Assembly: GCA_004295055.1 (NCBI GenBank)
Contig: SHNJ01000022.1
Span: 1-34,034 of the forward strand
Origin: Alphaproteobacteria bacterium
GTDB lineage: Bacteria > Pseudomonadota > Alphaproteobacteria > SHNJ01
Reading direction: 5' to 3'
DNA: 34,034 nucleotides
Position numbers and translations under genes: made by a program. This document shows positions 1 to 34,034 of this stretch, in pieces. Every line of letters starts with the position of its first letter. Positions within the stretch are counted from its first letter, which is position 1. The notes below the pieces were generated by a model that was not told the origin of the DNA, ran no database searches, and saw only the letters and a program-made list of their open reading frames with translations.

Positions 1-144
1 GCGATTGAGTTTAGAACAACTCTTAGCTTGATGTGTAGTAGATACCGTCGATTTTCATGAGTCGATGCGGCCCCAAAGGCCAATAAAACTGTTCCCGAGA
101 GGACGTTTTTCTTTTCACGTTGTCAAAGAGTTCTCTGTTTTCGC

Positions 145-201
145 CCTCGTTCATTCGAGGCCATTGCAGCTATTCTCAGCTTTGGCATCATAGGGATGCT
201 A
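145..201 (+). promoter_or_regulatory. Structured 5' leader of the cold-shock gene
   Basis: The 234 bases before the cold-shock gene contain no ORF. Two small hairpins can be drawn: CCTCG/CGAGG (145-149 with 156-160) and GCATC/GATGC (185-189 with 195-199, extendable by a G-U and a T-A pair). Long structured leaders are known for cspA-type mRNAs, where they act in temperature-dependent translation and stability. I cannot place the promoter, and the stems are short, so function here is inference only. An AAGGAAG ribosome site precedes the ATG. Confidence 0.3.
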
Positions 202-234
202 TGGCAACGTTAACTTGATAAAGGAAGACTAAAT

Positions 235-447
235 ATGCCTACAGGTACAGTAAAATGGTTCAATGCCACCAAAGGTTTCGGATTCATCCAACCAGATAAC
301 GGCGGAGCCGACGTATTCGTTCACATCAGCGCCGTAGAACGCGCCGGTTTGCGCGGTTTGCGCGAAGGCCAAAAAGTAAGCTTCGAATTAGCGACTGAAC
401 GCGGCAAAACCGCGGCGTCCGATTTGAAAGTGGCTGACGCTGCCTAA
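235..447 (+). CDS. Cold-shock protein, CspA family
   Basis: This 70-residue protein is a single cold-shock domain, the usual length for the family. Both nucleic-acid-binding motifs are visible: RNP1-like KGFGFI near residues 13-18 and RNP2-like VFVHIS near 27-32, after the typical N-terminal [13 protein letters not shown]. Family members bind single-stranded RNA and DNA in the cytoplasm and act as RNA chaperones. It is followed by its own terminator (479-512) and then by an RNA helicase gene. Pairing of a cold-shock protein and a DEAD-box helicase suggests a shared role in RNA unfolding at low temperature, although the terminator implies separate transcription. Which csp paralogue it is cannot be told from sequence alone. 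Confidence 0.95.
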
Positions 448-478
448 TAAAGGCTTTTCTTAGAAATAAGAATCAGAG

Positions 479-512
479 AAGGCGCGAAGCGGTTTGCGTT
501 TCGCGCCTTTTT
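479..512 (+). terminator. Rho-independent terminator of the cold-shock gene
   Basis: GGCGCGAA (481-488) pairs perfectly with TTCGCGCC (500-507), extendable by A-T at 480/508, with an 11-base loop. A run of five T follows at 508-512. It lies 32 bases past the cold-shock stop codon and upstream of the helicase gene. Confidence 0.85.
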
Positions 513-577
513 ATTGATTGCGGGCATTGATCCCGCAAACGGGTAACCAATAAAGGTATACCCAGTAAAGGGAAACA

Positions 578-2161
578 ATGACTCAGGATTTTAATGGCTT
601 TGGCCTTTCGCCAAAGCTTTTGCAAGCGCTTGCACGTTTGCAATTCACCACCCCAACACCGATTCAGGCGCAGACTTTGCCATTGGCATTGTCCGGCCGC
701 GATATTCTGGGCTCGGCCCAAACCGGCACCGGCAAAACCGCTGCCTTCGGTATTCCATTAATCGAACAATTGATGCAACGCCCGGATGCGGCCGCGTTGA
801 TTATGACGCCAACCCGCGAACTTGCGGCGCAGGTGGTTGAATCGTTGACACAAATGATTCCAACGCAAGATATCAGAACCGCCTTATTGATCGGCGGCGA
901 AGCAATGCCGCGTCAATTCAAACAATTACAAGCCCGTCCGCGCATTATCGTGGGAACGCCAGGCCGTATCAACGACCATTTGGCGCGAGGCACTTTGAAA
1001 TTGGGCAATATCCGTTTCCTGGTATTGGATGAAACCGACCGGATGCTGGATATGGGTTTTGGCGTGCAGATCGAAAAAATTATTAAAAATATTCCAGAAG
1101 ACCGCCAGACTTTTATGTTCTCGGCGACTATGCCGGACAATATCACTAAATTATCCGCGAAATATCTGCGCAACCCCGAACGGATTGCGGTTGGATCGAC
1201 CAGAACGCCGGCGGCGAATATTCAGCAGGAATTGATTCACACCAGCGATGAAGACAAATATACCAAATTGGTGGAACAACTGGAAGCGCGCCAAGGGTCC
1301 GTCATTATTTTCGTGAAAACCAAATATGGCACGGAAAAACTGGCAAAGCGCCTGGTGAAAGGCGGCCAAAAAGCCGATGCGATTCACGGCGATTTGCAAC
1401 AACGCCGCCGCAACCGCGTGATTCAATCGTTCCGCGACTCCGAATTCCGCATTTTGGTGGCAACCGATGTCGCCGCGCGCGGTTTGGATATCCCGCATAT
1501 CGAACACGTGATCAATTACGATCTGCCGCAAGCGCCGGAAGATTATATTCACCGTATCGGCCGCACTGCCCGCGCAGGCGCCGAAGGATCGGCGGTCAAT
1601 TTCATTACGCCAGCCGATGGCGGCAAATGGAAAGCCATTCATAAATTGATGCATGGCACCACCAATGATAACAAACAAGGCGGCCAGCAAGGCGGACGCA
1701 AACAGAAATCTTTTATCAACGCAAACCGCGAAGATAAGCCGCGCAGATACCAAGGAAAGAACCGCGGCGATCAAAATCACCGGCCGTTCAAAAAACGGGA
1801 TGATGATCGGAGTCAGCCGCAAGAACATCGTTCCTTTAAAAAACGGGATCATGGCGATAATCCAAAATCTCATCGTTCATTCAAGGATCGTTCGTTTAAA
1901 AATCGGAATGAAGACGGTGGTCAAAAAGAATTCCGCCCATTTAAAAAACGCGACGATGATCGTGGCCAGCAACCGGAAAATCGCTCTTTCAAAAAATGGG
2001 ATAAGAACCGCGGCCATCGCAAAGGCAAGGGTCAGAACACAAACCCCCAGCGTAAGCGCGATGGGGATCGTAACGACCATCCCCGCAACGATCGTCCACA
2101 GATGGATTGGCGCGACCGGCAGCGGCAAAAGCGCCATTCGCGTAAACAACGCGCGGCTTAA
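578..2161 (+). CDS. DEAD-box ATP-dependent RNA helicase, RhlE-like
   Basis: This is a 527-residue RNA helicase. The core (about residues 1-370) shows the family motifs in order: Q motif (FGLSPKLLQAL...TPTPIQ), Walker A AQTGTGKTAAF, PTRELA, GG, TPGR, DETD (here the common variant of DEAD), SAT, FVKTK, ATDVAARGLD and HRIGRTAR. The C-terminal 150 residues are a hydrophilic basic tail with repeated F-K-K-R-D-type units, probably disordered and RNA-binding. RhlE-type enzymes act in ribosome assembly and RNA decay, especially in the cold. The start is supported by AAAGGGA just upstream of the ATG. The orthologue name is not certain, because RhlE, RhlB, SrmB and CsdA share the core and differ mainly in the tail. 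Confidence 0.93.
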   Translation: MTQDFNGFGLSPKLLQALARLQFTTPTPIQAQTLPLALSGRDILGSAQTGTGKTAAFGIPLIEQLMQRPDAAALIMTPTRELAAQVVESLTQMIPTQDIRTALLIGGEAMPRQFKQLQARPRIIVGTPGRINDHLARGTLKLGNIRFLVLDETDRMLDMGFGVQIEKIIKNIPEDRQTFMFSATMPDNITKLSAKYLRNPERIAVGSTRTPAANIQQELIHTSDEDKYTKLVEQLEARQGSVIIFVKTKYGTEKLAKRLVKGGQKADAIHGDLQQRRRNRVIQSFRDSEFRILVATDVAARGLDIPHIEHVINYDLPQAPEDYIHRIGRTARAGAEGSAVNFITPADGGKWKAIHKLMHGTTNDNKQGGQQGGRKQKSFINANREDKPRRYQGKNRGDQNHRPFKKRDDDRSQPQEHRSFKKRDHGDNPKSHRSFKDRSFKNRNEDGGQKEFRPFKKRDDDRGQQPENRSFKKWDKNRGHRKGKGQNTNPQRKRDGDRNDHPRNDRPQMDWRDRQRQKRHSRKQRAA

Positions 2162-2224
2162 CGTATCCGGGATTGACAGATGCGGGTTGGCGGCATAGTT
2201 TCCATGCATTAAAAGGGGATCACT

Positions 2225-2905
2225 ATGATGCAAACTCGCATACTGGCTTTGGTTACTTTCGCGTTTTTCCTGGCTTTCACAGCGCAGGCTCAAGCGACCG
2301 ACTTAACGCTCGATCAATTGATCAAACTTTGCCGCTTCGATAGCGTTAAAGACCGCGATAATTGCGCGCATTATATGCAGGGTTTCTATGACGATTTACA
2401 GGCTGGCGAGGTTTATTTAAACCGCGCGTGCAGCAAGAGAATATTCACGGTTAAGGATCAAAAACCAATTATCGACTGGCTGGCCGACCCCAATAATATC
2501 AAGGTGGAAAAACGCGAGGAAATAGGCGGGGTAATCGCGCTGATGTCCTATTTGATGCGTAACGACAAGGCGCAGATTCCATGCAGCGACATTGGCGGCT
2601 ATATCCCATTTGATTCTTTGGTTTCCCGCTGCGAAAGCAGCATCGATCAAGACAGTCCATGCAAGTTTTATTCCGGCGCGGTGAATGAACTGGAAGTGGT
2701 GCGTCACTCCATGGCCGAAAAACCGTTTTTATGCGTCCGTAACAAGAATGGCGAACCAGAAGAATTGCCATATTTGCCGGATGAAGAAGTATTGGCTGTG
2801 ATGCAGGATTACCTGAAAAACAATCCAAAGGCGCGCGGCAAATCGGCGGCCGGAATGCTGGTAACCGCGCTAAAAAGCAAATATCCATGTGCTGCGGATA
2901 AATGA
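2225..2905 (+). CDS. Secreted protein with two Rap1a/Tai-like domains
   Basis: This 226-residue protein begins with a clear signal peptide (hydrophobic residues 5-20, AQA-QA cleavage region near 24). The mature part has two cysteine-containing halves. The first has LIKLC...DNCAHYMQGFYDDL. The second has LVSRCES...PCKFYSGAVNEL, then FLCVRN, a long acidic helix, MLVTALKSKYPC. The C...C-x-x-Y-x-x-G pattern and the closing L..AL...YPC helix resemble the Rap1a/Tai family of small periplasmic immunity proteins; I recognise this from memory of the motif and it needs a profile search. No type VI effector is nearby, so an immunity role is unproven. Its stop overlaps the next start by four bases (ATGA). 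An AAGGGGA site precedes tandem ATG codons at 2225 and 2228. Confidence 0.6.
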   Translation: MMQTRILALVTFAFFLAFTAQAQATDLTLDQLIKLCRFDSVKDRDNCAHYMQGFYDDLQAGEVYLNRACSKRIFTVKDQKPIIDWLADPNNIKVEKREEIGGVIALMSYLMRNDKAQIPCSDIGGYIPFDSLVSRCESSIDQDSPCKFYSGAVNELEVVRHSMAEKPFLCVRNKNGEPEELPYLPDEEVLAVMQDYLKNNPKARGKSAAGMLVTALKSKYPCAADK

Positions 2906-4749
2906 GTTCCGATTTAATCCTAAGCGTTCAAGAAGCCGCGATCCGGTATGGTCCGAAACAAATTTTCGAGGATCTGACGTTCAGCATCTATGCGGGCGAC
3001 AAAATCTGTCTGGTTGGCAAAAACGGCGCCGGTAAAACCACGCTGATGAATATTATCACCGGTACGATTGATTTGGACGGCGGCGAGCGCTGGATGCTGC
3101 AAGGCACGACGGTAGGGTATTTACAGCAGGATATCGAGGTTAAACCGGGTCAAACGCTGCGCGATTTTATTTTCGAACAAATTAGTACTGAAAACCAAGA
3201 AGAACAAAACGCCTATAAAATCGACATGGTGGTCGAACCATTGGGGTTGCATATCGACGATCGTATGGATCGGTTGTCGGGCGGCCAGTTACGTCGCGCC
3301 GCTTTGGCGCGCGCGCTGGTGGAAGAGCCGGATATTTTGTTGTTGGACGAACCCACCAACCATCTGGATCTGGATGTCATCGAATGGCTGGAACAATATT
3401 TGAAACAATATCGCGGCGCGGTGATTTGCGTCAGCCACGATAAAACCTTTTTGGCTAATATTTCCGACAAAGTGTTCTGGCTGGATCGCGGCAAATTGAA
3501 ATTATGCCCGCGCGGATTCGCCTATTTCGAAGAATGGTCGGAAATGGTGTTGGAACAGGAAGAACGCGAATTGCAGCGCCGCCAGCGTATTTTGGATCAA
3601 GAGGTGGAATGGGCCAGCAGGGGCGTTCGCGCCCGCCGCAAACGCAATGTGCGGCGGCTGGAATTGATGAAGGAAGAACGCGAGAAATTAAAACGCGATC
3701 GTAATGCGTTAAACCGCATGCTGGCGAAAGTTGAATTTGAAGAAATGGAAATGGAAGGCACGTCGAAAAATGTCGCGGAGTTTTTCGGCGTATCGAAAAA
3801 ATTTGTCGAAGACGGCCAGGAAAAAACCATATTAAACAAATTCTCGCTGCGCATTCAACGCGGCGACCGGATTGGGATTTTAGGGCGCAATGGGTCCGGA
3901 AAAACCAGTTTTTTGCGCCTGTTGATCGGCGAAATCCCGCCCGATACCGGCAAGGTCAAAATCGCGCGGGATATTGAGTTTTCGTATTTCGATCAAAAGC
4001 GCAAGGATTTGGACCCGCAAGCGTCATTATGGACCACGCTGTGCCCAAATGGCGGCGACCACGTCAATGTCATGGGTAAACCGCGCCATGTATGCGGTTA
4101 TTTAAAAGATTTTTTATTCGATCCGTCGATGGCAACGCAATTGGTGGGAACTTTATCGGGCGGACAAAAAAACCGCTTGATGCTGGCCAAAGTGATGGCA
4201 AACCCGAAAAGCTTCTTGATCTTGGACGAACCCACCAATGATCTGGATATGGACACGCTTGATCGTTTGGAAGATGCATTGATGAATTATAAAGGCACGC
4301 TGTTGATCGTCAGTCACGACCGCGATTTTCTGGATCAAACCGTGACCAAGATTCTGGCGTTTGAAGGGGATGGCAATATCGAAGCTTATATCGGAGGATA
4401 TTCGGATTATTTGAAAAAGCGGGATGAAAACCGTAAGCCGCCTAAACAACAAACGCAGGTACAGAAAAAATCGGTTGATGCGGTCAAGGACTATCCCGCC
4501 AATGTTAACGCCAAGCCACAGAAACTGTCTTATAAAATGCAGTATGAGCTCGACAATTTGCCAATGATTATCAGTGATTTAGAAAAAGAAGTCGAAGCAT
4601 TAAATGACCGGCTGGCCAATGCCGAATTATACTCTGCCAACCCGCAGGAATTCACCCAATGCACCAAACGTTTGGCCGAAGCGGAACGAGAGCTGGCTGC
4701 CGCCGAAGAACGTTGGTTGGCGTTGGAGGAGATGCGGGTTAGCAATTGA
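2902..4749 (+). CDS. ABC-F family ATPase, Uup-like
   Basis: This 615-residue protein has two ABC ATPase domains and no membrane segment, the ABC-F layout. Domain 1 shows Walker A GKNGAGKTT (about 39-47), signature LSGGQLRRAALARAL and Walker B LLLDEPTNHLD. Domain 2 shows GRNGSGKTS, LSGGQKNRLMLAKVM and LILDEPTNDLD. A charged linker rich in R, K and E joins them. The last 80 residues form a predicted coiled coil (LPMIISDLEKEVEALNDRL...), as in Uup, whose coiled coil binds nucleic acid. ABC-F proteins act on the ribosome or on branched DNA intermediates. The gene starts inside the stop of the previous gene, with no strong ribosome site of its own, so translational coupling is likely. EttA or another ABC-F member is possible, but the C-terminal coiled coil favours Uup. 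Confidence 0.9.
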   Translation: MSSDLILSVQEAAIRYGPKQIFEDLTFSIYAGDKICLVGKNGAGKTTLMNIITGTIDLDGGERWMLQGTTVGYLQQDIEVKPGQTLRDFIFEQISTENQEEQNAYKIDMVVEPLGLHIDDRMDRLSGGQLRRAALARALVEEPDILLLDEPTNHLDLDVIEWLEQYLKQYRGAVICVSHDKTFLANISDKVFWLDRGKLKLCPRGFAYFEEWSEMVLEQEERELQRRQRILDQEVEWASRGVRARRKRNVRRLELMKEEREKLKRDRNALNRMLAKVEFEEMEMEGTSKNVAEFFGVSKKFVEDGQEKTILNKFSLRIQRGDRIGILGRNGSGKTSFLRLLIGEIPPDTGKVKIARDIEFSYFDQKRKDLDPQASLWTTLCPNGGDHVNVMGKPRHVCGYLKDFLFDPSMATQLVGTLSGGQKNRLMLAKVMANPKSFLILDEPTNDLDMDTLDRLEDALMNYKGTLLIVSHDRDFLDQTVTKILAFEGDGNIEAYIGGYSDYLKKRDENRKPPKQQTQVQKKSVDAVKDYPANVNAKPQKLSYKMQYELDNLPMIISDLEKEVEALNDRLANAELYSANPQEFTQCTKRLAEAERELAAAEERWLALEEMRVSN

Positions 4750-4757
4750 TATTTATT

Positions 4758-4860
4758 CTCTCCCCCTTGTGGGGAGAGATAGAAAATATTAGCGATCGAA
4801 GATCGCTTAGATTTTCTTGAGTGGGGGTACCCCCACCCCGGCCCTCCCCACAAGGGGGAG
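4758..4860. repeat. Nested inverted-repeat element between converging genes
   Basis: CTCCCCCTTGTGGGGAG-type sequence near 4758-4775 is repeated inverted at 4843-4860, so the two can pair into a long outer stem. Inside are two more perfect dyads: AGCGATC-GAA-GATCGCT (4791-4807) and GTGGGGGTACCCCCAC (4821-4836). The left arm alone is also self-complementary. The element fills most of the gap between the ABC-F and methyltransferase genes and could terminate both transcripts. Similar C/G-rich arms occur as dispersed intergenic repeats in proteobacterial genomes, so a REP- or MITE-like origin is possible. Confidence 0.7.
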
Positions 4861-4878
4861 GGGGGGAATAAAGCTAAT

Positions 4879-5682
4879 TTATTTTCTCCACGGTGCCAGC
4901 GCGGCATACAGCATCACGCCTGTTGCCACAGACAGATTTAATGATTCTGCCTTGCCGGGAATTGGCAGTTTCGCCAAATGATCGCAAGATTTTGCCAATT
5001 CGCCTGACAATCCTTTTTGTTCGCTGCCCATAACCAGGGCAAATGGCGGTTTATAGGAAACTTCGCGGAAGTCATTGGCGCCTTGTAAAGCGGTGCCGAT
5101 GGTTGGCAATTTATTTTGCTTGATGAAATCCGCTACGGTGGAACGGGCGAGGGGGATATGAAATATCGAATCCATCGTGGCGCGCACGCATTCTGGCGCA
5201 AACGGATCGCACGAATCGCCGATCAAGATTATACCATCTATGGCCATCGCATCGGCGGTGCGGATGATCGTGCCGAGGTTTCCAGGGTCGCGGGGAGATT
5301 CCAGCGCAATCACGCAAGTTTTGGCTGAGGATAGAATTTTACCGGCATCGGCATATTTATGCCGGATCAAGCCGATTATATTCTGCGCATTATCCTGTTG
5401 CGACAGTTTTTGCATGACTTTAGAGGCAACTGTAACGCATTTTATTTTTTTTGCCATCGCCGATTTTTTTAACGCGCCGGTTTCACGCGAGGCCGATTCA
5501 TCAAATAGCAGGCAATCGATTTCATAAAGGCCGGATTCAATCGCCGCGCCGATGGTGCGTTGGCCTTCGGCCGCAAACAAACCGTGCTGCTGGCGGTATT
5601 TTTTATCGCGCAGGGACGCCGCTTTTTTAATTAGCGGATTTTGCGCGCTTTCGATAACGGATGTGTTTTTATAGCTATTCAT
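4879..5682 (-). CDS. TrmH/SpoU family RNA 2'-O-ribose methyltransferase
   Basis: This 267-residue protein has an N-terminal substrate-binding part (IESAQNPLIKKAASLRDKKYR, FAAEGQRTI; residues 9-50) typical of SpoU_sub_bind, then a SPOUT-fold catalytic domain. The three SPOUT motifs are visible: NLGTIIRTADA, LVMGSEQKGLS and LPIPGKAESLNLSVATGVMLY, where the trefoil knot binds S-adenosylmethionine. Family members methylate the 2'-hydroxyl of a ribose in rRNA or tRNA in the cytoplasm. The arrangement matches the 23S rRNA methyltransferase branch rather than short tRNA TrmH, but the target nucleotide cannot be read from sequence. The gene overlaps the end of the upstream VOC gene by eight bases, so the two probably share a transcript. 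Confidence 0.92.
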   Translation of the reverse strand: MNSYKNTSVIESAQNPLIKKAASLRDKKYRQQHGLFAAEGQRTIGAAIESGLYEIDCLLFDESASRETGALKKSAMAKKIKCVTVASKVMQKLSQQDNAQNIIGLIRHKYADAGKILSSAKTCVIALESPRDPGNLGTIIRTADAMAIDGIILIGDSCDPFAPECVRATMDSIFHIPLARSTVADFIKQNKLPTIGTALQGANDFREVSYKPPFALVMGSEQKGLSGELAKSCDHLAKLPIPGKAESLNLSVATGVMLYAALAPWRK

Positions 5683-6103
5683 TGATTGGACGTGTTCCTA
5701 TGTCCCTGGAAAAACGCAGCATATATCCATCCGGATCTAGAACCGCAAATTGGCGGCAGCCAGTATCGTGATCGCCGGTGCGGTACCATTTATCTTCAAT
5801 GGGCAAAAATATCGTTACGCGATTTTGTTGTACGCGATGATATAATTCGTTCACGTCAGTGGCTTCGATCTGAAAATTAATGCCACGGCCTAATGGTGGG
5901 GTTAAATCACCGGTTGCCCAGGTGCGGCCCAAGCCAATTTGGTCGATCATTAATTGCGATCCTTGACGTTCCAACATGGCAAAGCCTTCTTCCGGACGCT
6001 GAAATAATACGGAAAATTGAAGTATACGCGTATAAAAATCCAAACTTTTTTTATAGTCTGTGCAGGAAAGTTCGGGAATAAGCGGCGGTTGCTGCATGAT
6101 CAA
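5675..6103 (-). CDS. VOC-family (glyoxalase/bleomycin-resistance-like) protein
   Basis: This protein of about 142 residues has one vicinal-oxygen-chelate fold. It starts with IPELSCTDYKKSLDFYT, a hallmark of the family's first beta-alpha unit, and ends with QFAVLDPDGYMLRFS, the hallmark of the second. That pattern is closest to the bleomycin-resistance/dioxygenase superfamily members without an obvious metal triad. Such proteins bind or detoxify small molecules, but no substrate can be assigned. A second ATG at 6097 is an equally good start. It lies just downstream of the PhnA-domain gene and overlaps the methyltransferase gene, suggesting a three-gene minus-strand unit. Confidence 0.85.
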   Translation of the reverse strand: MIMQQPPLIPELSCTDYKKSLDFYTRILQFSVLFQRPEEGFAMLERQGSQLMIDQIGLGRTWATGDLTPPLGRGINFQIEATDVNELYHRVQQNRVTIFLPIEDKWYRTGDHDTGCRQFAVLDPDGYMLRFSRDIGTRPINE

Positions 6104-6104
6104 A

Positions 6105-6326
6105 TTAAACTTTTTTCAGAAAACTGGCGTCCAGCATAAGGCCTTTGACTTCCTTGGCGCTGGATTCGATATGACGGCCATCGGAACACAGGCGGATATT
6201 GGTTGCCTTGGTGCCGCGTTTTACAACGCCGGACGATCCCTTGACCTTAAGGTCTTTGATCGCCATTACCGTATCGCCTTCTTTTAAAATATTGCCGTTG
6301 CTGTCTTTGATAATAATTTCTTCCAT
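6105..6326 (-). CDS. Stand-alone PhnA-domain protein
   Basis: This 73-residue protein is colinear with the C-terminal PhnA domain of YjdM/PhnA: KDSNGN...GDTV..IKDLKVKGSSGVVKRGTK..NIRL...H. The name PhnA is historical; the E. coli protein is not part of the phosphonate lyase itself, so no phosphonate role should be assumed. The zinc-ribbon that normally precedes this domain is absent, and the GGAG site just upstream of the ATG shows the short form is the intended product rather than a truncation. It is the first gene of the minus-strand group with the VOC and methyltransferase genes, one base before the VOC start region. Confidence 0.85.
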   Translation of the reverse strand: MEEIIIKDSNGNILKEGDTVMAIKDLKVKGSSGVVKRGTKATNIRLCSDGRHIESSAKEVKGLMLDASFLKKV

Positions 6327-6394
6327 ATACGCTCCGTAAGTTTGTGCGGAAGGTATATCAGATTTTCGGCTTTATGTCATCATTGGGATAATGA

Positions 6395-7537
6395 TTATGC
6401 CGGTTTGGCGGCTGTTTCAGTAATTCCAAGTAACTTCAGACTGCGGCTAACGACCTGATCTGGAATGAATGGCTTAATAATGTACCCGGTTGCGCCCATC
6501 GCGTAGGCTTTTTTGATATCGGTTTCCTTGCGTTTGGAAGTCAGAAATAGAACGGGAATATACTTGGTGTCGGGATTGCTGCGGATTCGCTGCAATACCG
6601 CAGGACCGTCCATGCCCGGCATAATCCAATCCAATATGGCCAGTTTGACCTTATTTTGTCCAATGATCTCCACGGCTTCCAGGCCGTTTTTCGCCAGCAG
6701 TAAGCGCACGCCGGTGCCTTTGAATTTTTCGGTAAATAAATCCAGGATTGCAGCATCATTGTCGGCAATCAGCAGCGTGCGATTTAAATTTTTTAAAACT
6801 GGCGCAACTTTTTCCGCGAGATATCGCAATTCAAAAGGCTTGGTAACATAATCGAACGCGCCGATGGATTTGGCTAATTCTATGTCGAGGGGCTTTTTGT
6901 TCGCGGTCAGCATGATAACGGGAATTTTCGCCGTCAATGGATCTTTTTTCACCTGTTCCAGCAAATCGATGCCGCGCATATCGGCAAGCCCGTCATCCAA
7001 TAACACCAAAGCCGGTTTGTGATGCCGGATAATATCCAATGCCTTGGCGCCGTTATTGGCGGTCATTACCTCGGCTTCGCGCTTGAATAATGCGACGACC
7101 AAGTCTCGAATAACTGGATCGTCATCGGTAATTAAAATAACTGGCTTGAATTGCTGAGCGATTTGTTCGAGCGAATTCAATTCTGCCTCGCTTGAAAATT
7201 TGGGCATGTTGTCAATCATCTCCAGCGCTTTGTTGCAGGCTTGTAATAAATCCTCGGTTAAGGTGCGCAGCTTTTCGATAGAGGCTCTGTTGTCCAACGC
7301 AGTTTCCAGATCCGCAGCTGTCTGGCTGATATAGGAAAAGCCATAACTGGCGCCGGAACCGGCGAAATTATGGGCGCACTGGCGCATTTGCTGGAAAACC
7401 GTATCGTTAGCTCCGCCCATAGAGCAAGCCGTGATAAAATCGGTAATCTGCGGCCGGCGTTCGTGGAGTTGCGCCAGATATTTCCGGCGCAACAGAATCA
7501 TACGGTCCTGGATGGCCGCTTTATTATTATCCTGCAT
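6395..7537 (-). CDS. Hpt-REC-REC phosphorelay protein A
   Basis: This 380-residue soluble relay protein has an N-terminal Hpt helical domain (1-110) with the probable phospho-histidine at residue 56 in CAHNFAGSGASYGF, then two receiver domains (about 130-245 and 250-370). Receiver 1 keeps TDDD, LLLD and TKPF elements. Receiver 2 keeps the LAILD aspartate and IKPF lysine but has IADND, so the second acidic residue of the metal-binding pair is Asn. No output domain follows. I chose ATG 7537 because GGGAG lies seven bases upstream and because the divergent paralogue starts at the same point; an ATG at 7564 is less likely. It overlaps the upstream receiver gene by 11 bases, giving an operon order kinase, receiver, Hpt-REC-REC. 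Confidence 0.88.
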   Translation of the reverse strand: MQDNNKAAIQDRMILLRRKYLAQLHERRPQITDFITACSMGGANDTVFQQMRQCAHNFAGSGASYGFSYISQTAADLETALDNRASIEKLRTLTEDLLQACNKALEMIDNMPKFSSEAELNSLEQIAQQFKPVILITDDDPVIRDLVVALFKREAEVMTANNGAKALDIIRHHKPALVLLDDGLADMRGIDLLEQVKKDPLTAKIPVIMLTANKKPLDIELAKSIGAFDYVTKPFELRYLAEKVAPVLKNLNRTLLIADNDAAILDLFTEKFKGTGVRLLLAKNGLEAVEIIGQNKVKLAILDWIMPGMDGPAVLQRIRSNPDTKYIPVLFLTSKRKETDIKKAYAMGATGYIIKPFIPDQVVSRSLKLLGITETAAKPA

Positions 7538-7916
7538 TGGCGGACTCCCATTGTTTTTGCACATCCTGCGGCAGGGTCATGGGGTCAAAAGGTTTTGGAA
7601 TTACGCCGATGGCGCCGCATTTTATGAATTCAGCGACTTCATTAGACTGCACTTTGGCGGTCATGAATACGACCGGTATGGACGATGCACCGTTTTTCCT
7701 AAGCGCTTCCAGTGTGCTTGGCCCGTTCATTTCCGGCATCATGACATCCATTAGAATTAAATCGGGCTTTGTGTTTTCCACATAAGCAAGGGCTTCCTTG
7801 CCGCTAGTGCAGGTATGGACTTCGAAATTGCCGACCATTTCCAGGGACATTTTGGCGATTTCCAGAATATCGGATTCGTCATCGACGCATAAAATATGTT
7901 TTAAGGTGGTGCTCAT
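7527..7916 (-). CDS. Single-domain response regulator (CheY-like) A
   Basis: This 129-residue protein is one receiver domain. The acidic pocket CVDDE, phospho-acceptor in LILMDVMMPEMNG, the FMTA threonine and the KPFDP lysine are all present, so it should be phosphorylatable. There is no output domain. It lies between the hybrid kinase (4-base ATGA overlap) and the Hpt-REC-REC gene (11-base overlap). It closely resembles the receivers at 16165-16560 and 22080-22466, notably in PKPxDPM near the C-terminus, so the three are recent paralogues. It probably shuttles phosphate between kinase and Hpt, or binds a target directly. AAGGAG precedes its ATG. Confidence 0.93.
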   Translation of the reverse strand: MSTTLKHILCVDDESDILEIAKMSLEMVGNFEVHTCTSGKEALAYVENTKPDLILMDVMMPEMNGPSTLEALRKNGASSIPVVFMTAKVQSNEVAEFIKCGAIGVIPKPFDPMTLPQDVQKQWESANAG

Positions 7917-10123
7917 TGTAAGGCTCCTTTTCTATGAGAGTGCGCGACCATAGCCATGATGCGGTCGATAATGTAATTTTCCGAAACCCGGGATTTCACC
8001 AAGGATGTCGAAACCTGTTTTTGGGTTTCGGCATCAACTTCGCTGGCGGATAAAATAATAACCGGAACCGGATGTTCCGCTATGTCTTTCAATTTTTTCA
8101 GAAAATTCAGGCCCGAGCCATCGGGCAGTTCGATGTCCATTACGACTAAATCAAAGTAAGTGTGTTCCAGCCATTTTTTCGCGCTGCCCAGGGTGGGGGC
8201 GTTTACGACAATCGCGTGTTCCATCATCGCGCTGCTAAGAATATGGCTCAGGTCGCTGTCATCTTCGATGTGCAGTATATGCGGCAGGCGTTCAATATCC
8301 CCGGACACTGCGCGTTTCAAGGAATGAATTAAACCGCCATTCAATTTGGCGGCCTCGGACGGCTTGTCCAGCCAATCGACGACGCCGATACGGTTGCCCT
8401 GCATCGTCTTTTTGCTTTCGCTGGCGCGGCCTGAAACGATTACAACCGGCAGATCGTGGGTTTCCGGGTGTTTACGCAATTCTTCGACAAAATCGACGCC
8501 GCTGCCGTCCGGCAGCATAATGTCCATGGTCATGGCGGAAAAAGTTTTGTCCTGCAGTTTGCGGCGGGCCTCGGCAATATTGTAGGCAGTATCGGTTGTA
8601 AATCCTGCGCGTTCCAGGTAAGCCTTGATCAATCCGCTCATCGTTTTATCGTCCTCGCAAATCAAAATCGCATGAGGCAAATTGGATCCCGTTGGCGCAA
8701 CGGCTATGGGCGCCGATTCAGGAATTAATTTCGGCAGGGTGAAATAAAAGCACGTGCCTTTGCCAATTTCGGTTTCAAAGTCGATTTTCCCCTTCATGGC
8801 CTCTATCAGCTTTGCAGTAATGCGCAAACCTAGGCCAGTGCCGTCGGTTTTACGCGCATCGGAATTGTCGGCGCGCGAAAACTTTTCGAACATGCGCGGC
8901 CGGAATTCGTCAGGAATGCCGTCGCCAAAATCGCGGACCGAAAATACCACCTTATCGCCTTTATCCTCGGCGCCGATCCAAACCTCGGAATTTGGATGTG
9001 AAAATTTTGCTCCGTTCGACAAAAGTTTGGTTAGGATTTGGATTAATCGATCCGGGTCGGCTATGACTTGCGTATCTTCCGGCGCTTTTTTCAGAATGAA
9101 TTGAACCTTGTATTTCTCGCTGTATGTTTGATTGATTTCGATGGATTGCAGCAGTATTTGCTTCACATTGACCGGCCTTGATACTATCGCCATTTTCCCG
9201 GCCTCGACTTTTTCTATGTCCAGAATGTCGTTTATGATTAAAATCAGCCGTTCGCTGTTTTTATGCGCGATACGGACAAACTCGGCAGCCTTGTCGGGGA
9301 TTTTGCCCAGAACACCGCCTGCGATAAGCCCCAGTGCGCCGCGAATGGAAGTAAGCGGCGTGCGCAATTCATGGCTTACGGTAGAAATAAATTCGCTCTT
9401 TAACCGGTCCATTTCCACCCGCGCGCCGATATCCAGAAACTGCATAATATAATGATCGGCGTTTTCTTTGCCGCCTGGCGCCAAAGTTACATTCAGCATA
9501 ACCGATACGGTTTGGCTGTTTTTGCCGATAAGACGTTTTTCCATGGTAAAGGACGTAATATCCCCCTTCATGGATTGATGAATGTATTGCATATTTTTAT
9601 GTAAGTCGTCGGGGTGTGAAATGGCTTCGAAATTATTGCCGATAAGTTCTTGTTCGTTGTAACCGAGCATGCTGCACAGGGATTTATTGACCTTTAGGAA
9701 CTGCCCTTCGGTGGAAACGGATGCCATGCCGATAACGGCATTGTCCATGACAGTATGAAACACCGCGTCCCGCGATTGAATTTCGGCGGTTTTTTCTTTT
9801 ATCAGCCGCTGTGCAGTTTGCAGGCGTCCGGCGATAATAAATGCAATGATAGACAGTACGAGAATGACCGATAATCCATATACAGAAATTGTGCCGGAAT
9901 TGTTGACCGTGACCCCAAGCAGCAGTGCGCCAACCAATATGCCCGGCCATAGCCGGTATCCGGCAAGCAGAATGACGGCGACCGCGAGAGAGGACGCAAG
10001 AAAAATAAACGAAAACTGTTCCGTCGCCATTATTAGCGTGAAACTAAGTTTGGTGGCCGAATAATATGCAATTGCCAAAATCGCGCATTGCAGAATATAA
10101 GAGCGCGCAAAACGCTCAAGCAT
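7913..10123 (-). CDS. Hybrid histidine kinase: membrane sensor-PAS-HisKA-HATPase-REC-REC
   Basis: This is a 736-residue inner-membrane kinase. Four hydrophobic helices occupy residues 8-100 and resemble part of a MASE1-type sensor (GYRLWPGILVGALLLG). A PAS domain follows (122-235). HisKA has its phospho-histidine at 251 in SHELRTPLTSIRG. The ATPase domain has the N box near 361-375, DFGDGIP near 398 and DGTGLGL near 427. Two receivers have acceptor aspartates near 534 and 663. The final receiver has LVKSRV in place of the usual K-P, as in the paralogous kinase at 19061-22090. AAGGA lies eight bases before the start. It heads the minus-strand operon and is divergent from the polysaccharide operon across a 348-base gap. 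Confidence 0.93.
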   Translation of the reverse strand: MLERFARSYILQCAILAIAYYSATKLSFTLIMATEQFSFIFLASSLAVAVILLAGYRLWPGILVGALLLGVTVNNSGTISVYGLSVILVLSIIAFIIAGRLQTAQRLIKEKTAEIQSRDAVFHTVMDNAVIGMASVSTEGQFLKVNKSLCSMLGYNEQELIGNNFEAISHPDDLHKNMQYIHQSMKGDITSFTMEKRLIGKNSQTVSVMLNVTLAPGGKENADHYIMQFLDIGARVEMDRLKSEFISTVSHELRTPLTSIRGALGLIAGGVLGKIPDKAAEFVRIAHKNSERLILIINDILDIEKVEAGKMAIVSRPVNVKQILLQSIEINQTYSEKYKVQFILKKAPEDTQVIADPDRLIQILTKLLSNGAKFSHPNSEVWIGAEDKGDKVVFSVRDFGDGIPDEFRPRMFEKFSRADNSDARKTDGTGLGLRITAKLIEAMKGKIDFETEIGKGTCFYFTLPKLIPESAPIAVAPTGSNLPHAILICEDDKTMSGLIKAYLERAGFTTDTAYNIAEARRKLQDKTFSAMTMDIMLPDGSGVDFVEELRKHPETHDLPVVIVSGRASESKKTMQGNRIGVVDWLDKPSEAAKLNGGLIHSLKRAVSGDIERLPHILHIEDDSDLSHILSSAMMEHAIVVNAPTLGSAKKWLEHTYFDLVVMDIELPDGSGLNFLKKLKDIAEHPVPVIILSASEVDAETQKQVSTSLVKSRVSENYIIDRIMAMVAHSHRKGALQ

Positions 10124-10471
10124 AGCAGATTCCTTTTGTAGAAAATTAGAAAGCAGAGTCGAACAATCCCAATTTTAGTTGTTAAACATTAAAAAATACT
10201 TATGGGGAAAATGACGGCGGTATGCAATTCCAACGGCAGCGGTTCACGCATACAAAACACAATCGCAAATATCGCGGTATGTTTTTTATATCGCGGTGTA
10301 TGCGTGTAGAAAAAATCTTGCAGAAAAAAATAGAAACCAATTTTTTTCACGCGCACGCATGAAAACTGTTTAGTCGCTGTTAATTTTTAGCCGATAGCCT
10401 GAAGGTTCTTCACTATCAATCTTTTATTTTCCATCTAATTGCGCTTTGGCGCGCCGCACGGGAATAATGCT
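10124..10471. promoter_or_regulatory. Divergent control region with repeated motifs
   Basis: This 348-base gene-free stretch separates the two divergent signalling operons and must hold both promoters. ATATCGCGGT occurs twice as a direct repeat at 10269-10278 and 10288-10297, 19 bases apart, close to two helical turns. CACGCATAC (10245-10253) is inverted as GTATGCGTG (10298-10306), enclosing those repeats, and CACGCAT recurs at 10354-10360. The arrangement suggests a regulator site serving both operons. The region is otherwise A/T-rich, and I cannot assign -10/-35 boxes with confidence. Confidence 0.55.
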
Positions 10472-11635
10472 ATGGCAAACGAAGACCTACAACAAAAGCT
10501 GCAGGCTAAGATGCGTGTCCTGACCAATCGTTATCTGAACGATTTAACTAAACGCATTGATGATATCGAAAATTTAACCGAACAGATTGATCGGAATGGC
10601 ATTGATAATGACAGCCGTCAGGCTTTGCGATATCCAGCCCACTATGCGGCCGGTACCGGTGGGTCTTATGGTTTTCCGGTCATCAGCCAGAGTGGGCGCA
10701 CGCTGGAAGATGCGATTCTGTCGCCGGATCGATTCGACACAAAGGATATTGTCCGGCTATCTCAGGATTTGATTCGCATTTCACGCGAGATTATTGCTAG
10801 GCATCATGCGGAAAATCCGGAAACGGCCGTTATTCCGCCGCAAGCGGAACCAGCACAGCCACAGCCGGTCAAGCAATCTTCATCCTTGCCGCTGGTGTTG
10901 ATTGTGGATGACGATGAACTGATTCATCAGGCTTGCAAGGAATTATTATCCGCCGATGCGCGCCTGATATTCGGTAAAAACACGGACGAGGCATTGGATG
11001 CAATGCGCGAACATAAGCCCGATTTGGTGTTGCTGGACGATATGATGCCCGGTGGGATTACTGGATTGAGTTTTTTAGAGGGACTGCAGGATAATCAGGA
11101 ATTATCAAAGATTCCCATAATTATGATTACAGCCAGCAGCAGGCCAAAAGACGTGATGCGGGGTCTTGTGGCTGGCGCGGCGGATTATATTGCAAAGCCA
11201 ATAGACTATTCGTTGCTAGGCGAAAAAATAAGGCAGCGTTTAAACCGGCTGAATACTAAAATCCTGGTGGTTGATGACGATGAAACCGTGCGCGACCTGC
11301 TGGATCATAAATTTTCTTTCTCCGGTTGCAAGATGCTGCAGGCGGAAAATGGCAATGAAGCCTGGGATTTGATTCATAAAAATAAACCAGATCTGATTTT
11401 ATTGGACCGGATGATGCCGGGAATAGACGGCATAGCGTTGTTGGGCATGATGAAACAGAACCCGGAATTGAAAAATATTCCGGTCATTTTTCTGACCGCG
11501 CGCGATTCCAACGCAGACGTTTTAGAAGGATTTGGCATAGGCGCGGTGGATTACATTCCAAAACCTTTCAATCCCGACGAAGTTGTGGCGCGCTGCATGC
11601 GCATTATTCAGGCGACGGAAAGAAAAGCATCATGA
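10472..11635 (+). CDS. Hpt-REC-REC phosphorelay protein B, first gene of the polysaccharide operon
   Basis: This 387-residue protein is a paralogue of the one at 6395-7537, on the other strand. The Hpt domain has the likely phospho-histidine at residue 57 in PAHYAAGTGGSYGF. A proline/glutamine-rich linker (about 120-140) leads to two receivers, with VDDDE...LLLDDMMPGG...KPID and VDDDE...LLLDRMMPGIDG...KPFNP. All catalytic positions of both receivers look intact. There is no output domain. ATG 10472 is chosen over an in-frame TTG at 10439 because GGGA sits eight bases upstream and the paralogue starts equivalently. The stop overlaps the start of the YaiO-like gene by four bases (ATGA), so this relay protein should be made together with the export machinery. 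Confidence 0.88.
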   Translation: MANEDLQQKLQAKMRVLTNRYLNDLTKRIDDIENLTEQIDRNGIDNDSRQALRYPAHYAAGTGGSYGFPVISQSGRTLEDAILSPDRFDTKDIVRLSQDLIRISREIIARHHAENPETAVIPPQAEPAQPQPVKQSSSLPLVLIVDDDELIHQACKELLSADARLIFGKNTDEALDAMREHKPDLVLLDDMMPGGITGLSFLEGLQDNQELSKIPIIMITASSRPKDVMRGLVAGAADYIAKPIDYSLLGEKIRQRLNRLNTKILVVDDDETVRDLLDHKFSFSGCKMLQAENGNEAWDLIHKNKPDLILLDRMMPGIDGIALLGMMKQNPELKNIPVIFLTARDSNADVLEGFGIGAVDYIPKPFNPDEVVARCMRIIQATERKAS

Positions 11636-12405
11636 AATTTATAATCATGATCTATATCGCGCTGTTTTGGTTTGCAAGCATGGCGCAAGCGGATGATTAC
11701 GACCCAGTTTGGCAAACGGATGCTGGTTTTGAATTCAGCGATTTTTCGCGCCGCAATCAGCCTAACTGGAATCAGGAGTTTACCCAGGTGACTAGATTTT
11801 TCGATTCCAAAAAAATGGCGATGCATGGGAAAATCATCCGTTACGACCAGTTTTCAAATATTGATAGCGAATATGAGGCAGGCGTTGATAGGTCCTTTTT
11901 TCCATGGTTAAACGCCTATCTATACGGATCGATGGCGCCGGACGCGGATTTCAGGCCGGAATGGCGATTGATGGGCGGCGGCAGCTTACGCCTGAACGAC
12001 CCGGCATGGAATTTGGTGCCGGTTTGGCTGACGCTGGATTCAAGGTACGAGGATTACAGCGATACGGAAGTGATGAATATTAATCCGGGTTTACGCATAG
12101 AACCGGCCGACCGTTGGTCGATAGCCGGCCGCATGATCAGCGTGAAACAGCGAAATGAAGAGCGCGTCTATGGTTTCGATTTGCGGCTGGATGGCGCCGT
12201 TGCGGATGATTGGAGATTTTATACGGGCTATGCCAACGCACCGGAAACGGTTGCTGGCGTAACCGTTGATACGACAACATATTTTGCAGGCGCGGCTATT
12301 GATATAACTCAGGCCCACACGCTAAGGCTTGGCTATACGCACGACGACCGCGAAAATTCCTATATACGGCAGGTATTGAATGTCAGCCTTACCTATCGCT
12401 TCTAA
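11632..12405 (+). CDS. YaiO-like outer-membrane beta-barrel protein
   Basis: This 257-residue protein has a signal peptide (residues 1-20, cleavage after MAQA). The mature part is an alternation of short amphipathic strands rich in W, Y, F and D. It ends in SLTYRF, a terminal-Phe signature for outer-membrane barrel assembly. The strand pattern (DAGFEFSDFSR, INPGLRIEPADRWSI, HTLRLGYTHDDRE) fits the YaiO family. In E. coli yaiO lies near yaiP, a family-2 glycosyltransferase gene, which agrees with the glycosyltransferase two genes downstream here. A role as polysaccharide export channel is inference. Family assignment is from pattern recognition and should be checked with the YaiO profile. Confidence 0.7.
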   Translation: MKFIIMIYIALFWFASMAQADDYDPVWQTDAGFEFSDFSRRNQPNWNQEFTQVTRFFDSKKMAMHGKIIRYDQFSNIDSEYEAGVDRSFFPWLNAYLYGSMAPDADFRPEWRLMGGGSLRLNDPAWNLVPVWLTLDSRYEDYSDTEVMNINPGLRIEPADRWSIAGRMISVKQRNEERVYGFDLRLDGAVADDWRFYTGYANAPETVAGVTVDTTTYFAGAAIDITQAHTLRLGYTHDDRENSYIRQVLNVSLTYRF

Positions 12406-13444
12406 ATTAATCTGGGTTTGGGCCGGCGTGTGCGGTTTGATAGTCGTGGCGTCTTGCGTATTGGTCCTGTTGTTATGGCGACGCATAGCCGAGGATAAAA
12501 AGCGGAAGTTTATAATTGATCATAAGTCGCGATGGAAAAAATATATATACGCTGCAATCTATTCGCCGATTTCTTTGAATGAAGACAGTCTGCCGGAATT
12601 GGAAGATTTAGACCGGCAAATTATTTTGGATCTTGCATTGGATATTATGCGTGGGATGGAGGGCCAGGATAATCGCCGGGTCGTTGAGATGCTTAGTTTG
12701 TGGGGGATGCAGGCCTTTATTTATAAAACGGCACGTACAACATCCAAGGGACGCCGGATACGAGCTCTGACCTTGCTGGGATATTTTTCCGATGATGTAT
12801 CCATTGCCGTGCTGCTGGAAGCTTTGCAGGACCGGGATGTTTATGTGCGCCTGGCCGGGCTGCGGGCGTTGGCGGTGCGCAAGTCGGTACAGTATTTACA
12901 GCAAATTTTACAAAGCCTGACATTGAATGGAACGGTCAATATTCCGCTGCTTGCGGATACGTTGCGCCGGTTCGGGGAACCGGTTGTGGTGCCGTTATTG
13001 AATATTATAAGGGATAAGGGCCTGAACGCGGATGTTCGGGCCGCCTGCATTAAGGCGCTGGGATCGATTAAACCGTTAGAGGCGGTTAACGATTTAATCG
13101 CCCTGTTGGCAGAAGAGAATGCTGAAATTGTGTTTCAGTCTTTGGATTCCATTGGCAGAATAGGGGATGCGCGGGCCATTTACGGAGTTCTGGCACTAAC
13201 AAAGCGACCGCAACCGGAAATACGCGCCAAAGCCAGTCAGGTCCTGGGATTGTTACAGCAATCCGAGGCTATTCCCAGTTTATCGGACAGCCTGACCGAC
13301 GAAAATTGGAGCGTGCGTTTTCAGGCGGCGCAGGCATTGTATAAAATCGGCGCAAAAGGCGTTGCAATTCTGCGCGCGCATGCAGGCAATCAGGATCGTG
13401 CCGGTATTATGGCGGCGCAAATGCTGGCGGAAATGGAGGGGTGA
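12380..13444 (+). CDS. Membrane-anchored HEAT-repeat protein
   Basis: This 354-residue protein has one N-terminal membrane helix (about 8-32) followed by basic residues, placing the rest in the cytoplasm. From about residue 125 to the end it is a chain of paired helices with HEAT/PBS-lyase-like repeats (ALQDRDVYVRLAGLRAL, ALGSIKPLEAVNDLIALL, SLTDENWSVRFQAAQAL). HEAT arrays are protein-binding scaffolds. It overlaps the barrel gene by 26 bases and meets the glycosyltransferase start at its stop codon, so it belongs to the export operon. I infer it may link the synthase to the relay proteins. Starting later at GTG 12428 would cut the membrane helix, so the ATG is preferred despite the long overlap. 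Confidence 0.82.
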   Translation: MSALPIASKLIWVWAGVCGLIVVASCVLVLLLWRRIAEDKKRKFIIDHKSRWKKYIYAAIYSPISLNEDSLPELEDLDRQIILDLALDIMRGMEGQDNRRVVEMLSLWGMQAFIYKTARTTSKGRRIRALTLLGYFSDDVSIAVLLEALQDRDVYVRLAGLRALAVRKSVQYLQQILQSLTLNGTVNIPLLADTLRRFGEPVVVPLLNIIRDKGLNADVRAACIKALGSIKPLEAVNDLIALLAEENAEIVFQSLDSIGRIGDARAIYGVLALTKRPQPEIRAKASQVLGLLQQSEAIPSLSDSLTDENWSVRFQAAQALYKIGAKGVAILRAHAGNQDRAGIMAAQMLAEMEG

Positions 13445-14865
13445 TGTTTCTGCCGCCGGAATATCAATTTTATTTCGAAATTATGGCCTGGTGCATTCTG
13501 GCAATCGGGCTGACACAGGATTTAATTTATTTACTGGAACTGCCGGCAGCCTGGCTTGAATTCAGAAAACATTCTCATGCCGAAGATACGGAATCCGCCT
13601 GGCAATTCTTATTATCCGATACCGCGCCGCCGATCAGTCTAATTATTCCGGCCTATAATGAACAAGCCACAATTGTGGAAAGCGTTCGATCGGGCTTGGC
13701 GTTGAAATATCCGGATTTGGAAATTGTGGTGGTGAATGACGGGTCCAAAGATGAAACATTGCAAACTTTAATTAATGCCTTTCAGTTGAAACCGGTTACC
13801 AGAGCCCACAATCTAACAATTCCTCATGCGCCAATACATGGCGTATATGGATCGAAATTATATCCAAGACTGTTGGTGATAGATAAGGAAAATGGCGGCG
13901 GCAAGGCCAATGCCAGCAATGCCGGCATTAATTTCGCGCGGAATCCGTTATTCTGCGTGATTGATGCGGATTCTTTATTGGAAGGCGAGGCATTATTGCG
14001 CGCTGTGCGCCCATTCTTGGAAGAACCAAAGCAAATGATTGCCGTAGGCGGTACTATCCGCATTTTAAATGGCTGTTTAATCCGTGCAGGACAGATTAAG
14101 GAAGTGCGGCTGCCCACGCATTTCCTGCCTTTGGTGCAGAATATGGAATATATACGGGCATTCCTAATGGCTCGTCTGGCATGGAGTTATTGGGGAATGC
14201 TCGGCATCATTTCGGGCGCTTTTGGAATTTTCCGCCGGGACATCGCGCTGGAAGCGGGCGGATATTCCATCAATTGCATTGGCGAGGATTACGAACTGGT
14301 TATTAAAATGCATCGGGCCATGCGCGAAAAACAAATTCCCTATGCGATGCGATATGTGCCCGAGCCCGTATGCTGGACCGAAGGGCCGGAAACCCTGGAA
14401 ACGCTGGGCAATCAGCGTAAACGCTGGCAGCGCGGCGCGTTGCAGGTTTTTTTTAAGCATCGGCGGATGTTGTTAAATCCCAGATACGGCAAAATCGGCA
14501 TGCTGGCCTTGGTTCATAGTCTGATTGTGGATGTGATTGGGCCCTTTGCCGAATTTTTGGGATATATCATTATTCCTATCTTATGGGCGATGGGAGTTTT
14601 GAATATGGAATTTATGCTGGCCTATATCGCCGTATTTTTCGGATTTGGAATTTTTATCAGTATTTGCACTTTGTCGCTGGAAGAAATGCAGTTAATGCGG
14701 GTGCCCCGGACACGCGATCTTCTAAGATTGGCCGGCGTGGCCGTGATAGAAAATTTCGGGTACCGGCAATTGAACAATATCTGGCGGGTTATAGGCTGGC
14801 TGGATTTCCTGCGCGGTAAGAAAGGTTGGGGCCAGATGACCCGGAAAGGGTTTGGGGCGGCGTAA
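13444..14865 (+). CDS. Processive family-2 membrane glycosyltransferase
   Basis: This is a 473-residue polysaccharide synthase. One N-terminal membrane helix (about 12-33) precedes a GT-A catalytic domain with IIPAYNE (about 68), VVVNDGSKDE (about 96), the DAD metal site (about 175), GEDYEL (about 281) and QRKRW (about 325). The last is the QxxRW motif of processive enzymes such as BcsA, PgaC and NodC. Two or more membrane helices follow (about 358-420). There is no PilZ domain, so direct cyclic-di-GMP control is not seen. The sugar cannot be named. ATG 13444 overlaps the preceding TGA by one base; GTG 13441 is too close to the GGAGG at 13435. The stop overlaps the epimerase start by one base. 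Confidence 0.92.
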   Translation: MFLPPEYQFYFEIMAWCILAIGLTQDLIYLLELPAAWLEFRKHSHAEDTESAWQFLLSDTAPPISLIIPAYNEQATIVESVRSGLALKYPDLEIVVVNDGSKDETLQTLINAFQLKPVTRAHNLTIPHAPIHGVYGSKLYPRLLVIDKENGGGKANASNAGINFARNPLFCVIDADSLLEGEALLRAVRPFLEEPKQMIAVGGTIRILNGCLIRAGQIKEVRLPTHFLPLVQNMEYIRAFLMARLAWSYWGMLGIISGAFGIFRRDIALEAGGYSINCIGEDYELVIKMHRAMREKQIPYAMRYVPEPVCWTEGPETLETLGNQRKRWQRGALQVFFKHRRMLLNPRYGKIGMLALVHSLIVDVIGPFAEFLGYIIIPILWAMGVLNMEFMLAYIAVFFGFGIFISICTLSLEEMQLMRVPRTRDLLRLAGVAVIENFGYRQLNNIWRVIGWLDFLRGKKGWGQMTRKGFGAA

Positions 14866-15791
14866 TGGGAAAAGTACTGGTCACAGGCGGTGCGGGTTTC
14901 ATTGGCAGTCATTTGGTCGATGCGCTGTTGGATGCGGGGGAACAAGTGCTGGTAGTGGATGATCTTTCTACCGGAGACCGGACAAATTTACGGCGAGAAG
15001 CGGAGTTTATTCAAGGGGACATTGCCGACCCCAAGTTAATCAAGTTTCTGGCGAAAGATATTGACCGTTGTTTTCATTTGGCGGCGATCGCGTCTGTCGA
15101 GCGGGCGAACCGCGAGTGGCTGCAGACGCATCGCATCAATGCAGGCGGTATTGTCAATCTTTTCCAGGCAATCGCCGCCGGGGAACGGACTATTCCCGTG
15201 GTTTATGCTTCCTCGGCGGCGGTTTATGGCAATAATAGCGGTGACTGTAACAGCGAAGATGATATCCCGCATCCGATAAGCGCCTATGGCGCGGACAAGC
15301 TGGCGTGCGAGCTGCATGGGGAAGTCGCGGCCAGGATACATAAAATTCCTAATGCCGGTCTGCGATTCTTTAATGTGTTTGGCCAGCGGCAAAATTCGTC
15401 TTCGCCGTATTCCGGAGTAATTTCGGCATTCGGCCACAGAATCGCCGCCGGTTATCCCATTACTATATTCGGCGATGGATACCAAAGCAGGGATTTTGTT
15501 TTTGTAAAAGATGCCGTAAAGGCCCTTATAATGGCAAGCTGCGCGTTGCAAACAGGCAAGATCACATCCGGAGTTTTTAATGTATGCACGGGACAGGGTG
15601 TAAGAATAAAAGATTTGCCGGAGATGATAGGGGACATTGTTCGCCGCAGACCGCAAATCGAATACGCGCCTGCCCGGGCAGGCGACATACAACAGTCTTT
15701 AGGCAGCCCACAAAAGGCAAGATTACAGTTAAATTATGCCGCCGAATTTTCAGCCAAACAGGGTTTGGAATTAATGTTCAATTCCATGTAA
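14865..15791 (+). CDS. NAD-dependent nucleotide-sugar epimerase/dehydratase
   Basis: This 308-residue enzyme is an extended short-chain dehydrogenase. It has the Rossmann motif TGGAGFIGSHL (7-17), an acidic NAD-ribose position (VVDDLSTG, about 30-37), the SSAAVYG serine region (about 116) and catalytic YGADK (Tyr141, Lys145). DFVFVKDAVKAL and the C-terminal SPQKARLQL segment match UDP-glucose or UDP-GlcNAc 4-epimerase-type proteins. It probably supplies the nucleotide sugar used by the glycosyltransferase immediately upstream. The upstream in-frame TTG at 14826 is rejected because the Rossmann strand begins right at ATG 14865, which overlaps the preceding TAA by one base. It is the last gene of the operon and converges on the Hpt gene. 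Confidence 0.92.
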   Translation: MGKVLVTGGAGFIGSHLVDALLDAGEQVLVVDDLSTGDRTNLRREAEFIQGDIADPKLIKFLAKDIDRCFHLAAIASVERANREWLQTHRINAGGIVNLFQAIAAGERTIPVVYASSAAVYGNNSGDCNSEDDIPHPISAYGADKLACELHGEVAARIHKIPNAGLRFFNVFGQRQNSSSPYSGVISAFGHRIAAGYPITIFGDGYQSRDFVFVKDAVKALIMASCALQTGKITSGVFNVCTGQGVRIKDLPEMIGDIVRRRPQIEYAPARAGDIQQSLGSPQKARLQLNYAAEFSAKQGLELMFNSM

Positions 15792-15808
15792 TAAACTTAT
15801 GGTTGTAT
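15792..15808 (+). repeat. Left arm of a 17-bp perfect inverted repeat
   Basis: TAAACTTATGGTTGTAT begins one base after the epimerase stop. Its exact reverse complement stands at 16659-16675. The pair brackets the Hpt and receiver genes at 15828-16560. Confidence 0.85.
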
Positions 15809-15827
15809 ATAATTTTATATTAAAGTG

Positions 15828-16178
15828 TCATGTGGATTCATCTGTGGATCGTTCATCAATTAGAATTTTATCGCAAGAATGAATTAAGGAATCGATATAA
15901 TCCGCCACAAGCTTTTGATGGGCTGGGGCAATAGTATGCAGCATCTCGTGAAACACTTTTCCTTGTTCCGTTATTTTTGGAAATCCATAGGTCGTGCCTG
16001 ATCCAATCAGCCCATGAATTTCTTTTCTAAGATCCTGATAATGCTCTGGCGTTGCTTTTTCTTCCCGCAGTATTTCCGCAAATTGCCGCAGTTGGTCGAT
16101 GCGCGCCCCCAATCCATCAAGGTAAGACACGCGCATGCGTTGCATCAACTGTCGCAGTTCAGTATCATTCTTGTTCAT
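15828..16178 (-). CDS. Stand-alone Hpt phosphotransfer protein
   Basis: This 116-residue all-helical protein is a single Hpt domain. The likely phospho-histidine is residue 55 in EIHGLIGSGTTYGFPKI. The HxxxG[ST]GxxYGF pattern is shared with the two Hpt-REC-REC proteins of this window and differs from the common HxLKGSSxxxGA. It should pass phosphate between receiver aspartates. ATG 16178 is preferred because GGAGAG lies six bases upstream; an upstream in-frame start at 16202 lacks support. It overlaps the receiver gene before it by 14 bases, so the two are co-translated. It converges on the epimerase gene of the polysaccharide operon. Confidence 0.85.
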   Translation of the reverse strand: MNKNDTELRQLMQRMRVSYLDGLGARIDQLRQFAEILREEKATPEHYQDLRKEIHGLIGSGTTYGFPKITEQGKVFHEMLHTIAPAHQKLVADYIDSLIHSCDKILIDERSTDEST

Positions 16179-16560
16179 GGTATGCTCTCCATTCCGATTC
16201 AATAATACGCGGTAAAACCATTGGATCCAATGGTTTTGGAATCACTCCGCTTACCCCCAGCGTATGATAGTATTCAACTTCATCGGGCTTTATTTTGGCG
16301 GTAAGAAACAAAACCGGCACTTCCCGCATGCGTGGAATTTCCCGGATTTTTTTTAGGGTTTCAAATCCATCCATCTCCGGCATCAATACATCCAATAATA
16401 TCATGTCGGGATTTATTTCTTCTATTTCCGCCAGCGCGCGCATACCACCGTCACAGGTTGTAACAACATAATTGCCCACATTTTCCAGTGAAAAACGAAT
16501 AACGGCGCGCATATCGTCTTCATCATCTATGCACAGAATTTTTTTTAATGATCGCAGCAT
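16165..16560 (-). CDS. Single-domain response regulator (CheY-like) B
   Basis: This 131-residue protein is one receiver domain with CIDDEDD acidic pocket, MILLDVLMPEMDG acceptor, FLTA threonine and KPLDP lysine. It has no output domain. It is a paralogue of the receivers at 7527-7916 and 22080-22466. It is transcribed with the Hpt gene downstream (14-base overlap) and divergently from the hybrid kinase at 16750. AGAGG lies upstream of its start. Together the pair forms a ready-made REC-Hpt relay step separate from the kinase polypeptides. Confidence 0.93.
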   Translation of the reverse strand: MLRSLKKILCIDDEDDMRAVIRFSLENVGNYVVTTCDGGMRALAEIEEINPDMILLDVLMPEMDGFETLKKIREIPRMREVPVLFLTAKIKPDEVEYYHTLGVSGVIPKPLDPMVLPRIIESEWRAYHEQE

Positions 16561-16638
16561 GGATAACCTCTGATTTTGCGTATGTAATTTATTTCATCGA
16601 AAGAACGCTATCGTAGGGTAGAAATTATTATTGTATTA

Positions 16639-16660
16639 ATTGCATATAATTCTATGCAAT
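16639..16660. promoter_or_regulatory. Palindromic operator candidate in the divergent gap
   Basis: ATTGCATA (16639-16646) and TATGCAAT (16653-16660) form an 8-bp perfect dyad with a 6-base spacer in the gap between the divergent receiver and hybrid kinase genes. It overlaps by two bases the right arm of the 17-bp inverted repeat. It could bind a dimeric regulator controlling both genes; none is encoded in the locus. Confidence 0.4.
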
Positions 16661-16675
16661 ACAACCATAAGTTTA
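16659..16675 (-). repeat. Right arm of a 17-bp perfect inverted repeat
   Basis: ATACAACCATAAGTTTA is the reverse complement of 15792-15808. It lies upstream of the hybrid kinase gene, so inversion of the bracketed segment would change what is divergent to that gene. Confidence 0.85.
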
Positions 16676-16749
16676 GTAGTGTTATTTATAAATTAATGGT
16701 TTTGTGGCTACAATAATAAAAGGGTTGTGCGATTTGGTGGAATAGGATC

Positions 16750-19044
16750 ATGCTACGACCTTCGTCAGTACATACAAAAAAGAGGCAGGGGGAGATATTC
16801 CCAATACACTCTTTTGCGTTCTCGGTTGTTTTAACTTTATTTATCGCATCATCCATTATTGGTTTCAGCGTTTACGGCAATCATTTGATTGACCGTGTTG
16901 TGCGACAGGATGTTGAAGTAAGGCAATATACTAAGAAAATAGAGGATTTAGGCGGGGATTTGTTGAAAAATTTGACGGCTTCGTCGGATTATACGGCCGT
17001 TAAATATAATTTAGATCAGGTGCTCGAGGAAATTGGCCATCGGTTTCCCATTGATGAAGTCCATAATAGAATACAAGAAATTCATAATCTGGAAGACAAC
17101 TTAATAAAATCCGCGGCATCGGAAACCGCGTCGGCGGCGCATTTGTCGCTGGAAAATAATTTATTGGAACAATTGTCGGAATTAGGCGATGCGCTGGAGG
17201 AATATGTATCCAATCAATTGTTATTGATTTCTAGAATGTTCGAGGTTGTGCTGGCGGCAGTCGTAACGGCTATCATGTTGGAAATTATTGCCTGGGCGGC
17301 ATCTTGGAAAAATATTTCTCAGTGGCAAAGACTGTGGGATGTGACGAAAGGAAAATTGGAAAATTCCCATCAAGCCACACGGGATGCGCTGGCGATTGCC
17401 GAGAAGGCGACTATGGCCAAAAGCGATTTTCTGGCCAACATGAGTCATGAAATCAGAACTCCGCTGCACGGCATTCTGGGGATGTCGAATCTGCTGTTTG
17501 ATACGGATTTATCCGCCGATCAGCGCAGCCTGGTGGATATTATTCGCAAATCCGGGGAAAACCTGCTTGGGTTGATTAGCGATATTCTCGATTTTTCCAA
17601 GATTGAAGCCGGTATGCTGACGCTGGAACCCGTCAATTTTGATTTACGCGATCTTGTCCGGGATGTCACGGATGTATTGTTTCTTAAAACGCAGGAAAAG
17701 GGGCTGGAAGTGCTGGTGGACATCGATCCAGCGGTTCCTCGCCATATAATATCCGATCCCGTGCGGTTGCGGCAGATATTGTTAAATCTGGTAAATAACG
17801 CCGTGAAGTTCACGGAAAACGGCCACGTATTGATAAAAGTAAAGTCCATTTCCGAGGACGATGCGGCAATCCGGTTATTTTTTGAAGTTCAGGATTCCGG
17901 TATAGGCATTGCGGAAGACAAGCTCGATTCTATTTTCAATCGCTATTCGCAAGCGGAAGAATCCACTACCCGCCATTTTGGCGGTACTGGGCTCGGCCTG
18001 TCGATTTGCCAGAAGCTGGTGAAAATGATGGGCGGGAACATCAATGTTTCGAGCCAGCAGGGCAGCGGATCGAATTTCCATTTTGATATTAAATGCAAAA
18101 AAGGCGAAGCAATTGAAGCCAGTCTGCCTCAAATTCCAAATATCGATTTGGCTGGAATTAGGGCTTTAATCGTGGACGATCAAGAAGTAAGCCGCGAGAT
18201 TCTACGGCGATTTTTGACCGCACTCTATATGCGGGTGGATATTTGCAGTTCGGGCGAAATGGCTTTGAAAAAGATGCGGGATGAGGCTTCATCCGATCCA
18301 TATCAGTTCCTGCTTACAGATTATAGATTGGCGGACGATATGAGCGGCCGGGATCTGGCCCAGCATGTTTCCGGCATCCCGGAACTGCGTCAAACGACCA
18401 TGATCATGGTCACCGCCTTGGCGCAAACAGTCACCAGCGGTTTTCTGGCACGCAATGGATTTGCCGCGTTTTTTGTCAAGCCTTGTTATCCCGATCACAT
18501 AAAGGCGGCCTTGCAAATATTATTGGATGCGAAACAGCACGGCAAAACGCTGCCGTTATTAACGCGCTTCCGCATAGAGAATATTTTGCAAGGAAATTCG
18601 GATAAACAGCAGTCGAATGTGAACATGTTCCATGGCATCCGCGTGTTGGTGGCGGAAGATATGAAAGTCAATGCGATGCTTATAACCCGCATACTGGAAA
18701 AGCGCGGCTGTCAAGTGGATATAGCCGTGAATGGAAGAGAGGCGGTGGAAAAACTGCGCGGCGCAAAATACGAAATCGTGTTTATGGATTGCCAGATGCC
18801 GGAAATGAACGGATATGAAGCCACGAAATGTATTCGCACCGAGGAAATGCCCAAAAATATTCACAATATAATTATCGCTTTGACCGCTGATGCAATGAGC
18901 GGCGACCAGGATAAGTGCCTTGCGGCAGGTATGGATGATTACTTGCACAAGCCGTTCAAGGAAGAACAAATCCACCAGATGCTGCAAAAATGGCTGACGC
19001 GCAAACCGCCCGTCATTCAAGCTCCCTCTGTTTATTATTCCTAG
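16750..19044 (+). CDS. Hybrid histidine kinase: periplasmic helical sensor-HisKA-HATPase-REC-REC
   Basis: This 764-residue inner-membrane kinase has two membrane helices (about 21-43 and 164-185) around a mainly helical periplasmic region of about 120 residues. A coiled coil leads to HisKA with His233 in MSHEIRTPLHGILG. The ATPase domain has NLVNNAVKFT (about 346), DSGIGI (about 382) and GGTGLGL (about 411). Two receivers follow, with acceptors near Asp524 (LLTDYRLADD) and Asp680 ([11 protein letters not shown]). There is no PAS or Hpt domain, so it would need a separate Hpt, which lies just upstream at 15828-16178. It is of the BarA/ArcB-like type rather than a paralogue of the other two kinases here. 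AGGAT precedes the start. Confidence 0.93.
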   Translation: MLRPSSVHTKKRQGEIFPIHSFAFSVVLTLFIASSIIGFSVYGNHLIDRVVRQDVEVRQYTKKIEDLGGDLLKNLTASSDYTAVKYNLDQVLEEIGHRFPIDEVHNRIQEIHNLEDNLIKSAASETASAAHLSLENNLLEQLSELGDALEEYVSNQLLLISRMFEVVLAAVVTAIMLEIIAWAASWKNISQWQRLWDVTKGKLENSHQATRDALAIAEKATMAKSDFLANMSHEIRTPLHGILGMSNLLFDTDLSADQRSLVDIIRKSGENLLGLISDILDFSKIEAGMLTLEPVNFDLRDLVRDVTDVLFLKTQEKGLEVLVDIDPAVPRHIISDPVRLRQILLNLVNNAVKFTENGHVLIKVKSISEDDAAIRLFFEVQDSGIGIAEDKLDSIFNRYSQAEESTTRHFGGTGLGLSICQKLVKMMGGNINVSSQQGSGSNFHFDIKCKKGEAIEASLPQIPNIDLAGIRALIVDDQEVSREILRRFLTALYMRVDICSSGEMALKKMRDEASSDPYQFLLTDYRLADDMSGRDLAQHVSGIPELRQTTMIMVTALAQTVTSGFLARNGFAAFFVKPCYPDHIKAALQILLDAKQHGKTLPLLTRFRIENILQGNSDKQQSNVNMFHGIRVLVAEDMKVNAMLITRILEKRGCQVDIAVNGREAVEKLRGAKYEIVFMDCQMPEMNGYEATKCIRTEEMPKNIHNIIIALTADAMSGDQDKCLAAGMDDYLHKPFKEEQIHQMLQKWLTRKPPVIQAPSVYYS

Positions 19045-19060
19045 TATCAACAGGTGATTT

Positions 19061-22000
19061 ATGATTAAAAAAATTTCAGTACCAATGTCCGACAATACAT
19101 ACCGGCCGGCGATCATGACAGAAAAAATATTATGGCTGGTTTATTTTGCCGGCGGATTTAGCGTGATGTTGGGTGCCATGGTAATTTATGGGTGGTTTAG
19201 CCACAATTTGTCGTTGGTACAAATTCACCCTACTTTTGTGGCGATGCAATTTAATACGGCGCTTGCATTTATTCTTTCTGGTGTAGGATTAATAGCGCTT
19301 GCGGCTCAACGCACCGGCCTGGCTCGTATTGTAACAATTCCATTATTTCTTATTGTTGGAATCACTTTTGCTCAATACATCACTGGATTTAATTTTGGCA
19401 TTGATAATTTATTTTTCAAGGCATACATCAATATACAACTATCCCATCTCGGCAGAATGGCTCCAAATACCTGTATTTCCTTTCTGCTGATGGGGCTTGC
19501 GATTGTTGCCGGTACTACGCATAAAGCATTCCTGAAGCGCACCTATATGATGCGTTTGATTGGAATGGTTATCCTGTTTCTAAGCGTTGTGGCGCTTGCC
19601 GGTTATATATTCCATGTCGAAGCTGGTTTTGGCTGGGCGTCGCTGACGCGCATGGCGATTCATACCGCTATAGGATTTTTGGTTCTTGGCAGCGGGATAT
19701 GGGCGTTTGCATCGTATGAATCTGTCGCCAATAGGATGTTATTCCGGGATGCGCCTGGCGGACATTTGCCGGTCATGGCCGCATTCGTTATTTTAGTGGC
19801 TTCTCTGGGCACATGGATTTATTTAGACACAAAAGAAATAGCCAATGCCCGAGGTTCCTTGTCTCGTTCGTTGGAATATGTGCAAATAGATCTTCAAAAC
19901 CGCGTTGAATCCCGTGTCCGCATGCTGGGCCGTATGGTGAATCGTTGGCAAGTCGAGCGCGGAACGCCTTACAATAAATGGAAGCCGGATGCCATCAGTT
20001 ATATCAAGGATCAGAAGGATTTGATTGCGATTCAGTGGATCGATGCCAATAACAACGTTCGTTGGTCCGAATTGGCCGATAGCATCGCCGATACCGCAGA
20101 AGTGTTTACAGCGGAAGAAAGATGGCCAACTTTACAAAGCTCTTTGGTTACCAAGCAGCCCGCATTTAGCCTTCCAATGAAAATTCTAAATAATAGTTAC
20201 GGGTTGATGATCAGCGTGCCGATATTTATAGGAGAAAGGTTCGATGGCTTTATAACCGGTTTTTATGAAATTCGGGAATTGGTAAGTAGCGCCGCGATAG
20301 CAAAGCAATTTGGCAGCGACGCTTGGCTGGAAATCAGCAATGGGAATAGGATTATTTTCGAAACCATCGGCATCGATCCGACAGATAAACTGCGTTGGAG
20401 TATACAGGAGAATTTGGACCTGTATGGTTCTGTATGGTCGTTCGAAGCCTGGCCAACGCAAAAATTCCTGTTGGCGCAACGATCCGCGTTTCCGGAAATG
20501 ATACTAACCGCAGGTATTTTGCTGGCTTTTCTGGTGGCTCATATATTGCGGCAGGCGGAAATTACCAGGCACCAAACTAATTTATTGGGACTTAGCGAAG
20601 AAACATTCCGCAATGCCATGGAATATGCGCCGGTAGGAATGGGTTTAATTTTTCCGTCGGGAGAGTGGTATAAAGTCAATAAGGCCCTGCGGAACATGAT
20701 GGGATATTCAGAAGTTGAAATATTCACCCTGAATCTTCAAACCATAACGCACCCTGATGATTGGCCAGAGGATCAGAAACGATTGAATGCCTTGTTGCGT
20801 GGCGATATTCAAAGTTTTCAAATTGAAAAACGGTTTATCCATAAATCGGGCAAATTGGTCTGGGCCTTGATTAATGCATCCCTGGCAAGAAATCCCAATG
20901 GAACGCCGAAATATATCATCAAACAAATTTTGGATATCACCGAACGTAAGGAAATTGAAAGAGTAAAAAGCGAATTCGTGTCTATGGTCAGCCACGAATT
21001 AAGAACGCCGTTGACCTCGATCCGTGGTTCTTTGGGTTTGATTCTAGGCGCAATGAATAAAAGCCTGCCGGACAAAGTTTTAAATCACATTTCGATTGCG
21101 CATCGCAATTGCGAACGGCTGATCGTTTTAATTAACGATATTCTGGATTTGGACAAGATTACATCGGGCAATATGCAATTCGATATCCGGCCCGAGAAAT
21201 TGTCATCTTTGATACAGCAGGCGGTGGAAGGAAACCAATCTTATGCAGAGAAATATAAGGTTCATTTCGAGGTGCGGCCAATTCCATTAGATATGATCGT
21301 TTATGCCGACAGCAACCGGACAATTCAAGTGCTGGCCAATCTTTTATCGAACGCCGCCAAGTTTTCGCCGGAACAAGCGACCGTTATCGTTGCGGCGGAG
21401 CAGAAGGGAAAATTTATCCGTATTTCTGTCAAAGATTCCGGATCTGGAATTCCACAGGATTTCCGCAGCCGCATTTTCAATAAATTCTGTCAGGCGGATT
21501 CTTCCGCCACGCGGCAAAAAGGCGGTTCTGGCCTGGGGCTTAACATAAGCCGGGAATTGGTTGAAAGAATGCATGGAAATATGGGTTTCGAAAGCGAAGA
21601 GGGAAAGGGAAGCTTGTTCTGGTTTGAATTGCCCAGTACCGATGAATTTGGCATGCGCGCGGCCGAGCCCATGGCCAAGCAAGAGCAAGTATATAATGAT
21701 AACCGCCCGTTGATTCTGCATATAGAAGATGATGTGGATTTAAGCACTTTATTGGCCAATGCGCTTAGCGAGCGCGCGGAAATTATTCAAGCGCCGACAA
21801 TATATCAAGCGGAAAAGCTATTAAAAGAAAAGAATTTCTCCCTGGTAATTTTGGATATCAATATGCCGGATGGAAATGGTCTGACATTGCTGGATCGCAT
21901 GGCGACATTAACCGATTATCCGGTGCCGTGGCTTATTTTGTCGGCCTATGAAACAACGTTGGATATTCGGGATCGCGTTGCGGCCACCATGATTAAATCA

Positions 22001-22090
22001 AGGGTTCCCGAAGGGAAGGTAATTGAAACTATTCTTAAAATACTGCAGCAGCCTACTACGCCTAAAGAAGGAGAAAAATATGGAACATAA
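19061..22090 (+). CDS. Hybrid histidine kinase: multi-TM sensor-CHASE-like-PAS-HisKA-HATPase-REC
   Basis: This is a 1009-residue inner-membrane kinase. About seven hydrophobic helices fill residues 22-255. An extracytoplasmic region of about 220 residues follows (257-475), with features of a CHASE-type ligand-binding domain, and a further helix (478-496). Then come PAS (505-630), HisKA with His645 in SHELRTPLTSIRG, the ATPase domain (NLLSNAAKFS about 760, DSGSGIP about 792, GSGLGL about 822) and one receiver with acceptor near Asp932. The kinase core and final receiver, including the KSR motif, are close to those of the kinase at 7913-10123, so the two are paralogues with different sensors. 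It lies 16 bases after the preceding kinase and overlaps the next receiver gene by 11 bases. Confidence 0.92.
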   Translation: MIKKISVPMSDNTYRPAIMTEKILWLVYFAGGFSVMLGAMVIYGWFSHNLSLVQIHPTFVAMQFNTALAFILSGVGLIALAAQRTGLARIVTIPLFLIVGITFAQYITGFNFGIDNLFFKAYINIQLSHLGRMAPNTCISFLLMGLAIVAGTTHKAFLKRTYMMRLIGMVILFLSVVALAGYIFHVEAGFGWASLTRMAIHTAIGFLVLGSGIWAFASYESVANRMLFRDAPGGHLPVMAAFVILVASLGTWIYLDTKEIANARGSLSRSLEYVQIDLQNRVESRVRMLGRMVNRWQVERGTPYNKWKPDAISYIKDQKDLIAIQWIDANNNVRWSELADSIADTAEVFTAEERWPTLQSSLVTKQPAFSLPMKILNNSYGLMISVPIFIGERFDGFITGFYEIRELVSSAAIAKQFGSDAWLEISNGNRIIFETIGIDPTDKLRWSIQENLDLYGSVWSFEAWPTQKFLLAQRSAFPEMILTAGILLAFLVAHILRQAEITRHQTNLLGLSEETFRNAMEYAPVGMGLIFPSGEWYKVNKALRNMMGYSEVEIFTLNLQTITHPDDWPEDQKRLNALLRGDIQSFQIEKRFIHKSGKLVWALINASLARNPNGTPKYIIKQILDITERKEIERVKSEFVSMVSHELRTPLTSIRGSLGLILGAMNKSLPDKVLNHISIAHRNCERLIVLINDILDLDKITSGNMQFDIRPEKLSSLIQQAVEGNQSYAEKYKVHFEVRPIPLDMIVYADSNRTIQVLANLLSNAAKFSPEQATVIVAAEQKGKFIRISVKDSGSGIPQDFRSRIFNKFCQADSSATRQKGGSGLGLNISRELVERMHGNMGFESEEGKGSLFWFELPSTDEFGMRAAEPMAKQEQVYNDNRPLILHIEDDVDLSTLLANALSERAEIIQAPTIYQAEKLLKEKNFSLVILDINMPDGNGLTLLDRMATLTDYPVPWLILSAYETTLDIRDRVAATMIKSRVPEGKVIETILKILQQPTTPKEGEKYGT

Positions 22091-22466
22091 ACTGCGGCGG
22101 ATCATGTGCGTGGATGACGAATTCGATGTGCTGGATATAACCAAAGAATGTTTGGAAACTGTGGGCGGATTTAATGTCACCTGTTGCAGCAGCGGGGCAG
22201 AGATGTTCTCTAGGTTAAAGGAAACATGTCCGGATTTGATATTGTTGGATGTGATGATGCCGGGCATGGACGGATTGAAAGTCCTTGAAGAGATACAAAA
22301 GAGCCCAGAGTTCAGTCATGTTCCGGTGGTATTTATGACAGCCAGGGTACAGCCAAAAGAGCTGGAGGAATATAAGCGTCTTGGATCGAAAGCGGCGATC
22401 CCAAAACCATTCGATCCCATGCAATTATCGGCCCAGGTTGAGGAAATCTGGTTAAAATACGCATAG
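22080..22466 (+). CDS. Single-domain response regulator (CheY-like) C
   Basis: This 128-residue protein is one receiver domain with CVDDEFD acidic pocket, LILLDVMMPGMDG acceptor, FMTA threonine and PKPFDPM lysine region. All phosphorylation residues are present and there is no output domain. ATG 22080 is chosen over the far upstream in-frame start at 22023 because AAGGAG lies seven bases before it and the paralogues begin at the same point. It overlaps the kinase stop by 11 bases, the same spacing pattern as the kinase-receiver pair at 7527-10123. A weak GC-rich hairpin with a T run lies near 22475-22497 and may end the transcript. Confidence 0.93.
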   Translation: MEHKLRRIMCVDDEFDVLDITKECLETVGGFNVTCCSSGAEMFSRLKETCPDLILLDVMMPGMDGLKVLEEIQKSPEFSHVPVVFMTARVQPKELEEYKRLGSKAAIPKPFDPMQLSAQVEEIWLKYA

Positions 22467-22554
22467 ATAATAACCTTGCGGGGGTCTGCAAAGTTTTTAT
22501 GCTTCCTAACGGATAGAAAATTTAAAGAATCGTAGATAAAGCCGCAGAAAACGT

Positions 22555-23076
22555 CTATGCCGCTTCGTCCGTTTTGGAGCCATCCAAATCTTCAAGTATG
22601 CCGCGCTCCACAAGAGCTTCACGCATACGGTTCATGAATTTTGCGAATTGTTCTTGTTCGGTTTTACTGAAATCGGAAAATAATTCCGATACACGGTCTT
22701 TGAATACGGTACATCCTTCCGCCAGCTTTTTTTCCGCCTTGGCGGTTGTTTGAATCATAATCGCGCGCCGATCCTTGGGGTGGGGTTTGCGTTCAACCAG
22801 CCCGTCTTTTTCCAACGCATCGACCAGAGCAGTGATATTGGTGGCGGTGACGCCCAATTCATCGCTTAATGCGCCCATGGTCATGGGGCCATTATCCATC
22901 AACAATCCCATTAACCGCAGCCGTTGCGGGGTCATGCCTTGCTGTTCCATGCGCGATTCCGCCCACCGGGTGAAACCGGGGCTGATATGCCAGAACAATT
23001 CCACCAATTGATGCTTGGCCGGGGCATTTTTTCCCTGGCTGAAACGGCATGCTTTGGTTTTGCTTTTTGTCGACAA
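22555..23076 (-). CDS. MarR-family transcriptional regulator
   Basis: This 173-residue protein has the MarR winged-helix fold: helices around LFWHISPGFTRWAESRM, a DNA-reading unit MGALSDELGVTATNITALVDALEKDGLVERKPHPKD (split here by family convention into recognition helix and wing with the DRRA motif), and a C-terminal dimerisation helix pair. MarR repressors release DNA on binding phenolic or other ligands. The start is TTG, supported by AGGAA seven bases upstream. It is divergent from the RND efflux operon, with two palindromes in the shared gap, so it probably represses that operon and itself. Confidence 0.9.
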   Translation of the reverse strand: MSTKSKTKACRFSQGKNAPAKHQLVELFWHISPGFTRWAESRMEQQGMTPQRLRLMGLLMDNGPMTMGALSDELGVTATNITALVDALEKDGLVERKPHPKDRRAIMIQTTAKAEKKLAEGCTVFKDRVSELFSDFSKTEQEQFAKFMNRMREALVERGILEDLDGSKTDEAA

Positions 23077-23135
23077 GGATCAATTCCTATATTGCAATTT
23101 GATGACAAGTGACCTGAACAATATACACATAAAAA

Positions 23136-23149
23136 ATATACATGTATAT
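23136..23149. promoter_or_regulatory. Candidate MarR operator 1
   Basis: ATATACATGTATAT is a perfect 14-bp palindrome in the 149-base gap between the divergent marR-type and efflux genes. Size and symmetry suit a MarR dimer. Confidence 0.55.
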
Positions 23150-23155
23150 ATAATT

Positions 23156-23172
23156 CATATATTGACTATATG
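23156..23172. promoter_or_regulatory. Candidate MarR operator 2
   Basis: CATATA-TTGAC-TATATG is an inverted repeat with 6-bp arms, 20 bases from the first palindrome (start to start). Its centre contains TTGAC, which could be a -35 element for the efflux operon, so binding here would block polymerase. Confidence 0.5.
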
Positions 23173-23225
23173 GCATGGCGGAGCTACCTTTGCAAGGAAA
23201 TTTATTATTCGCGGAGATTTTGGCC

Positions 23226-24548
23226 ATGTTTCGTTTTAAATACCTCATCCTGTTAATTCTGATCGCGGTGATCGGTTACTTTATATATGTGCGCGTTATG
23301 ATGCATGGCGGGGCGGGGCATGAAATGGCGGGAATGCCGCCAAATATGGCCATGCCGGTCAGCGTTGCCGAGGTTCTTGAACGCCAAGTACAGGAATGGA
23401 ATGAATTTTCCGGCCGTTTGGTTGCGGTGGATCAGGTGGAAATCCGTCCCCGTGTATCCGGCACCATCGATTCGATCCATTTTTCCGATGGCGATAACGT
23501 AAAAAAAGGCGCGGTTTTATTTACCATTGATCCCCGCCCGTACGAAGCCGCGTATCAAGCCGCGAATGCGCGCGCTATTCTGACCGAAACCGAATTCAGC
23601 CGGGCGGAACGGCTGATGGCGGATAAAGCCATTTCGCAACGCGAATACGATCAGCGCAAAAACGATGTTCGCGTCGCAAGGGCCGATTTGACCCGAGCAA
23701 AGCTGGATTTGGGATATACTAAAATCGTCGCGCCAATTCCTGGCCGCGTCAGCCGCGCTGAAATTACGGTTGGCAACCTGGTCGATGCCGGCGGCAATGC
23801 GCCAGTGTTAACTACGATTGTATCCAACCGTCCTATTTACGCGGATTTCGATGTGGATGAATCGACTTATTTGCGGTACACCCGCGGCGCGGATGGCCAG
23901 GCGCAAAGTTTCGATCAGATCCCGGTCATGATGGGCCTGGCTACGGAAACTGGTACTCCGCATACAGGGCGGATCGAGTCATTCGACAATAAATTAAACC
24001 CGGCATCCGGTACGATCCGTGTGCGCGCTATTTTTGAAAATGCCGATGGGTCATTGGTGCCAGGGTTGTTCGCCCGTATTAAGCTGGGCAGCCCAACGGA
24101 AACCAAAGCCTTATTGATTACGGATCGCGCCGTGGGCACGGATCAAAGCAAGAAATTCGTGCTGGTGGTCGGTAATGACAATAAAGTGGAATATCGCGAG
24201 GTCAAATTGGGCAATGTGGCCGACGGGTTGCGTATTGTTCAAAACGGCGTACAGGCAGGCGATAAAATAGTCGTCAATGGCTTGCAACGTGCGCGGCCGG
24301 GATCTGTTGTGGCTCCTGAAATTGTGCCGATGGATGATAAGCAACCGGCAGCATCCGCATCCCCAACGCCAGCAAGCGCTGAATCAACGTCGGCTGGAAT
24401 GACGGAGCCTGCTATGCCAGCCGCTGATCCAGCACCGGCATCACCAACGCCTCCGGCGGAATCTTCTCCGGCTTCTGCGCCGCCGGAAATGCCAAAGGCG
24501 CCAGAATCTGCGGCGCCAGGATCCCAGCAACCAGCCGCTAAGGAATAG
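23226..24548 (+). CDS. RND efflux periplasmic adaptor (membrane fusion protein)
   Basis: This 440-residue adaptor has an N-terminal signal anchor (residues 5-22), then the HlyD/AcrA layout: barrel-sandwich half motif VEIRPRVSGTIDSIHFSDGDNVKKGAVLFTIDP, an alpha-hairpin (AYQAANARAILTETEF...), second lipoyl half LGYTKIVAPIPGRVSRAEITVGNLVDAG, a beta-barrel and a membrane-proximal domain. The last 70 residues are an A/P/S/E-rich low-complexity tail, unusual for the family. It joins the inner-membrane pump to the outer-membrane channel. I prefer ATG 23226 over the in-frame 23175 start, because the latter would place 17 extra residues before the anchor; GGAG lies nine bases upstream. It is two bases from the pump gene. 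Confidence 0.92.
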   Translation: MFRFKYLILLILIAVIGYFIYVRVMMHGGAGHEMAGMPPNMAMPVSVAEVLERQVQEWNEFSGRLVAVDQVEIRPRVSGTIDSIHFSDGDNVKKGAVLFTIDPRPYEAAYQAANARAILTETEFSRAERLMADKAISQREYDQRKNDVRVARADLTRAKLDLGYTKIVAPIPGRVSRAEITVGNLVDAGGNAPVLTTIVSNRPIYADFDVDESTYLRYTRGADGQAQSFDQIPVMMGLATETGTPHTGRIESFDNKLNPASGTIRVRAIFENADGSLVPGLFARIKLGSPTETKALLITDRAVGTDQSKKFVLVVGNDNKVEYREVKLGNVADGLRIVQNGVQAGDKIVVNGLQRARPGSVVAPEIVPMDDKQPAASASPTPASAESTSAGMTEPAMPAADPAPASPTPPAESSPASAPPEMPKAPESAAPGSQQPAAKE

Positions 24549-24550
24549 TC

Positions 24551-27500
24551 ATGAATATCTCCCGGTTTTTTATTGACCGTCCTATTTTCGCAGCGGTTTT
24601 GTCGTTGCTGATTTTCATTTCTGGATTCATTGCGATCTGGCAATTGCCTATTTCCGAGTATCCCGAGGTTGTGCCGCCATCGGTGGTTGTTACCGCGCAA
24701 TATCCAGGCGCGAATCCAAAAGTAATTGCCGAAACGGTCGCCGCGCCACTGGAAGAACAAATTAATGGCGTCGAAGACATGTTGTATATGTTCTCGCAAG
24801 GAACATCCGATGGCCGCATGACTTTAACGATCACTTTTAAAATCGGAACGGATGCGGACAAGGCGCAGCAATTGGTCCAGAACCGGGTTAACCAGGCGCT
24901 GCCGCGTTTGCCGGATATCGTCCGGCAATTCGGCGTTACCACGGTTAAAAGTTCTTCCGATTTGACCATGGTGGTGCACTTGTTGTCCCCCAGCAATCGT
25001 TACGACTTATTGTATCTCAGCAATTATGCGACTTTGAATATTCGGGATCGCTTGCGCCGCTTGCAAGGCACCGGCCAGGTTGAAATTTTTGGCGGCAGCG
25101 ATTACGCCATGCGGATCTGGCTCGATCCGAATAAAATTGCCGAACGCAATATGTCGGCGGGGGATGTGATCAATGCCATTCGTGAACAAAACGTTCAGGT
25201 GGCCGCCGGCGTTATTGGCGCGTCGCCATCGCCAAATACCGATTTACAGCTGAACGTCAATGCTTTGGGCCGTTTGCAGTCGGAAGAAGAATTTGCGGAT
25301 ATTATCCTAAAAACATCCGAAGATGGCGGCGTCACAAGATTAAAAGATGTTGCGCGCATTGAACTGGGTGGGGCGCAATATTCCTTGCGGTCTCTGCTGG
25401 ACAATAAACAAGCGGTGGCGTTGGGTATTTTCCAAACGCCGGATGCGAATACAATTGAATTGTCCGACCAAGTCCGCGCCACAATGGAAGAGCTGAAAAA
25501 AGACTTTCCCGAAGGTTTGGAATATGACATCGTTTACGATCCAACCACATTCGTGCGCGATTCGATCAAGGCGGTTATTCACACGTTGTTAGAAGCCGTT
25601 TTCCTGGTTGTATTGGTGGTTATTCTGTTTTTGCAGACCTGGCGCGCTTCGATCATTCCGTTGTTGGCCGTACCGGTTTCTATCATCGGCACGTTTGGCC
25701 TGATGCTGTTATTTGGGTTTTCGATTAACGCTTTGTCGCTGTTTGGCCTGGTGTTGTCGATCGGGGTTGTGGTGGACGATGCTATCGTGGTGGTTGAAAA
25801 CGTGGAACGGAATATCGAATCCGGCCTGTCGCCCAAAGACGCGACTTACCAAGCGATGCGCGAGGTAAGTGGGCCTATCATCGCAATCGGCCTTACTTTG
25901 ATCGCCGTGTTCGTTCCGATCGCCTTTATCAGCGGCCTGACGGGCCAATTTTACCGCCAGTTCGCGCTGACGATTGCGATTTCGACGATTATTTCGGCAT
26001 TCAACTCGTTAACCCTAAGCCCCGCTATGGCGGCGCTATTATTAAAAGGGCACGATACGCCAAAAGACTGGCTGGCGCGCGCAATGGACAAGGGGTTGGG
26101 TTGGATTTTTCGTCCATTTAATCGTGTTTTTAAAACAGGCGCGGATGCATATTCGGGCCGCGTTGGAAAAGTTCTAAATCACAAGGCGGCGGCTATTTTT
26201 GTTTATTTGATTTTAATTTGCCTGACCGTGTTCGGTTTTTCGCATGTGCCGACGGGATATATTCCCGCGCAAGATAAGCAATATCTGATCGGTTTCGCCC
26301 AATTGCCGGATGGATCTTCGTTGGATCGCACCGAAGACGTTTTGCGCCGCATGTCGGATATCGTGACAAAAACGCCGGGCGTAGCGCATGCGGTGGCTTT
26401 TCCGGGCCTGTCCATTAACGGCTTTACCAATAGTTCCAATGCCGGGATTGTTTTCGTGCCGTTGAAAAATTTCGAAGATCGCAAGCAGTCAGCCGGGGAA
26501 ATCGCCGGGTCGCTGAATATGCAGTTCGGTGCGATTAAGGATGCGTTTGTGATGGTTCTGCCGCCGCCGCCAATTTTGGGGCTAGGCACGGCAGGCGGAT
26601 TTAAACTGCAAATCGAAGATCGCGCGGATTTAGGGGACGAGGAATTATTCCGCGTTGCGCAAGAAGTGCAGGGCAAAGCCTGGCAGAATCCTGTTCTGTC
26701 GGGAGTCTTCAGCGGTTATCAAATCAACGTGCCGCAGTTGCACATTGATTTAGACCGGACCAAAGCCAAGCAATTGGGCATTCCGATTACCAGCGTATTT
26801 GAAACTTTGCAGGTTTATTTGGGGTCTCTTTATATTAACGATTTCAACAAGTTCGGCCGCACATATCAAGTAATTGCTCAGGCCGATGCGCCATTCCGCG
26901 ACCAGGCCGAAGACATCGCGCAATTAAAAGTTCGCAATGATTGGGGTCAGATGGTTCCACTCGGCAGTATTTTGACCGTTACCCAAAGTTATGGGCCGGA
27001 ACGTTCGATGCGGTATAACGCCTATCGGACAGCGGATATTAATGGCGGGCCATCGATGGGATATTCTTCGGGTCAGGCGCAACAGGCGATTGAAAAGATT
27101 TTGCACGAAACCTTGCCAAAAGGCATGAGTTACGAATGGACCGATTTAACCTATCAGCAAATTTTGGCTGGAAACACTTCGTTATATGTGTTCCCGCTTT
27201 GTGTGTTGTTGGTGTTCCTGGTTTTGGCCGCGCAGTACGAAAGCTTGATTTTACCTCTTGCGGTCATTCTGATTGTGCCAATGTGCCTGCTATGCGCCAT
27301 TTTCGGCGTATGGTTTTCCGGTGGCGACAATAATATCTTTACCCAAATAGGATTGATCGTGCTGGTGGGGCTTGCCTGTAAAAACGCGATTTTGATTGTG
27401 GAATTCGCGCGTGAATTGGAATTGGAAGGGGCCACGCCATTAAAGGCGGCGATTGAGGCGGCGCGTCTTCGTTTGCGTCCGATCCTGATGACATCGTTTG

Positions 27501-27727
27501 CCTTTATCATGGGCGTGGTGCCATTGGTATTTTCATCGGGCGCCGGGGCGGAAATGCGGCACGCCATGGGCGTCGCGGTGTTTTCGGGAATGTTGGGCGT
27601 AACTTTCTTTGGATTGTTTCTAACGCCGGTATTTTATGTCGCCTTGCGCAAATTCGCTGGCAATAAATTGAAATCTTGCACCGTTCCAGCATTGCATGTC
27701 AAAGATTCGGGAATCACTCATGGCTAA
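24551..27727 (+). CDS. RND multidrug efflux pump, HAE1/AcrB family
   Basis: This 1058-residue inner-membrane transporter has the length and order of AcrB-type pumps. It starts MNISRFFIDRPIFA with the first helix, then a porter domain (YPEVVPPSVVVTAQYPGANPK), the motif A region GVVVDDAIVVVENVER in helix 4, which holds the two proton-relay aspartates, and LTLIAVFVPIAF. It has a second porter domain and a second helix bundle with LVGLACKNAILIVEFA, which holds the relay lysine. It exports hydrophobic compounds using the proton gradient. It is flanked by its adaptor and its outer-membrane factor, so the tripartite pump is complete. The substrate cannot be predicted. Confidence 0.95.
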   Translation: MNISRFFIDRPIFAAVLSLLIFISGFIAIWQLPISEYPEVVPPSVVVTAQYPGANPKVIAETVAAPLEEQINGVEDMLYMFSQGTSDGRMTLTITFKIGTDADKAQQLVQNRVNQALPRLPDIVRQFGVTTVKSSSDLTMVVHLLSPSNRYDLLYLSNYATLNIRDRLRRLQGTGQVEIFGGSDYAMRIWLDPNKIAERNMSAGDVINAIREQNVQVAAGVIGASPSPNTDLQLNVNALGRLQSEEEFADIILKTSEDGGVTRLKDVARIELGGAQYSLRSLLDNKQAVALGIFQTPDANTIELSDQVRATMEELKKDFPEGLEYDIVYDPTTFVRDSIKAVIHTLLEAVFLVVLVVILFLQTWRASIIPLLAVPVSIIGTFGLMLLFGFSINALSLFGLVLSIGVVVDDAIVVVENVERNIESGLSPKDATYQAMREVSGPIIAIGLTLIAVFVPIAFISGLTGQFYRQFALTIAISTIISAFNSLTLSPAMAALLLKGHDTPKDWLARAMDKGLGWIFRPFNRVFKTGADAYSGRVGKVLNHKAAAIFVYLILICLTVFGFSHVPTGYIPAQDKQYLIGFAQLPDGSSLDRTEDVLRRMSDIVTKTPGVAHAVAFPGLSINGFTNSSNAGIVFVPLKNFEDRKQSAGEIAGSLNMQFGAIKDAFVMVLPPPPILGLGTAGGFKLQIEDRADLGDEELFRVAQEVQGKAWQNPVLSGVFSGYQINVPQLHIDLDRTKAKQLGIPITSVFETLQVYLGSLYINDFNKFGRTYQVIAQADAPFRDQAEDIAQLKVRNDWGQMVPLGSILTVTQSYGPERSMRYNAYRTADINGGPSMGYSSGQAQQAIEKILHETLPKGMSYEWTDLTYQQILAGNTSLYVFPLCVLLVFLVLAAQYESLILPLAVILIVPMCLLCAIFGVWFSGGDNNIFTQIGLIVLVGLACKNAILIVEFARELELEGATPLKAAIEAARLRLRPILMTSFAFIMGVVPLVFSSGAGAEMRHAMGVAVFSGMLGVTFFGLFLTPVFYVALRKFAGNKLKSCTVPALHVKDSGITHG

Positions 27728-29165
27728 AAATAAAATTCTTTTATTCAGTGTAGCGGCTTTATTGACGGGTTGCAGTCTGGCGCCAGATATGAAATTACCG
27801 GATTTAGGCCTGCCTAATGTATTCAAAGAACAAGCCGTTCCTGCGGAACACGTGGTCGAAGGCGTCGTTTGGAAAAAAGCCGAAAGTTTGGAACAATCGG
27901 ATCGTGGGCAATGGTGGAAAATATTTGGCGATTCTAAATTGAATGATTTGGAATCGGAGGCGATTGCCGCGAACCAAACCTTGGCCGCCGCCGCCGCACG
28001 TGTGAATCAAGCGCGCGCTGAAGCCAATGTTGTTAGTGCGGGTTTATTTCCGTCAATCGATGCCGGGGCGAATGCCGTTCGCGTAAGACCGTCTGCAATC
28101 TCCGCCGCTGCCGGCAGCGGATTGACCAATCCATACAGCCTGTATACGGCGCAAGGCGTTGTATCGTATGAAGCGGATTTATTTGGCCGAGTTCGCAACA
28201 ATGCCAAGGCGGCGGATTTGGATGCCAATGCGGTTGCCGCATCTTATCACAGCGTTCTGCTGGCGTTGCAAGCCGATGTGGCGCAAACCTATTACGCCAT
28301 TCGCGCGCTGGATACCGAACGGCAATTGCTGCGCGATACTGTTAAATTGCGCGCCGAGGCATCGCGGATAATGCAACGCCGTTTTGACGAAGGGGAGGTG
28401 GGCGATCCGGATTTAACCCGCACGCAAAGCGAATTGGCCAGCACCGAGGCGGAATTGATTATTTTGGATCGTTCGCGCGCGGCTTTGGAACATGCCTTGG
28501 CGGTATTGTTGGGTAAAATTCCATCGAATTTCAGTTTTGCGGAATCTCCGCTGGTGGATGAAGTGCCGCCGGAAATTCCAGCCGGAATTCCATCGGGTTT
28601 ATTGCAGCGCCGTCCGGATATTGCCGCGGCGCAATCCGTCATGGCCGCGGCCAATGCGCGCATCGGCGCGGCGCGCGCGGCATTTTTTCCGCAATTATTT
28701 TTAACCGCTTCCGGCGGATTCGAAGCCAATTCCTTCCGCGATTTATTCGAATGGTCCAGCCGTACTTGGGCACTGGGACAGACAGCAGGTTTGGCGTTAA
28801 CTATGCCGATTTTCGATGCCGGCCGCAATATCGCCCGCGTCGATTCGGCGGAAGCCGCGTATGAGGAATCTATCGCCAATTATCGCCAGCAAGTTTTAGT
28901 TGCGTTCCGCGATGTCGAAAACAATCTCGCGGATCAACGGCTGCTGGCCGATCAGACGTTGAAACAGGACGTGGCGGCAAAAGCATCCAAGCAAACTACG
29001 GATTTGACACAGAAACGGTATGATGAAGGCGATGCGGATTATTTTGAGGTAGTCGATGCCCAACGCACATCATTGGCGACAGAACGTGCGGCCGTACAAG
29101 CCAAAGGCCAGCGTTTGATCACATCGGTGGAATTAATCCGCTCGCTTGGCGGCGGCTGGAACTAG
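27720..29165 (+). CDS. Outer-membrane efflux lipoprotein, NodT/OprM family
   Basis: This 481-residue protein is a TolC-type channel. ATG 27720 gives a signal with lipobox LLTGC, so the mature protein is a lipoprotein; the upstream in-frame start at 27696 would lie inside the pump gene and weaken the signal. Two repeated outer-membrane-efflux domains of long helices follow (WWKIFGDSKLNDL...LAAAAARVNQARAE and RRPDIAAAQSVMAAANARIGAARAAFFP), typical of NodT, with the characteristic QRRFDEGEVGDPDLTRTQSEL. It overlaps the pump gene by eight bases and completes the efflux operon. No clear terminator is visible after it. Confidence 0.94.
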   Translation: MAKNKILLFSVAALLTGCSLAPDMKLPDLGLPNVFKEQAVPAEHVVEGVVWKKAESLEQSDRGQWWKIFGDSKLNDLESEAIAANQTLAAAAARVNQARAEANVVSAGLFPSIDAGANAVRVRPSAISAAAGSGLTNPYSLYTAQGVVSYEADLFGRVRNNAKAADLDANAVAASYHSVLLALQADVAQTYYAIRALDTERQLLRDTVKLRAEASRIMQRRFDEGEVGDPDLTRTQSELASTEAELIILDRSRAALEHALAVLLGKIPSNFSFAESPLVDEVPPEIPAGIPSGLLQRRPDIAAAQSVMAAANARIGAARAAFFPQLFLTASGGFEANSFRDLFEWSSRTWALGQTAGLALTMPIFDAGRNIARVDSAEAAYEESIANYRQQVLVAFRDVENNLADQRLLADQTLKQDVAAKASKQTTDLTQKRYDEGDADYFEVVDAQRTSLATERAAVQAKGQRLITSVELIRSLGGGWN

Positions 29166-29192
29166 ATTCAAATACTATGGCAGGGCGCTGGC

Positions 29193-29217
29193 TGTACAAG
29201 CATACGTTTGTACAAGG
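29193..29217. promoter_or_regulatory. TGTACAAG direct repeat upstream of the oxidoreductase
   Basis: TGTACAAG occurs at 29193-29200 and 29210-29217, 17 bases apart, and each copy contains the palindrome TGTACA. The pair lies in the 125-base gap before the oxidoreductase gene and may be a regulator site. Confidence 0.35.
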
Positions 29218-29290
29218 TACATTTATTTTTCATAAAAAAATCATAAGCTTTTGTATTGATGAAAAGCCATTATAATAGTAGGGGTATTAT

Positions 29291-29881
29291 ATGGCTAAAA
29301 AAATTCTCGTTATTTTAGGAAATCCGGCACGCCAACGCAAAAGTTTATGCGAATCCCTGGCCTTGGCCTATGAAAAAGGCGCGACTGAAACAGGAAATGA
29401 AGTCCGTTTAATCAAAATAGCGGACTTGGAATTCGATCCTATACTGCATGAAGGGTATAAAGGCATTCAGTCCTTGGAACCTGCGATAGCCGATGCTCAA
29501 ACTCAATTGGCATGGGCCGATCATATTGTAATCGTTTATCCTCTGTGGCAATTCAGTATGCCGGCCTTATTAAAAGGCTTTTTTGAAAGAGTCCTGATGA
29601 AAGGATTTGCTTTTGATTTCGGTACGGATGACGGCCCTTTTGTACATGCAAAATTTTTAAGAAATAAAAGCGCCAGAATCATTCAAACTATGGCCATGCC
29701 AAGTTTGATGTACCGGTTGTTCGCAAGGCAGCATGGAGCAAAGGCATTGCGAAGTACATTAAATTTCTGCGGCATATCGCCGGTAAGATTCAGTTACTAT
29801 GGAATGACAGAAAAAATTAATGAGGATCAGGCCAATTCATATATAGATGAAGTCAAAATTTTAGGGCGGCGCGGCGCATAA
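29291..29881 (+). CDS. NAD(P)H-dependent flavin oxidoreductase (quinone reductase family)
   Basis: This 196-residue protein has a flavodoxin-like fold of the NQO1/KefF type. It begins KKILVILGNPARQRKSLCESLA, the FMN/FAD phosphate-binding loop, and has ADHIVIVYPLWQFSMPALLKGFFERVL, the family signature around the flavin ring. Members reduce quinones and other electrophiles by two electrons in the cytoplasm. A tandem-repeat motif at 29193-29217 may control it. A TATAAT at 29271 is too close to the ATG to serve a leadered transcript. The gene is complete and converges on a broken kinase gene. Confidence 0.87.
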   Translation: MAKKILVILGNPARQRKSLCESLALAYEKGATETGNEVRLIKIADLEFDPILHEGYKGIQSLEPAIADAQTQLAWADHIVIVYPLWQFSMPALLKGFFERVLMKGFAFDFGTDDGPFVHAKFLRNKSARIIQTMAMPSLMYRLFARQHGAKALRSTLNFCGISPVRFSYYGMTEKINEDQANSYIDEVKILGRRGA

Positions 29882-29944
29882 GATTGCACTGCAGACACTA
29901 ATTTTCCGGGATAGTGCCGTCAATGCGGTTTTTATTGAAAATAC

Positions 29945-30910
29945 CTACGCGTTCGATGTCTTAAGGAAATTGTCCACGCGGGTTGCCTCGTGCTTGATGG
30001 CATCCAGCATTTCTATTTTCTTTTCCTGGCTTTCATTATGGTTTACTTCCGCGCGCTGGCACAGATGATAAAGTTTCATAGCGCCGAAATTGCCGGAAGA
30101 TCCTTTTAGGCGGTGCGCGGCCGATTTCCAAGCCTCGCTGTTTTTATCGCGCAGGCATTTTTCCAATGTGCCCAGCATTTCCATCGCCTGCTGCATGAAT
30201 AAATCGACCAATGCTTTTTCTTCATCCAGATCGCCATTGGTGAAAAGGCGCAGTTGATTCATGTCCACTGGCTGATCGGTTTCCTGCCGCGCTGTCTTTT
30301 TTGGCAGGGTCGATAGTACATCCGCATCTTCATTTAACACGAACAATTTTTGCAATATGCTTTTCAGATGCGTTGCGCGTATGGGTTTGCTGATATAGTC
30401 ATCCATGCCGGAATTAAGGCATTTCTCCCGGTCGCCTAGCATGGCGTTTGCCGTCATGGCGACGATAGGCACATGAAACGGCGTTTCGGATTCCATCAAC
30501 CGGATTTTTTGGGTTGCTTGATATCCGTCCAGTTCCGGCATCTGGCAATCCATAAATATGATATCGTAAACTTCGGTGCGGTATTTAAGTAAAGCCTCCG
30601 CGCCGTTTAAGGCGGTGTCGATATGGGTTATGCCGAATTTTCGCAGAAGTTTTTCCGCAAAAACCTGATTTACCGGATAGTCTTCGACCAACAACGCCTT
30701 GGCTTCGCCGATCGGCTTTAGGTTTTTCGATGCGCTAATATTGGATTTATATTTGTCGGCATGTTTTGAAATATCTTCGGGGCTGGCTATCGCCAAAGGC
30801 ACGCGGAACCAGAAGGTGGATCCTTTGCCAACAACGCTTTCCACGCCAATCGTGCCGCCCATTAAATTGACCAGTTGTTTAGTGATCGCAAGCCCAAGGC
30901 CGGTGCCGCC
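29945..30910 (-). pseudogene. 5'-truncated hybrid histidine kinase (HATPase end-REC-Hpt)
   Basis: Only the last 321 residues of a hybrid kinase remain. They start at the G2 box [13 protein letters not shown] of the ATPase domain, then a receiver (LLVEDYPVN...[13 protein letters not shown] acceptor, YISKP lysine) and a C-terminal Hpt domain with canonical [13 protein letters not shown]. The sensor, HisKA and most of the ATPase domain are missing. Upstream the open frame runs on to 31471, but those 187 residues are the antisense of a chemoreceptor domain, not kinase sequence. The break is near 30905-30916. The remaining Hpt here is of the classical type, unlike the three variant Hpt domains of the central locus. 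No start codon of its own is evident. Confidence 0.85.
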
Positions 30911-31579
30911 AATAACGTTGCTGCCGCCGTAGAAGAGCTTAGCGCGTCTATCAATGAAATTGCGCAACGCATCAGCTATTCGGCGCAGATTGCCGGTGAC
31001 GCCACAACAAAATCCCAGGCGGCCAGCGGACAAATGACGACATTGGTCAGCAGTGCCGAGAAAATTGGCAAGGTACTGGCATTGATCGACCAAATCGCCA
31101 ATCAGATTAATTTGCTGGCGTTGAATGCGACTATTGAATCGGCAAGGGCCGGCGAGGCAGGAAAGGGCTTTGCTGTAGTTGCCGGTGAAATTAAGACTCT
31201 GGCAAACAACACTTCCAAGGCAACGGCCGAAATCGCGACGCTGATTCAATCGACGCAAACGCAAGTTTCCAGCGTGGATGAGCATATTCAAACAATCGCG
31301 CAAATCATCAAGCAAATGAACGAAGTTTCGATTTCCGTGTCCGCGGCAATTGAAGAGCAAGATATCGCTACTAAAGAGATATCTTCTTCTATTCAGCGCG
31401 CTTCCGGTAATGTTGCGGAAGTATCGCAGACTGTGCAAGAAGTCTCTGCCGCATCGACTCGTACGGGACAAGCGGCAGAAGAAATGAAATTTTCTTCGAT
31501 CGGCTTAGGCACTCAGGCCAAAGGATTGATTAATGAAATTGACAATTTCATCAAAGATGTGCGCCTGATGGCAAACTAA
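30911..31579 (+). pseudogene. 5'-truncated methyl-accepting chemotaxis protein
   Basis: About 222 C-terminal residues of a chemoreceptor remain. They begin [17 protein letters not shown] and include the hairpin tip [41 protein letters not shown], shown here in family terms: the tip binds CheA and CheW. Methylation-helix heptads continue to the stop. The sensor, membrane helices and HAMP region are absent. The open frame upstream (TTG at 30875) is antisense to the kinase fragment, so no genuine start remains. There is no C-terminal receptor pentapeptide. A strong terminator follows at 31603. Confidence 0.87.
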
Positions 31580-31602
31580 TTTTGGTACTCTACTCCCCTG
31601 TG

Positions 31603-31635
31603 GTCCAGTTGCCGTTACTCGCAACTGGACTTTTT
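31603..31635 (+). terminator. Rho-independent terminator after the chemoreceptor fragment
   Basis: GTCCAGTTGC (31603-31612) pairs perfectly with GCAACTGGAC (31621-31630) around an 8-base loop, followed by TTTTT at 31631-31635. It sits 24 bases after the stop, so the chemoreceptor 3' end looks native. Confidence 0.93.
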
Positions 31636-31682
31636 CTTGCCAGTGCAATTCATTAAGATTAATTGTGGTCTGTGTTGAATAA

Positions 31683-31719
31683 TATAATAGGTGCAATATA
31701 ACGGATTGGCGTTATATTG
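31683..31719 (+). promoter_or_regulatory. Promoter -10 and inverted repeat before nnrD
   Basis: TATAAT at 31683-31688 places a start near 31695. CAATATAAC (31694-31702) and GTTATATTG (31711-31719) form a 9-bp perfect dyad with an 8-base loop, ending seven bases before the ATG. It could be an operator at +1 or a leader hairpin. No good -35 or ribosome site is seen. Confidence 0.4.
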
Positions 31720-31726
31720 GCGTATT

Positions 31727-32581
31727 ATGAAAAAACGCCTTCCCCAGAAAAACACGCCAGACTTATGGATAGATCGGTTTCGGTGGCCGAAGGCGGACAG
31801 CCATAAATATAACCGCGGGTATGCCATCATTAACGGCGGCGATTTAGGGCAAACGGGTGCCGCTAAAATAGCCGCTTATTGTGCATTAAGGGTTGGGGCA
31901 GGGGTGGTTTCCGTCGCCTGCACGCCAAAATCATTGCCGTCTTACAGCGCTTCGTTTCAGTCTATTATGACCAAATTGGTGAAAGATAGATCCGCTTTTT
32001 CCAATTTAATAAGCGATGAAAGAATAACCGCCGTTTTGTTAGGGCCGGGCAATGGTGTTAATGCGCGAACGAAATCTTTTGTTATCGATGCTTTACGGCA
32101 GAAAAAATCATTGGTGCTGGATGCGGATGCGTTAACCGTTTTTTCCAAGGCACCCAATTATTTATTTAAATTAATTGCGTCGCCTTGCATTTTGACGCCG
32201 CATGAAGGCGAGTTTCTGCATTTATTCGGCAAATTTAGATTTGCCAAAAATGATAATATCTATCGCGCGCAAAAAGCTGCCGACGAAAGCGGGGCGGTGA
32301 TTGTATTAAAGGGGTTTCATACTGTCATTGCCGCGCCGGATGGAAGGTTTGTGGTTAATACAAATGCCACGCCATTTTTGGCAACGGCCGGATCGGGAGA
32401 CGCCTTGGCGGGAATATGTACCGGATTATTGGCGCAAGGAATGCCGATGTTTGAGGCGGCTTGCGCGGCAGTATGGATTCATGCGGACGCGGCTTCCCAT
32501 TTTGGTCCTGGTTTAATTTCCGAAGATATTGCAGATCTGTTACCGCTGGTGTTGCGCCGGCTTCGAAAATACAAAAAATAG
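31727..32581 (+). CDS. nnrD: ADP-dependent NAD(P)H-hydrate dehydratase
   Basis: This 284-residue enzyme repairs hydrated NADH and NADPH by ADP- or ATP-dependent dehydration. The ribokinase-like fold shows NRGYAIINGGDLGQTGAAKIAA (glycine-rich N-terminus), LLGPGNGV, LVLDADAL, ILTPHEGEF and ATAGSGDALAGI (the nucleotide and catalytic Asp region). The NnrE epimerase half that is often fused in front is absent, so an epimerase must be encoded elsewhere. The start at 31727 is chosen because the conserved fold begins soon after; an in-frame GTG at 31691 would lie inside the inverted repeat. The gene ends two bases before the LysE start. Confidence 0.9.
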   Translation: MKKRLPQKNTPDLWIDRFRWPKADSHKYNRGYAIINGGDLGQTGAAKIAAYCALRVGAGVVSVACTPKSLPSYSASFQSIMTKLVKDRSAFSNLISDERITAVLLGPGNGVNARTKSFVIDALRQKKSLVLDADALTVFSKAPNYLFKLIASPCILTPHEGEFLHLFGKFRFAKNDNIYRAQKAADESGAVIVLKGFHTVIAAPDGRFVVNTNATPFLATAGSGDALAGICTGLLAQGMPMFEAACAAVWIHADAASHFGPGLISEDIADLLPLVLRRLRKYKK

Positions 32582-32583
32582 CT

Positions 32584-33207
32584 ATGTTGGAATCCAATTC
32601 GTTTTTATCCTTTGTATTGACCTGCGTGATTATCGAGCTAACGCCCGGGCCGAATATGGCTTATTTGGCAATACTCAGCGCATCGTATGGAAGACGCGCA
32701 GGTTTTGCGGCGGTTCTTGGCGTTGCCCTGGGTTTGGGTATTGTAGGCATTATAGCCGCGCTGGGGGTTGCCGCGGTTATATCCAATTCGTTTTTTATGT
32801 ATCAAATATTGTGATGGCTGGGTGTTTTATACCTTTTATGGTTGGCTTGGGATGGCTGGAAAAATGTCGAGGAAACATCCGCCGGCAAGACACAAGAAAA
32901 AATTCCTGAATCCAAGTTTTTTAAAAATGGTTTGATCACCAACCTTTTAAATCCAAAGGCTGCCGTATTTTACATTGCCATTCTGCCAACGTTTATTAGC
33001 CAACCAGTTTATATTCTTGGACAGACGCTAACATTTACCTTGGTCTATGTATTGATTGCCACCGTGATTCATTGTTTGATTGTAACGATGGCTGGTTCTG
33101 TAAATTATATTTTTAAAAAAGAAAGAGATATTCTGACAGTGCGCCGCATATTGTCTGCTCTATTGGCTGCGGTCGCCATATGGTTTGGGATATCCACCGG
33201 CAAATAA
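32584..33207 (+). pseudogene. LysE/RhtB-family exporter with one in-frame TGA
   Basis: Reading frame 1 from ATG 32584 gives LysE-type membrane sequence (LTCVIIELTPGPNMAYLAILSASYGRRAGFAAVLG...), reaches TGA at 32812-32814, then continues in the same frame with WLGVLYLLWLAWDGWKN...FKNGLITNLLNPKAAVFYIAILPTF to a TAA at 33207. Total length, 207 codons, is normal for the family, which exports amino acids. The TGA stands where family members usually have Arg before W-x-G-x-x-Y-L, so a single CGA-to-TGA change explains it. TGA is a normal stop elsewhere in the window, so it is not read as Trp. Either a recent nonsense mutation or a base error. Confidence 0.85.
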
Positions 33208-33345
33208 GCGAACCTCACATTCCTTTTTTGGCCACATGCTGCGGTATGGGACTGTATGCATAAATTATCCTGAAAATGAATATACTCCCTGAAATGTGAC
33301 ATATTACAAACTATCCCCTTGAATTTTCGATTTTGTATAATGTAT

Positions 33346-33384
33346 TTGACCCTGATCAAATACATGATTTCGACGGCCTATTAT
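33346..33384 (+). promoter_or_regulatory. FNR/FixK-type box and promoter of ompW
   Basis: TTGACCCTGATCAA (33346-33359) matches the FNR/FixK consensus TTGAT-N4-ATCAA at nine of ten positions. TATTAT at 33379-33384 is a fair -10, predicting a start near 33391-33394 and placing the box at about -40, the class II activator position. E. coli ompW is known to respond to oxygen through FNR. Confidence 0.6.
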
Positions 33385-33411
33385 TCCTTTATCCAAAATA
33401 TGGAGAGTTAA

Positions 33412-34034
33412 ATGAAAAAAATAACCTATTGTTTTGTTATAGCTGCGGTTCTGGCCGCCAGCCTGATGTCATTTTCTGCCAATGCCGCCACCGAAAAAAA
33501 TTCCGCCAGCGATAAAAACTGGATGATGCGGTTCAGAGGCATAGCGGTCGTTCCCCAAGAAGATGCAAGCACCACCATTGGCGGTAATGTTGAAATCGAT
33601 AACACTGTCGTTCCTGAGGTGGATTTCAGCTATTTCTTCACCAAAAATTGGGCGGCGGAATTAATTCTTGCCACCACCCCGCATGATGCGACCGCTACGG
33701 CTGGCAACATCGATCTTGGCTCTGTTTGGTTGTTGCCTCCAACATTGACCATGCAATATCACATGGATCCGGTGGACGGATGGAAACCTTATGTTGGCGC
33801 TGGTGTTAACTACACCATTTTTTATAACGAAGATAAAGGTCCTGCCATTAACAGCATCAAATACGACAACAGCTTTGGCCCAGCGTTACAGGCCGGTGTC
33901 GATTACGATTTGAAAAACGGATGGTTCTTAAATTTTGACGTAAAGAAAATCTGGATTAATACCGACGTTAAAATCAATGGCGGCGCTATTCGTGCCGACG
34001 TGGATATCGTCCTTGGGTGATTGGATTCGGGGCA
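33412..34034 (+). CDS. ompW: OmpW-family outer-membrane protein, frameshifted near its end and cut by the window
   Basis: The protein has a signal peptide (residues 1-25, cleavage after ANA) and the small 8-strand OmpW barrel: MMRFRGIAVVPQEDAS, VPEVDFSYFFTKNWAAELILA, LPPTLTMQYH and KPYVGAGVNYTIFY. The open frame stops at TGA 34018-34020 after RADVDIVLG. One base earlier in frame the sequence reads PWVIGFGA, which is exactly the expected DPWVIGxG final strand. One missing base near 34009 (GAT read as GT) restores the family ending, which would run beyond the window. GGAGAG precedes the ATG. OmpW forms a small hydrophobic channel in the outer membrane. Confidence 0.85.

Follow-up and report, generated by a model that had tools for sequence, protein, structure and literature searches.

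Organisation of the locus

The window, the whole stretch of 34,034 nucleotides that was analysed (contig SHNJ01000022.1 of an alphaproteobacterial assembly), contains between positions 6395 and 22466 nine signalling genes, which lie around genes for a YaiO-family barrel, a HEAT protein, a GT2 synthase and an epimerase. The genes, as called from their open reading frames (ORFs) and Pfam domains and by the means given in brackets, are:

6395-7564, minus strand: HRR1, an Hpt-REC-REC protein; terminal REC in the cassette-receiver (cREC) clade (Pfam, tree)
7527-7916, minus strand: REC1, a lone receiver of the kinase-side (kREC) clade (Pfam, tree)
7913-10123, minus strand: HK1, a hybrid kinase, membrane (weakly MASE1-like)-PAS-HisKA-HATPase-REC-REC (Pfam)
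10472-11635, plus strand: HRR2, Hpt-RECa-cREC, opening the cassette operon; ORF from 10439 (Pfam, tree, Hpt alignment)
11632-12405, plus strand: outer-membrane beta-barrel of the YaiO family; the TPR domain of its relatives is absent (TIGR04390)
12380-13444, plus strand: HEAT protein, a HEAT solenoid preceded by an N-terminal membrane helix of which one face is conserved (Pfam, AlphaFold, conservation)
13441-14865, plus strand: GT2 synthase, PgaC/cellulose/hyaluronan-synthase-like, with DADS, GED and QR.RW motifs (sequence family, motifs)
14865-15791, plus strand: NAD-dependent sugar epimerase/dehydratase, whose gene overlaps the stop codon of the GT and lacks conservation in relatives (Pfam)
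15828-16178, minus strand: stand-alone Hpt; ORF of 124 aa to 16202 (alignment, predicted structure, Foldseek)
16165-16560, minus strand: REC2, a lone receiver of the kREC clade (Pfam, tree)
16750-19044, plus strand: HK2, a HisKA-HATPase-REC-REC hybrid kinase with a membrane/extracytoplasmic N-terminal part (Pfam)
19061-22090, plus strand: HK3, a hybrid kinase, large membrane sensor-PAS-HisKA-HATPase-REC (Pfam)
22080-22466, plus strand: REC3, a lone receiver of the kREC clade; ORF from 22023 (Pfam, tree)

Plausible starts were found at 10472 (HRR2), 14865 (epimerase), 16178 (Hpt) and 22080 (REC3). The genes form four units: HK1-REC1-HRR1 (minus strand), HRR2-barrel-HEAT-GT-epimerase (plus), REC2-Hpt (minus) and HK2-HK3-REC3 (plus). 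The second of these is very likely a single translationally coupled operon, since the start and stop codons of its genes overlap. An earlier, sequence-only reading of this DNA had listed the barrel, HEAT, glycosyltransferase and epimerase genes as the only non-signalling genes inside the locus; the ORFs and their domains agreed with this.

Beyond the locus, positions 22555-29165 encode a MarR regulator, an HlyD-type adaptor, an AcrB-type pump and an outer-membrane channel, likely an ordinary efflux operon. At 29945-31579 two partial genes meet head-to-head near 30920: on the minus strand the 3' part of a gene for a hybrid kinase (end of HATPase-REC-Hpt), and on the plus strand that of a chemoreceptor-like gene. 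As both lack their 5' ends, either a rearrangement or an assembly junction seems to be present here.

Signalling domains

The same reading had estimated about 12 receiver and 3 Hpt domains on the nine signalling genes, and no output domain. Domain analysis gave 12 REC and 3 Hpt domains; in none of the nine proteins did Pfam detect an effector domain, whether DNA-binding, GGDEF, EAL or another. HRR1, HK1, HRR2 and HK2 each contain two REC domains by Pfam, and REC1, REC2, HK3 and REC3 one each. The entire genome had 42 REC matches, 40 of them above the cut-off, and 12 of these 40 were inside this 16-kb stretch; the locus makes up 0.8% of the genome, and an even spread over 1.95 Mb would put about 0.3 REC here. 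All 12 receivers have kept the phospho-acceptor Asp, and the HK1b and HK3 receivers are apparently degenerate at the conserved Lys.

The Hpt of HRR1 was above the Pfam cut-off. In the initial Pfam scan, the N-terminus of HRR2 and the 124-aa ORF at 15828-16202 had no Hpt match; both contain the signature H-x-x-x-G-x-G-x-x-Y-G-F that is also present in the Hpts of related loci. Across 39 aligned Hpts the His was the sole invariant column, and PF01627 matched 38 of them at an E-value of 0.01, the exception being the stand-alone Hpt of the window. For this protein a four-helix bundle was predicted (pLDDT 95), and a Foldseek comparison of the model to the PDB gave matches that included Hpt/CheA-P1 structures; their E-values were weak, which is usual for bundles this small. 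Judged by sequence, all parts of a multistep phosphorelay are present: HisKA/HATPase kinases with REC domains, a phospho-His Hpt and phospho-Asp receivers.

The polysaccharide cassette

The barrel was identified as a YaiO-family outer-membrane protein (TIGR04390 score 89, cut-off 32), so that the operon has its own dedicated outer-membrane barrel, as is expected of synthase-dependent exopolysaccharide (EPS) systems. In relatives the barrel protein carries a TPR domain, which is absent from that of the window. By sequence family and by its conserved motifs (DADS, GED, QR.RW) the GT2 protein is a predicted processive membrane synthase. It is similar to PgaC, cellulose synthase and hyaluronan synthase and stays under the equivalog cut-off of every one of them (142.7 bits for PgaC/IcaA, where 422.3 are needed). 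This cassette probably serves to make a sugar polymer and to export it.

The AlphaFold model of the HEAT protein (pLDDT 95.5) consists of a single long N-terminal helix, hydrophobic at its start, followed by the HEAT solenoid. Conservation runs along one face of the membrane helix (family residues L10, W14, S17, A/S24, M28, L31 and R35), which suggests that the helix packs against a partner in the membrane, the GT being the simplest candidate; the conserved residues may also be fold residues. A Foldseek search with the model returned mainly designed alphaRep proteins and generic HEAT/ARM proteins, and no functional lead.

Compared with the PgaABCD, Bcs and Alg systems, the GT2 protein is related to PgaC and cellulose synthase, and relatives of the window share with them an outer-membrane protein of TPR plus barrel and, in some cases, a polysaccharide deacetylase. 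However, here a HEAT protein takes the place of the PgaD/Alg44-type partner, the barrel is of the YaiO and not the PgaA/BcsC type, and a receiver gene replaces the c-di-GMP-binding subunit. In Escherichia coli the YaiO-family barrel is likewise encoded near a GT2 enzyme, YaiP (our comparison was by TIGR04390 only); we know of neither a HEAT protein nor a receiver in that system.

No PgaB-type deacetylase gene was found in the window, and some relatives do have one. Polysaccharide deacetylase genes lie by the cassette in some genomes (L046, 5410-7281; L016, genome G013, 16211-18049), as PgaB does in PNAG systems. A predicted secreted protein of about 525 aa without a Pfam match is encoded near the cassette in L079 (5167-6744) and in relatives, 10 genus-level groups in all. 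Large repeat-rich adhesin-like genes were seen near the cassette in four genera (L058, 15020-21313; L028, 19145; L051, 755; L067, 13545).

Related loci

The HEAT protein diverges fast (relatives are 18-40% identical to that of the window), and because of this a search of genome contigs with the HEAT protein alone gave no matches. An alignment of the GT was therefore used as the query, against one genome per species. More than 500 loci matched, of which the 80 best were retained, a set that is biased towards the GT of the window, and domains in these loci were called with profiles built from the window and its relatives.

The sequence-only reading would have had to be given up if signalling genes and cassette rarely occurred together in other genomes; the opposite was found, and in relatives the two strongly co-occur. 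Five of these best 80 of over 500 loci could not be judged, and in 69 of the other 75 a REC gene lies directly 5' of barrel-HEAT-GT; the six without it belong to Methylobacterium (five) and Ponticaulis (one). In the three Maritalea loci the REC precedes HEAT-GT and the barrel was not found. In most of the 80 the genes overlap or adjoin. Genes for a kinase, a second receiver and an Hpt are located within a few kb, either upstream or, often, on the opposite strand just past the GT. From the same best 80 loci, 29 genus-level groups with at least 5 kb on either side were counted: a cREC was present in 27, and within 7 kb there was a kinase in 22 and an Hpt in 18. The density of signalling domains in these 29 groups dropped from about 1 per kb immediately upstream to less than 0.1 per kb past +4 kb.

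Samples of the class and the phylum yielded 10 extra, more distant loci outside the 80 (3 from the window's class, 7 from other classes). The upstream REC was kept in 8 of these, some of them outside the class, and was absent in G459 and G468. The receiver-HEAT-synthase operon spans Mesorhizobium to Sphingomonas and Brevundimonas, plus genomes outside the class. At the thresholds used, 6 of the 385 genomes sampled from the class and 14 of the 398 sampled from the phylum carry the GT (with the window's genome counted), so that the system is scattered rather than universal. We found no paper on a YaiO/HEAT/glycosyltransferase/response-regulator operon of this type in the open-licence PMC literature.

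The epimerase had no match in any of the 80 loci (the best of more than 500) and was rejected as a core member. The interpretation of the sequence-only reading, that the relay would control the cassette by protein contact, was supported in part: signalling genes and cassette co-occur and one specific receiver family belongs to the cassette operon, but the epimerase falls outside the conserved core and some homologous loci encode GGDEF proteins (see below).

The window's version, unusually large, has two cRECs and three each of kinases, kRECs and Hpts, and its 12 receivers compare with a maximum of 6 counted in the related loci. That its three kinases, three kRECs and two Hpt-REC-REC proteins exceed the numbers in relatives suggests local duplication, which would suit a duplication-prone signalling island that happens to lie by a polysaccharide operon, with the receivers as phosphate sinks and no direct functional tie. 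We regard this explanation as very improbable: the gene order is common to many genera, also outside the class, so that synteny largely contradicts it, and the overlapping genes and the position-specific receiver families described below also argue against it.

Receiver families

Trees of 175-183 receivers were made with FastTree; with sequences this short, and with FastTree's own supports, the deep branching is insecure. The receivers split into two families by position, cREC at the cassette and kREC on the kinase side. The cREC clade contained all 48 cassette receivers together with HRR2b and HRR1b of the window, and, in addition, a receiver of Inquilinus and two Methylobacterium ones that lie farther away from the cassette. 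Another 18 receivers of the window's genome all fell outside it. REC1, REC2 and REC3 grouped in a separate kREC clade of 34 rows (FastTree support 99-100). The support of the cREC clade was 83 and dropped to 16 once loci of other classes were added; five out-of-class cRECs stayed outside the clade.

In the 27 loci with all parts, cREC distances correlated with those of the GT (0.81) and the HEAT protein (0.83), against 0.55 and 0.66 for the kRECs. This is a measure of co-inheritance, not of contact. In one cREC (G430; L144, 6952-7389) the phospho-Asp is replaced by Glu, which may mimic permanent phosphorylation, and the cREC of G664 appears degenerate.

Inputs and outputs

The sensor domains of the kinases vary and include CHASE3, MASE1, 5TMR, CHASE, GAF and Cache. 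Among the non-kinase receiver proteins of related loci, 89 of 94 had no output domain and the other five were of the OmpR or LuxR type. This recurrence of the output-less arrangement across many Proteobacteria suggests the polysaccharide machine itself as the recipient of the signal.

Alternatively, the cREC and Hpt proteins could pass their phosphate to a distant DNA-binding regulator that controls the cassette. Single-domain receivers can indeed be relay intermediates, as MrrA is in Caulobacter (PMC11481889), and OmpR-type regulators adjoin the kinase and cassette genes in two loci (L064 and L082). We nevertheless consider such an unlinked output unlikely, given that the cREC gene opens the cassette operon in 69 of the 75 loci that could be judged (from the best 80 of over 500), that cREC distances follow cassette distances, and that neighbour-ORF clustering with GC3-aware selection detected no conserved DNA-binding or transcription-factor neighbour in the related loci.

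Another route would be c-di-GMP: phosphorylated receivers would stimulate a diguanylate cyclase, unlinked here and linked in relatives, and c-di-GMP would control the synthase as it does PgaCD or BcsA. Second-messenger wiring is present in some relatives, since in Methylobacterium, where five loci have no receiver before the barrel, a PAS-GGDEF-EAL gene lies 3' of the GT (L071, 11696-13828), and G653, from outside the window's class, encodes an Hpt-REC-GGDEF protein within its relay cluster (L149, 16405-18063). The window's genome contains three GGDEF domains, one of them on an ORF carrying two REC domains, and c-di-GMP is a frequent regulator of synthase-dependent EPS (PMC12802240). However, GGDEF and EAL were absent from the window's locus and from the 94 scanned receiver proteins of related loci, and Pfam gave no PilZ match in the cassette proteins; we judge this route improbable.

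Proposed mechanism

The most economical reading of the sequences is that the cREC is the end point of the relay and acts on the co-encoded HEAT-GT complex. Sensor kinases with variable inputs would autophosphorylate, and the phosphate would pass through the hybrid RECs and/or a kREC and an Hpt to the cREC. The best hint that the Hpt hands its phosphate to the cREC is their fusion as Hpt-RECa-cREC in the window, Asticcacaulis, Maritalea and a few MAGs; other loci have separate Hpt and cREC genes. Phospho-cREC would then dock on the membrane-anchored HEAT-GT complex and switch the synthase on or off. In this complex the HEAT protein would serve as the scaffold and the GT2 synthase would polymerise a putative polysaccharide and pass it through the inner membrane, with the YaiO barrel as the predicted passage through the outer membrane. 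Linkage, gene overlap and correlated distances could also arise from co-regulation without contact.

A precedent for control of EPS synthesis by contact with a single-domain receiver is the Dif pathway of Myxococcus xanthus, in which phosphorylated EpsW raises EPS post-translationally via a membrane enzyme, EpsZ (PMC12802240); for the cREC such contact is predicted. EpsZ acts in a Wzx/Wzy pathway as a phosphoglycosyl transferase (PMC12802240), whereas the candidate target of the cREC is a GT2 synthase, accompanied by a HEAT partner and a YaiO barrel. The kinase of the Dif pathway is chemosensory, whereas here hybrid kinases and an Hpt would feed the receiver. HRR1 reached 95.3 bits with the EpsW model NF041866 of NCBIfam, for which the cut-off is 200. 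We also considered EmbRS of Rubrivivax and Hmr of Caulobacter, and discarded both as other kinds of system.

Receiver control of EPS synthesis and synthase-dependent EPS are both of known kinds; it is their combination that is new. We think it rather likely that a module widespread in Proteobacteria is present here in expanded form, and that in this module a multi-input relay ends on a cREC dedicated to the regulation of a synthase-dependent EPS machine. More tentatively, but still quite conceivably, a phospho-receiver could be a standing regulatory subunit of synthase-dependent machines across Proteobacteria, bound to a HEAT adaptor on the synthase, so that a His-Asp phosphorelay and not c-di-GMP would gate polymer synthesis directly. 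Synthase-dependent EPS is mostly regarded as controlled by c-di-GMP. If true, the proposed control would give sensor kinases a direct and general path to the polymer-making enzyme, and it would provide a function for many single-domain receivers that now have none.
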